64,000 bases of DNA from Archivesica marissinica (lineage: Eukaryota > Mollusca > Bivalvia > Venerida > Vesicomyidae). Below, piece after piece: positions 1-64,000 of this stretch. The stretch is from assembly GCA_014843695.1 (NCBI GenBank), contig CM026401.1, positions 46,637,477 to 46,701,476 on the forward strand. The letters are read 5' to 3'. Within the stretch, counting starts at the first letter, position 1. The number at the start of each line of letters is the position of its first letter. The position numbers and the translations under genes were made by a program. The notes under the pieces were generated by a model that did not search any database, was not told the origin of the DNA, and saw nothing but the letters and a program-made list of their open reading frames with translations.

Positions 1-308
1 TCTATACCAAGCGTGTGCTACTGTCGCGAGATATTTTAAATCGTATTAGTCTAAAAACTAATTATGCACAGGCACAAAGGGTGAGATATAACGGTAAATC
101 TGTACCATAAATCATGTTATTCAGGATACACACATTGCATTACGCATGGATGTTGACCCTATTTACATTATTTTATGTCAACAAACATCGTATACGACGG
201 TTGTTTATTAGTTGAAATTTGAGGTAAATATTCGGAAAACAATTATACATTATAATAGGAAAATACATTCTGTATAAATTTGCGTTTTCACTGATGTGTC
301 GCTTTAAA
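1..308 (-). mobile_element. Partial TTAA-ended MITE (family of 29379-29861), cut by the window start
   Basis: The end TGTCGCTTTAA at about 298-308 and the inner stretch with ACAGAATGTATTTTCC (read on the minus strand) match the left half of the element at 29379-29861 in inverted orientation. The other terminus lies outside the window. No coding capacity is seen; it is presumably a non-autonomous DNA element. Confidence 0.6.
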
Positions 309-444
309 GCTTTCCTCCTATGATGAGTTTTCAAAATGTTGTCTTTCACAGTTGTGAAAGGAAATACTATCTTTCACTGTCAGACAGACACTAACATTTG
401 ATACCGAAACTATTTTTATTGCTAACGTTCACACTAACAAACAT

Positions 445-1660
445 GGCTGTGCGGATGTGTCTTGTAGTGAAATGAGGGTCAAGTGGCTGTGCGGATGTGT
501 TTTGTAGTGAAATGAGGGTCAAGTGGCTGTGCAGATGTGTCTTGTAGTGAAATGAGGGTCAAATGGCTGTGCGGATGTGTCTTGTAGTGAAATGAGAGTC
601 AAGTGGCTGTGCGGATGTGTCTTGTAGTGAAATGAGGGTCAAGTGGCTGTGCGTATGTATCTTGTAGTGAAATGAGGTCAAGTGGCTGTGCGGATGTGTC
701 TTGTAGTGAAATGAGGGTCCAGTGGCTGTGTGGATGTGTCTGTAGTGAAATGAGGGTCAGTGGCTGTGTGGATGTGTCTTGTAGTGAAATGAGGGTCAAG
801 TGGCTGTGCGGATGTGTCTTGTAGTGAAATGAGGGTCAAGTGGCTGTGCGGATGTGTCTGTAGTGAAATGAGGGTCAAGTGACTGTGCGGATGTGTCTTG
901 TAGTGAAATGAGGGTCGTGGCTATGCGGATGTGTCTTGTAGTGAAATGAGGGTCAAGTGGCTGTGCGGATGTCTTGTAGTGAAATGAGGGTCAAGTGGCT
1001 ATGCGGATGTGTCTTGTAGTGAAATGAGGGTCAAGTGGCTGTGCGGATGTGTCTCTGAAATGAGGGTCAAGTGGCTGTGCGGATGTGTCTTGTAGTGAAA
1101 TGAGGGTCAAGTGGCTGTGCGGATGTGTCTTGTAGTGAAATGAGGGTCAAGTGGCTGTGCAGATGTGGTCTTGTAGTGAAATGAGGGTCAAGTGGCTGTG
1201 CGGATGTGTCTTGTAGTGAAATGAGGGTCAAGTGGCTGTGCAGATGTGTCTTGTAGTGAAAGGGTCAAGTGGCTGTGCGGATGTGTCGTGTAGTGAAATG
1301 AGGGTCAAGTGGCTGTGCGGATGTGTCTTGTAGTGAAATGAGGGTCAAGTGGCTATGCGGATGTGTCTTGTAGTGAAATGAGGGTCAAGTGGCTGTGCGG
1401 ATGTCTTGTAGTGAAATGAGGGTCAAGGGCTATGCGGATGTGTCTTGTAGTGAAATGAGGGTCAAGTGGCTGTGCGGATGTGTCTCTGAAATGAGGGTCA
1501 AGTGGCTGTGCGGATGTGTCTTGTAGTGAAATGAGGGTCAAGTGGCTGTGCAGATGTGTCTTGTAGTGAAATGAGGGTCAAGTGGCTGTGCGGATGTGTC
1601 TTGTAGTGAAATGAGGGTCAAGTGGCTGTGCGGATGTGTCTTGTAGTGAAATGAGGGTCC
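445..1660. repeat. 40-bp tandem array, about 30 copies
   Basis: Unit of about 40 bp with core GGCTGTGCGGATGTGTCTTG followed by TAGTGAAATGAGGGTCAAGT. Copies differ by single substitutions (gcagatg, gtatg) and small deletions (a missing ttgtag around 1051-1056 and 1483-1488). Short minus-strand frames over the array are a consequence of the repeat and are not genes. Confidence 0.95.
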
Positions 1661-2133
1661 CGACAGGGGCAGTAAAAATGAACAAAAGTGGATAAATCAT
1701 ATATCCAAAAATCATTGGAAATCATAACAGGAAAAGAAGATAGGTGTTTATTAATGAAAGATAGGAATTTATTTCATCACATGTTGGCGTCAAGGAAAAA
1801 AACATTTCAGTGACCACTGTGACATTTCGGTGACCACTGGATGAAATAAATTCCTATCTTACAATAACAAACACAATTATCCTCTGTATATCGTTTTCTG
1901 TTAACATACCAACAAACCACAAATTTAATCAACATAATTTTATTGTGCAATTTTCTGAATAAATAGCATTTAAATTTGTATAAAAAATAGACATATAAAT
2001 CAAACATATATCACTTGATCCTATTATTGTAATAAATTGATGCCTATTATTGTAATAAATTGATGCAAATACATGTAAGTGTACTAGTATACGATAGTGC
2101 GTTATTTTGTTAATAAACCAAATAGGGAATGTT
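1661..2133. other. AT-rich intergenic DNA, nothing recognised
   Basis: No exon, RNA gene or terminal repeat could be supported. There is a small direct duplication of a 24-bp CCTATTATTGTAATAAATTG-containing motif at about 2020-2065. Confidence 0.5.
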
Positions 2134-2770
2134 TAGAGTGGTGGAACCTATGCTCGGCGTATTTTCATCCGTATTTAAAATATTTATATAGTTCTAGGCT
2201 AATTTCGCCGACAGAGCTGAAACATGGTTCAATAGCATTCCGTTGAGTGTATCGGTAGGCTGATGCAACTGTCACGTGACTGGTCCAGCAGACGAATATA
2301 AACAGGCAAATCACTGGGAGAATATTTCCACCGAAACTGTTACGGTGTATGAGCAATTCAGGTAGCTATCCGAATTTTAAAAATCTACACCTAACCCGAA
2401 AAATAGTTTCTATACTATTTCTGATTAAGACCAATAAATGTTTTTACTCAATGATGTACTATATCAAAATACGATATTCAACAAGTTGTGGTGGATAAAT
2501 AAAACATAACAAGTAGTAGGTGCCCTGAAGTCTTCAATTCCACATATAAACGGGTGCCGACCGACACCGTTGTGATAGCTGTGTTGAGTAGCACGGTCAC
2601 GTGATGTATTGAGTAGCACGGTCACGTGATGAAGCTAAAACTGTCAACAAGTGTGATTTGAAAGTTGTTTTCACGACTTAAGAAAATAATAATATACGAC
2701 AAGTGCAATTAGCATTTTATACGGGTCATTATATGTGGGATTTATGTCGAGCATAGGTTCCACCACTCTA
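2134..2770. mobile_element. 637-bp non-autonomous DNA element with 23-bp perfect terminal inverted repeats
   Basis: Both ends read TAGAGTGGTGGAACCTATGC plus TCG inwards (2134-2156 and the complement of 2748-2770). Flanking TA on both sides is compatible with a TA target duplication. Two 26-bp direct copies of GTTGAGTAGCACGGTCACGT sit at about 2582-2632. A related, inverted copy occupies about 27495-28088. Short frames inside the two copies translate similarly (RYTQRNAIEPCF against RYAQRNVIEPCF), which reflects repeat identity more probably than coding function. Confidence 0.85.
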
Positions 2771-2860
2771 TATATAATACATGTTGACACAATGGAATGT
2801 TTATATATAATACATGTTGACACGAGGGAATGTTTATATATAATACATGACACAAGATTG
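2771..2860. repeat. 33-bp direct repeat, about 2.6 copies
   Basis: Repeated TATATAATACATGTTGACAC with gaatgttta, immediately outside the right terminal repeat of the element at 2134-2770. Confidence 0.8.
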
Positions 2861-3265
2861 AAATAGAATTTCAAACTATAAACATCCGCTACGGGGTAGC
2901 CATATTTTAATTAAATAATATCATGACCAGAAAGAATAGGGGTCATCTATTGTCTATCATTAATCTGCCCACCAAGTATGAAGACAAAAAGTCAAGGTCA
3001 CAACAAACTTTTAAAAAAGGGTGCTAAATCGCTCAATTGACCTTTGTATCCTGTGTCAGTGACCCCCAGGCAATAAATTAATGGTTCGGGAGAACGGTTT
3101 TCCTCAGTTGACCTAGATTTTTACTCAAGTGACCTCATTGGTTTAAACATATTTATTCGACATTATATAACATAATTTACTACAAATAATTATGTACACA
3201 ACAAATACAATTGGATTGAAATGAAAGCTAAAAGCTTAATGACTAAAAGTGACTCAATTGAACAG
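2861..3265. other. Unassigned AT-rich DNA
   Basis: Contains several short phrases such as TGACCTAGTGACC and AAGGTCA spacing typical of old repeats, which continue through 3430-3800, but no terminal repeats or exons that could be defined. Confidence 0.4.
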
Positions 3266-3426
3266 ACTTAGTAGAGGTCGTTACCAGGATGCTGCAGACT
3301 TAGTAGAGGTCGTTACCAGGATGCTGCAGACTTAGTAGAGGTCATTACCAGGATGCTGCAGACTTAGTAGAGGTCATTACCAGGATGCTGCAGACTTAGT
3401 AGAGGTCGTTACCAGGATGCTGCAGA
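3266..3426. repeat. 32-bp tandem array, 5 copies
   Basis: Unit AGACTTAGTAGAGGTCGTTA + CCAGGATGCTGC repeated five times, nearly identical. Confidence 0.95.
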
Positions 3427-3889
3427 TGAACTTGGCAACATTCCTACTTATGGTTCACAAGACGAATTGGCTTAAAAATGTTTCATTAAATTTGACCTAG
3501 TGACCTAGTTCTTGACCCCAGTGATATCATTTGAACAAACTTCATAGAGGTTGCTGCAAGGTTGCTACACACACAATTTGAAAATATGTCTCCTATTGGT
3601 CCATGAGACAATGTTTTCAAGCTTTTCTATTAACTTGACCTAGTGACCTAGTTCTTGTCATTAATTTACCCCAATTTGAAGAAACTGTGCACGTGTAAGG
3701 ATGATACAGACACAATTTGGAAACATTCTTATTACTGGTTCAAGAGAGAGAGAAAAAACAAATTAGTGGTTCAACAGTCATTTAAGTTGTTTGAATACCT
3801 TTTTTTTTAAAACAAGCCGTCGGTAAATAACAATGATTTATTATATAACAAATATATATACTTATTATATACTTTATTTATTTTACAAC

Positions 3890-4172
3890 AAAGTTCTGTC
3901 CGATTAGTGCAGTGGTTATTTTAGTGTTTGTTAACCCCTTACTCTATAACAGAGGAGTTTTATCATTTATCTCAGTCTTTCAGATGGGACGTTAAACCGA
4001 GGTCTCGTGTCGGTGCTTTACACTGTGCACGTAAAAGAACCAGAGGAGACTGGAATGGGTCTCTGTCTGTATCATTGCACTATCCTCCAAAACGACTAAT
4101 TTCTTCAGGAGGCGTCGCTCATATGGGCAACCGGTAGCGACGATAAATAAACGTAAATAAAGGTAAAACTCA
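3890..4172 (+). mobile_element. tRNA-derived SINE, family B, plus orientation
   Basis: tRNA-like head on the left, body containing GATGGGACGTTAAACCGAGG, GTAAAAGAACCAGAGGAGA and CAGGAGGCGTCGCTCATATG, ending in ACCGGTAGCGACGATAAATA. The same roughly 280-bp consensus recurs inverted at 24856, 48440, 53711, 54037 and 58301. The head here is degraded. No open frame of significance; Pol III-transcribed non-autonomous retroposon by inference. Confidence 0.85.
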
Positions 4173-4292
4173 CACACACGCCGACCACATTTGATATTAT
4201 GGATGATATTGTTAATAAATTTGTTATCTTCCATTGGTTATTATCCAATTTCGATATTTGTTTCAATCTTTTTCAATGTTTCTACATCCCAT

Positions 4293-4722
4293 TTAACCCA
4301 TTCAACCCCCAAGTAACTGACATGGACTGGTCCATTCAACCCCCAAGTAACTGACATGGACTGGTCCATTCAACCCCCAAGTAACTGACATGGACTGGTC
4401 CATTCAACCCCCAAGTAACTGACATGGACTGGTCCATTCAACCCCCAAGTAACTGACATGGACTGGTGCATGATATTTAACCCATTCAACACCCAAGTAA
4501 CTGACATGGACTGGTGCATGATATTGTTAGACCAATAAATTAATAAGAAAATTACCTTTGGACCAGTTCATTTATCAAAATGGGTAATTTTATCTAAAAA
4601 TAGTCATAATTATTACTGGCAAAAAGTGCAGATCCTGATGAGACGGCTCGTCACGAGCCGGCTCATCTGGATCTACACTTTTTGTAAGTCTATTTAGAGA
4701 CCTATAGTGTTGAAAGGGTTAA
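4293..4722. mobile_element. TTAA-ended MITE with internal 34-bp tandem repeats and a palindrome
   Basis: Left end TTAACCCATTCAAC and right end complement TTAACCCTTTCAAC form a 14-bp inverted repeat with one mismatch, both starting in TTAA. Inside the left end a 34-bp unit with CCAAGTAACTGACATGGACT is repeated six times (to about 4520). Near 4630-4680 is a strong inverted repeat around GGCTCGTCACGAGCC. Confidence 0.8.
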
Positions 4723-4739
4723 ACAACAATGTAACATGT

Positions 4740-5689
4740 ATATAAGCCAAACAGATATATCACTACAAACATCACCGGACAGGAAACAACATGTTTATTA
4801 GTCTTAGAGCTTCTCAATACCGACGGCTTCAACAAGGTCTGTATATTGTATATCAAAAGCAGACACAAAATATTGACCTAAAAATGTGACCTTGACCCTA
4901 CACTCGACATAGTGCCTGGATAAAGTAAACATTTACGCCAGGATATTTCAGTCGGCTTAAGAGATATAGATACTGTAAACCTAGAAACTTTCGCGGATAA
5001 TATGTTTCGCGTTTTTATTGTTCTGAACGATTTAGCGGCAATAAAGGTTTGCGATATTATGCCACCCACGAACTACGCAAACTCTAAGTCGCTTTGGCAA
5101 GTAGATCTAGGTCACATATCTAATGAATCCATGAAATGCAGTTCAATAAAAAAGTGTTCATGTTGAATCAGTTTACAGTTATTATTACCGTGTACATATT
5201 TGTCAGTCAAGCATGATCATGCTAATTGATTCAAATCATCGAAGCGCATCGTGTTTATTGAGTGAGTGAGCTTGTAATTTTTGTAGATAGTCTAAAACTC
5301 TTAACGAATACAATGTCGATACGTCACTTTCTATATGTAGTACGTTTTCTCGATAACCTCGTTCATTGCATTACTCTCGAGGTGCAGGCCAAGCAGACGG
5401 TAGGGAACAAAGAGTATCTAGTATGGAGGGAATGGCTGGTCACCGGTGGCTCATTCCTAGAGATCCACACTTTCATCATGGAGGACACGTTAATGACAGC
5501 ATAAAAGTCAAGTACATATAACAAACAGGCAGGAGTAATTATCGGACATAAACAGGTGGGTATTCTTGAGACATCAATTGCATGGATTAATTCACCGCAT
5601 GCGCAGCACCTGTAAATATAACAAGCAGATTCAAAATGAAACAAAGATATTTGCATAAACACACTCAACACTACATGCCTTAAACAGAT
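4740..5689. other. Unassigned intergenic DNA
   Basis: No gene, RNA or repeat boundary could be supported. Open frames of 63 to 111 codons here have no recognisable domain. Confidence 0.4.
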
Positions 5690-6425
5690 TGCCGGCAACC
5701 CAGGTGCCCACCCGTGCCTGAAATACTACACGTAAGGGCACACGGGGTCCTCCTCGGCAACCCAGGTGCCCACCCGTGCCAGAAATACTACACGTAAGGG
5801 CACACAGGGTCCTCCTCGACAACCCAGGTGCCCACCCGTGCCTGAAATACTACACGTAAGGGCACACAGTGTCCTTCTCGGCAACCCAGGTGCCCCCCGT
5901 GCCAGAAATACTACACGTAAGGGCACACAGGGTCCTTCTCGGCAACCCAGGTGCTCACCCGTGCCTGAAATACTACACGTAAGGGCACACAGGGTCCTCC
6001 TCGGCAACCCAGGTGCCCACCCGTGCCAGAAATACTACACGTAAGGGCACACAGGGTCTCCGCAACCCAGTGCCCACCCGTGCCTGAAATACTACACGTA
6101 AGGCACACAGGGTCCTCCTCGGCAACCAGGTGCCCACCCGTGCTGAAATACTACACGTAAGGACACAGGGTCCTCTCGGAAAACCAGGTGCCCACCCGTG
6201 CCTGAAATACTACACGTACAGGCACACAGGGTCCTCCTCAGCAACCCAGGTGCCCACCCGTGCCTGAAATACTACACGTACAGGCACACATGGTCCTCCT
6301 CGGCAACCCAGGTGCCCACCCGTGCCTGAAATACTACACGTACAGGCACACAGGGTCCTCCTCGGCAACCCAGGTGCCCACCCGTGCCTGAAATACTACA
6401 CGTACAGGCACACAGGGTCCTTCTC
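5690..6425. repeat. 60- to 61-bp tandem array, about 12 copies
   Basis: Unit contains GGCAACCCAGGTGCCCACCC, GTGCCTGAAATACTACACGT and AAGGGCACACAGGGTCCTCC. Copies between 6055 and 6185 carry several single-base deletions and are the most degraded; the last four have ACAGG in place of AAGGG, i.e. a recently homogenised block. Minus-strand reading TAGTATTTCAGG resembles a 3' splice site but no flanking exon is recognised. Confidence 0.95.
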
Positions 6426-6489
6426 ACTCAACAACAACTGAAGAATCGTCACATCAGCCAAGCTGTCGACGAGACTTTAAGCTCCAAAA

Positions 6490-6560
6490 CAATATATGTT
6501 ATATTTCGGGTTTTACGCCTGCATCAGCACCATTTTGGGCTATATCGCGGGTAGGCTCCA
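6490..6560 (-). mobile_element. 3' fragment of SINE family D
   Basis: CGGGTTTTACGCCTGCATCA with GCACCATTTTGGGCTATATC is the inverse of the 3' part of the complete element at 47508-47778. Head absent. Confidence 0.75.
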
Positions 6561-6689
6561 AAACAAAGATTGCATGCTGAGTCTGCCTGTGAGTCTGTCT
6601 GTGTGTCTGTCTGCAGGACAGGATAACTCAAAACGTTGCTGAAGGGTTTCAGGGTTCATTCTATGTCAGAATTTTGGGAGAAGTGAGAA

Positions 6690-7060
6690 AGCGCCTGATC
6701 GCTTCATTATATGGTGTTCTTTAATATACTTCTGCAAAATAGGGTTAAAATGCACAGTACAACCATTAAATACAATATTTGAATAGAAGAAGTGCTTTAT
6801 AATGGGCCAGTGTATCTTACTAGACACAATTTTGTTTGAAAATCGTATAAAAACCCAAAAATAAATTTTAAAACATTTTTTTTTTAGGGAGAAGTGGGGC
6901 CCCCAGAGGACGAAGTCAGGGTCCCTAGGGCGATCATTTCGCCCACATCGCCCTCTAGAATGGTCCCTGGGGTTTGATAAAACTTTGTAGATATATTGAG
7001 CAGGGCTTATAAAATTTTCAAAACCAAATCAGTCCAAGCTGAAATCGACAGTCATGACCC
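6690..7060 (-). mobile_element. Interspersed repeat family E, minus-oriented copy
   Basis: Matches, in inverted orientation, the repeat at 33395-33636 plus 34808-34860 (shared TGGGCCAGTGTATCTTACT, AGGGTCCCTAGGGCGA and AAAATTCTGACATAG-type segments). This copy is uninterrupted, so it shows what the other locus looked like before a hAT element landed in it. Class unknown. Confidence 0.75.
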
Positions 7061-7192
7061 CCCCCCCCCCCCCCCCCCCCCCCCGTGTCTCAATAATTGT
7101 ACGCCTCCACCCCCCCCCTTGTCCTCTAATAATTGTACGCCTCCACCCCCCCACCCCCTAATAATTGTACGCCTCCCCCCCCCCCGGCATAA
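7045..7192. repeat. Poly-C tract with three CCACC-rich repeats
   Basis: A run of about 36 C at 7049-7084 followed by repeats of AATAATTGTACGCCTCCAC. The poly-proline frame read from it is not a gene. Confidence 0.85.
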
Positions 7193-8139
7193 ATTCGTAA
7201 GTAAACCCACATTGCATTCAATCTTTATTTCTCAACAAGTTTGGCATGCTTTGCTGTGTTTGAGAATATATGTCGGAGATATAACTTCCACCTTTTGTGA
7301 TACATAGGCTGAGGGTTGATTTCCTGCAGTATTGGTCCATTGGTAGACACGCGCATCAACTCAATTAAGTGCGCACTGTGTAGCAAAATCAATTTTCTAG
7401 AAGCAAAACACGGAAATTCCATATCTATTTTTAGACACGCACTTGTAATTTTAAGAAGCTCCGTAACGGTTACTTCCCTTATAGACTATATATATATAAT
7501 GTGTTAATTACTGTGCCAGTCAGTTGACGGGATTAAATCACGTTATGAAGATTATTGACAATTTAGTGCCTCTGGGAAAACATCTGTCTTGGATTAATGT
7601 ATGGCTTTGGGATTATCGGAAAATAGGGGCAATTAACATATTCAACGATGCAGGTCGCATATCGTCTGATTTATGTATTTAACTGATTTCTTGGCTTTTT
7701 CAATAATTTTCTCGACCGATTTTTTATGACTTTTTGGTTGCTACAAACGGTCCGCCAGTTCAAAATTCGGTCCTTGACTGGGTGATCGGCATTTTTAGAA
7801 GCCCTGCTATTGAGAAATATGCTTTTGGGAGAAATCGGTCATGGTTTTCCGCATGCCACCTGGATAGCTCCCACACATGAAATAATCCGACACATCAAAT
7901 GGGATTTGAATACACCTACAGCTGTGAGTGGCAAGTGATTTCAAGTCAACGACCGTAACTACTCGGCCGCGGAGGCCCCGTTATGTTAATTTGTATTCTT
8001 AATCTATCAATCACAATGCGACCTTAACCACTCGGCCCCGTCTGTATTTAATAAAATTATGTCAACTTGTATTCATAACCTCAATCACAATGCAACCATA
8101 ACCACTGCCAGGAGCCCGTCTGTATATAAAAAATAAATG
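7193..8139. other. Region downstream of SLC35F6; degraded repeats
   Basis: About 7850-7990 carries a fragment (inverse of GGAAGCTATCCAGGTGACTT type) also present at 45000-45130, with GACCGTAACTACTCGGCCGC-like B-box ends repeated near 8020 and 8095, consistent with decayed tRNA-derived SINEs. It would include the 3' UTR of SLC35F6; a polyadenylation site was not fixed. Confidence 0.45.
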
Positions 8140-8316
8140 TCAACTTGAAACGTCAAAATGAGCTATACCTTCTCTACCTAATAACCTTTCATCATCCGCA
8201 TCCCTACCCTCGGGCTGCTGTAACTCCCTCATCTCCCGTCTACGTCTCCACCACGGCATGATAATAAGATCGTTGTAGAGCGCCATCCCTATCACCAGTA
8301 GGAAGAATCCTGCGAC
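8140..8316 (-). CDS. SLC35F6: SLC35F6 coding exon 8 (last)
   Basis: Starts in phase 0 after acceptor CACTTCAG and encodes VAGFFLLVIGMALYNDLI (last membrane helix), a basic stretch WWRRRREM and the acidic DDERLLG sorting-like tail, ending in TGA at 8142-8140. The acceptor plus first codons are the first of five 80-bp copies extending upstream in the intron to about 8702. Confidence 0.95.
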   Translation of the reverse strand, partial: VAGFFLLVIGMALYNDLIIMPWWRRRREMRELQQPEGRDADDERLLGREGIAHFDVSS

Positions 8317-11300
8317 CTGAAGTGAATATTTAGGGTAGTGTAACCTACTGTAAACAGAATCCGTGCAGTCTAAATAATGATAATGAATCCTGCGACCTGA
8401 AGTGAACATTTAGGGTAGTGTAACCTACTGTAAACAGAATCTGTGCAGTCTAAATAATGATAATGAATCCTGCGACCTGAAGTGAACATTTAGGGTAGTG
8501 TAACCTACTGTAAACAGAATCCGTGCAGTCTAAATAATGATAATGAATCCTGCGACCTGAAGTGAACATTTAGGGTAGTGTAACCTACTGTAAACAGAAT
8601 CCGTGTAGTCTAAGTAATGATAATGAATCCTGCGACCTGAAGTGAACATTTAGGGTAGTGTAACCTACTGTAAACAGAATCCGTGTAGTCTAAATAATGA
8701 TAGGGTAGTGTAACCTATAAGCTGTAAGTGAAGATTTAGTATAGTATAACCTACTGTAAAGTTGATTCATACAAGCTGACCATGAAGAATTAGTGTTGAC
8801 TGAATCTTACATCTGTAACTACTATAAGGGTTACGACCCAGACTACAACTTACCTGTAACAGGAAGTCCTCCAACTGGAAGGGAGATCAGATAACTGCCA
8901 TGGTTACGGCCCAGATTACAACGTACCTGTAGAAGGAAGTCCTCCAACTGGAAGGGAGATCAGATCACTGCCACGGTTACGAACCAGATTACAACGTACC
9001 TGTAGAAGGAAGTCCTCCAACTGGAAGGGTTGCCAGATCACTGCCATGGTTACGACCCAGATTACAACGTACCTGTAGAAGGAAGTCCTCCAACTGGAAG
9101 GGTTGCCAGATCACTGCCACAGTTACGACCCAGATTACAACGTACCTGTAGAAGGAAGTCCTCCAACTGGAAGGGTTGCCAGATCAACGCCAAGGTTACG
9201 ACCCAGATGACAAGCGTGCGAACACTGTCGAGCACCATTCTAGTTGTTGCACTAAGCTCCTTCGTCACACTGATACCGGCAAAGTTGAAGAATGCTATAC
9301 TCATTATATTACCTGCAGTGTTCATAGATCAAAAGAAAAGAACAATATGTTATTTGCACACATATATACAACGTACAATCTGACTGAATATAGTACTAAA
9401 GTAATTTACACTTCATTCAAAAGAGCTATCTGCCAACGGGTGCCAATGCTGACAATTTATGACTTTGAAAAAGGTCAACACGTAACCTGCCAATCACGAC
9501 TAAAGTCGGTTTTGCAAACAGCATAGAGCAGATCAAACAGCACAAATGTGCCGTATAATATACTCGCCGGTACCCATGTCATACACTCACTGGTACCTGC
9601 ATCATATACTCACTGGTACCCGCATCATATACTCACTGGTACCCGTATCATATACTCACTGGTACCTGCATCATATACTCACTGGTACCTGTATCATATA
9701 CTCACTGGTACCTGCATCATATACTCACTGGTACCTGTATCATATACTCACTGGTACCTGCATCATATACTCACTGGTACCTGCATCATATACTCACTGG
9801 TACCCGCATCATATACTCACTGGTACCCGCATCATATACTCACTGGTACCTGTATCATATACTCACTGGTACCTGCATCATATACTCACTGGTACCTGTA
9901 TCATATACTCACTGGTACCCACCGGTACCCGTATCATATACTCACTGGTACCCACCGGTACCAGTATCATATACTCACTGGTACCCACCGGTACCCGTAT
10001 CATATACTCACTGGTACCCGCATCATATACTCACTGGTACCCGTATCATATACTCACTGGTACCCGTATCATATACTCACTGGTAACCGTATCATATACT
10101 CACTGGTACCCACCAGTAACCATATCATATACTCACTGGTACCCACCGGTACCCGTATCATATACTCACTGGTACCCACCGGTACCCGCATCATATATTC
10201 ACTGGTACCCAACGGTACCCGTATCATATACTCACTGGTACCCATATCATATACTCTCACTGGTACCCATATCATATACTCACCGGCTGTGGCCGCAATG
10301 ATTCTCCAATTATTCCCCATCTGAACGAAAGCATCTTTAACATTTTCCAGCTTGTGATCTGCTGTATTACTGAAGGTTCCGGCATCAATATAACCAAATG
10401 GTATCAACAGCAATCCCAGAATAATAGCACCAAAAAATCCTACAATATACCAAAATATACCACAATACACCACAATACACCACAATATACCACAATACAC
10501 CATTAGTTTATACAAATTTATGTTTATACAAATTTATGAAGTTGTGATAGCGCATTCGCTACAGGTGCGAATGGTCCGGAGTTAGTTCGCGCCCAGCTGT
10601 ATTCGTTACAAATGTGTCCTTAGGCAAGGCATTTAAAGTCCACGTTGTCTCTTCTCTCTCCCTTGTTGCGATGTATTCCATCAGGAATGAGGTCCCGAGA
10701 GTGATTAATATAAGTTGTAAGAACTTGTTTTTTGCAATCGAGCTAAAATAAATGTGTATACATTCAAAAAAAAATAATTCCGGAAATGTCTTTGGATGGT
10801 GAAGCTACAAATTAACAATAATCAACATGAATCTCCAGAATCATTCAGAATCCACTCAGTTAGTTAATGACAAAAAAAACACCTGTGTTTACTGTTGTGT
10901 ATGTATGTATGTACGCTCCATTAATGTCAAACCCCTTGCGAGGACCTAGATATGTTTTCGTGGGCAGGCTTAGCCGACCTAAGTGGTTAACCAGTACTAA
11001 GCCATGTGTGTGAGGTGTCTTGCTCAATGACACTACATACGTGGCCTGACCGAGTATCGAACCCGGGGACCATTCGATTCCAAATCCGACGCTCTACCAC
11101 TGGAACACGGATGCCACACATTTGTTTCATGCAAAAACAAACAATAGGGTCGATCGGTAGGAATTTTTGTTTTGATTTTTCTCCTGGATACAGAAAAATA
11201 TGAAAAAACGAAATTTTGATGTTTTTGTTTGTAAATATCATAAAAAAAATTCAGGGTCAGGGCCTAATTTTTTTTTTAATATTTGCCTAATATATTGACA

Positions 11301-14300
11301 ATGTGAACAATTATATAATGTGTTTGATATCAACATCAGCTTAATGCTACAGTATTAAGATTCTAATTATGTACCTTCCCAGCCGACAGCAGCCAGTGGT
11401 TGTACATTGAATCTTCCAACAAACTTTTCTTCATATACCATCTGTACAGCTGCAATCACCTGGGCCATGATGATCAACAAATCCCCTGCAATAGACACAT
11501 TTCTGTGTAATATACATCATCCCCTAAACTGTACAGGTAATATACACCAACCACTGTAATATACACCAACCCCTAAACTATGACATGTAATATACACCAA
11601 CCACTGTAATATACACCAACCCCTATAATATACACCAACCCCTGTAATATACACCAACCCCTGTAATATACACCAACCCCTATAATATACACCAACCCCT
11701 GTAATATACACCAACCCCTATAATATACACCAACCCCTGTAATATACACCAACCCCTGTAATATACACCAACCCCTGTAATATACACCAACCCCTATAAT
11801 ATACACCAACCCCTATAATATACACCAACCCCTATAATATACACCAACCCCTATAATATACACCAACCCATATATAATATACACCAACCCCTGTAATATA
11901 CACCAACCCCTGTAATATACACCAACCACTGTAATATACACCAACCACTGTAATATACACCAACCCCTATAATATACACCAACCACTGTAATATACACCA
12001 ACCACTGTAATAAACACCAACCCCTAAACTATGACATGTAATTTTTACACCATCCCCTAAACTATGACCTGTAATATACACCATCCCCTAAACTATGTGC
12101 TGCAATATACACCATCCCCTAAACTATGTGCTGCAATATACACCATCCCCTAAACTATGACCTGTAATATACACCATCCCCTAAACTATGTGCTGCAATA
12201 TACACCATCCCCTATACTATGACATGTAATATACACCAACCACTGTAATATACGCCATCCCCTAAACTATGACCTGTAATATACACCAACCACTGTAATA
12301 TACACCATCCCCTAAACTATGACATGTAATATACACCATCCCCTAAACGATGACATGTAATATACACCATCCCCTAAACTATGACATGTAATATACACCA
12401 TCCCCTAAACTATGCACTGTAATATACACCATCCCCTAAACTATGACATGTAATATACACCATCCCTAAACTATGCCCTGTAATACATACCATCCCCTAA
12501 ACTATGACATGTAATAAACACCAACCCCTAAACTATGACATGTAATATACACCATCCCCTAAACTATGACATGTAATATATACACCATCCCCTAAACTAT
12601 GACATGTAATATACACCATCCCCTAAACTATGCACTGTAATATACACCATCCCCTAAACTATGCACTGTAATATACACCATCCCCCTAAACTATGCACTG
12701 TAATATACACCATCCCCTAAACTATGACATGTAATATACACCATCCCCTAAACTATGACATGTAATATACACCATCCCCTAAACTATGCCCTGTAATACA
12801 TACCATCCCCTAAACTATGACATGTAATAAACACCAACCCCTAAACTATGACCTGTAATATACACCATCCCCTAAACTATGACATGTAATATACACCATC
12901 CCCTAAACTATGACCTGTAATACATACCAACACCTAAACTATGACCTGTAATACATACCAACCCCTAAACTATGACCTGTAATACATATCATCCCCTAAA
13001 CTATGACATGTAATAAACACCAACCCCTAAACTATGACCTGTAATATACACCATCCCCTAAACTATGACCTGTAATACATACCAACCCCTAAACAATGAC
13101 CTGTAATACATATCATCCCCTAAACTATGACATGTAATAAACACCAACCCCTAAACTATGACCTGTAATATACACCATCCCCTAAACTATAATATGTAAT
13201 ATACACCAACCCCTAAACTATGCCATGTAATATACACCAACCCCTAAACTATGACATGTAATATACACCATCCCCTAAACTATGACCTGTAATATACACC
13301 ATACCCTAAACTATGACCTGTAATATACACCATCCCCTAAACTATGACATGTAATATACACCATCCCCTAAACTATGCCCTGTAATACATACCATCCCCT
13401 AAACTATGACATGTAATAAACACCAACCCCTAAACTATGACCTGTAATATACACCATCCCCTAAACTATGACATGTAATATACACCATCCCCTAAACTAT
13501 GACCTGTAATACATACCAACACCTAAACTATGACCTGTAATACATACCAACCCCTAAACTATGACCTGTAATACATATCATCCCCTAAACTATGACCTGT
13601 AATACATACCAACCCCTAAACTATGACCTGTAATACATATCATCCCCTAAACTATGACCTGTAATACATACCAACCCCTAAACTATGACCTGTAATACAT
13701 ATCATCCCCTAAACTATGACCTGTAATACATACCAACCCCTAAACTATGACCTGTAATACATATCATCCCCTAAACTATGACCTGTAATACATACCAACC
13801 CCTAAACTATGACCTGTAATACATATCATCCCCTAAACTATGACCTGTAATACATACCAACCCCTAAACTATGACCTGTAATACATATCATCCCCTAAAC
13901 TATGACCTGTAATACATACCAACCCCTAAACTATGACCTGTAATACATATCATCCCCTAAACTATGACCTGTAATACATACCAACCCCTAAACTATGACC
14001 TGTAATACATATCATCCCCTAAACTATGACATGTAATAAACACCAACCCCTAAACTATGACCTGTAATATACACCATCCCCTAAACTATAATATGTAATA
14101 TACACCAACCCCTAAACTATGCCATGTAATATACACCAACCCCTAAACTATGACATGTAATATACACCATCCCCTAAACTATGACCTGTAATATACACCA
14201 TACCCTAAACTATGACCTGTAATATACACCATCCCCTAAACTATGACATGTAATATACACCATCCCCTAAACTATGACATATAATATACACCAACCCCTA

Positions 14301-17300
14301 AACTATGACCTGTTATATACACCATCCCCTAAACTATGACATGTAATATACACAAGCACCTAAACTATGCGCTGCAATATACACCATCCCCTAAACTATG
14401 CCCTGTAATATACACCATCCCCTAAACTATGACATGTAATATACACCAACCCCTAAACTATGACATGTAATATACACCATCCCCTAAACTATGCCCTGTA
14501 ATATACACCATCCCCTAAACTATGACATGTAATATACACCATCCCCTAAACTATGCCCTGTAATATACACCATCCCCTAAACGATGACATGTAATATACA
14601 CCATCCCCTAAACTATGACATGTCATATACACCATCCCCTAAACTATGACATGTAATATACACCAACCACTGTAATATACACCATCCCCTAAACTATGCC
14701 CTGTAATATACACCAACCCCTAAACTATGACATGTAATATACACCATCCCCTAAACTATGACATGTAATATACACCATCCCCTAAACTATGCCCTGTAAT
14801 ATACACCAACCCCTAAACTATGACATGTAATATACACCAACCACTGTAATATACACCATCCCCTAAACTATGCCCTGTAATATACACCAACCCCTAAACT
14901 ATGCCCTGTAATATACACCAACCCCTAAACTATGACATGTAATATACACCATCCCCTAAACTATGACATGTAATATACACCATCCCCTAAACTATGCCCT
15001 GTAATATACACCAACCCCTAAACTATGACATGTAATATACACCAACCACTGTAATATACACCATCCCCTAAACTATGCCCTGTAATATACACCAACCCCT
15101 AAACTATGCCCTGTAATATACACCAACCCCTAAACTATGACATGTAATATACACCATCCCCTAAACTATGACATGTAATATACACCATCCCCTAAACTAT
15201 GCCCTGTAATATACACCAACCTGTAATATACACCATCCCCTAAACTATGCCCTGTAATATACACCAACCCCTAAACTATGACATGTAATATACACCATCC
15301 CCTAAACTATGACATGTAATATACACCATCCCCTAAACTATGCCCTGTAATATACACCAACCACTGTAATATACACCATCCCCTAAACTATGCCCTGTAA
15401 TATACACCATCCCCTAAACTATGCCCTGTAATATACACCAACCCCTAAACTATGACATGTAATATACACCATCCCCTAAACTATGACATGTAATATACAC
15501 CATCCCCTAAACTATGCCCTGTAATATACACCAACCCCTAAACTATGACATGTAATATACACCATCCCCTAAACTATGACATGTAATATACACCATCCCC
15601 TAAACTATGACCTGTAATATACACCAACCACTGTAATATACACCATCCCCTAAACTATGCCCTGTAATATACACCAACCCCTAAACTATGACATGTAATA
15701 TACACCATCCCCTAAACAATGACATGTAATATACACCATCCCCTAAACTATGCCCTGTAATATACACCAACCACTGTAATATACACCATCCCCTAAACTA
15801 TGCCCTGTAATATACACCAACCCCTAAACTATGCCCTGTAATATACACCAACCACTGTAATATACACCATCCCCTAAACTATGCCCTGTAATATACACCA
15901 TCCCCTAAACTATGCCCTGTAATATACACCAACCCCTAAACTATGCCCTGTAATATACACCATACCCTAAACTATGCCCTGTAATATACACCAACCCCTA
16001 AACTATGACATGTAATATACACCATCCCCTAAACTATGACATGTAATATACACCATCCCCTAAACTATGCCCTGTAATATACACCAACTACTGTAATATA
16101 CACCATCCCCTAAACTATGCCCTGTAATATACACCAACCCCTAAACTATGCCCTGTAATATACACCAACCACTGTAATATACACCATCCCCTAAAATATG
16201 CCCTGTAATATACACCATCCCCTAAACTATGCCCTGTAATATACACCAACCCCTAAACTATGCCCTGTAATATACACCATCCCCTAAACTATGCCCTGTA
16301 ATATACACCAACCCCTAAACTATGACATGTAATATACACCATCCCCTAAACTATGACATGTAATATACACCATCCCCTAAACTATGCCCTGTAACATACA
16401 CCATCCCCTAAACTATGACATGTAATATACACCAACCACTGTAATATACACCAACCCCTAAACTATGCCCTGTAATATACACCATCCCCTAAACTATGAC
16501 ATGTAATATACACCATCCCCTAAACTATGACACGTAATATACACCATCCCCGAAACAATGACATGTAATATACACCATCCCCGAAACAATGACATGTAAT
16601 ATACACCAACCCCGAAACAATGACATGTAATATACACCATCCCCTAAACTATGATATGTAATATACACCATCCCCTAAACTATGATATGTAATATACACC
16701 ATCCCCTAAACTATGACATGTAATATACACCATCCCCCTAAACTATGAAATGTAATATACACCATCCCCTAAACAATGACATGTAATATACACCATCCCC
16801 TAAACAATGACATGTAATATACACCATCCCCTAAACTATGACATGTAATATACACCATCCCCTAAACTATGACATGTAATATACACCATCCCCCTAAACT
16901 ATGAAATGTAATATACACCATCCCCTAAACAATGACATGTAATATACACCATCCCCTAAACTATGACATGTAATATACACCATCCCCTAAACAATGACAT
17001 GTAATATACACCATCCCCCTAAACTATGACATGTAATATACACCATCCCCTAAACTATGACATGTAATATACACCATCCCCTAAACTATGATATGTAATA
17101 TACACCATCCCCTAAACAATGACATGTAATATACACCATCCCCTAAACTATGACATGTAATATACACCATCCCCTAAAATATGACATGTAATATACACCA
17201 TCCCCTAAACTATGATATGTAATATACACCACCCCTTAAACTATGACCTGTAATATACACCATCCCCTAAACTATGTGCTGCAATATACACCACCCCCTA

Positions 17301-20300
17301 AACTATGACCTGTAATATACACCATCCCCTAAACTATGTGCTGCAATATTCACCATCCCCTAAACTATGTGCTGCAATATACACAATCCCCTAAACTATG
17401 AGATGTAATATACACAATCCTACTTGTGTGAATATACACAATCCCCTAAACTATGACATGTAATATACACCATCCTGTTTTCCTAAACTATGACCTGTAC
17501 AGATGATTGATTACCTACCAGCAATGTACACATGATTGATTACCTACCAGCAATGTACACGTGATTGATTACCTACCAGCAATGTACATGTGATTGATTA
17601 CCTACCAGCAATGTACACGTGATTGATTACCTACCAGCAATGTACACATGATTGATTACCTACCAGCAATGTACAGATGATTGATTACCTACCAGCAATG
17701 TACAGGTGATTGATTACATACCAGCAATGTACAGATGATTGATTACCTACTAGCAATGTACACGTGATTGATTACCTACCAGCAATGTACACATGACTGA
17801 TTACCTACCAGCAATGTACACATGACTGATTACCTACCAGCAATGTACAGAGGATTGATTACCTACCAGCAATGTACAGATGATCGATTACCTACCAGCA
17901 ATGTACAGATGATTGATTACCTACCAGCACTGTACACGCGACTGATTACCTACCAGCACTGTACACGCGACTGATTACCTACCAGCACTGTACACGTGAT
18001 TAATTACCTACCAGCAATGTACACGCGACTGATTACCTACCAGCAATGTACACATGATCGATTACCTACCAGCAATGTACACACGACTGATTACCTACCA
18101 GCATTGTACACGTGACTGATTACCTACCAGCAATGTACACATGATTGATTACCTACCAGCAATGTACAGATGATTGATTACCTACCAGCAATGTACACAT
18201 GATTGTTTATCTACCAGCAATGTACACATGATTGATTACCTACCAGCACTGTACACGCGACTGATTACCTACCAGCAATGTACACATGATTGATTATCTA
18301 CCAGCACTGTACAGGTGATTGATTACCTACCAGCAATGTACAGATGATTGATTACCTACCAGCAATGTACAGATGATTGATTACCTACCAGCAATGTACA
18401 GATGATTGATTACCTACCAGCAATGTACAGATGATTGATTACCTACCAGCAATGTACAGATGATTGATTACCTACCAGCAATGTACACATGATTGATTAC
18501 CTACCAGCAATGTACAGATGATTGATTACCTACCAGCAATGTACAGATGATTGATTACCTACCAGCAATGTACAGATGATTGATTACCTACCAGCAATGT
18601 ACAGATGATTGATTACCTACCAGCAATGTACAGATGATTGATTACCTACCAGCAATGTACAGATGATTGATTACCTACCAGCAATGTACAGATGATTGAT
18701 TACCTACCAGCAATGTACAGATGATTGATTACCTACCAGCAATGTACAGATGATTGATTACCTACCAGCAATGTACACGCGACTGATTACCTACTAGCAA
18801 TGTACACGCGACTGATTACCTACCAGCAATGTACACGCGACTGATTACCTACCAGCACTGTACAGATGATTGATTACCTACCAGCACTGTACAGATGATT
18901 GATTACCTACCAGCACTGTACAGATGATTGATTACCTACCAGCAATGTACAGATGATTGATTACCTACCAGCAATGTACAGATGATTGATTACCTACCAG
19001 CAATGTACGATGATTGATTACCTACCAGCAATGTACAGATGATTGATTACCTACCAGCAATGTACTGTGTTGTGTTGTTGTTTGTTGTACAGATGATTGA
19101 TTACCTACCAGCAATGTACAGATGATTGATTACCTACCAGCAATGTACAGATGATTGATTACCTACCATGTACAGATGATTGATTCCTACCAGCAATGTA
19201 CAGATGATTGATTACCTACCAGCAATGTACAGATGATTGATTACCTACCAGCAATGTACAGATGATTGATTACCTACCAGCAATGTACAGATGATTGATT
19301 ACCTACCAGCAATGTACACGCGACTGATTACCTACTAGCAATGTACACGCGACTGATTACCTACCAGCAATGTACACGCGACTGATTACCTACCAGCACT
19401 GTACAGATGATTGATTACCTACCAGCACTGTACAGATGATTGATTACCTACCAGCACTGTACAGATGATTGATTACCTACCAGCACTGTACAGATGATTG
19501 ATTACCTACCAGCACTGTACAGATGATTGATTACCTACCAGCACTGTACAGATGATCGATTACCTACCAGCAATGATGCCGTTTGTGTTCGTGGTTGCTG
19601 CATCATGTGCCCCAAACACAATATCTGCCATTCCAACGAGCAATAGACCCACCAGCACAGCAAACATTCCAACCCACATGGGCTTCTTGATGACACGACC
19701 GAGGAACGCCACGGAGAGCAGAGCAGTGAAGATTATGACAGAACCTGATTGAGAAAACATACAAAACACACTGCTGCTGCGAAATCATGACATAACAGAT
19801 GTAGAGGATATTTGTGTGAGATAAGATTTTATTTCATAGAGTCTTCACTGAAATTTGTATTTCCACTAACACCATTCAAATTAAAAAGTGGAAGTCGTGA
19901 TAGCGTTCGCGTCAGGTGCGAAAGGTCAGGAGTTCGAGCCCTGCTGAAGCCACTACGATTCTGCCCTTAGGCAAGGCATTTATTTAAATTCCATGTTGCC
20001 TCTTCTCTCTCCCCCGTGGTGATGGATTCCATCAGGAATGAGGTCTCGAGAGTGATTAATATAAGTTGTAAGAACTTGTTTTCGCAATCGAGCTAAAATA
20101 AATTTGTAGAGAAAAAAAAAGTTCACTAAAACATAAAACACGATGCAAGAAGTTTGTAAATCGCGATGCAAATGAAGAAGTTGTGATAGGTTGGTTATTG
20201 TGACAGGTTGATTATTGTGACAGGTTGGTTATTGTGACAGGCTGGTTATTGTGATAGGTTGGTTATTGTGATAGGTTGGTTATTGTGATAGGTTGGTTAT

Positions 20301-23300
20301 TGTGATAGGTTGGTTATTGTGATAGGTTGGTTATTGTGACAGGTTGGTTATTGTGATAGGTTGGTTATTGTGACAGGTTGGTTATTGTGACAGGCTGATT
20401 ATTGTGACAGGTTGGTTATTGTGACAGGTTGGTTATTGTGATAGGTTGGTTATTGTGACAGGTTGGTTATTGTGACAGTCTGATTATTGTGACAGGCTGG
20501 TTATTGTGACAGGCTGATTATTGTGACAGGCTGATTATTGTGACAGGTTGGTTATTGTGACAGGCTGATTATCTTACATTATTTGGATACCATTATTTAT
20601 CAATATGCCCGGGTTAATTGGGGTGCCACATCAAGAAATATATTAATCATTTTACTTTTAACCGTTTCCCTCATAGAAGTGCCTCTTGACGCCATTACCA
20701 ATACAACATACATTGACAATGTAGTAGTCAAACCAATGTTCATAATAAAGACCAGAATCTCATGTAGTCCCAGTAATATCTATGGAGGTGGGATAGATAT
20801 GGCGACTACTTATCCACTGCATGATAGCTAAATGGCTGTCGTTTGTATGGAGATATAATAGTATATTAACCTAAATCTCTATGTACTCCCAGTAATATCT
20901 ATGGAGGTGGGATAGATATGGCGACTACTTATCCACTGCTTGATAGCTAAATGGCTGTCGTTTGTATGGAGATATAATAGTATATTAACCTAAATCTCTA
21001 TGTACTCCCAGTAATATCTATGGAGGTGGGATATATATGGCGACTACTTATCCACTGCATGCTAGCTAAATGGCTGTCGTTTGTATGGAGATATAATAGT
21101 ATATTAACTTAAATCTCTATGAAGGAAAGGGTTATGGAGGTGGTGAGTGGCTCTTTTACATACCAGATGCATAGCACCGATACATTACACCTTGGTTTAT
21201 AGTCCCCATCAGAAATACTACTAATATTATTAGGATCAGACGGAGGATCGAACCTGTGATCCCTGGATTCGTAGTCCAACCATTTGGGTGAGTTGACCTA
21301 CAAACAATAATAGGAAATGTTGAAGGGCTGTAAAACCACAAACAGCAATCACATACCTCTCAACATCTGGAAGCTAGAGGCGTATGTTAGGTTCAGACCT
21401 ATGTACATGATGGACGTCCCGCACATGTCCAGCATGGCGGCAGGAAGAAATATGAGCGGGTTAAATTTCCTGGGTTGCTCCCCCTCGGCCACCTGCTCTC
21501 TGCGCTTACATAATTTTATTATGTAGTATGTTATCAAACACGCAAATTCTCCAATAAACATCCCCACCGCCTGAAAGTATACAGAACATGTAGTATAGAG
21601 AACAGGTAGTATAGAGAACAGGTAGTATAGAGAACAGGTAGTATAGAGAACAGGTAGTATACAGAACAGGTAGTATAGAGAACAGGTAGTATAGAGAACA
21701 GGTAGTATAGAACAGGTAATATACAGAACATGTAGTATAGAGAACAGGTAGTATAGAGAACAGGTAGTATAGAGAACAGGTAGTATAGAACAGGTAGTAT
21801 AGAGAACAGGTAGTATAGATAACAGGTAGTATACAGAACAGTTAGTATACAGAACAGGTAGTATACAGAACAGGTAGTATACAGAACAGGTAGTATAGAG
21901 AACAGGTAGTATACAGAACAGTTAGTATAGAGAACAGGTAGTATAGAACAGGTAGTATAGAGAACAGGTAGTATAGAACAGTAGTATAGAGAACAGGTAG
22001 TATAGAGAACAGGTAGTATAGAGACGGTAGTATACAGAACAGTTAGTATACAGAACAGGTAGTATAGAGAACAGGTAGTATAGAGAACAGGTAGTATAGA
22101 ACAGGTAGTATAGAACAGGTAATATACAGAACATGTAGTATAGAGAACAGGTAGTATAGAGAACAGGTAGTATAGAGAACAGGTAGTATAGAACAGGTAG
22201 TATAGAGAACAGGTAGTATAGAGAACAGGTAATATAGAGAACAGGTAGTATAGAGAACGAACAGTTAGTATACAGAACAGGTAGTATACAGAACAGGTAG
22301 TATAGAGAACAGGTAGTATAGAGAACAGGTAGTATACAGAACAGTTAGTATACAGAACAGGTAGTATAGAGAACAGGTAGTATAGAGAACAGGTAGTATA
22401 GAGAACAGTTAGTATACAGAACAGGTAGTATACAGAACAGGTAGTATACAGAACAGGTAGTATACAGAACAGGTAGTATAGAGAACAGGTAGTATACAGA
22501 ACAGGTAGTATACAGAACAGGTAGTATACAGAACAGGTAGTATACAGAACAGGTAGTATACAGAACAGGTAGTATACAGAACAGGTAGTATACAGAACAG
22601 GTAGTATAGAACAGGTAGTATACCCAACAGGTAGTATACCGAACAGGTAGTATAGAGAACAGGTAGTATACAGAACAGGTACATGTTACACATAGACATT
22701 TAGGCTAAGATACTACTGAAATGGGGCCAGCCAATTATGACTTGTGAGACACATCTCGAGATGCCAGTACTTCCTTGCAGGCCTTGTGCCAGACTGGTAA
22801 GGCAATCAGTAACAATTATTCAACTAGCTGGCGGCTCACCAAGCGGCCATATCAGGATGAACCCATGACAAGGTTTGATCCTTCGACCATAAATTTAATA
22901 ACGTCATAAATGATTTCATAAATTCCGTCACCGACAGCTTGAGTTCGAACACATCATTGACAACATTTCAACATGCAGCAGCTAGGTACCAGTACCACAC
23001 ATGCAAAGAAGTGAGGTATAAAATGTTGTATTCCACTGCTTTCAATCAGTGGAATAACCCATTTGATTTCACTTATAAATTTCCATATTTCATTGGAAAG
23101 CATAAAATAGTAAATGTTTATTCCCCTTAAAAAGTCTATTAAGCAGCCAACCTGTCTTAAGCAGCCATGCAAGGGAATCACCAAAAGTGGCTGCTTAGCA
23201 CAGGTGGCTGCTTAATAGAGGTTATGTGTATAATAAAGTACCATATTGGGAATCTGAAAACTGGCTGCTTAATGCAGGTTGGCTGCTTAATAGAGGTAAC

Positions 23301-24359
23301 CACTAACACAGGTTTGACTGTATTCCCAAACAAACCTGAAAGAATGGATGATCAAACGGCCGGCTATTACCATCTGAACCTATTGCTTTCTGTCTGTCGG
23401 CCCACCTACAATAATACAAGAGCACCATTGAACTTAAATGTAAATAAAAAAAATAATATAAATTTAAATCAAAATTATATACAGCAGAATAGAGAAGACA
23501 ATTCCAGCCACTCCATGCAATACTGTAATTTACAGTTTCTGTCGTTGACGTATCCAAATATAAACTGATACCATTTTTTGCTATGAATCCCTATTTCGTC
23601 TTTTATCATTGCTATATGTATCTCTATTTGATATACCGTATATAATTTCTTTTCTCTCTTTTAGAAAATTTATAAAATGAATAAAGACAGAAACATTTTA
23701 TTTAACCCTTTCCCTCATAGAAGCACCTATTGATGCCATTACCAATACGACATACATTGACAATGTAGTAGCCAAACCAATGTTCATAATAAAGGCCAGA
23801 ATCTCATGTAGTCCCAGTAAAATCTATGGAGGTGGGATAGATATGTCGACTACTTATCCACTGCATGATAGCTAAATGACTGTCGTTTGTATGGAGATAC
23901 AATAGTATATTAACCTAAATCTCTATGAAGGGTTAATTTAATAAGGGAAATGTTGATGTACAGTCAAACCTGTTTTAAGCAGCCAGCCAAGGGAATCACA
24001 GCAAATAGCTGCTTTTTTTTATACAAGTTTATTTTAGCTCGATTGCAAAACAAGTTATTTCAACTTATATAAATCACTCTCGAGACCTCATTCCTGATGG
24101 AATCAATCGCCACAAGGGAGAGAGAAGAGGCAATAGCTGCTTAGCACAGGTGGCTGCTTAATAGAGGTAAAATGATAATGAAACATATTGGGAAACTGGC
24201 TACTTAATACAGGTAAAGTGCTTAATGGAGGTGATCACTAATCACTAACACAGGTTTGACTGTAAACTAAAACATGACTTACTTTGTAGACAAAGTATTG
24301 ATGGAGCCAGTTATAACCATAACAATGGCCAATGCTATCTGGTACGTTGTCCACGCCAT
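8140..24359 (-). CDS. SLC35F6: SLC35F6-like membrane transporter, eight coding exons, complete
   Basis: Eight exons with canonical GT-AG borders join without frame error into 382 aa, against 371 aa in man: 24359-24283, 23405-23336, 21570-21357, 19744-19568, 11485-11375, 10439-10284, 9312-9146 and 8316-8140. It is a multi-pass protein of the drug/metabolite transporter fold (hydrophobic segments near residues 7-23, 52-68, 88-108, 122-136, 142-165, 181-200, 218-236, 270-320, 325-343). Family signatures seen are QAVGMFIGEFAC-type (exon 2/3 junction), SSFQMLRG, GDLLIIMAQVIAAVQMV and GISVTKELSATTRMVLDS. The C-terminal tail holds DDERLLG, a [DE]xxxLL lysosomal sorting signal like that of the vertebrate protein. 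Vertebrate SLC35F6 is a lysosomal/mitochondria-associated protein; its substrate is unsettled. The start codon has A at -3 and G at +4. Intron sizes are inflated by tandem arrays that overlap many splice sites. Confidence 0.96.
8305..8705. repeat. 80-bp tandem array, 5 copies, covering the exon 8 acceptor
   Basis: The motif TGCGACCTGAAGTGAA occurs at 8311, 8391, 8471, 8551 and 8631, exactly 80 bp apart. On the transcript strand each copy reads CACTTCAGGTCGCAGGATTC, i.e. acceptor plus the first 12 exon bases. Only the 8311 copy continues into the exon; in the decoys the frame reaches TAG after eight codons. Confidence 0.95.
8824..9200. repeat. 73-bp tandem array, 5 copies, covering the exon 7 donor
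   Basis: Copies of the exon 7 tail plus donor (transcript strand CTTCCTTCTACAGGTACGTT) have their exon/intron borders at 9146 (real), 9073, 9000, 8927 and 8854, each 73 bp apart. The copy farthest from the exon is most diverged (TTACCTGTAACAGG). Confidence 0.95.
9146..9312 (-). CDS. SLC35F6: SLC35F6 coding exon 7
   Basis: 167 nt, phase 1 in and phase 0 out, acceptor ACACTGCAG, donor CAG/GTACGT. Encodes the most conserved part of the protein: FFNFAGISVTKELSATTR, then MVLDSVRTLVIWVV and the QPFQLEDFLLQ turn before the last helix. Confidence 0.96.
9560..10283. repeat. 22-bp tandem array (some 33-bp units), about 31 copies, built from the exon 6 donor
   Basis: Plus-strand unit CATATACTCACTGGTACCCG; on the transcript strand ACCAGTGAGTATATGATAC. 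The true donor reads GCCG/GTGAGTATATGATA and is the first unit of the array. Every copy therefore keeps a GTGAGT donor core. Because the unit has few stops, plus-strand frames of about 250 codons appear; they are not genes. Confidence 0.96.
10284..10439 (-). CDS. SLC35F6: SLC35F6 coding exon 6
   Basis: 156 nt, phase 1 both sides. Encodes FFGAIILGLLLIPFGYI (membrane helix), then the lumenal loop AGTFSNTADHKLENVKDAF, as in vertebrate SLC35F6. Its donor seeds the 22-bp array below it and a 10-bp array abuts its acceptor. Confidence 0.95.
10441..10502. repeat. 10-bp tandem array, 6 copies, abutting the exon 6 acceptor
   Basis: ACAATATACC / ACAATACACC repeated from the base next to the acceptor (transcript strand GGTGTATTGT... 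ending TATTGTAG). Confidence 0.9.
10540..10778 (+). mobile_element. tRNA-derived SINE, family C, near complete
   Basis: Head GTGATAGCGCATTCGCTACA with degraded B box, body CCTTAGGCAAGGCATTTAAA, CATCAGGAATGAGGTC, GAGAGTGATTAATATAAGTT, then an A-rich end. Same consensus at 19885, and inverted at 24016, 46515 and 52425. Located in SLC35F6 intron 5. Confidence 0.88.
10905..11112 (-). mobile_element. tRNA-derived SINE, family A, minus orientation
   Basis: Inverse of the copies at 31875 and 46577. Read on the minus strand: GTTCCAGTGGTAGAGCGTCG (A box), GGTTCGATACTC (B box), then AGTGTCATTGAGCAAGACAC, GCCTGCCCACG and CTCGCAAGGGGTTTGACATT. In SLC35F6 intron 5. Confidence 0.9.
11375..11485 (-). CDS. 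SLC35F6: SLC35F6 coding exon 5
   Basis: 111 nt, phase 1 both sides. Encodes DLLIIMAQVIAAVQMVYEEK and FVGRFNVQPLAAVGWE, almost colinear with the vertebrate sequence. Acceptor CTATTGCAG/GGG, donor GAAG/GTACAT. Confidence 0.96.
11505..17482. repeat. 6-kb array of 31-bp (and 18-bp) units, roughly 190 copies
   Basis: Main unit AATATACACCATCCCCTAAA + CTATGACATGT, mixed with an 18-bp short unit (AATATACACCAACCACTGT) near the left edge and sporadically elsewhere. Higher-order structure is visible: a 62-bp dimer alternating cataccaac / catatcatc from about 13540 to 14030, and a segment at 13135-13330 repeated near 14035-14240. On the transcript strand most units read TATATTACAG/GTCATAG, resembling the nearby acceptor CTATTGCAG. 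Confidence 0.96.
17485..19567. repeat. 2.1-kb array of 29-bp units, about 70 copies, built from the exon 4 donor
   Basis: Plus-strand unit GATTGATTACCTACCAGCAA + TGTACAGAT; on the transcript strand ATTGCTGGTAGGTAATCAAT. The exon 4 border reads ATTGCTG/GTAGGTAATC, so the real donor is the first unit. Subfamilies differ by CACGCGACTG or GCACTG variants; the block at 18775-18895 recurs at 19316-19440. A non-repeat insertion, TGTGTTGTGTTGTTGTTTGT, interrupts at 19064-19085. Confidence 0.97.
19568..19744 (-). CDS. SLC35F6: SLC35F6 coding exon 4
   Basis: 177 nt, phase 1 both sides. Encodes SVIIFTALLSVAFLGRVIKK, then PMWVGMFAVLVGLLLVGMAD (a long helix) and a loop IVFGAHDAATTNTNG. Donor GCTG/GTAGGT is identical to the unit of the adjacent array. 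Confidence 0.96.
19885..20118 (+). mobile_element. tRNA-derived SINE, family C, best preserved copy
   Basis: Head GTGATAGCGTTCGCGTCAGG with B box GAGTTCGAGCCCTGC, body CCTTAGGCAAGGCATTTATT, ATGGATTCCATCAGGAATGA, GTGATTAATATAAGTTGTAA, ending in an A run at 20109-20118. In SLC35F6 intron 3. Confidence 0.9.
20183..20573. repeat. 17-bp tandem array, about 22 copies
   Basis: Unit TATTGTGATAGGTTGGT with C/T alternation (gacagg/gatagg). Interior of SLC35F6 intron 3; it does not touch a splice site. Confidence 0.95.
20658..21135. mobile_element. TTAA-ended MITE (family G) with an internal ~120-bp triplication
   Basis: Left end TTAACCGTTTCCCTCATAGA; right end CTCTATGAAGGAAAGGGTTA. The segment with AGTAATATCTATGGAGGTGG to AATAGTATATTAACCTAAAT is present three times (about 20760-21118) against once in the copy at 23702-23936. 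No coding capacity. Confidence 0.82.
21225..21295 (-). mobile_element. Head fragment of SINE family B
   Basis: GATCGAACCTGTGATCCCTG and GATTCGTAGTCCAACCATTT correspond to the inverted tRNA-like head of family B; the body is missing. Confidence 0.7.
21357..21570 (-). CDS. SLC35F6: SLC35F6 coding exon 3
   Basis: 214 nt, phase 0 in, phase 1 out. Encodes AVGMFIGEFACLITYYIIKL (helix 2), a charged loop CKRREQVAEGEQPRK, NPLIFLPAAMLDMCGTSIMY (helix 3) and LTYASSFQMLR. Acceptor TACTTTCAG is the edge of the 15-bp array. Confidence 0.97.
21573..22682. repeat. 15-bp tandem array (1.1 kb), abutting the exon 3 acceptor
   Basis: Units GAACAGGTAGTATAG / GAACAGGTAGTATAC, about 75 copies. On the transcript strand CTATACTACCTGTTC, a pyrimidine-rich repeat with no AG anywhere between 22704 and the acceptor AG at 21572-21571. 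Confidence 0.96.
22683..23140. other. Unassigned part of SLC35F6 intron 2
   Basis: No repeat boundary or coding signal recognised; ordinary AT-rich intronic sequence with a decayed tRNA-like TTTGATCCTTCGACC at about 22875. Confidence 0.4.
23144..23322. mobile_element. MITE with TACAGTCAAACC ends, copy a, 13 nt from the exon 2 donor
   Basis: Right terminus GGTTTGACTGTA is intact at 23322; the left terminus is lost. Body AAGCAGCCATGCAAGGGAAT and TGGCTGCTTAATAGAGGT is shared with 23959-24264 and 52194-52340. Between its end and the last base of exon 2 (23336) are only 13 intron bases. Confidence 0.85.
23336..23405 (-). CDS. SLC35F6: SLC35F6 coding exon 2
   Basis: 70 nt, entering in phase 2 (completes the split lysine codon) and leaving in phase 0. 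Encodes WADRQKAIGSDGNSRPFD then HPFFQ, matching the W-A-D...HPF-Q loop of vertebrate SLC35F6. Acceptor ATTGTAG, donor CAG/GTTTGT. Too short for an open-frame scan to find on its own; recognised by family alignment and perfect phase. Confidence 0.93.
23702..23936. mobile_element. TTAA-ended MITE, family G, single-unit copy
   Basis: TTAACCCTTTCCCTCATAGA at the left and CTCTATGAAGGGTTAA at the right, 235 bp; nearly identical to 20658-21135 apart from the triplication there. In SLC35F6 intron 1. Confidence 0.85.
23959..24264. mobile_element. MITE with TACAGTCAAACC ends, copy b, 18 nt from the exon 1 donor, interrupted by a SINE
   Basis: Perfect inverted ends TACAGTCAAACC (23959) and GGTTTGACTGTA (to 24264), beginning and ending in TA as in TA-targeting elements. 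A truncated family C SINE is inserted at about 24016-24131 with an 11-bp target duplication AATAGCTGCTT. Eighteen intron bases separate its end from exon 1 (24283). Confidence 0.88.
24016..24131 (-). mobile_element. Truncated SINE family C nested in a MITE
   Basis: Minus-oriented: T-run and TTTATTTTAGCTCGATTGC, then ATCACTCTCGAGACCTCATT and GGGAGAGAGAAGAGGCAATA. Flanked by AATAGCTGCTT on both sides, a clean retroposition footprint. The tRNA-like head is missing (5' truncation). Confidence 0.85.
24283..24359 (-). CDS. SLC35F6: SLC35F6 coding exon 1
   Basis: ATG at 24359-24357 in context CAGCATGGCG; encodes MAWTTYQIALAIVMVITGSI then NTLST and two bases of a split lysine codon, before donor AAA/GTAAGT. 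Vertebrate SLC35F6 also begins MAWT.Y and runs into ITGSINTLSAK-type sequence, which fixes the start. Confidence 0.96.
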
Positions 24360-24855
24360 GCTGTATGAATCTTGTCTCTATAGCTAAACTTTCTGATAGA
24401 CAGCGATGTAACTCCCTGAAATGCCTTGATTTATAGTGATCAATGCTTTATATCTACGGTATTATAAATATTTATTCTGCTATCCGATCTAGAAATAAAG
24501 AATTACAACATTTATTTGTATTACATATAGGCATATAACATAGGTGTATGAAAAATCTCCCTACAGTAACTTGCTAAAAATAGCTAATGCCGAATCCTGC
24601 GAGTATGACATGATACGATGAGCACTGCATAGACGTTTAAATTTACATCGTCACCGACAATTGGTATCACTGAGTAAATAAAAGATGGAGGCCAGTGCTG
24701 TTGCTTTCACTTTGTTATTGATTCAGTTACGATTTATTTCTTATTAATTGATATACTAAAATAAATATCATTATGGTTAATTGAGAGTGAACATTATTTG
24801 CACAGACTCTTTTTGAAACACAAATACAGACGGATCTGTAGTCCAGTGGTATGTG

Positions 24856-25127
24856 TGTTTTACGTTTATTTATCGTCGCTACCGGTTGCCCATATGAGCG
24901 ACGCCTCCTGAAGTGATTAGTTATTTTGGAGGATAGTGCATGATACAGACAGAGACCAATTCCAGAATCTCCTCTGGTTCTTTTACGTGCACAGTGTAAA
25001 GCACTGACACGAGACATCGGTTTAACGTCCCATCTGAAAGACTGTTAATTTTATTAGGGTCAGACAGGGGATCGAACCTGCGATCCCTAGATTACCAGTC
25101 CAGAGTGTTACCACTGTATCCGTCCTT
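24856..25127 (-). mobile_element. tRNA-derived SINE, family B, complete, minus orientation
   Basis: Tail end TTTTACGTTTATTTATCGTC at the left, body GGTTCTTTTACGTGCACAGT and CGGTTTAACGTCCCATCTGA, tRNA-like head at the right with inverted B box GGATCGAACCTGCGATCCC and A box CCAGAGTGTTACCACTG. Confidence 0.9.
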
Positions 25128-25462
25128 CCATATCATGGCATATGCGTCTAGCAATGATTATTATATAAAGCGTCATGACACTATTAATATGCGTCCGTTG
25201 ATCTTGATGAACTAATGACTGCTATTTTCCTGTAAAACGAGTAGATAACATCTAATTTACCTTGTAAATATTTATTTGCTATGTGTGCTAGATTCAATTT
25301 TGGAATAATAGAATGCATTATTTTTGTCAAGTAAATAAAAAAACTTCCGTGCTTACCAAGTGAAACCAATCAGTGTCATATAGAAGCTGTCATAATCACG
25401 TGAAATACAAGTCACATGATAATAGCAATTATATATTTATTTAAGCAGATAAATTTTCATCT
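25128..25462. other. 5' flank of tRNA-Pro, nothing recognised
   Basis: AT-rich sequence with no repeat edges or coding signal identified. Confidence 0.4.
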
Positions 25463-25534
25463 GGCTCGTTGGTCTAGGGGAATGATTCTCGCTTAGGGTG
25501 CGAGAGGTCCCGGGTTCGAATCCCGGACGAGCCC
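25463..25534 (+). tRNA. tRNA-Pro (anticodon AGG)
   Basis: 72 nt that fold into a canonical cloverleaf: acceptor stem GGCTCGT/ACGAGCC with discriminator C, D arm with A box TGGTCTAGGGGAATG, anticodon stem CTCGC/GCGAG around loop TTAGGGT (anticodon AGG), T arm CCCGG/CCGGG around TTCGAAT with B box GGTTCGAATCC. CCA is not encoded. A short T run (ACTTTTTA) follows as a Pol III terminator. No 3' SINE body follows, so it looks like a functional gene and not a SINE head. Confidence 0.95.
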
Positions 25535-25535
25535 A

Positions 25536-25545
25536 ACTTTTTATA
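25536..25545 (+). terminator. Pol III T-run terminator of tRNA-Pro
   Basis: AACTTTTTAT directly after the tRNA 3' end; a run of five T is enough for Pol III termination. Confidence 0.7.
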
Positions 25546-25599
25546 AATATCCCTAACTTTATCTTTGTAATCTCATCATTACCCGATACACCAGCTTGT

Positions 25600-27492
25600 G
25601 TATTGCTATGCCATACGGTCGTTACTATCGATGCATCAATAGCAGCTATATCGCTAGTCCACACAGTCGTGACTGTAGATACATCAGTAGCAGCTATATC
25701 GCTAGTCCACACGTACAGTACTGCCTATACATGCATCAGTAGCAGCTATATCGCTAGTCCACACAGTACTGACTATACATGCATCAGTAGCAACTATATC
25801 GCTAGTCCACACAGTCGTGACTGTAGATGCATCAATAGCAGCTATATCGCTAGTCCACACAGTCGTGACTGTAGATGCATCAGTAGCAGCTATATCGCTA
25901 GTCCACACAATACTGACTATACATGCATCAGTAGCAGCTATATCGCTAGTCCACACAGTACTGACTATACATGCATCAGTAGCAGCTATATCGCTAGTAC
26001 ACACAGTACTGACTGTAGATGCATCAGTAGCAGCTATATCGCTAGTCCACACAGTACTGACTATACATGCATCAGTAGCAGCTATATCGCTAGTCCACAC
26101 AGTATTGACTATACATGCATCAATAGCAGCTATATCGCTAGTCCACACAGTCGTGACTGTAGATGCATCAGTAGCAGCTATATCGCTAGTCCACACAGTC
26201 GTGACTGTAGATGCATCAGTAGCAGCAATATCGCTAGTCCACACAGTCGTGACTATAGATGCATCAGTAGCAGCTATATCGCTAGTCCACACAGTCGTGA
26301 CTGTAGATGCATCAATAGCAGCTATATCGCTAGTCCACACAGTCGTGACTGTAGATGCATCAGTAGCAGCTATATCGCTAGTCCACACAGTCGTGACTAT
26401 AGATGCATCAATAGCAGCTATATCGCTAGTCCACACAGTCGTGACTATAGATGCATCAGTAGCAGCTATATCGCTAGTCCACACAGTATTGACTGTAGAT
26501 GCATCAATAGCAGCTATATCGCTAGTCCACACAGTCGTGACTATAGATGCATCAATAGCAGCTATATCGCTAGTCCACACAGTCGTGACTATACATGCAT
26601 CAGTAGCAACTATATCGCTAGTCCACACAGTCGTGACTATAGATGCATCATTAGCAACTATATCGCTAGTCCACACAGTCATGCCTATAGATGCATCAGT
26701 AGCAGCTATATCGCTAATCCACACAGTCGTGACTGTAATTGCATCAGTAGCAGCTATATCGCTAGTCCACACAGTCGTGACTATACATGCATCAGTAGCA
26801 GCTATATCACTAGTCCACACAGTCGTGACTATACATGCATCAGTAGCAGCTATATCGCTAGTCCACACAGTCGTGACTATACATGCATCAGTAGCAACTA
26901 TATCGCTAATCCACACAGTCGTAACTATACATGCATCAGTAGCAACTATATCGCTAGTCCACACAGTACTGACTATACATGCATCAGTAGCAACTATATC
27001 GCTAGTCCACACAGTACTGACTATACATGCATCAGTAGCAGCTTTATCGCTAGTCCACACAGTACTGACTATACATGCATCAGTAGCAACTATATCGCTA
27101 GTCCACACAGTACTGACTATACATGCATCAGTAGCAGCTTTATCGCTAGTCCACACAGTACTGACTATACATGCATCAGTAGCAACTATATCGCTAGTCC
27201 ACACAGTACTGACTATACATGCATCAGTAGCAGCTTTATCGCTAGTCCACACAGTACTGACTATACATGCATCAGTAGCAACTATATCGCTAGTCCACAC
27301 AGTACTGACTATACATGCATCAGTAGCAGCTTTATCGCTAGTCCACACAGTACTGACTATACATGCATCAGTAGCAACTATATCGCTAGTCCACACAGTA
27401 CTGACTATACATGCATCAGTAGCAGCTTTATCGCTAGTCCACACAGTACTGACTATACATGCATCAGTAGCAGATTTATCGCTAGTCCACAC
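25600..27492. repeat. 48-bp tandem array, about 39 copies
   Basis: Unit contains AGCAGCTATATCGCTAGTCC, ACACAGTCGTGACTGTAGAT and GCATCAGT. The unit length is a multiple of three and free of stops in several frames, so frames of 669, 596 and 574 codons on both strands result; protein-like conservation cannot be inferred. From about 26990 to 27440 a strict 96-bp dimer (caactatatcgc alternating with cagctttatcgc) shows recent amplification of a two-unit block. It begins about 70 bp after tRNA-Pro and ends against the DNA element at 27495. Confidence 0.96.
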
Positions 27493-28088
27493 ATATGCTT
27501 GGCGTAAATCCTACATACATTGGCCTATAAAAAAAAGTTAAATGCACTTGCCGTATATTATTATTTTCTTAAGTCGTGAACACAACTTTCATAAAATTGT
27601 TGTTGAACATTTTAGCTTCATTACGTAACCATGCGCCTAAACACAGCTATCGCAGCGGCACTTGTTTCCATGGGGAACTAGATACATTAGGGCGTACATG
27701 CATTTTTTAAATTAATGCATGGGTAAATGTTGAATATATTATTTTGACTTAGTAACATCAATAACTAACAATATTACAACTCATAAGAAACTTTTTTCTG
27801 GTTATTTGAACATTTTATCCTCAATCCGGAGAGCCACCTGAAATGCTCATAAACCGCACATTTCGGTGGAAAAAAAGTTCCCAACAAGTTGTCTGTTTAT
27901 ATTCGGCTACTGAACCAATCAGGTGACAGTTGCATTACCGGTACGCACAACGGAATGTTATTGAACCATGCTTCACCTCTGTCAGCGAAAATAGGTTAAA
28001 ACTATTTAAATATTTAAAATACGGATGTAAATGGAAAAAATACGCCGAGCATAGGAATACGCCGAGCATAGGTTCCACCACTCTAGTG
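27493..28088. mobile_element. Inverted copy of the 637-bp TIR element of 2134-2770
   Basis: The right end CGAGCATAGGTTCCACCACT + CTA is intact, with CGCCGAGCATAGG duplicated next to it. The left end keeps only the inner part (TATGCTTGGCGTA); its outermost bases merge into the neighbouring 48-bp array. Internal blocks ATTATTTTCTTAAGTCGTGA and CACAGCTATCGC match the other copy. Confidence 0.8.
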
Positions 28089-28980
28089 TTTTATGTACCT
28101 TATACAGCAAATATATCATAAAATAGCCGGCTGACCGACATGAGTTTATCAACACCGGTGACAGCTGTGTGGTATCAAAATTGTAACATTAGTGATAATT
28201 AATACTTGGTTTATTTTGGTTAATAGTGAATTTTTCATAGCATCAATCGGTAGATATATTTTTATTGTACAGAAATCTTAGTTCAAATGGAATGTTAAAA
28301 TTCTGTGTAGTAAATATGATGAAGGATCAAATTCTAGAAATCTGAAATATTTGTATTTTATGTGGTGCATATATATTTGATAGAGCATTGAAATTCGCAA
28401 ACTGAAAAATGTAACAAAAATCGCAATATCAAAATATGTTGTTATATTTTCCTCTTTTCGCTCTTTGCGATATTTTGCGCCCAGAAGGCAAACTGTGCCA
28501 CTATGAGCGTTTTCGGCTTGTGGACCCGAGTGACTCAAGTTGGTAGTCGAAATCCTCAAATAGGTGAAATGCGCATGCGCATAATCATTAATGTACACCA
28601 GTAACCCCCGGTTTTTAGGGTAACACGAGATCCAAGATTGTGACAGTTACTCAAGTCCACAAGCCGAAAATATGTTCACGTTTAACGTTAGCAAATAAAG
28701 TCAGTAATCATATCAGCATTGTTTTCCTCACATCTCATCGAAGAGTAAACTGCTGACACACAGCTGGTCGTCATTTTGTTGTTATATACAACTCAAGATT
28801 GGGTTACGCGTTCGACTACGGTTACTCATGTATCTCTACTGGGTTACGCGTTCGACAATATAGCTACTGGTGTTATGGTACTGGGCATGTCCACAATTTC
28901 TACCAGAGTCACTAGATTGCACAAGTCGAAACCAGTCTATAAGTCGTGATATCTTGTGTATGACTGAAACCGGAAACATG
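28089..28980. other. Unassigned intergenic DNA
   Basis: Only a two-copy motif GGGTTACGCGTTCGACTA/ GGGTTACGCGTTCGACAA at 28802 and 28839 stands out. No exon supported. Confidence 0.4.
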
Positions 28981-28981
28981 T

Positions 28982-29082
28982 GTGATTGTTGATTAAATAA
29001 AAGATATATCTTGCTCTTTCCGCAACGGAATTATCTTTCCGCGGAAAGAGCAAGATATATCTTTTATTTAATCAACAATCAC
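28982..29082. repeat. Perfect 41-bp inverted repeat (hairpin) with a 19-nt loop
   Basis: Arms 28982-29022 and 29042-29082 are exactly complementary, starting GTGATTGTTGATTAAATAAA and ending in the loop-side GCTCTTTCCG. A related short palindrome CTCTTTCCGCGGAAAGAG lies at 30711-30728. Confidence 0.95.
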
Positions 29083-29378
29083 TATTATGTCTAACCTAGG
29101 CGAGAACTTCTGACTATGGTTGCAGTCCCAAACTAGTTTCTGAAGTGTTTCAATATACATGTTGAAAAAGTCACATAAGCTAGAGCTAACGATATTGTAT
29201 TGATGTAAGATTAGTTTTGTGGGCATAATCCGCATCATATACTTCTATTGGAAGGCACATAGTCTGGTATCAGTTGTACTTTTGTATGCATTGATATAGA
29301 TATTTCTCCAATTAAGATTTGCGAAACAGCTTGTTGCACTTTCTTCTATTTTGTTTATTGACGTTATGTTATTGCGTT

Positions 29379-29861
29379 TTAAAGCGACACTACATCAGTG
29401 ATAACGCAAATTTCTACAGAATGTATTTTCCTATTATATGGTATAATTTTTTTCCAAATATTTGCTCCAAATACTGAGTGTTTCAACTAATACGCAAACA
29501 TTGTATACGCGGTTTGTTGACATAGCAAAATGATGTAAACATCCATGCGTAGTATAACACAATTTATAGTACAGATTTACTGCTATATCTCATATTTGTG
29601 TCTATTTATTTGTAGACTATTCTTAGTTAAATTATCTCTAAACGACATTATCTCGCGTTTAGTATTGACTCCGATGATAAACAAACGTCAAGTCAGGAGC
29701 ATGGATGACCATTATATGAATTCATACTTTCAATCCACAAAAACACTGTTTATTGATTCAATGTTAGTGTTCGAATGTATTCGGAAGAATTTGTAGTAGC
29801 AATGTATTTATACGTGAACAAATGCATTTTATTTGCTTTTTGCGATGTAATGTCGCTTTAA
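29379..29861. mobile_element. TTAA-ended MITE with TTAAAGCGACA-type terminal repeats
   Basis: Left TTAAAGCGACACTACATC and right complement TTAAAGCGACATTACATC match at 17 of 18 positions; both begin with TTAA, consistent with a TTAA target site. Length 483 bp. An internal 83-codon frame (29545-29796) has no known domain. An inverted partial copy is at 1-308. Confidence 0.85.
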
Positions 29862-31799
29862 GTATGCTAGATATAAAATCTTTTCTGGCTTCTGAATAGT
29901 CCTAATACTTCGGACGAGTAATTAATTTTTATATTGCATTTGATAATCATTCATTTGCATAATTTGTCTCTTTAAATGAGCAGAGCCATTATTAATCAAA
30001 ATTCGTGCTTTAAGAATATTTCCTGCTTTACAAGTTTTATCCCTGCTATGTTCTTATTATTTATGAATGAATAAATAAGGCGAGAGCGGGCAGCCTTTGC
30101 GCACAACCACGTTTGATATTAAAAGAGTCCAATAAAAATCCATTATTTGTTATACATCCCTGTATATCACGGTAAAGATTTGTAACCATTTGTAGTTAAA
30201 ATTAAATAGCGCAATATATTGAAAAATATTGTCATGATCATTCATGATTTCTGTGATTATTTTGTTAATGCCCAAAAGAAAATCATAATCGTTTTCGTCA
30301 TTCTATCTATCTTTATTTTAATGTTTGTAAGGAACTATAGATAGTCATAAGTGAAATAAAACGAGAGCAGTGGGATAACAATTTATTTCTCACTGCTCTG
30401 CAAGTGTTGTACAAAGCAGCTGCATGCGGATTGTCCCATACGAATTACCACATTTATACTATCAACCTTGCTAACGAGAGTGATTAATATAAGTTGTTAG
30501 TTGTAAAATAAATAAAGTTTAATCTTTAAACAAAGAAGTATCTTCTTAATTTTCCTAAGATGTTAAACCACTCGCGTGGATGGATACAGTCTTATTCCTT
30601 CCATGACGTCTATTTCCGTAATTGGTTTTGATTTCAACTCTTTATTGGCTTTTCCCGTTGATATGTAGTGCTTATTTCATATTAATAGGCTTTTTCTGCA
30701 GTACGACGGGCGCTCTTTCCGCGGAAAGAGGATCTTTCGGTCTTCAGTCATACCGGACGTGGTACGCATGCGTAAAAATACCTCTTTGCTGAACATCTGT
30801 GAATCAACACACGTGAGTGAAATAGAGTTATCGGACAAATTTATTATAGTTTTTCCCTCAATAGAAATTGACAGAATTGTCGATTTGTTGTTTGATACGG
30901 TGTTCGAATGTATTCAGTATTCAAGAATTTGTTTCATTGTCGAGCAAATTGGCCAGAAATTTACTCTTTTATTGCACAACGAATTGCCGCCATTTTGTTT
31001 TCACAAATATTTCGAGTTTTTAGGCTTGTTTTAAAGTGTTTATAATCTATCGCATGGATGTCTTGGATTGGTCAGATTGGAATCGGCGAATTAATAAGTG
31101 ATTGAAAATAAATGTATCCAGCCCCTCTGGCATGTGTGATGCACGTGCACATTTCGTCTTCATCCACGATCGAAGCAGTTATTTCACGGTCCCGTTATTT
31201 CATTATTGTGGCACACGGGGCGGGGCGAGGGGGGACCAGTCTGTATATTTCATCTACATCAAACCCCTTGCGAGTACCTAGACCTGTGCATGCTTGGACT
31301 TATTTGTATGACACAATAATGGAGAACATAGCCCCCACCCCCATGACCAGATCTTCCCCATCTGTCTACTGAAATTTGAAACTGTTCTTATACCAACATG
31401 AATGTGCATACTATGCAAAAAACACATTTATGATAAGTACCGTACTACCCTCGTGTACTATCGAAGTCGTACTAAAGGTCAATTACTTTAAAAGAAAGTG
31501 ATACTGAAATATGATACTGAAATACGACATTGGTGTTACTTTTGCTGATGTATTTATCAAACGATTTTCATAAATTCTTTATTCAACCCTGCCTGTATTA
31601 AACTTGATGCACCAAAACTAAACTATTTCCATAATTTCACAACAGATCTGCACCGAGTCGTCAAACTTAAAAAATAGATCACAGACATAATATGACCAAT
31701 GAACATGCAAAATATCATTTACTTTATTTTTAAATACCACAGGTCCTGAAAATAGCCCCACATGTAGATTCTTATATTTATAATTCACAGAAGTAACGT
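29862..31799. other. Intergenic DNA upstream of eIF5A, no gene recognised
   Basis: 30475-30530 is a family C SINE tail remnant (GAGAGTGATTAATATAAGTT). 31255-31290 is a family A remnant (CATCAAACCCCTTGCGAG). The 30759-31034 frame shares the phrase GTGTTCGAATGTATTC with the MITE at 29379, so it is probably repeat-derived. A 5' UTR exon and promoter of eIF5A may lie in this interval or in the next 2 kb but could not be located. Confidence 0.4.
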
Positions 31800-32130
31800 T
31801 ATGTATTTCCGCATGGGTAGAACGGCGGCCCGGCTAGCTCAGTTGGTAGAGCTGTCCGTCTAGTGTTCCGAGTGTGGCGTCCGTGGTCCAGTGGTAGAGC
31901 ATCGGATTTGGAAGCGAACGGTCCTGGGTTCGATACTCGAACATGTCACGTATGTAGTGTCATTGAGCAAGGCACCTCACACACATTGCTTAGTACTGGT
32001 TAATCGCTTAGGTCGGCTAAGTCTGCCCAGGAAAACATGTCTAGGTCCCCAAGAGGGGTTTGACATTAAGGGAACATACATACGATTCTCACATCGGGTC
32101 ACTTAACTTTTCTGCTCTTTCTTTGCTTGG
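31800..32130 (+). mobile_element. SINE family H interrupted by SINE family A
   Basis: Family H head GGCCCGGCTAGCTCAGTTGG + TAGAGCTGTCCG starts at about 31829, breaks off near 31874, and its body CATCGGGTCACTTAACTTTT CTGC resumes at about 32092. Between lies family A (31875-32088): GTCCGTGGTCCAGTGGTAGA, GGTTCGATACTCG, AGTGTCATTGAGCAAGGCAC and GGGGTTTGACATTAAGGGAA. Part of the H head was lost at the junction. Confidence 0.8.
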
Positions 32131-32206
32131 GCACTTTAATGGCGACGCGGATATATGGTATGGGCAAAGGAGTAGGGGGGATGCTTCTAAAGATTAAGAG
32201 AGAAGA

Positions 32207-32343
32207 GTGTAGTGTATTTCGGTGTGGGTAGAACAGCGGCCCAGCTAGCTCAGTTGGTAGGGCTGTCCGACTATTGTTCGGGAGGTCGTGGGTTCGAGTC
32301 CCAACGTCGGATCATTAACTTTTCTGCTCTTTGCTTGGTCACT
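32207..32343 (+). mobile_element. SINE family H, uninterrupted copy
   Basis: GGCCCAGCTAGCTCAGTTGG (A box), GTCGTGGGTTCGAGTCCCAA (B box), then TTAACTTTTCTGCTCTTTGC. The preceding TATTTCGGTGTGGGTAGAAC also precedes the interrupted copy, so the two are a local duplication. Looks tRNA-like but acceptor stem ends do not pair, so not a tRNA gene. Confidence 0.8.
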
Positions 32344-32948
32344 TTAAAGCAGCATTACATCGTAATAAAGGATGTTTTGGGTAAAATATCAATACTAATG
32401 TGTGTGTGTTTACAAAAATCGAAATAGTCGCTCAGAAACGATAACATTCCAATAAATTTATACAGTCGTATATGCGAATTTGTTTATCAACACACGAAAT
32501 GTAAACACGCACAGCACGCATGTGTGAAACAATAGAGGATGTAGAAAACAACGTATATATTTTGAACATGAAAGACTACTATCTAACTTCCTCTAATGTC
32601 GAACCCCTCGCGGGGATGTAGAAATGTCAGTAAAAGACTTGGCTAACAGAGGTATGAATGAATCAACATATGAAGTTAAAAAAGACAACGTGGGATAAAT
32701 GGGGACGATACATTATGAATGTAAACAAGTGTGGACGATGCGTTCCGGTTGTAAACAAGTGCGTGACCGATCGACTCGGAAAGTCCTACTTTTGGTTTCG
32801 AGTTTGTTTTATCGCAAAAAACACTATTTACCAAATGAACACAAGCATACAAAGTATAATGTTAGAATGTGTAGCAGCATTGCTACCCATACGTAAAAAT
32901 TGAATTTTTCAAATATTTTTTATTTCATACGATGTAATGCTGCCTTAA
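32344..32948. mobile_element. TTAA-ended MITE with TTAAAGCAGCATTACATCG ends
   Basis: Left TTAAAGCAGCATTACATCGT and right complement TTAAGGCAGCATTACATCGT differ at one base. Length 605 bp. A 31-bp phrase (ATTATGAATGTAAACAAGTG and GTTCCGGTTGTAAACAAGTG) is duplicated inside. Ends are related to those of 29379-29861. Confidence 0.87.
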
Positions 32949-33394
32949 CGTCATCAGTTTCACATTGAAAAACATATCCTTTTCCGCCAATGGTGCCGAT
33001 TGCGACAAAAAACAAATATTGGGGCTAAATTTTGTGATTTGGGGCTACCTTTTTAAAAAAAATTCATAGCTTCAAATATTTATTTGTGAACTGTATGGCT
33101 CTTAGTTAGTTCCAAGTTTTTTCAATTTGCGACAGAAGTGGCGCCGACAAACATTCAGACAGAGGGGCCTTTTACGCATGTACTTTACGTTGCGAGCCCA
33201 GCCTCATTACTGTATCCTTTCTTACATGGAACAAGGTGCAGTCTCATCTGACCACCTATAACCAGGGTTTTGCAATTTGGGAGTTTTGCCATGAATCCCG
33301 ATCATGATGGTCTGCTATAATATCTGTAATAAGGACCAGACTGTCTGGAGCATTTCAAATGTTCTCTTGTTACATTTATAATCTACATATACAT

Positions 33395-33636
33395 TGCAGG
33401 GCTCATTCTAGAGGGTGACTTGGGTGAAATCGTCGCCCTAGGGACCCTGACTTCGCCTTCTCCCTAAAACAGTTTTTGTTTTTTTACAATTTTCATACAA
33501 TATTTTCCAGTAAGATACACTTGCCCAGTAAGATACACTGGCCCATTATAACACACTCTTCAAATGTTGTATTTAATGATCGTACTGTGTAATTTAACCC
33601 TATTTTGTAGAAATTTATTAAATGACGCAATAGCGC
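33395..33636 (+). mobile_element. Interspersed repeat family E, left part, split by a hAT element
   Basis: GCAGGGCTCATTCTAGAGGG, CGCCCTAGGGACCCTGACTT, GATACACTGGCCCATTATAA; continues after the hAT insertion at 34808 (CATAAAATTCTGATCTAG). Colinear with the inverted, unbroken copy at 6690-7060. Fragments also at 47150-47200 and 53548-53640. Confidence 0.75.
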
Positions 33637-33644
33637 GCTTACTC

Positions 33645-34799
33645 TAGGGGTGTAATGATGCGCTTACCACACGATGCGATGTGAATCGCGATACAAGCTG
33701 TACGATACGATGCGCATCGCGATGCACGTATAATTGAATTGACTGAATAGGGGCTAACGACCCATTCTCTGATTGCGATTACTTAGTAACGTCTGATCAG
33801 GATCTACACTATTAGTGAAGCATTTTTAGAGAAAACTCATAATTACTTGTAGGATAAAGTACAGAAATAAAAGTGAAACAACTGGAATTAAAATTCGGAT
33901 TAATTATCATTAATACACACAAAGTTCATAGTTAGAACTAGTCCATCTATAGATGCATATCAGCTTTCGAGACTAGTTAGCATAATTAGCAATTCACACA
34001 AAATTCAGTTAGAACTAGTCCATGTACATGTATAGATGCATATCAGCTTTCGAGACTAGTTAGCTATAACATTCATGTTTTTCTTCAAGAACAACAACTG
34101 GTCAACGTGTTCACCAGACAGTCCAGACCGCTGCGCTGTAACGATATCTCCCGCGCTTGAGAACACGCGCTCACTTGGTACAGAGGTTGCAGGTATACCC
34201 AAGTAAAACTTAGCCAATACTGACAGAAGTGGATACTTAAGTTCATGCTCTTTCCACCAAGTCAAAGGACTGCTTGACAATGGGATGCTGCTTTCCGACT
34301 GGTAAAGTACCATTTCCTGCTCAACTCTCTGGCCAATAGATTTGGCTGGTTCAATTTGTTGTCGGGTTATCCATTATTGCATATTAATATCATCGCTCAA
34401 TCAGCAATTGCGCAAACCAGTCAATTGTCGGAACGCACCGCGGTTCTTGCGCTCTCCAACCTGTTCGCCTCGTGTCGTTTCACACCTCACTATTTTATAG
34501 CGAGATCGACGTAGAAACGACTCGGGTGCGAGCGGGAAAATGTGCGAAAGATCCAATCACCTTCGGATTACCTCGTCAGTCATCACCAATCAGTTAGATA
34601 GGCATGTTTACCGGCTTTCTAGATACAGTTCCCATAGCGCGCGATCAATTACAGATCGGGAACCATAGAATCTGAGGCCGGGATTCCCAGATCTATTCTT
34701 ATCAGCCGGTCGTGCAAACATTGAATCAAATCGAAAACGTGAATCGTGCATCGAATCGCGGTGCCTGTATCGTGATTTCGATGAATCGTTACATCCCTA
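33645..34799 (-). mobile_element. Deleted hAT transposon with 8-bp target duplication
   Basis: Ends TAGGGGTGTAATGAT and (complement) TAGGGATGTAACGAT form short inverted repeats; GCTTACTC flanks both sides (33637-33644 and 34800-34807), the 8-bp duplication expected of hAT. Subterminal ATGCGCATCGCGATGCAC-type repeats are present at both ends. At 1155 bp only the C-terminal part of a transposase remains. It sits about 90 bp upstream of the first eIF5A coding exon. Confidence 0.93.
34056..34313 (-). pseudogene. hAT transposase C-terminal (dimerisation) fragment
   Basis: 85 codons containing SPLTWWKEHELKYPLLSVLA, IPATSVPSERVFSSAGDIV and HVDQLLFLKKN, the canonical hAT C-terminal signature (W-W, SER.FS.AG, LFL.KN) of ZBED-like transposases. 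The DDE core upstream is absent, so the copy is inactive. Confidence 0.93.
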
Positions 34800-34892
34800 G
34801 CTTACTCCATAAAATTCTGATCTAGATTGAACTCGGCACTGTAGTTACTGCACATATGATATCTTTGCTACATGTATGCTTTCTGTTTACAG

Positions 34893-37800
34893 TGATTCAA
34901 AATGGCTGATGAAGATTTCCAAGCATCAGACTCTGGGGCGTCTCAGACATACCCAATGCAATGTTCAGCCCTTCGTAAAAGCGGATATGTTATGATTAAA
35001 TCCCGACCATGCAAGATTGTTGAAATGTCAACCTCGAAGACTGGAAAACACGGACATGCTAAGGTACTCGACTAATGAACTAACTCTGGACATGGCTTCT
35101 AAAAGTTACAAAACCAAATTGGTCGGAGTTGAAATTGGGAATGTACTTTCCTTTGCAAGAGTATGATGTTATCTGCACATTAAATGTTGTGTGTTCCATC
35201 CTCGCCCATTCATTTTAACAGTGATACTTCATTACTTGGCACCCTAAACACGCCTATATATCGGCTACATGTAAAACCATTCTGGTCAGTTAATTCAAGC
35301 CAGGGCAGGCGTGTAAAATTCCACTCGCCCGCTTGCATTTGAGAGTTGAAAATTCACTCTGGGACGAGTAAAGATGTGGAAGTACTTGACCTGTCAGGCC
35401 ATTGTTGCAGCATAATTAATTTAAAAAACAGTAAAATATTATCCACAGTAAATAATAACAAATTCAATCATCAGCAAATAGCTTCGGTTGAATGTAACTT
35501 AAGAATTTGTATTTTTGTATTACCGGTAACGAAATTTATTTTCATACCTACTATGAGATTAATCATAAATGAAAATAATTTTCGTCTAAATCTAATATTC
35601 GAACCATGAAAGCGATATTAGACTATAAATAACTTATTTCCCCACAAATGTGTCAAAAAGGCTTTCAAGCAAATTAGTAAGCAATGTAATATTGGATTAT
35701 TATTTGGGCAGCCGCAGGGAGGAGATAGTGAGAAAAGGGAAGACGAAAAGCACATCGCAGATGAGCATAAATTGACCCTGATACCAACTTAGAATTGTAT
35801 GAAGTTACAGCTGTCCCAGACTGACTGTTTCTGATGTGCTGTAACAACCAGTTGATTTAATTTTTAAAATGCTTCGTTTAGTTAAAAGTTCAGATAATAG
35901 GAATTTAAATGTGCTGTACCTTATTTGTAATGTCGTAGTGCTTAATTTACAAATACTAACTCAATATATTGGCAACATGCTATGTTTCAGTAATACATGT
36001 AGCTGTTTGCCAGTCCATCGATCACTGTAATTCACTCAATCGGCACATAAAAGACAAGTCATTACTACCTAATTTACATCACTATTAACTGCAACAAGAT
36101 GCTCCCAGATCCTCCTGTCGCACTGTGATACCTCATTACCTGCAGATATATAATTAAAGGGTGTTTTAATGATAAACAATGCAAATTATCAAAATACTAG
36201 CAATATTTTGACTAGTAGATTTTATTGGTCACTAGTCCTACAGGGCAAGTAGATTTTATTGGTCACTAGTCCTACATGGCAAGTAGATGTTATTGGTCAC
36301 TAGTCCTACATGGCAAGTAGATGTTATTGGTCACTAGTCCTACATGGCAAGTAGATGTTATTGGTCACTAGTCCTACATGGCAAGTAGATTTTATTGGTC
36401 ACTAGTCCTACATGGCAAGTAGATTTTATTGGTCACTAGTCCTACATGGCAAGTAGATGTTATTGGTCACTAGTCCTACATGGCAAGTAGATGTTATTGG
36501 TCACTAGTCCTACATGGCGAGTAGATTTTATTGGTTTATATTTTGGTTACTCTAGTCCTACATGGCGAGTAGATTTTATTGGTCACTAGTTCTACAGGGC
36601 GAGTAGATTTTATTGGTCACTAGTCGTACAGGGTGAGTAGATTTTATTGGTCACTAGTTCTACAGGGCGATTAGATTTTATTGGTCACTAGTTCTACAGG
36701 ACGAGTAGATTTTATTGGTCACTAGTTCTACGGGGCGAGTAGATTTTATTGGTCACTAGTTCTACATGGTGAGTAGATTTTATTGGTCACTAGTTCTACA
36801 GGGCGAGTAGATTGTCACCAGTCCTACATGGCAAGTAGATGTTATTGGTCACTAGTCCTACAGGGCGAGTAGGCTTAATTATTTCTACACTTGTGCAGGG
36901 ACTTTGTCGAGTGCGCATACGTTTTTAAAGCTACGAAATTTTCGATGCGGCTGATGTGCAAAATATGAACCGCTATTTTGACCATCAGTGAGCACTGATG
37001 TGTCACATAATGTTGTCTACATCATTCTTACTTAGTTATAGCAATGTTTTAGCATTTCTAGTATGTATTACATCTAAATGTAGAGCGCTTGAATATGGCC
37101 AGCTTCTTGCATAAATGTTTATATTCTTGTGTTTTTTTCACAACAGGTTCACTTGGTTGGACTTGACCTGTTTACTGCCAAGAAGTACGAGGATATATGC
37201 CCGTCTACACACAACATGAATGTACCAAATGTGTCACGTATTGAATATCAGGCATGAGATTTTTCCGTTTTTCGGCGGATTTCCGATTTTTCCATCACCA
37301 GGAAGGGTCTCGTGATTTGCACAAATTCGTTGAGAATGTTGGGGGGGTGAGGGGGGTCTGTTTGTTTTTATTACGTTTTGGACGGTACGGTACGGAGAAA
37401 GTGCGGCGAATAGACGTGTATCAAAATTTCGGAATAATTCGGCTGTGTTCGTTACAAACCATTACAAAACAAAATGTCTGACCGTCGATTCATTGAGCGC
37501 GGAAAAGACGAATCTGACATGCAACAAATTGACCGTGGTATCAAGAATTCCTTCAAATGGACATGGATGGAACATTTAGTTGACGGACACATGTTAGGAC
37601 AATGGTTCCGTAAGATTCGTGCTCCCGGTAAAGCGTACTGTACACTGTGTAGGTACGTGGCAATAGTAGTGCCTACAGTTCCATCGCTTCGGCCGATACC
37701 GTTATCTATGACGAGACTCGGACGTTGGCTGGAACCATATATACAAAGTGGATTGCGGTGAGTTTAGCTCGGCTATTTTTAGGACTAGAGAATAACGGGT

Positions 37801-40800
37801 TTTCCAATGACGTAGTTCACATTGTCAGCTTCAGCCTCGATTTCGAATAAAATTTGTCCGATTTCGATTAAGTGAAAAAAAGTGCGAAATAAAAAATATT
37901 TTGTCAAAAAGTGTGGAAAAACGAGCGTTATTTTACTGAAGGTGAGTACATATTTTCTTTAAACTGTTCATACATTATAGTTTATGGTCTTTTCTACCTC
38001 TGGTATTAATTTGGAGTAGTTTGGAAGGAGAGCAGATAGGTTTGTATTGAGAACAAAAATTGATGTAAAATGTTGACAACAGCAAAAATGGCGGATGCGT
38101 CAATTTTCTTTGCACAATAGGCGGACTATCGCCTTGATTAATCGTAATTAAAAGCATCTAATCTCACTAATAATTGTTTGAAGGGGATGTTTATTATATA
38201 TTCCCCGATATACAAGATTGTTTAGTTAATAATTAACTGTTATACAGCCGATGACAAACGATTCACTTGATGCTAAAAACTGAATCGATCTAGTCAGCGA
38301 GGTCACGTGACCCGGTTCCAGCAATTTGATTGGCTCAGGCCAAGTATTGATATTAAGCTATTTTAAATATAAACTTTGACATGTTGTGATATTTATTAGT
38401 GAGTTTATGTGTTGTTTTTGAGTTGTGTTTTGAACTTTTCTGCATTGCCCATATAGTTAATCTAATGTTGAAACATTTTTAATTGAAGAAAAAGGGCTTT
38501 CTTTGAAGTATAGGCCTATTATAGAAAAGTATATTATAATAATAATTGGATTCATATTAAATATATTCTGTATTACTCCATACCCTATTATTATTATATG
38601 TAGTTGATACAACTATATATGCTAATCTACTCATTATTCAATTGACACTCATTCATGCTTGACATTCACCACATTGAATTGATCCGATACATTGTTGCTT
38701 TATCTTCTATAATTTTACAAAATAAATTCCATTAAAATAATTATTTGGAAGTAATAGGATAATCCGATATAATATCATATATATATATACCAAATAATAA
38801 GAACATAATTATGGTATTACAGGTATGAAGAAGAAAGGAAGGAAGACGGTTGTTCCATCGACACCTGGCAAAGCATACCAATATCTGATTGAGAACTTCA
38901 GCCCAGTTCCTGATGGAGGTCCTCTCAAGAACGGTCACGTCATGTTTCTTTATGCCGATAATCAATATTCGATCACAAAGACTATTGCTACAGTGAGAGA
39001 AAAACTCCAAACATCATGCATTATCCATCCCCAATGGATTGAAATCGGTGACAGATATTTTATGCAAATACAGGCATCAGACGAGGGATAAGGACATGCA
39101 AGTATTTGCTGGAAAATGTAATGAGATTTTCAATAAATTTCAGCATGTCCCTGAAAACACTGACGGGACTCAAATGGAAGTGGACAATCACATAAGCCCA
39201 GTGGATGTACCACAGCCTGAAGCAGGTCCTTCCTACAGCCAACAACCATCAGAGACAATACCTGTCATCCAGTCCACACCAGGCCATTTCATGCCATCAA
39301 CACCAGTTTCTGCCGTCCGCTGCTCAAGGAAGTTAGTTACGCCGAGAAAAATAGCATTAAAAAAACGCATACTCTTTTGAATGTACAACTAAACTGGATT
39401 TAAAGAAAAGATACTTGGAGACAACAAAACGTTTGCGATCACAATTAAAGTCTGAAAATCAAGTATCTGAATCAAGATAAAGCACGGCTAAAGGGAACTG
39501 TTGCAAAGAAAGAAGCCAGAATTAACCAGTTGGAGACTGAGATTAAGCAAAATAGTGCAAATATAGAACTGGAAAAACTAAAGCTTCAATTAAAAGATTT
39601 AAACCGGTCTCACAGGCGTTTATTGTAGGCCAATAAAGAAAAGCGTGCTACTGCTGCCAGTGCTTCTGTTTCGGATACTGACACAATTATTGAATTACGG
39701 AACACTATAAGAATGAATGATGATGAAATAGCATCGCTACAAAATGAAAAACTTATTTATGAAGAAACTATTCGGGAATTCAGCGTGAAGTAAAAAAGAC
39801 GGTAAAACCTATTCATTGGATATGCGCATGACAGTACACACCTGTGAGTAATCAAGTGCCCACGCAAAACATCCCTGATCTCATTGCACAGTTTGCTGAG
39901 TACTCTGGTGAAAGTTTGGATCATGTTCCCCATTGAAGCACTGTGGAGCAAATGACAAGGGAGCTTGGTGTAATTTCAGACTTACAAACAGCTGAGCAAT
40001 GTGTGAAGACATGCGATCTCACACTTGGATTTGATGCAACAACACAGGAAGGTGTTCATATAAATAGTGTCCATTTAACGACTAAAGCAGACTGTCATGT
40101 TGTTGCTGTTGATCAGTTAGCAGGTGGGACCGCTGACGACTATCACAATCATATTTGCAACTCTATTGATCACCTAGCCTCTGTTTACTCCTCCTTCCAT
40201 GATGAGGACTATCAGCACAGCAGACAAACAATGATCAATAACATTACATATACTATGACTGGCCGCATTGCAGTCAACCATGCATCAATCGCCAAAGTGA
40301 ATGAATCTTGGGGGGAAAATCTTAATGAACTCAATTGCCATCTACATCCATTAGATACCATAGCCAGTACATGCAGGTCTTCTTTGAAATCCCTTGAAAC
40401 AAGTAAAGGAAAGTTATATGGAAATGACTGTCTTGCTGGCAATATTGTTCTTCAAATGAACAAATTCAGGTATAAAGATGGGAATGGCGACCCCAAGGGA
40501 TTCACTACATTTCTGGATGACAAGAACCTCCCCAAGAGGATTATTACCACGGTACCGCGGAAACAGGCTTCATATCCTCTTCCATATTTGTGGAAAATTC
40601 ATCCTGCATTACAATGAATTTCTACAGTTCTTAACAACGGACCGTATCGTGTGGTGGACTACAAGCCAGCATCCTTGCTGATTTCCAAAATCCTACAGCT
40701 GTGTTAGAGATGAAAGTCTTGGGGCTTCTCGGGAAGTTGTTGTCTGGGCCATGGATGTGGAAATTCTATACGTCTGCCATCGATCAAATTGATCATATAG

Positions 40801-43800
40801 AAGGAATCGGTATTATGAAAGATGTGCTTGCGTCTCTGAAAGAGTGCCAGACTGACCCATTGAGTATTCTTCATCGCACTACAGATTTCTTTGGAAACCA
40901 ATTAAATGAGACAGATGAGACATTGGCCGTATTACTCTCGGAACCTTCAGATAAAGCAGCTTATTCTGAGACAACTGCTTCATGTCTAGGAGCTGTGATA
41001 TCTGTCGTTGAGAGACAATACAAACGCTACTTTGCAATGGATCTCACAGCCCAGCTCAAGAAAGAAACACAATCTGCAAGGTCGCATAATATAGATGCTG
41101 AAGAAATAATGGGCATGTTTAGTGCTGCCAAACAGAGGGCACCTAATGCCAACTTGTGCTTTCTGTCGTCGAGAATGAGGGCCAAGAAAAACCGTGTTCT
41201 TCCATATCTAAACAGCATGTATAGACAGAAAAGAGAAAGAGTCGTGACTTGGGCTGTAGGGAGAGCAAGACAGAAACGACAGGCCAACAGAAAGAGGCAT
41301 CTTGAACTGGGAAAGGAATTATCAAAAAGAGCTGCACTGAAGCGCCAGAAAAAAATATGAAAAAACAAGGAAGGACATTGAAAAGAAATTGCGATCACTC
41401 GACCCTGACGACATAGAAAAGGAATTTCCTGAATTGGAAGACTGTTAATCTTGTTAGTATTTTGAATGGTACAGTGGTAGGACGTGACATATGCCATGTG
41501 TGGTATGATTCGGAGACTCAGGATAAAATCATCTACTGTGGTAGAATTGAGAAACTGAAAAGAAAGAATGGGAATATTTATGTGATAGCATATTGGAAAG
41601 AAGACGAGTCATATGATGAAGATGCTGTTGACTACTCGGTTTCTAAGTTTGAACTTGGTGCTGATCTAATCTGTGAAGATGTTGTGTTGTCTTTAATCAA
41701 TTTAAAAACTGAAAAATTGGTATAATTGTTTTACAATAGAACACAGCTTAAGACGCAATTGCTAATTAATGTGTTAATTAGTGTAATTAAAATCTTTATT
41801 CACTAATCACTAAAAACTAGTAGTGATTTTGGTACTCGGAAAGGTGTTCGATCGAGTACTCGGTTACCGTTACCGTGGGAATGAACTGTATTCTTGCAAG
41901 GAATCTTATAGTCCGGGGCAACGATTTGTAGCAAATTACGGAACTCTTCCCCTTCCACTATACTGAGAGGAACATAGTCTGATATGATCATACCCGCTAT
42001 GACTTGCGTGATGTATTCCGCGTTGGCAGACGATCTCATCAAGAATGAAGACATAGGCATCTGTTTCACTGTGCCGTTAGAGGTGAGGCCTTCTGCTGGA
42101 TGCTTCAGCCTCGGATGATTATGCAGGTCCTACCTGCTCCAAACCCGAACTCTGCTGGCGGATCTCAATACGGCATTCATTCCATGTTTAGAAAGGCGTC
42201 GAATCCAGTACCACCGAAAATTTTATTGTCGGACAGAGCTGTCGATGCAGAAGCCATGGTTCTCGGTTTTATTGCTGAAAAATAGCTGCCGTTTAGCATT
42301 GCGCCTGACCTAATCGGGTTGACAAAGGAGTTGGCAAGAGACCAACAAGCTCTGAACGGACTGTCTATGGATCGTACCTCTGCCTCAATCAAAATGCGTC
42401 TAGGTCTTACAGAAACCATCAAGAGTGATCTCATTACATGTATGAAAACATCACCATTCTCACTCAACATTGACGAAGCAACCAGCAGCAATTTCCATAA
42501 GATTCTTTGTATTCTGGTCAGCTACTACTCAACAGTTAGTAAGAAAATTGTTGTTGAGCACTTGAAATCAGTTAGTTTGATCAAAGTTAACAGTGAATCT
42601 GTGTTCTGGTCAGCTACTACTCACCAGTTAGTAAGAAAATTGTTGTTGAGCACTTGAAATCAGTTAGTTTGATCAAAGTTAACAGTGAATCTGTGTTCTG
42701 GTCAGCTACTACTCACCAGTTAGTAAGAAAATTGTTGTTGAGCACTTGAAATCAGTTAGTTTGATCAAAGTTAACAGTGAATCTGTGTTCAACGTAATTG
42801 CAACCATTATTGACATGCATGAAATACCTTGGTCGAATCTAATGTCAGTGTTGATGGATTCCTGCAACGTCACGAGGGGATCAAAAACTGGTGTTGAGGT
42901 CAGACTACGGGAAAGAGCACCTCATCTGTTGGACATTGATGGTGATAACGTGTCGTCATGCACTGAATGCAGCGAAATCGTTCTGCAAACCATTTGAATA
43001 TGTTGTTGAAGGGATGTTAAATGATCTGCACAATGATTTCCGATGGTCACCAGACTTGCGTGAAGCTTGTGGAGAAATCTGCAATATCGTAGGTGTTAAA
43101 TATCATATGCCGGATAGATACGTTAGCCACAGATGGCTGTCAGTGTATGATGTTACTGTCAGTACATTAACTATAATGGATGCACTCGTGTTACATTATT
43201 ACAGTTTCCTGTCAAAGGAAGAGAAAGTAGTCAATCAGGCTTGTGGAAGTCTTTCAAAGAAAGAATGTATCGGAAGCAGCACGTGACCGAGTCAGAGTGG
43301 TGCAGCTTGGTTTGTCCAAGAAAGCTATGACAAAAGAGGGAAAAGAACGAAAGGATCGTATCTTGGACAAGTTGTTCAGACAACGGAAATCAACAATCCT
43401 GGTCATGGGTTTATACTCGGCCATGTTGCCACTCCTGAAGCAGTATGTTATGCTTTTTCAGATGACGGAGCCTCTCGTTCACTTACTGAATGAGAAACGG
43501 ACGGATCTCCTTCGTGAATTTCTAGCATGTTTTATTAAACCAGACGTTCTCTCTGCTAACAAATCGGCAAAACAGCTAAGCATCTTGAATGTGAAGGAGG
43601 ATGAAAATCGTTTGCCACAGAGCCAGATGTTCATCGGCATGAAGGCCGCCAATATGGTAAAATCAACCTCTATGAAGTCGCGTGGAATAATCAACACATT
43701 TCTGAATGCTGCTGAATCAGCGTATATGAAATGTGCAGAAACACTTCAGACAAAGATGCCAATTAACAACCAAGTCCTTAAATGTGTCGCCACATTGGAT

Positions 43801-46800
43801 CCAACATCAAGAGGGCATTCACTCATACAAAAGTACATGCTCCGTCTGCCAGATTTAGTGTCTAATGTGTTAACAGAAGAAGAAATAGACATCTACGACA
43901 GAGAGGTTCGGTCCTTCCATACATGTCTTGAGAACAAACTGCCGAACATCAATGAGCAGAGAATCGATCACTGGTGGGTACAAGTGAAAGAAGAGGGAAA
44001 ATATCCGGTGTTGAGCAAAATGGGTCTAGCCTTATTATGCTTTCACGGCCCGCCAGTTGAATCAGCATTCAGTACAATGGGTGACATTCTGGACACAAAC
44101 TCAAGTCGTACAAATGTTAAAACTTTCAGTGCTGTAATGTCAGTGAAATACCATCTGAAGGCCAATGACAAAACTGCTGTACAATGCTACAGAAAGGCAG
44201 ATTTCCTCCATGAGCAGGTTCCACCCAAACTGGTGAGAAATATGACGACAGCAAACAAACGATACAGGGAAGAACTGAAAGTAGCCAGAGAAGCAAAAGA
44301 AATGAGAAGACAGGAATTACAGCTCGAGTCCAAAAAACTAGCTACAAAGAGACTAATGAAGGAAGTTTCAGAGCAGCTTGCAAAGAAAGCCCGTTTAATG
44401 CACATAAAAAAGCAAGCAAAGAAAGCATTATAAACGATAGTTGAAGTATACAAATAATTATAACTGTTCAAAGTGAAAATGTAAAGCGAGCAAATGAGCG
44501 TTCTAATGATAGTTTTAAAGTGTGCACCAGGGTTACAGATAAGGATATGCAATTAAAATATTTAAAAATGCAATTGTTTTTATAATATTATAATTATGGC
44601 CGTGTCTTTTCCCTTCCAACAGTACAAACCATTATATCACAGAGTAGATCCAGATGATCTGGCTTGTAACGAACTGTCATGGTTATGCTTCTTTGGGTGT
44701 TGAAATTTGAATTATTAAAGTTATTTACTATTCCTGTTTAAAAAAATGGCTGTTTATTATTACAGCATTAATGAAGAAAAGACAACTCTCAAGTACTCAG
44801 AATGCAGGATATTGCATCTAAGATTGTAAACAAATTTCGGGGGAGGACCCCCGGACCCTCCCTATTAACTCCCATGCTTTCCTTGGTCGATGTTTGACAT
44901 AACACTTTTTCAGATTTTTTGGGAATCCTGGAATATACAGTAAGACACTTGATCAGCCTCTATACAAACATAGGATAGGTGGATGAGCGGTCGTTGTCTG
45001 CATCTGTGGGTATGAAGTCCACTGTGGGTGACCAATTATTTCATGTGAGGAAGCTATCCAGGTGACTTGCGGTAGGTCAGTGGTTCTACATCTGCGATAG
45101 TCTGCCTGCACTACCGCTTGTGATGGGTACCCGGGTCTTCCTCCATCAATAATAGCTGGACGATCGCCGTATGACTTTAAACCCCCATTGTTCTATATGA
45201 TGTACAATACCATAGTATGCAAAGCAACATGCTTCGTACCATGCTCGTACAATAGTATGCAAAGCAACATGCTTCGTACCATGCTCGTACAATAGTATGC
45301 AAAGCAACATGCTTCGTACCATGCTCGTACAATAGTATGCAAAGCAACATGCTTCGTACCATGCTCGTACAATAGTATGCAAAGCAACATGCTTCGTACC
45401 ATGCTCGTACAATAGTATGCAAAGCAACATGCTTCGTACCATGCTCGTACAATAGTATGCAAAGCAACATGCTTCGTACCATGCTCGTACAATAGTATGC
45501 AAAGCAACATGCTTCGTACCATGCTCGTACAATAGTATGCAAAGCAACATGCTTCGTACCATGCTCGTACAATAGTATGCAAAGCAACATGCTTCGTACC
45601 ATGCTCGTACAATAGTATGCAAAGCAACATGCTTCGTACCATGCTCGTACCATAGTATGCAAAGCAACATGCTTCGTGCCATGCTCGTACAACAGTATGC
45701 AAAGCAACATGCTTCGTGCCATGCTCGTACAATAGTATGCAAAGCAACATGCTCGTACAATAGTATGCAAAGCAACATGCTTCGTGCCATGCTCGTACCA
45801 TAGTATGCAAAGCAACATGCTTCGTGCCATGCTCGTACAACAGTATGCAAAGCAACATGCTTGTACCATGCTCGTACAATAGTATGCAAAGCAACATGCT
45901 TCGTGCCATGCTCGTACAACAGTATGCAAAGCAATATGCTTCGTGCTATGGTATGCAAAGCAACATGCTTCGTGCTATGCTCTTCGCCGGGGAAAACCCA
46001 CCTGTCCGATCTGGCGACCACCGTATCATCTTGCATACTTCCCAGTCAGAGGATCGAACCCAGTTTGCATTGATGAGAAGTGAGCGCGCTAATCGTACAG
46101 CCAATAATATATCGGATATATCCATACATGCATCCTAGGTGTGCAGTCACTGTTTATTGTCATTTACAGGTTTTAGATATAACCGATGATGATTACGTTT
46201 CCCTGATGGACGATAGCAATAGCACGGAGCGTAATGACCTAAAGGTACCAGAAAATGATGTAGGCAAGGAAATTAGGGCGAAATTTGACGGTGATTATCA
46301 AATAAGAGTAAGTAGTCTTTGCACGGATTGCTTCCTGTTGTGAACCAATGGTAATGATACTTAAAAAGGTGAAATCTTCACATCAACCAATCAATGTTTG
46401 ATTAGTTTATACAAATTTTATACAAACGCGCTATCACGACATCCACGAAAATATGACCTATTTCAAATATAGAAACATCTTCTAACACAATTTAAACACA
46501 CATATATATATATATGTTTTTATAAAAATTAATTTTGCTCTATTTCGAAACAAGTTCATACAACTTATATTAATTAGTGGCGTCTGTGGTCCAGTGGTAG
46601 AGCGTCGGATTTGGAATCGAACGGTCCCGGGTTCGATACACGGTCAGGCCACATATATAGTGTCATTGAGCAAGGCACCTCACACACATTGCTTAGTACT
46701 GGTTAACCACTTAGGTCGGCTAAGCCTGCCCAGGAAAACATGTCTAGGTCCCCGCAAGGGGTTTGACATTAATGGAACATACATACATTAATCACGTCTC

Positions 46801-49057
46801 GATACCTCATTCCTGATGGAACCCAACGACATGAGGGTGATGAATAGGCAATATGGAATTTAAATGCCTTTGCTAAGTGGAACAATCGTAACTGCTCCAG
46901 CAGGGCTCGAAGTCTGGACCTTTCATACCTGAAGCGAACGTGTTACCACTGCACTTGTGTGTGGAAAGTCGTGAAGCAATGTTGATTAATTCCTTCTCGC
47001 CTGTTTTCATGAAACAGATTTTATTTAATGAATAAAATGAACCTGTGTTTGGGTATACCAGGACTCGTCTAAAGTCATTTTTGGGAGGACCATTACAACA
47101 TTTTAATACTAGTGCTTTACAATGGCTAGCGTATGTTGCTGGGCAATAATTTTGTGTGGCACTCGAGGGGGCTAAAGTCAGGGGTCCCTAGAATAAGTCC
47201 TGTATACAATTACTGCTTAACGTGTTTGCGAGCCCGGTGGCCCCTTACTCTTCATACATACCTAATTATGGATACCATAAATTTAACACCAGTATTTGAA
47301 TATTCGGTAAAAAATATAATATTTGCAAAAATGAAATAAATTTACTCTCATAAATCCGATACGTTGCTTTCTTTTACAATTTGAAGCCATCATAAAACCT
47401 TCCAATACAAAAGAAATTGCCCCAGGATGTTTGAATAAACAATGTTGTCGCATCCATGGCAAGTGTTAATTGACATGTAATTTGATAATTACTGTAATTA
47501 CAGTAGGGTCCGCCTCCGTGGTCGAGTGGTTAAGGTCGCTGACTTGTATACCACTGTAACCTATCATCACTGATGGTCACGGGTTCAAGCCCAGCTCAGG
47601 CCGTGTCTCATTTATATGAAAAAGTTGGCAGTTTCTTACGGAGGTTGGTGCACCCAAGTACTGGTTAACCGCTGGAGCCTGCCCAGGAAAGGTGTTGTTA
47701 AGTAAACTGCCCGCCGGCGATATAGCCCAAAATGGTGCTGATGCAGGCGTAAAACCCGAAATATAACATAACATAACATAATTACAGTAGGTGCTAAGGT
47801 GTTTAATTATGATGTCAAGACAAGCTACACCATCCACCCCATGTTTCTTAAATTAACTGCTCAATATTACCCAAAAGTACTACCATTATATAAAATACAA
47901 TTTTTATGATGTCCTTAAAAACGCGATGAGAATAAGAAATTGGTAGGTGTAATCTATGCAAATTGGATTTGACATATTCGGGTACATCAATCTGAATAAT
48001 CATTTGAAAAACAAACACACTTCAACGGAAAGCAGTTCAAGTGACACCAGCTTCATTTGTGAAAACGTCCATAAATGTACAGTGGCCGATAACAATAACT
48101 GAATGAGTCGTCGTCCTATTTGCATGGCCTGACAGGAAGATGACGTTTAGTAAAGTAGCTTAATTTGGCATTTTTTATAAGAGTTTGAGTGATTTTGAGT
48201 TTTTAATAGAATTATATCGAATATTCGAATACCATACCAACCGAATATTCGAATAGTAAAATCGCTATTGGTTGCCAACCCTAATTGTAATTAAGCACTC
48301 ACTTTGACGCCATAATCTTGTAATAGAAATTCACTATCTATGTGTAGAAATGAAATACTAGACAAAGGAATTGGCTGTCTGATGCGAGCTGTTAGTGTCA
48401 CTCTAAATCCACAGCAAATAAACGAGTAATTGTAATTGTCGTGTTTTACGTTTATTTATCGTCGCTACCAGTTGCCCATATGAGCGACACCTCCAGAAGA
48501 TATTAGTCATTTTAGATTTTGGAGGATAGTTGCATGATACAGACAGAGACCCATTCCAGAGTCTTCTCTGGTTCTTTTACGTGCATGGTGTAAAGCACCG
48601 ACACAAGACCTGATTTAAAGTCCCACATGAAAGACTTCATTTTTATTAGGGTTAGACGGTTGATCGCCAGCGTGTTGCCACTGGACTACAGATCCGTAAA
48701 TGTAGTAGAATTCTAATGTGTATTAACCCATTTCATTCTGGATACATTCAAAGGCTTTTGCAAACAACATAGATCCAGATCAGCCGCAGCGTGACGCCGC
48801 ATGCTGATCAGGATCTATGTTGTTTGCTGCATAGCAAAGTGTCTTGGCAAGATCATCTGAATAGTAAACAGCATAGATCCTGATCTGGCTCTATGTTCTT
48901 TGCAGATACCGTTTGAACGGTATCCAGAATGAAATGGGTTAAATAAACAAGTTTGTGTGTATATTTCAGGTTACTGTAGTTTGTGTGTATATTTCAGGTT
49001 ACTGTTCTTAAAGCTGTGGGTATAGAGACTATTATTGGCTGGAAGTTGGACAATTGA
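34893..49057 (+). CDS. EIF5A: eukaryotic translation initiation factor 5A, four coding exons, complete
   Basis: Coding exons 34902-35063, 37147-37251, 46170-46307 and 48998-49057 join into 154 aa, the length of human eIF5A. The first two exons hold the SH3-like N-domain with the hypusine loop [13 protein letters not shown]; Lys49 is the residue modified by deoxyhypusine synthase and hydroxylase. Then [20 protein letters not shown] and THNMNVPNV; exon 3 and 4 give the OB-fold C-domain. eIF5A binds the ribosomal E site and relieves stalling at polyproline and other motifs, and helps termination. The acceptor at 34892 (CTGTTTACAG) shows a 5' UTR exon exists further upstream. Intron 2 starts with a GC donor (CAG/GCATGA), and exon 4 has two tandem acceptors. 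The C-terminal 19 residues ([19 protein letters not shown]) are more divergent than the rest. Confidence 0.96.
34902..35063 (+). CDS. EIF5A: EIF5A coding exon 1
   Basis: 54 codons from ATG in context TTCAAAATGG: acidic start [14 protein letters not shown], then [20 protein letters not shown] and [17 protein letters not shown] with the hypusine lysine. Donor AAG/GTACTC, phase 0. Confidence 0.97.
35064..36194. other. EIF5A intron 1, left part
   Basis: Only a fragment resembling family E (CAAAACCAAATTGGTCGGAG at 35110) is recognisable; otherwise AT-rich intron sequence. Confidence 0.45.
36195..36872. repeat. 34-bp tandem array, about 20 copies
   Basis: Unit AGATTTTATTGGTCACTAGT + CCTACATGGCAAGT. 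Left copies carry CCTACATGGCAAG, right copies TTCTACAGGGCGAG, so two blocks were homogenised separately. In EIF5A intron 1, not touching splice sites. Confidence 0.95.
37147..37251 (+). CDS. EIF5A: EIF5A coding exon 2
   Basis: 35 codons, phase 0 both sides: [35 protein letters not shown]. Acceptor TTTTTCACAACAG. The donor reads CAG/GCATGA, a GC-AG intron; +5 is G as in other GC donors. Confidence 0.95.
37252..37473. other. Start of EIF5A intron 2 and possible left end of a transposon
   Basis: Begins GCATGAGATTTTTCCGTTTT immediately at the exon border. An imperfect inverse (GCATGGGAGTTAATAGGG) occurs at 44877-44860, so the whole 37252-44877 block might be one element. No target duplication seen. 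Confidence 0.35.
37762..38821. other. Probable intron of the transposase-like relic
   Basis: AT-rich, no domains; bounded by a GTACGT donor near 37651 and the TATTACAG acceptor at 38822, but phases do not match, so an exon (the rest of the zinc finger) is missing or unrecognised. Confidence 0.35.
39943..40617 (+). pseudogene. Core domain of the transposase-like relic
   Basis: 225 codons open. Conserved-looking features: [10 protein letters not shown] (candidate first catalytic Asp), [16 protein letters not shown], and [17 protein letters not shown] (Cys/His pair typical of the insertion before the last catalytic residue in some RNase H-like transposases). Frame is lost at the end and resumes at 40701. 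Confidence 0.55.
40701..41360 (+). pseudogene. C-terminal helical part of the transposase-like relic
   Basis: 220 codons: [47 protein letters not shown], ending in a basic [20 protein letters not shown] coil. An A-run frameshift at about 41350 separates it from [20 protein letters not shown], which leads to a stop at 41446. Confidence 0.55.
41462..41725 (+). pseudogene. Tudor/PWWP-like terminal module of the relic
   Basis: 87 codons: [20 protein letters not shown], then [20 protein letters not shown]. Aromatic, acidic beta-barrel-like composition resembles Royal-family (Tudor/chromo) folds; assignment by pattern only. Confidence 0.4.
41803..42069 (-). pseudogene. hAT transposase fragment (BED-type, near N-terminus)
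   Basis: [40 protein letters not shown] is the well-known stretch after the BED finger of ZBED-like hAT transposases. Only about 88 codons remain. Opposite strand to the neighbouring relics. Confidence 0.85.
42073..44433 (+). pseudogene. hAT-type transposase relic, second family, broken by a 92-bp triplication
   Basis: Reading pieces: 42100-42285 and 42319-42510 joined across an in-frame TAG at 42283; [17 protein letters not shown] (first Asp) and [20 protein letters not shown] (second Asp); frame changes at about 42955 and 43243; then a 396-codon frame with [20 protein letters not shown] and [20 protein letters not shown], the hAT C-terminal signature with the last Glu. Ends in a basic coil. 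A 92-bp block is present three times (42512-42787), adding 184 bp and shifting the frame. Lies in EIF5A intron 2. Confidence 0.8.
42512..42787. repeat. 92-bp tandem triplication within the hAT relic
   Basis: TTCTGGTCAGCTACTACTCA recurs at 42512, 42604 and 42696. Copies are almost identical, so the event is recent relative to the decay of the gene. Confidence 0.95.
44434..45185. other. EIF5A intron 2, between hAT relic and 40-bp array
   Basis: 44835-44880 has a self-complementary GGGGGAGGACCCCCGGACCC motif typical of element ends. 44985-45130 resembles a tRNA-derived SINE (GTGGATGAGCGGTCGTTGTC, ATTATTTCATGTGAGGAAGC, GCTATCCAGGTGACTTGCGG) also found, inverted, at 7850-7990. Confidence 0.45.
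45213..45985. repeat. 40-bp tandem array, about 19 copies
   Basis: Unit AGTATGCAAAGCAACATGCT + TCGTACCATGCTCGTACAAT. The left ten copies are almost identical; the right part has deletions (TTCGTACCATG missing at 45755). Minus strand has no stop in any frame, giving three overlapping frames of 238-296 codons that are not genes. Confidence 0.96.
46170..46307 (+). CDS. EIF5A: EIF5A coding exon 3
   Basis: 46 codons, phase 0 both sides: [48 protein letters not shown]-fold C-domain. Acceptor TCATTTACAG, donor AGA/GTAAGT. Confidence 0.95.
46515..46965 (-). mobile_element. SINE family C split by SINE family A
   Basis: Minus-oriented family C (TTTGCTCTATTTCGAAACAA to TTATATTAAT, then ATCACGTCTCGATACCTCAT to CTCCAGCAGGGCTCGAAGTC) is interrupted at 46573-46787 by a plus-oriented family A. 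ATTAAT flanks the insertion on both sides. Confidence 0.85.
46577..46787 (+). mobile_element. tRNA-derived SINE, family A, complete
   Basis: GTGGCGTCTGTGGTCCAGTG, GGTAGAGCGTCGGATTTGGA, CCCGGGTTCGATACACGG (B box), AGTGTCATTGAGCAAGGCAC, GGTTAACCACTTAGGTCGGC, CCCCGCAAGGGGTTTGACAT. In EIF5A intron 3, nested in family C. Confidence 0.92.
47508..47778 (+). mobile_element. tRNA-derived SINE, family D, complete with target duplication
   Basis: Head GTCCGCCTCCGTGGTCGAGT, GGTTAAGGTCGCTGAC and GGTCACGGGTTCAAGCCCAG with a long variable-arm region (class II tRNA-like, Leu/Ser type). 3' part GGCGATATAGCCCAAAATGG, TGCTGATGCAGGCGTAAAAC, ending in (ATAAC)n. The 13-bp TAATTACAGTAGG is present on both sides (47495-47507 and 47779-47791). 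Confidence 0.92.
47792..48439. other. EIF5A intron 3, unassigned
   Basis: AT-rich; a TCGAATATTCGAATA palindromic phrase at 48219-48256 is the only striking feature. Confidence 0.4.
48440..48699 (-). mobile_element. tRNA-derived SINE, family B, minus orientation
   Basis: TTTTACGTTTATTTATCGTC left, GGTTCTTTTACGTGCATGGT, head at right with CCACTGGACTACAGATCCGT; some of the B-box side is deleted. In EIF5A intron 3. Confidence 0.85.
48723..48942. mobile_element. 220-bp TTAA-ended MITE with 23-bp terminal repeats, 27 nt from the EIF5A exon 4 acceptor
   Basis: TTAACCCATTTCATTCTGGA + TAC at the left and its perfect inverse at the right. Inside is a second hairpin, AACAACATAGATCCAGATCA against TGATCAGGATCTATGTTGTT. 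It ends 27 nt before the first acceptor AG of exon 4. Confidence 0.92.
48951..49006. repeat. 28-bp duplication of the EIF5A exon 4 acceptor
   Basis: GTTTGTGTGTATATTTCAGG + TTACTGTA occurs at 48951-48978 and 48979-49006 (last base differs). Both copies hold TTTCAG/GTTACTGT. Confidence 0.96.
48998..49057 (+). CDS. EIF5A: EIF5A coding exon 4 (last)
   Basis: Second acceptor (AG at 48996-48997) gives [19 protein letters not shown] and TGA, the length expected for eIF5A (compare the C-terminal TVL.A..EE..I..K of other animals). The first acceptor (48968-48969) would give [13 protein letters not shown] and a stop. Confidence 0.92.
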   Translation, partial: VTVLKAVGIETIIGWKLDN

Positions 49058-50344
49058 GGAGTGGACTATCTACAATATTTGGATACGGAAAATAGATCAG
49101 CAGATTGTTTTCTTATTAAAGGCGTTACTTTTGGGGTTGCCAATGCAGATCGGCATATACACACACACATTACTATCTACTCGTATGAATACGTCCTATC
49201 TTCGAAATGTAACTCTAGAAGGCTTGGTGTTTAAAAGAAAGTGCTTAGATGTTGATGGTTTTAGTGCATAATTGTCATGTTGACCCGTTTGTTACTTGCT
49301 CCTGCTCCCAGTGTTGCGAGTTGAATTCACAAACTTTTTTTTAATATTTAAATTTTTCCATTATAACTAATCTGATTTGTGATATTGAAATGAAACTTCA
49401 CCAGTGCATGTGTATGCAAACTATTTTCAATTAGAAGATATATAATAGTCGCTATTTTGTTTTTTTTGTCGTGCTATTATCTGAACCGAGAACCACTGGC
49501 CGGAAATTGGTGAAGCTTATCCGAAGTGATTGGTACCCAGCCTAGTTGTGCATAATCATCGGTACGTGATTGGTACCCAGCCTAGTTGTGCATAATCATC
49601 GGCACGTTTCACTCTACTGATTCTTCAAGGGCTCTATGGCCCTTTTTATTTCACCGAATGACATTGAACACGCTCTCGTTAATCGGCGGTAAAATTCAAA
49701 TAGCTGCAGCATTATGTCGACACGATTTCATTTACATTGTGTATTCCATGCGTTTCTTATTTAATAACAGGAAATGGGTTGTCTACCCATTCCAAACACT
49801 CCATTACCGCCTTTTAGGGACATGAACGACTTGGGACAGGAAATGTTGCGTAGTAGTTTACTTTTCAAAATGGCTTCTTTATCAATTTAAATGAAATCAC
49901 ATACTTGTTCTTGTACTCAAAAAATTCAAGTTTATGCTAAAAACCTCTAATTTCCCATTATTTGTTGTGTAAGTAAATCGACGCTACACCAGTGAAACAA
50001 TCTCTGCTGGGGGCGGGGGCGTCCAGGATCTTCCTCCACCAGGTCGCCAGTGACCGTAGCCACCCCAAGAACAATATCAACAATAATTGTTTCGAAATTA
50101 ATTTTGACCCGTGTTACATTTTCTCCTTCCGTCCCCATTTCCAAGTATTGCTTTATAATAGTTAACAGTGTAATTAATTTGTCTATATAGTATATACATG
50201 TAAAATAAAAAGAAAAAGAAATTGTCCTTGGGAATAGAAATACCATGGTATAAATGGTTGCGCATTTACAAATTTAATAAACTTTTGAATGGTGACGAAT
50301 GTAATTGTAAATACATTGTAATATAGTTTTGAGTTTGATGTATG
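49058..50344 (+). other. EIF5A 3' UTR and flank
   Basis: A candidate AATAAA polyadenylation signal lies at 50276-50281 and an AAATAAAA at about 50203, but neither is decisive. A 41-bp direct duplication, TGATTGGTACCCAGCCTAGT at 49526 and 49567, is present. No second gene recognised. Confidence 0.4.
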
Positions 50345-50950
50345 TATACACCTATTTGGGCGTGAAATATGACCGGAGCGCTGCCCAGATATCATTGCTA
50401 CACCTATTTGGGCGTGAAATATGACCGGTGCGCTGCCCAGAAATCATTGCTACACCTATTTGGGCGTGAAATATGACCGGAGCGCTGCCCAGATATCATT
50501 GCTATACCTATTTGGGCGTGAAATATGACCGGTGCGCTGCCCAGAAATCATTGCTACATCTATTGGGGCGTGAAATATGACCGGTGCGCTGCCCAGAAAT
50601 CAATGCTACTATTGGGGCGTGAAATATGACCGGAGTGCTGCCCAGAAATCAATGCTACTATTGGGGCGTGAAATATGACCGGAGTGCTGCCCAGAAATCA
50701 TTGCTACACATATTGGGGCGCGAAATATGACCGGAGCGCTGCCCAGAAATTATTGATTGGGGCGCAAAATATGAACGGAGCGCTGCCCAGAAATCATTGC
50801 TACACCTATTTGGGGGCGCGAAATATGACCGGAGCGCTGCCCAGAAATTATTGATTGGGGCGCAAAATATGACCAGAGCGCTGCCCAGAAATCATTGCTA
50901 CACCTATTTGGGGGCGCGAAATATGACTGGAGCGCTACCCAGAAATCCTT
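50345..50950. repeat. 52- to 60-bp tandem array, about 12 copies
   Basis: Unit TATTTGGGCGTGAAATATGA + CCGGAGCGCTGCCCAGAAAT + CATTGCTACACC, with shortened units lacking cacac and a GGGGGCGCG subfamily at the right. Confidence 0.94.
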
Positions 50951-52193
50951 GCAAGCATTTACTGCGGGGGAGAAGCAAGAACCACCTATGGGATGTGATA
51001 TGGATGCTCCAAAAAATATTTTTATTAGAGCTTGATGACGGACGGAGAGTATTAATTTTGATACATGCGTCTAGTGCTCTCAATGTAGCAAGTCTTGTAA
51101 AGTATTCTCATTTGAAAGGTGTTTTTTTTTACATTGTTATTGAGTGTTTTTTCTCGTTTTCTTTTACCCTGTTCATAATGTCTTTATTGTACTTCCCAGG
51201 GTTTCATCTGTCAGAATTTTTGTTTGCACCACTTCCTGTTGCCAATTGAAAAAACTGGAGCCAATTTAAAAACCAACTAAGAGCAATACAGAGAGTTCAC
51301 AGATATATATTTGATGAAACATATTGTGCCCAAAAAATAAAGGCGCCAAATATTTTCGCCGATCAACAAAATTTAGCGCCAGTATTTGTTTTCTAGGGCC
51401 ATTGGTGACTGACAACACGAACCCTGACTTCTGTCTAAATAGCTGCAGCGCCTCTGAAATGCTATGAAAACGTGTATTTATATTAAAGACCGTACGTATG
51501 TCAATTTTGGTTGCCACTACATTTATTTGTATAACCCAGGACATTAATAAAGATGTAACTTTTAATATCAAATGCAGAACAAACTGTATGTTAGTTTCAC
51601 ACTGAGCGATAGAGGGAGTCAGTTCTGCAATAAGGAAACATGCAGCGTTATTCCGGTAACTTGACCAAGAAAATCGTAAACTGGTTATATATATAATATA
51701 TATATTTATAATGTGGCTCAAATGCAGAAAGTTGTGATGTACCCATTAACAATATTCTCCCCCCCCCCCAACAGAAATGGAAGGAGGTAGGGTGATGGGC
51801 TACTTTACATAATTATTATTCCTGGGGGGGGGGGAATAATGGCCCTCTGCAAGTTATTCCACACCCCCATGTTTTCTTGAGCTGTTTTGAATGTTCAATA
51901 CCTTGTGTTCTAACAACACTGCGTCCACCACCATGCCCGTTGGGGGGGCGGACACATAATACCTCGTGTTCTAAATACAATGTACGTCCACGTCTGTTGG
52001 TGGGAACACATTGTGATTGGTGCATCATTTTCGTCTTTAATTTGAACTTCCGATGTGTTGCTAGTTATTTTACAAAATTCCGACTACGAAGTATATATGC
52101 AAACTTGTTTGATGTGCTCATATGTGTATAATCATTGCCATGCTTATAATGAATTGATCAGAGTAATACTGTATTGTAGCGTGTACAGGTATA
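50951..52193. other. Unassigned intergenic DNA
   Basis: Contains C/G homopolymers at 51761 and 51825 and two related phrases CTTGTGTTCTAA / CTCGTGTTCTAA near 51900 and 51965. No exon supported. Confidence 0.4.
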
Positions 52194-52340
52194 TACAGTC
52201 AAACCCGCCTTAAAGCAGCCAGCCATGGGAATTGCAGAGAAAGTGGCTGCTTGATAAAGAGATGAAATGTAAAATAAAACATTGGGAATATGGAAACGGG
52301 CTGCTTAATAGAGGTGACAACGAACAATGGTTTGACTGTA
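52194..52340. mobile_element. MITE with TACAGTCAAACC ends, intact 147-bp copy
   Basis: TACAGTCAAACC at the left and GGTTTGACTGTA at the right; inside AAGCAGCCAGCCATGGGAAT and GGGCTGCTTAATAGAGGTGA. Same family as the two copies beside SLC35F6 donors. Confidence 0.9.
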
Positions 52341-52424
52341 ACTATATACTACTCAGAATTGGCTAAATTTGGTATCGGAACAATCCGCAGCTTTTCAGTT
52401 ACAGACTGTTTGGCCAGTTAGTTT

Positions 52425-52592
52425 ATACAAACTTTATTTTTAGGTCGATTGCGAAACACGAACTTGTAACTTTACGTTCATTTGCTTTCGAGGCCTCATT
52501 CATGGTGTAATCCATCACCATGAGGGAGAGAGAAGAGGCACAGTGCCTTGCCTAAGGGAACAACTAATGGCCACACCTGGGTTTTGATTAAT
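52425..52592 (-). mobile_element. SINE family C, minus orientation, degraded
   Basis: TTTATACAAACTTTATTTTT, CGAGGCCTCATTCATGGTGT, CATGAGGGAGAGAGAAGAGG, GTGCCTTGCCTAAGGGAACA. Confidence 0.8.
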
Positions 52593-52948
52593 TTTTTGGT
52601 GATTATTTATAACTTTCAATTTGTCAACCATTGAATCTAAATTTTATCAATTCTATATATCTTGAAGCAATTGTATACGGATTCCTTTCAGTATGGCAAT
52701 TAGTGTTCTGGTTTCATAGATCATTGCAACTGGTCAACCGGGCCACAATTAAAATAATGTTTGTTTACCATTTCCCGACCCCGATTTTTGTAGTTTGGTC
52801 GATAGGTTGGAAAATTAATTTTTAAAAATTACAAAAAAAGGAACATTTTCATGGTAATGTTGGTATAATATGTATCAACCGGTGAGTTTAGTTTGTGCAC
52901 AAACAAATCTTATGAACCACATCGGAAAGTGACGACTAGATTTCAATA

Positions 52949-53135
52949 TTGTTATGTGTACAAAATAATAATATTCGTTATGGTAAAACTAATCGACTCA
53001 TCGGATTTTGCTGGTTGGTTTTATGTGTACAAAATAATAATATTCGTTATTGTAAAACTAATCGACTCATCGGATTTTGCTGGTTGGTTTATGTGTACAA
53101 AATAATAATATTCGTTATTGTAAAACTCGGATTTT
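52949..53135. repeat. 68- to 70-bp tandem repeat, 2.7 copies
   Basis: ATGTGTACAAAATAATAATA + TTCGTTATGGTAAAACTAAT + CGACTCATCGGATTTTGCTG + GTTGGTT. Confidence 0.93.
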
Positions 53136-53710
53136 GCTGGTCGGTTGGGAAATGGAAAACAAACACGCTTTTTTATATGTTATCAGTATATTTAGATGTA
53201 CAGCCCGGGATATCGTTGTTGCCCACCAGTGAAACTGTTGCCAAATTTTGAGTAGTATATATGTCGACTGGGAGTGATGTAACAACGTATACCAGATTGG
53301 TTTATTGACTACCAACAAGACAACAAATTGTTCTATATATATACATAATAAATTGCAACGCCAATTGATGTCCTGTTGACTTGGGCTTCTACCCACTCGA
53401 TATATGGTTGAAAGCGGTAATAATGATACGTATTCTACATCTTAATTGAAGTTCAAAGATTGCCTGTGCTTTATTTTGCTTTATAAGGCATCGACTCTTG
53501 CAATGAGAAACATTGATCACTTACAACCCTTGAATACTATAGTAGATGGACCGGGCTCATTCTCGAAGACGACTGGGCGGAATAGTTGTCTTAGGGATCC
53601 TGCCATCACATCACTTCTCCATGAAAAATACTTTGACAGACTCGATACTTTCTTGCCAAGTTAACATGTATCCTGTATTTTTAAGCTAGATCGATAGTAT
53701 ATAATACTTG
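53136..53710. other. Unassigned; contains a family E fragment
   Basis: 53548-53640 matches family E (GGGCTCATTCTCGAAGACG, CTTAGGGATCCTGCC). Nothing else recognised. Confidence 0.4.
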
Positions 53711-54003
53711 TGTGCGTTTTACGTTTATTTACCGTCGCTACCGGTTGCCAATATGAGCGATGCCTCCTGAAGAGATTAGTGATTTTAGAATTTGGAGAAC
53801 AGTGCCATGATACAGACAAGAGACCAACTCCAGAGTATCCTCTGGTTCTTTTCCATGCATGGTGTAAGGCACAGACGCGAGACCTCGGTTTAATGTCTCG
53901 TCTGAAAGACTGTTGATATGAGTCATTTTAGTATGGCAGCGAGGGAATCGAACCTGCAACACCTGCATTACAAGTCCAGCCTGTTAACCATTGTTCCTCT
54001 ACT
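53711..54003 (-). mobile_element. tRNA-derived SINE, family B, minus orientation
   Basis: GCGTTTTACGTTTATTTACC, CGGTTGCCAATATGAGCGAT, GGTTTAATGTCTCGTCTGAA, head GGGAATCGAACCTGCAACAC. Directly followed by the expanded copy. Confidence 0.87.
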
Positions 54004-54036
54004 TTGATACCTGTACATTCCTATAACAGAGCCTGT

Positions 54037-57000
54037 AATGTGTGTTTTAGCGTTAATTTATCGTTAACGGTTGTATATATGAGAAACCCTCCTGAATAGA
54101 TTGGTTGTAGATTTTGGAGAATAATGCAATGATAGACCGAGACCCATTGCACAGGTTCTTTAGACTGAGACCAATTGTACAGGTTCTATAGACCGAGACC
54201 CATTGTACAGCTTCTTTAGACCAAGTCCCATTGTACAGGTTCTTTAGACTGAGACCCATTGTAGAGGTTCTTTAGACTGAGACCCATTGCACAGGTTCTT
54301 TAGACCGATACCCATTGTACAGGTTCTTTAGACCGAGACCCATTGTACAGGTTCTTTAGACTGAGACCCATTGTACAAGTTCTTTAGACTGACCCATTGT
54401 AGAGGTTCTTTAGACTGAGACCCATTGTACAGGTTCTTTAGACTGAGACCCATTGTACAGGTTCTTTAGACGGAGACCCATTGTACAGGTTCTTTAGACT
54501 GAGACCCATTGTACAGGTTCTTTGACTGAGACCCATTGTACAGGTTCTTTAGACAGAGACCCATTGTACAGGTTCTTTAGACAGAGACCCATTGTACAGG
54601 TTCTTTAGACTGAGACCCATTGTACAGGTTCTTTAGACTGAGACCCATTGCACAGGTTCTTTAGACCGAGACCCATTGCACAGGTTCTTTAGACCGAGAC
54701 CCATTGTACAGGTTCTTTAGACCGAGACCCATTGTACAGGTTCTTTAGACCGAGACCCATTGTACAGGTTCTTTAGACCGAGACCCATTGTACAGGTTCT
54801 TTAGACTGAGACCCATTGTACAAGTTCTTTAGACTGACCCATTGTAGAGGTTCTTTAGACTGAGACCCATTGTACAGGTTCTTTAGACTGAGACCCATTG
54901 TACAGCTTCTTTGACTGAGACCCATTGTACAGGTTCTTTAGACGGAGACCCATTGTACAGGTTCTTTAGACTGAGACCCATTGTACAGGTTCTTTGACTG
55001 AGACCCATTGTACAGGTTCTTTGACTGAGACCCATTGTACAGGTTCTTTAGACAGAGACCCATTGTACAGGTTCTTTAGACAGAGACCCATTGTACAGGT
55101 TCTTTAGACTGAGACCCATTGTACAGGTTCTTTAGACTGAGACCCATTGCACAGGTTCTTTAGACCGAGACCCATTGCACAGGTTCTTTAGACCGAGACC
55201 CATTGTACAGGTTCTTTAGACCGAGACCCATTGTACAGGTTCTTTAGACCGAGACCCATTGTACAGGTTCTTTAGACCGAGACCCATTGTACAGGTTCTT
55301 TAGACGGAGACCCATTGTACAGGTTCTTTAGAGACAGACCCATTGTACAGGTTCTTTAGACGGAGACCCATTGTACAGGTTCTTTAGAGACCGAGACCCA
55401 TTGTACAGGTTCTTTAGACTGAGACCCATTGTACAGGTTCTTTAGACCGAGACCCATTGTACAGGTTCTTTAGACGGAGACCCATTGTACAGGTTCTTTA
55501 GAGACAGACCCATTGTACAGGTTCTTTAGACGGAGACCCATTGTACAGGTTCTTTAGAGACCGAGACCCATTGTACAGGTTCTTTAGACTGAGACCCATT
55601 GTACAGGTTCTTTAGACTGAGACCCATTGTACAGGTTCTTTAGACCGAGACCCATTGTACAGGTTCTTTAGAGATTGAGACCCATTGTACAGGTTCTTTA
55701 GACCGAGACCCATTGTAGAGGTTCTTTAGACTGAGACCCATTGTACAGGTTCTTTAGACTGAGACCCATTGTACAGGTTCTTTAGACGGAGACCCATTGT
55801 ACAGGTTCTTTAGAGACTGAGACCCATTGTACAGGTTCTTTGACTGAGACCCATTGTACAGGTTCTTTGACTGAGACCCATTGTACAGGTTCTTTAGAGA
55901 CTGAGACCCATTGTACAGGTTCTTTGACTGAGACCCATTGTACAGGTTCTTTAGACCGAGACCCATTGTACAGGTTCTTTAGACTGAGACCCATTGTACA
56001 GGTTCTTTGACTGAGACCCATTGTACAGGTTCTTTAGACAGAGACCCATTGTACAGGTTCTTTAGACTGAGACCCATTGTACAGGTTCTTTAGACCGAGA
56101 CCCATTGTACAGGTTCTTTAGACCGAGACCCATTGTACAGGTTCTTTAGACCGAGACCCATTGTACAGGTTCTTTAGACTGAGACCCATCGTACAGGTTC
56201 TCTAGACGGAGACCCATTGTACAGGTTCTTTAGAGACTGAGACCCATTGTACAGGTTCTTTAAACTGAGACCCATTGTACAGGTTCTTTAGACTGAGGCC
56301 TATTGTACAGGTTCTTTAGACCGAGACCCATTGTACAGGTTCTTTAGAGATTGAGACCCATTGTACAGGTTCTTTAGACCGAGACCCATTGTAGAGGTTC
56401 TTTAGACTGAGACCCATTGTACAGGTTCTTTAGACTGAGACCCATTGTACATGTTCTTTAGACGGAGACCCATTGTACAGGTTCTTTAGAGACTGAGACC
56501 CATTGTACAGGTTCTTTGACTGAGACCCATTGTACAGGTTCTTTGACTGAGACCCATTGTACAGGTTATTTAGAGACTGAGACCCATTGTACAGGTTCTT
56601 TGACTGAGACCCATTGTACAGGTTCTTTAGAGACTGAGACCCATTGTACAGGTTCTTTGACTGAGACCCATTGTACAGGTTCTTTAGACTGATACCCATT
56701 GTAGAGGTTCTTTAGACTGAGACCCATTGTACAGGTTCTTTAGACTGAGACCCATTGTACAGGTTATTTAGACCGAGACCCATTGTACAGGTTCTTTAGA
56801 CAGAGACCCATTGTACAGGTTCTTTAGACAGAGACCCATTGTACAGGTTCTTTAGACGGAGACCCATTGTACAGGTTCTTTAGAGACTGAGACCCATTGT
56901 ACAGGTTCTTTAGACTGAGACCCAGTGTACAGGTTCTTCTACATGCACGGTCATACCGACTTGACATAATTAGGGTTTAGTTTAATATGTTACTGCACAA

Positions 57001-57160
57001 TCTCATTCGTACACGTATTACTTACATGCACACATCGATTGGACCACATGTTATAACATTACATTTCCATCCTCCCCCACCCCCTCTGTTATTGTGGTCA
57101 GACGGGGCGATCGAACCTGCGATCACTGAATTCACAGTCCAAAGTGTTGAACCACTTCGA
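54037..57160 (-). mobile_element. SINE family B copy with a 2.8-kb internal tandem expansion
   Basis: The tail side (GTGTGTTTTAGCGTTAATTT, CCTCCTGAATAGATTGG, TTTTGGAGAATAATGCAATG) is at 54037-54130; the head side (GTCAGACGGGGCGATCGAAC, CTGCGATCACTGAATTC, AAAGTGTTGAACCACT) is at 57095-57160. Between them the SINE segment CAGAGACCCATTCCAGA...GGTTCTTTT has become about 100 copies of a 24- to 30-bp unit. GTTCTTCTACATGCACGGTC at 56933 rejoins the SINE body. Confidence 0.85.
54131..56938. repeat. 24- to 30-bp array (AGACCCATTGTACAGGTTCT), about 100 copies
   Basis: Unit GAGACCCATTGTACAGGTTC + TTTAGACC; variants TTTGACTGA (24 bp) and TTTAGAGACTGA (30 bp). A block of several hundred bp around 54290-54660 recurs at 54780-55150. 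Minus frames such as NLYNGSQSK repeats are array artefacts. Confidence 0.96.
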
Positions 57161-58300
57161 CTTAGTTTAAACGTTATCTGGGCTTTCTGGTGCGGTTCGT
57201 TGTCTAATGTTAAAACATGAATCCCAATCCATTTGTATGTTCATGTTATGTATTGTATCTGTATTAGCCGGGGTTCCAGTCTATCGATTTTTAACTTCTG
57301 GCAAAATGATATGATCAGATGCTCAATACGGCCCAATTAATAGTCTCGGTGTAAACATATATTTATTTTACTGACCAGGAAAAATATATCTACGTCTGTT
57401 CCCATGCTGTATCTGTATGTGCATGGCATGTTTACAATCGATTTACAATAAAATCTGATTAAACTAAAACCAAGTTACCACTGGAATACTGACCCATCTA
57501 TTAGTAGGCAGGTAATTGCTATATTTAGATCGATATTACAGTATATCGATAGATTGCACAATTGAGTGAAACGTTCTTGCACATTGGTAGGACATTACCC
57601 ACTATATATACAACCCACTCGGTAGCGTTGGTTTATTGTTGGACACGATGAAGAAGAATCGGATAGCAGAGCAGAATTTCACCAATAGACTAGTAAGTGG
57701 GGATATTTCTACACGTATATAAATAATTTCAATTATTATAATAATAAATTAATTGAACTTATTTCATTTCTGTTTCGTTAATAATCCTTACATGTTATAA
57801 TAGTTGATACATATTTTAATAACACGTAGTTTGTGTGTTATTTCGGATACATAACAGACATTGTTAATCTAGTTTTTTATAATAAATTAATTGAACTTTT
57901 CTTTTTCGTTAATAATGATAATGCTCGCATGTTTGTAATATATATTTATCACGGAAGCTTAATTGTATATATCTGGTATTTTTCTACACCCGATCATGCA
58001 TATCAGAAATTGTTCATCCAACATTGTTAATCTAGTTTTGAAGTAGTGGGGAGGGTTGTAAATGTCATAACTTGTAACCCAACCTATTTGCTCCCCTCCC
58101 CCAGATTAAATCGTATGCAGCAATAATAATTGATACTCATTTACTAATTTAAATTTCTTAATTGTTTTCCTCGTATTTCATTGTATGTGTAATGTATAAT
58201 AAGTAGTGGACTACCTTTTTTAATGCTGGAACAATTGAATAGCGCTGTATGCGAGTGTCTGGTATTTTACGCCAGTAATATTAATAACATGCTACACATT
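57161..58300. other. Mostly unassigned; one possible orphan exon
   Basis: At 57648-57692 ATG opens MKKNRIAEQNFTNRL and meets a strong donor CTA/GTAAGT, 40 bp after TATATATA; no continuation was found, so this is only a hint. Otherwise AT-rich DNA with no repeat edges. Confidence 0.25.
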
Positions 58301-58588
58301 TGTGTGTTTTACGTTTATTTATCGTCGCTACCGGTTGCCCATATGAGCGACGCCTCCTGAAGAGATTAGTTTTTTAGATTTTGGAGGATAGTGCTTGATA
58401 CAGACAGAGACCCATTCCAGAATATCCTCTGGTTCTTTTACGTGCACGGTGTAAAGCACCGACACGAGACCTCGGTTTAACGTCCCATTTGAAAGACTGT
58501 TACTTGTATTAGGGTGAGACGGGAGATCGAACCTGCGATCCCTGGAATACCAGTCCAGCGTGTTACCACTGGACTACATATCCGTCTG
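58301..58588 (-). mobile_element. tRNA-derived SINE, family B, best preserved minus copy
   Basis: TTTTACGTTTATTTATCGTC, GCTACCGGTTGCCCATATGA, GCGACGCCTCCTGAAGAGAT, GGTTCTTTTACGTGCACGGT, CGGTTTAACGTCCCATTTGA, head GATCGAACCTGCGATCCCTG and GTGTTACCACTGGACTACAT. Confidence 0.92.
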
Positions 58589-58685
58589 TTACAATCAGTT
58601 TGAACATGACTATATCTTTAAGTTTTAATCGCTTTACCGTTGTTATATTTCACCAATTTGCTTATTATTTAAGGTTGTATATCTT

Positions 58686-58806
58686 TAAAGTATAGGATAT
58701 AAGCCGAAAACGATCCAATATGTAAAATATTGGACTGTATGAGGTGTGTAGCGCCGAAAACAGTACCAATATTTTGCATATTGGATCCGTTTGAGGCTTA
58801 TATCTT
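58686..58806. repeat. Imperfect foldback element
   Basis: GGATATAAGCCGAAAACGAT and CCAATATGTAAAATATTGG pair with ACCAATATTTTGCATATTGG, ATCCGTTTGAGGCTTATATC on the other side, giving an arm of about 40 bp with a few mismatches; the spacer has GTGTAGCGCCGAAAACAG. Confidence 0.75.
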
Positions 58807-58939
58807 ACCTAAAACACACACTTATATAACAAGATCGTACTAATTAAAATTGTTCGTTGCGTACATGTACGCGTAGGATTTAATATAATACTCTGGCCTT
58901 TTGACAGCAGTCCAATATTAATAATAATGGACTGCGCAA

Positions 58940-59672
58940 GTACAAAGGTATGACGTCATGGTAGTGTTTTAATTACGGACAATTTGTGGCGTCTGCGTGG
59001 TGTGTCGCAAACTCTCCTTTTTCTTCTCGTAATAATATGTCTCGGTTGCTACGGCTCTTACCAGGGTCTATCCTATTGTAGACTCGCTGGAGTTGTCTAG
59101 GGGGTTTCTTCGTTATTATATGTATTAATGATAACTCAACACAGTATTACATTTCTTCTATATAATATCTTGTTTAAATTGGCATCAGAAATATCCATAT
59201 ATATATAATCAGTGATCTATATATATATACATCGTATCATTAAAAGCTTATTTAACAATCCATTTGTGTGAGCCGACTATGCGCTTACACAGTATATTTA
59301 ACATCCAATCTTTCTAATCCGTCATTACTCAATATCACTATAATCTAATCACTGTTTCTGATTAGATTAACTTTTAATCACCTTCTATATGGTTCGCCGA
59401 AACTCTATGTTTCTTCTATGGCTGAACAATTTAATTATTCGACAAATCTTTATAAGTTATATTTCTTATAATGTCCATAATATCTAAGTATCATAAATAC
59501 AGTTTATATGTTCTATATACTAGATTGAGATCACGACCTTTCTCGCTCCTGGAGTTAGGCTCTAGTGTGTCTGATTTATGTTAATAAAATCCATTTCTTA
59601 TATACATGATTGAATCAGTGTATATATGATATAACAATTCCTAAAACATCTGTTATTCCTAAACATCTGTTA
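58940..59672. other. Unassigned; may include LTR sequence of the downstream retroelement
   Basis: No LTR boundary could be fixed because the other LTR is not in the window. AT-rich with several TATATATA runs. Confidence 0.3.
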
Positions 59673-59820
59673 TGTTATCTAATATTACACCATCAAACCA
59701 GTTCGGTGCCTTTGTATTACATAACTGGACACCTGCAACCACGGCCTGTTATCTAATATTACACCATCAAACCAGTTCGGTGCCTTTGTATTACATAACT
59801 GGACACCTGCAACCACGGCC
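59673..59820. repeat. 74-bp perfect tandem duplication
   Basis: TGTTATCTAATATTACACCA to CCTGCAACCACGGCC at 59673-59746 and again at 59747-59820, identical. Lies where the 3' LTR of the minus-strand retroelement is expected. Confidence 0.95.
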
Positions 59821-60272
59821 TTGATAAACTGAGATTAGGCCTAACATCTTAAGTCATTTCCCGCGCGAAGCGAGATTGATAATTTTAGGCGCGAAAATAA
59901 TAGCAGACGATTATGCATAATACAAATATATATATATTACATGGTAAACATTTGGCCATATATAGAAACAGTTTAATGTATTTATATAATACATTACTAT
60001 TTATATATAACAATAATAAACATTTCGTGCAAATTGGGGTTTTGCACAATCCTCCCTACCCGGGGAGAAGTTTGACATCGCCCGCTATCGGCCGATTTAC
60101 AAATCTTCATTCCTTTGAATATACAGTAGAAAACAATCATAATATCAATACATCATATGTCCTAAAATAGCATTTCTTTCGCTAGGTACCAACATTCTAA
60201 TCATAGAGGCAATAACTATTTACTGAACAACTGAAATAATACCAAGTACATTTACTAAGTCAAACATCACAG
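59821..60272. other. Expected 3' non-coding/LTR region of the retroelement
   Basis: Read on the minus strand, after the pol stop comes AT-rich DNA and a purine-rich CCCCGGGTAGGGAGGA at about 60066-60051, a candidate polypurine tract followed by TTGTG. Not confirmed. Confidence 0.3.
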
Positions 60273-60531
60273 TCATTGAACTCTACTGAGAAAGTCTGCT
60301 AGAACATTTTGAGTCCCTTTGATATGTTTAATGGTCAGATTAAATTCTGAGAGACACAGTGCCCATCTTAAGAGGCGTTGATTGGACGTTTTCGACCTAC
60401 TTAACCATACAAGGGGATTATGATCTGAATTAATTATTGTTTTGCTTGTGCTGACATATATGCGAAAATGTTCGATACCGGCCACTATAGCTAATAATTC
60501 CTTTTCTATTGTAGAGTAGTTTCTCCTCGAG
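60273..60531 (-). pseudogene. RNase H domain fragment of the retroelement
   Basis: Enters at NYSTIEKELLAIV, typical of the RNase H start in gypsy pol, then SDHNPLVWL, RLLRWALCLSEF, and the closing NVLADFLSR motif, followed by a stop. The sequence before it is joined directly to the RT N-terminus by the deletion. Confidence 0.88.
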
Positions 60532-60708
60532 TCAGGTCATTAATTTTCCGATAATCAATACATGGTCGCCATTCTGAGTCTGATTTGCGTACCAATATTA
60601 TGGGAGAGGCCCACTGGCTTCTGCTAGGGCGGATAATTCCTAACTCCAACATTTGATCTAGCTCAGTTTTTAATATTTGTTTCTTTCTGGAGATGGGTAG
60701 TCCGTAGG
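60531..60708 (-). pseudogene. Reverse transcriptase N-terminal fragment
   Basis: LDQMLELGIIRPSRSQWASP and EWRPCIDYRKIN are hallmark RT motifs of Ty3/gypsy elements. The frame overlaps the end of the preceding integrase frame (stop at 60670) by about 40 bp. The fingers/palm with the catalytic aspartates is absent. Confidence 0.85.
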
Positions 60709-62511
60709 GGCTTGGTAATCTAATAGGGTAGGGTCTTGGGACTCATACACCGGACTACTATCAGCTAGAGCTGCACCCTCCTCCCTACCTGTCCAGGGCT
60801 TCAACTGGTTTACATGCATAACACGGTATTTTACTCTCTTATCAGGCATGTATATAATATAGGTATGCGACGCTACCTTTTCGTGTACCGGATACGGTCC
60901 CTGGAGGGCATTTTTCAGCTTATTACCTTTTAACGGTAATCGTACTAACACTAATTCACCACGCTGGAATACACGCATTTTCGCTTTCTTACTTCTGTCA
61001 TACTTTGTTTTACGACCATCTGCGGCCTGTTGTGCATTCTCGCTGGCGTCACGTAACGCTTCAGCTAATCTATGACATAATTCTTGTACATAGTTATTTA
61101 TGGGGATCCCTTCATCCCGCTCATTTCTAGCCCAGAGATCATAAGTGGAATCTAGATTATCTCTAGGTTCGCGCCCATATAGAAGGTAGAAGGGAGAATA
61201 TCCTGTGCTAGAGTGCTCTGCACTTCTATATGCAAATAATAGCCAGGGTAGCATCTCATCCCAAGACGATAAAGAGTTCTCCCCAAGGATTCTAAGCATG
61301 GTTTTCAATGTACCATTATATTTCTCTATTGATCCGTTGGTTTGAGGCCTGTAACTCGTGCTAGTTAAGTGACGTATATCGTGCTCGGCTAGGAAGCGTG
61401 TGAATGTTTCAGCTATGAAAGCGCTTCCTCGGTCAGTCAACAGGGTCTGGGGTTTTCCATGTCGAGATATTATCTCGATCAGGGCTTTTTGTGCATTAAC
61501 AGCTGTCGCTGCGGCGCATGGGAAAGATTCCGTATATTTAGTGGCATGATCAATAAAATTCAAGATATACTGGTTCCCATTTATAGTTTTCTTCATGGGT
61601 CCAACGAAATCAGCGGATATAAATTTGAATGGTTGGGATATAATGGGCAGGGGTTTCAATGGGGCTACAGTGGCTTTCTGTCCCTTACCCGCTCTCTGGC
61701 ACGGCCCACAGCTATGGCAGAATCGTTTAACATCTGCGCGGATTCCCGGCCAAAAGAAGCGGCGCTTAATGCGCTTCAGGGTCTTACTAGGTCCCTGGTG
61801 TCCCGTACTTAAACTGTCATGGGCGAGTCCCGTTATATGATCACGGAATCCCCGTGGAACTACCACCTGATCATATATTTTCCAGGGTCGAACTTTGGAC
61901 GTGTCTTGAGGTTGTTCTCTCCTCATAAGTAGTCGGGGTTCGAGCTGGATGTAATATCCTTGCCGAATAGGTGTTCCTTCTTGAGCCATTTCCCAGAGGG
62001 GTGCTAAGGTCGGGTCATTATTCTGTTCTTGCAATAATTTATCAGGACTCAAATCGTCAATAGAGGGAATATTTTGGGGTTTAACTGTACTGGCTTTCTC
62101 AGAGGGGGAATTGATCTCAATTGTATTCCGAAAAGGTAAGACATTGTGATTTGTATCGGTCGTGTTTTCTGAGTCTGGGTTGGACGTGACAATTTCATCA
62201 AACGGGATAATTTTCTTATTTGAGCGTGTAACCACGCCACAGGTAATCAAATCAGTGACAGGGGCAGTTTCACAGTCGTTACCTATTATAAGATCCACCC
62301 CCGCGGTGCATCTGTGTTTTAATACAGCCACCTTCAATGTTCCTTGGTATATTGGACAATCGACGCTAATCTTTGCTATCGGATAATTACCAGGGATATA
62401 ATTGACACCGCGGATTGTTACCCGTTCACCTGTGTATTCTAAATGATCAGCGGTCTGATCAGTAGCCGACAATAAACTAATTGTCGCACCTGAATCTCTC
62501 AAATACGTCAC
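60670..62511 (-). CDS. Retroelement polyprotein part: protease-like region plus integrase
   Basis: 613 codons, uninterrupted. Near the start YLRDSGATISLL carries the DSG of a retropepsin, followed by the beta-rich VDLIIGND stretch. Residues about 220-275 hold an H-H-C-C zinc finger (GHQGPSKTLKRIKRRFFWPG, FCHSCGPCQRA). The integrase core has ADFVGPM, TLLTDRGSAF and SIEKYN with exactly 35 residues between the second Asp and Glu. The tail has GPYPVHEKV-type GPY/F motif and VNQLKPW. It appears intact within this window, though it lacks its own start (the frame is open to the edge of the gap region). It integrates cDNA in the host genome; here it is a domesticated or dead remnant, not a host gene. 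Confidence 0.9.
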   Translation of the reverse strand: MTYLRDSGATISLLSATDQTADHLEYTGERVTIRGVNYIPGNYPIAKISVDCPIYQGTLKVAVLKHRCTAGVDLIIGNDCETAPVTDLITCGVVTRSNKKIIPFDEIVTSNPDSENTTDTNHNVLPFRNTIEINSPSEKASTVKPQNIPSIDDLSPDKLLQEQNNDPTLAPLWEMAQEGTPIRQGYYIQLEPRLLMRREQPQDTSKVRPWKIYDQVVVPRGFRDHITGLAHDSLSTGHQGPSKTLKRIKRRFFWPGIRADVKRFCHSCGPCQRAGKGQKATVAPLKPLPIISQPFKFISADFVGPMKKTINGNQYILNFIDHATKYTESFPCAAATAVNAQKALIEIISRHGKPQTLLTDRGSAFIAETFTRFLAEHDIRHLTSTSYRPQTNGSIEKYNGTLKTMLRILGENSLSSWDEMLPWLLFAYRSAEHSSTGYSPFYLLYGREPRDNLDSTYDLWARNERDEGIPINNYVQELCHRLAEALRDASENAQQAADGRKTKYDRSKKAKMRVFQRGELVLVRLPLKGNKLKNALQGPYPVHEKVASHTYIIYMPDKRVKYRVMHVNQLKPWTGREEGAALADSSPVYESQDPTLLDYQAPTDYPSPERNKY

Positions 62512-62535
62512 TTGTGCGGTGTTATTATTTATGCG

Positions 62536-63535
62536 NNNNNNNNNNNNNNNNNNNNNNNNNNNNNNNNNNNNNNNNNNNNNNNNNNNNNNNNNNNNNNNNN
62601 NNNNNNNNNNNNNNNNNNNNNNNNNNNNNNNNNNNNNNNNNNNNNNNNNNNNNNNNNNNNNNNNNNNNNNNNNNNNNNNNNNNNNNNNNNNNNNNNNNNN
62701 NNNNNNNNNNNNNNNNNNNNNNNNNNNNNNNNNNNNNNNNNNNNNNNNNNNNNNNNNNNNNNNNNNNNNNNNNNNNNNNNNNNNNNNNNNNNNNNNNNNN
62801 NNNNNNNNNNNNNNNNNNNNNNNNNNNNNNNNNNNNNNNNNNNNNNNNNNNNNNNNNNNNNNNNNNNNNNNNNNNNNNNNNNNNNNNNNNNNNNNNNNNN
62901 NNNNNNNNNNNNNNNNNNNNNNNNNNNNNNNNNNNNNNNNNNNNNNNNNNNNNNNNNNNNNNNNNNNNNNNNNNNNNNNNNNNNNNNNNNNNNNNNNNNN
63001 NNNNNNNNNNNNNNNNNNNNNNNNNNNNNNNNNNNNNNNNNNNNNNNNNNNNNNNNNNNNNNNNNNNNNNNNNNNNNNNNNNNNNNNNNNNNNNNNNNNN
63101 NNNNNNNNNNNNNNNNNNNNNNNNNNNNNNNNNNNNNNNNNNNNNNNNNNNNNNNNNNNNNNNNNNNNNNNNNNNNNNNNNNNNNNNNNNNNNNNNNNNN
63201 NNNNNNNNNNNNNNNNNNNNNNNNNNNNNNNNNNNNNNNNNNNNNNNNNNNNNNNNNNNNNNNNNNNNNNNNNNNNNNNNNNNNNNNNNNNNNNNNNNNN
63301 NNNNNNNNNNNNNNNNNNNNNNNNNNNNNNNNNNNNNNNNNNNNNNNNNNNNNNNNNNNNNNNNNNNNNNNNNNNNNNNNNNNNNNNNNNNNNNNNNNNN
63401 NNNNNNNNNNNNNNNNNNNNNNNNNNNNNNNNNNNNNNNNNNNNNNNNNNNNNNNNNNNNNNNNNNNNNNNNNNNNNNNNNNNNNNNNNNNNNNNNNNNN
63501 NNNNNNNNNNNNNNNNNNNNNNNNNNNNNNNNNNN
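62536..63535. other. Assembly gap of exactly 1000 N
   Basis: Round size suggests a placeholder. It interrupts the retroelement on its 5' side. Long open frames that cross it are meaningless. Confidence 0.99.
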
Positions 63536-63832
63536 ATACATGTATCTTATCTAGTAATCTACATTATACATCACACATATATACATGTATCTTATTTAGT
63601 AATCTACATTATACATCACACATATATACATGTATCTTATCTAGTAATCTACATTATACCTCACACATATATACATGTATCTTATCTAGTAATCTACATT
63701 ATACATCACACACATATACATGTATCTTATCTAGTAATCTACATTATACATCACACACATATATACATGTATCTTATCTAGTAAACTACATTATACATCA
63801 CACATATATACATGTATCTTATCTAGTCATCA
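63536..63832. repeat. 45-bp tandem array, about 6.5 copies, running into the gap
   Basis: Unit CACATATATACATGTATCTT + ATCTAGTAATCTACATTATA + CATCA. The array starts inside the gap, which may explain why assembly failed here. Confidence 0.94.
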
Positions 63833-64000
63833 TTCATCACGGTTATTCATAATTATTCATATGGTATGTTGTCGTCTTTCATCTTGTCCAAACATTGGAA
63901 TTATAAAATCAGCAAATTACCTGCTTTCCATTTTTGGTGAACCTATAATTTGCAGATCCAAAAACTCCACCGTTCCATCTGACATGACAGCCAATTGTGT
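63833..64000. other. Unassigned window end
   Basis: No feature recognised. Confidence 0.4.

Follow-up and report, generated by a model that had tools for sequence, protein, structure and literature searches.

Minisatellites that cross exon–intron junctions in SLC35F6 and other genes of the clam Archivesica marissinica

The window analysed here is a stretch of 64,000 nucleotides of the Archivesica marissinica genome, and it includes the genes for SLC35F6 and eIF5A. The SLC35F6 coding region (8140..24359, minus strand) was rebuilt from the minus strand as eight coding exons that form one open frame of 382 residues, and the model draws on this frame, splice consensus, homologues and the Pfam SLC35F/EamA domain. 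In 5′ to 3′ order, exons 1–4 lie at 24359–24283, 23405–23336, 21570–21357 and 19744–19568, and exons 5–8 at 11485–11375, 10439–10284, 9312–9146 and 8316–8140. The protein shares 79–80 % identity with the Mercenaria and Ruditapes proteins, and alignment with homologues indicated that the exon-proximal copies of the splice sites yield this conserved protein with the frame kept. Four extra residues near the end of exon 7, inside a repeated segment (9146..9183, minus strand), are absent from all six of the aligned homologues. Because the intronic copies of the 73 bp unit found there (see below) contain the same stretch, this insertion seems to be older than the array.

Tandem Repeats Finder (TRF) returned 74 rows for the window, and tandem arrays occupy 22,457 of its 63,000 non-N bases (36 %). 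Seven of the 14 coding-exon junctions of SLC35F6 are inside an array or no more than 20 bp from one, and the seven listed in an earlier note on this DNA were all recovered using TRF and the rebuilt gene; TRF found no array within 20 bp of the other seven junctions. A count of seven in fourteen was not accepted as striking in its own right, because hits on junctions are to be expected in introns of which 76 % is array (11,470 of 15,071 bases) and which shrink to 4,052 bases once every array is reduced to one unit. The same figures bear out the suggestion that the arrays have made introns longer.

Three of the 14 SLC35F6 junctions are clearly crossed, in that the repeated unit includes the splice site together with exon bases (approximately 8, 12 and 68). 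All of the arrays at the junctions of this gene were located by TRF and are described on the minus strand. The acceptor of intron 7 is crossed by five copies of an 80 bp unit (8305..8702) that includes 12 exon bases; the five acceptor copies are intact, and one of those upstream would give a stop if used. The donor of the same intron is crossed by five copies of a 73 bp unit (8829..9213) with 68 exon bases, and the donor score of the outermost copy is 12.7 versus 9.75 for the presumed donor. At the intron 4 donor, a 29 bp unit is present 72 times (17496..19575) and includes approximately 8 exon bases according to TRF, or 5 under a stricter match run, and the 9-mer of this donor occurs in the array as 63 exact copies, counting the one that is used. 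The earlier note had counted four cases with the splice site itself plus “a few” exon bases in the unit; three of these are clear and the fourth is not, and “a few” does not describe the 68 bases at the intron 7 donor.

The remaining four junctions are touched rather than clearly crossed. An array of a 23 bp unit, which contains GTGAGTAT, extends up to the intron 6 donor (9553..10283), and there are 26 copies of GTGAGT between 9550 and 10300; this array stops at the exon edge, and the donor, but no certain exon base, is part of its unit. Beside the intron 5 acceptor (10429..10502), a row of 10 bp units at 10442–10502 is 2 bp from the exon, and a looser row of 20 bp units, from 10429, enters it. 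The 19 bp and 31 bp arrays of intron 4 (11506..17475) begin 20 bp from the acceptor of exon 5. The array of 70 units whose end is 5 bp away from the acceptor of intron 2 (21576..22681) has a unit of 16 bp, and not the 15 bp originally reported.

The neighbouring eIF5A gene is on the plus strand with coding exons at 34903–35063, 37147–37251, 46170–46307 and 48998–49057, as defined by translation, Pfam and solved eIF5A relatives. One of its six junctions is crossed by tandem units that include the splice site and exon bases: a perfect duplication of 28 bp found by TRF (two copies, 48950..49005, plus strand) spans the last acceptor with 8 exon bases in the unit. This case was absent from the earlier list. 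Unrelated sequence also gives rise to arrays, which favours random birth: a 28 bp array at 54133–56938 originates within a SINE copy, and a 92 bp array directly precedes a reading frame that encodes a hAT dimerisation domain.

An independent sample of exon edges was drawn from 130 protein-kinase rows and 72 myosin rows from the clam's own genome. Exons that had the look of internal exons were picked by hand ahead of any repeat scan on them, and 45 were fetched, 40 from kinases (20 + 8 + 12) and five from myosins. Three (L053, L060 and L061), members of a degenerate kinase family that lacks clear splice sites, were dropped before counting; the similar exons L033 and L034 were kept, and the final sample is 42 exons with 84 edges. 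A further 12 of 30 kinase loci, unoriented and mostly with long exons, were inspected and left uncounted; two of these (L018 and L019) may have arrays approximately 20 bp or less from an exon edge. Edges were set from the ends of the domain matches, the reading frame and a general splice-score table, and nearby arrays were assessed by eye. An edge was counted as crossed when the unit of the array included at least 5 exon bases.

In 20 kinase stretches of approximately 8 kb, arrays make up 52,518 of 163,980 bases (32 %), and four of the 40 edges of these first 20 kinase exons are crossed, namely in L041 (94 bp unit, four copies, 35 exon bases), L043 (113 bp, five copies, 65 exon bases), L051 (59 bp, five copies, 39 exon bases) and L039 (48 bp, two copies, 7 exon bases), which is the weakest of the eight cases in the sample. 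In L038, L047 and L048, an array is no more than 9 bp from the edge. The 17 further kinase exons include three crossed edges, in L065 (55 bp unit, 40 exon bases) and at the acceptors of L067 (43 bp, 31 exon bases) and L071 (58 bp, 5 exon bases), and two with an array approximately 20 bp or less away (L062 and L068). Among the five myosin exons, L074 is crossed (35 bp unit, approximately 15–16 exon bases) and L075 has an array approximately 8 bp from its edge. Overall, 8 of the 84 sampled edges are crossed (95 % interval 4–18 %) and 6 are near an array (approximately 20 bp or less) and uncrossed, giving 14 that are crossed or near. Junction-crossing arrays therefore occur in genes other than SLC35F6, and their replication in the sampled kinase and myosin genes is firm.

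Minisatellites with units of approximately 10–120 bp that include the splice site and exon bases thus cross 3 of 14 junctions in SLC35F6, 1 of 6 in eIF5A and 8 of 84 in the sample. The 12 units differ in length and contain the exon ends of the various genes in which they lie. A single spreading satellite or introner-like element was considered and set aside, as these 12 units have neither a common sequence source nor a common length. The view that the units are unrelated thus held up; they are born locally, and those that cross a junction carry the exon sequence of the gene itself.

The number of crossings expected by chance was obtained by collapsing each array to one unit and placing these seeds at random. 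For SLC35F6, 1.25 of the 12 arrays are expected to cross any of the 14 junctions, compared to three clear and two ambiguous crossings observed (P = 0.024 for four and 0.0035 for five), but this excess alone proves little, because the gene was selected for the pattern and adjoining arrays of related sequence were counted separately. The equivalent figures for eIF5A, from the same in-window calculation, are one observed versus 0.09 expected. As SLC35F6 was chosen for its pattern, the independent sample carries more weight. Here the expected rate was derived from 115 non-redundant arrays, collapsed, from the 20 longer stretches only, which predict that 4.0 % of junctions will have an array across them whose unit includes 5 exon bases or more, and that 6.6 % will be touched. 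The 8 crossings observed among the 84 edges compare with 3.4 expected (2.4-fold, P = 0.020), and the 14 edges touched (20 bp or less) with 5.5 expected (2.5-fold, P = 0.001). The probability for crossings rises to P = 0.11 at the upper bootstrap end of array density and to P = 0.052 when L039 is left out (7/84); it is 0.029 when the three dropped exons are restored (8/90), 0.013 without L033, L034 and L044 (8/78) and 0.007 when L047, which has one exon base in the unit, is added (9/84). Hence, the excess of junction crossings over random placement is suggestive. A count of 7 in the 0–25 bp bin where 0.95 is expected was discarded because it overstates the excess, all crossing arrays falling in bin 0.

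An excess of this kind, approximately 2.4-fold for crossing and 2.5-fold for touching in the sample and in the same direction in both SLC35F6 and eIF5A, would be produced if junctions were mutational hot spots at which transcription-linked breaks, R-loops or the AG|GT motif seed duplications and so drive intron growth. However, the excess is not firm given the uncertainty in array density, and the position of the splice site within the units does not cluster. The exon share of the unit ranges from 0.09 to 0.93 across the 12 cases, and the offset of the unit to the splice site fits a uniform distribution (KS P = 0.72 for all 12 and P = 0.51 for the eight sampled cases alone, the test being weak with so few cases). 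Junction units are also longer than others (median 56.5 bp versus 34 bp in 111 other arrays, P = 0.009), as random placement predicts since large seeds meet a fixed point more often; the mean expected from weighting by length is 73 bp and that observed is 60 bp. Copy number does not differ between the junction arrays and the 111 others (P = 0.48). Next to exons, arrays cover less of the raw sequence (15–22 % within 100 bp) than further out (29–40 %), and this too speaks against hot spots, though as a sole test it was rejected because it weighs arrays by length and not by birth. The proposal that the junction is the shared focus of the arrays thus keeps the approximately 2.4-fold excess in its favour and has uniform offsets, longer units and lower cover beside exons against it. 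Array placement in this genome is near-random, the junction itself is weakly supported as a cause, and we consider the hot-spot explanation unlikely. A broader claim, that junctions are hot spots by a factor of approximately 2.5, that their repeated duplication is a main route by which introns lengthen and that, if 8 of 84 holds genome-wide, many introns have splice sites that are equivalent and number from several to dozens, is possible but doubtful. Were it true, splicing would have to choose among that many equivalent sites in each such intron.

We consider it probable that duplications arise almost anywhere, and that those crossing a junction survive, hidden by exon-proximal splicing, and then expand in the same way as intronic minisatellites. 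In a genome rich in minisatellites of local birth, short tandem duplications could start almost anywhere outside exons and grow via slippage or unequal exchange. A first duplication over an exon edge would copy part of the exon along with the donor or acceptor, and it would be masked because splicing at the exon-proximal copy would restore the normal mRNA, the extra copy turning into intron; a duplication lying entirely within an exon would have no such mask. The intronic copies could then drift and multiply, so that the intron becomes longer and redundant splice sites line up within it.

Use of the exon-proximal copy, neutrality of the change and the mode of array growth are inferred. In the 10 donor-side cases, use of the next donor copy would in seven run into a stop before the first added unit ends and in three shift the frame (units of 23, 73 and 55 bp), so the cell must presumably use the exon-proximal copy for the most part. 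The donors used nevertheless have competitors, among them the exact 9-mer copies in the intron 4 array and the outermost 73 bp copy in intron 7, where the donor is a presumed one and the higher score of the outermost copy counts against masking. The 2.4-fold crossing excess, together with that for touching, also leaves room for a junction-linked cause, against purely random birth. The intronic copies of L051, and to a lesser degree those of L065, have changes in common that are not in the exon copy, whereas the two distances compared are close in the eight remaining arrays, which suggests growth from a freed copy in one or two cases only.

Intact copies could also have been retained by selection, if redundant splice sites serve to protect the transcript or to regulate it, for which the donor minisatellite of human IFI6 would be a parallel. 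Intact sites do persist, as the 63 donor 9-mers of intron 4 and the five acceptors of intron 7 demonstrate, and the donor in the next copy is identical in L041, L043 and L051. However, homogenisation of whole units would keep sites intact without selection, the next donor copy would disrupt the frame, and the site has been lost from the next copy in L039, L047 and L074, making this explanation very improbable. An assembly artefact, in which single-copy junctions were falsely multiplied, would account for the identical copies in a few arrays (L041 and the two 28 bp units in eIF5A) but is the least credible, as several arrays have copies with both shared and private changes and the pattern recurs at many loci with different units.

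If approximately one in ten exon edges carry copied junctions, they constitute a natural experiment both on splice-site choice among equals and on intron growth, and gene finders and read mappers would be affected. The SLC35F6 intron 4 donor array, with its 63 exact 9-mers, is a directly testable case of such a choice.

The human IFI6 gene (6-16/G1P3) is reported to have a minisatellite that provides multiple splice donors (Turri et al. 1995). It is a close parallel, and according to PMC4526556, downstream repeat units act as donors for three mRNAs. The clam arrays resemble that of IFI6 in being tandem minisatellites at an exon edge with units that carry splice donors. They differ in that IFI6 is one gene in which the alternative use of copies was demonstrated, whereas in the clam many genes and both donors and acceptors are involved and the arrays are known from DNA alone. 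In human segmental duplications, according to PMC2812944, internal tandem repeats at exon–intron boundaries account for 27 intron modifications, with units of approximately 30 bp repeated four times on average. There, as here, minisatellites at exon–intron boundaries alter gene structure, but the human repeats in that work are confined to recent segmental-duplication paralogues between which the repeat number varies, while in the clam it is conserved genes and approximately one in ten edges that are concerned. A potato RdRp gene gained an intron by tandem duplication across a boundary (PMC4974935), and the duplication likewise spans the intron–exon boundary and takes the splice signals along; in that report a new intron resulted, whereas in the clam existing introns were lengthened. 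Among the matches listed in literature searches, mainly open papers, none counted genome-wide how many splice junctions tandem arrays cross. Single cases are already known, and the new part is the frequency, which seems far above that of the earlier single cases.

The 28-bp array of 100 copies at 54133-56938 originated inside a mobile element: its start falls within a SINE copy (region 54039-57156), and fragments of that copy lie on either side of the repeats, at 54039-54151 and 57090-57156. The window also includes three predicted tRNA genes, namely a tRNA-Pro (AGG) at 25463-25534, upstream of SLC35F6, and two more, one of which (58511-58583) sits within a SINE copy. A retrotransposon reverse-transcriptase RNase H domain is found on the minus strand at 60276-60536.

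The third intron of the neighbouring eIF5A gene contains hAT-like transposase reading frames (42508-44430; Pfam hAT dimerisation), which are directly preceded by a tandem repeat of three 92-bp units. A 28-bp duplication in the same gene, at 48950-49005, crosses a splice junction, the unit holding the splice site together with exon bases; it was missing from the list in the earlier note and was counted as evidence in our analysis. The donor of eIF5A intron 2, at position 37252, is seemingly GC in place of GT (CAG|GCATGA) and, judged by its sequence, seems weak.

When SLC35F6 was compared with its homologues, the end of exon 7 (9146-9183) was found to carry four additional residues relative to all six of those aligned.
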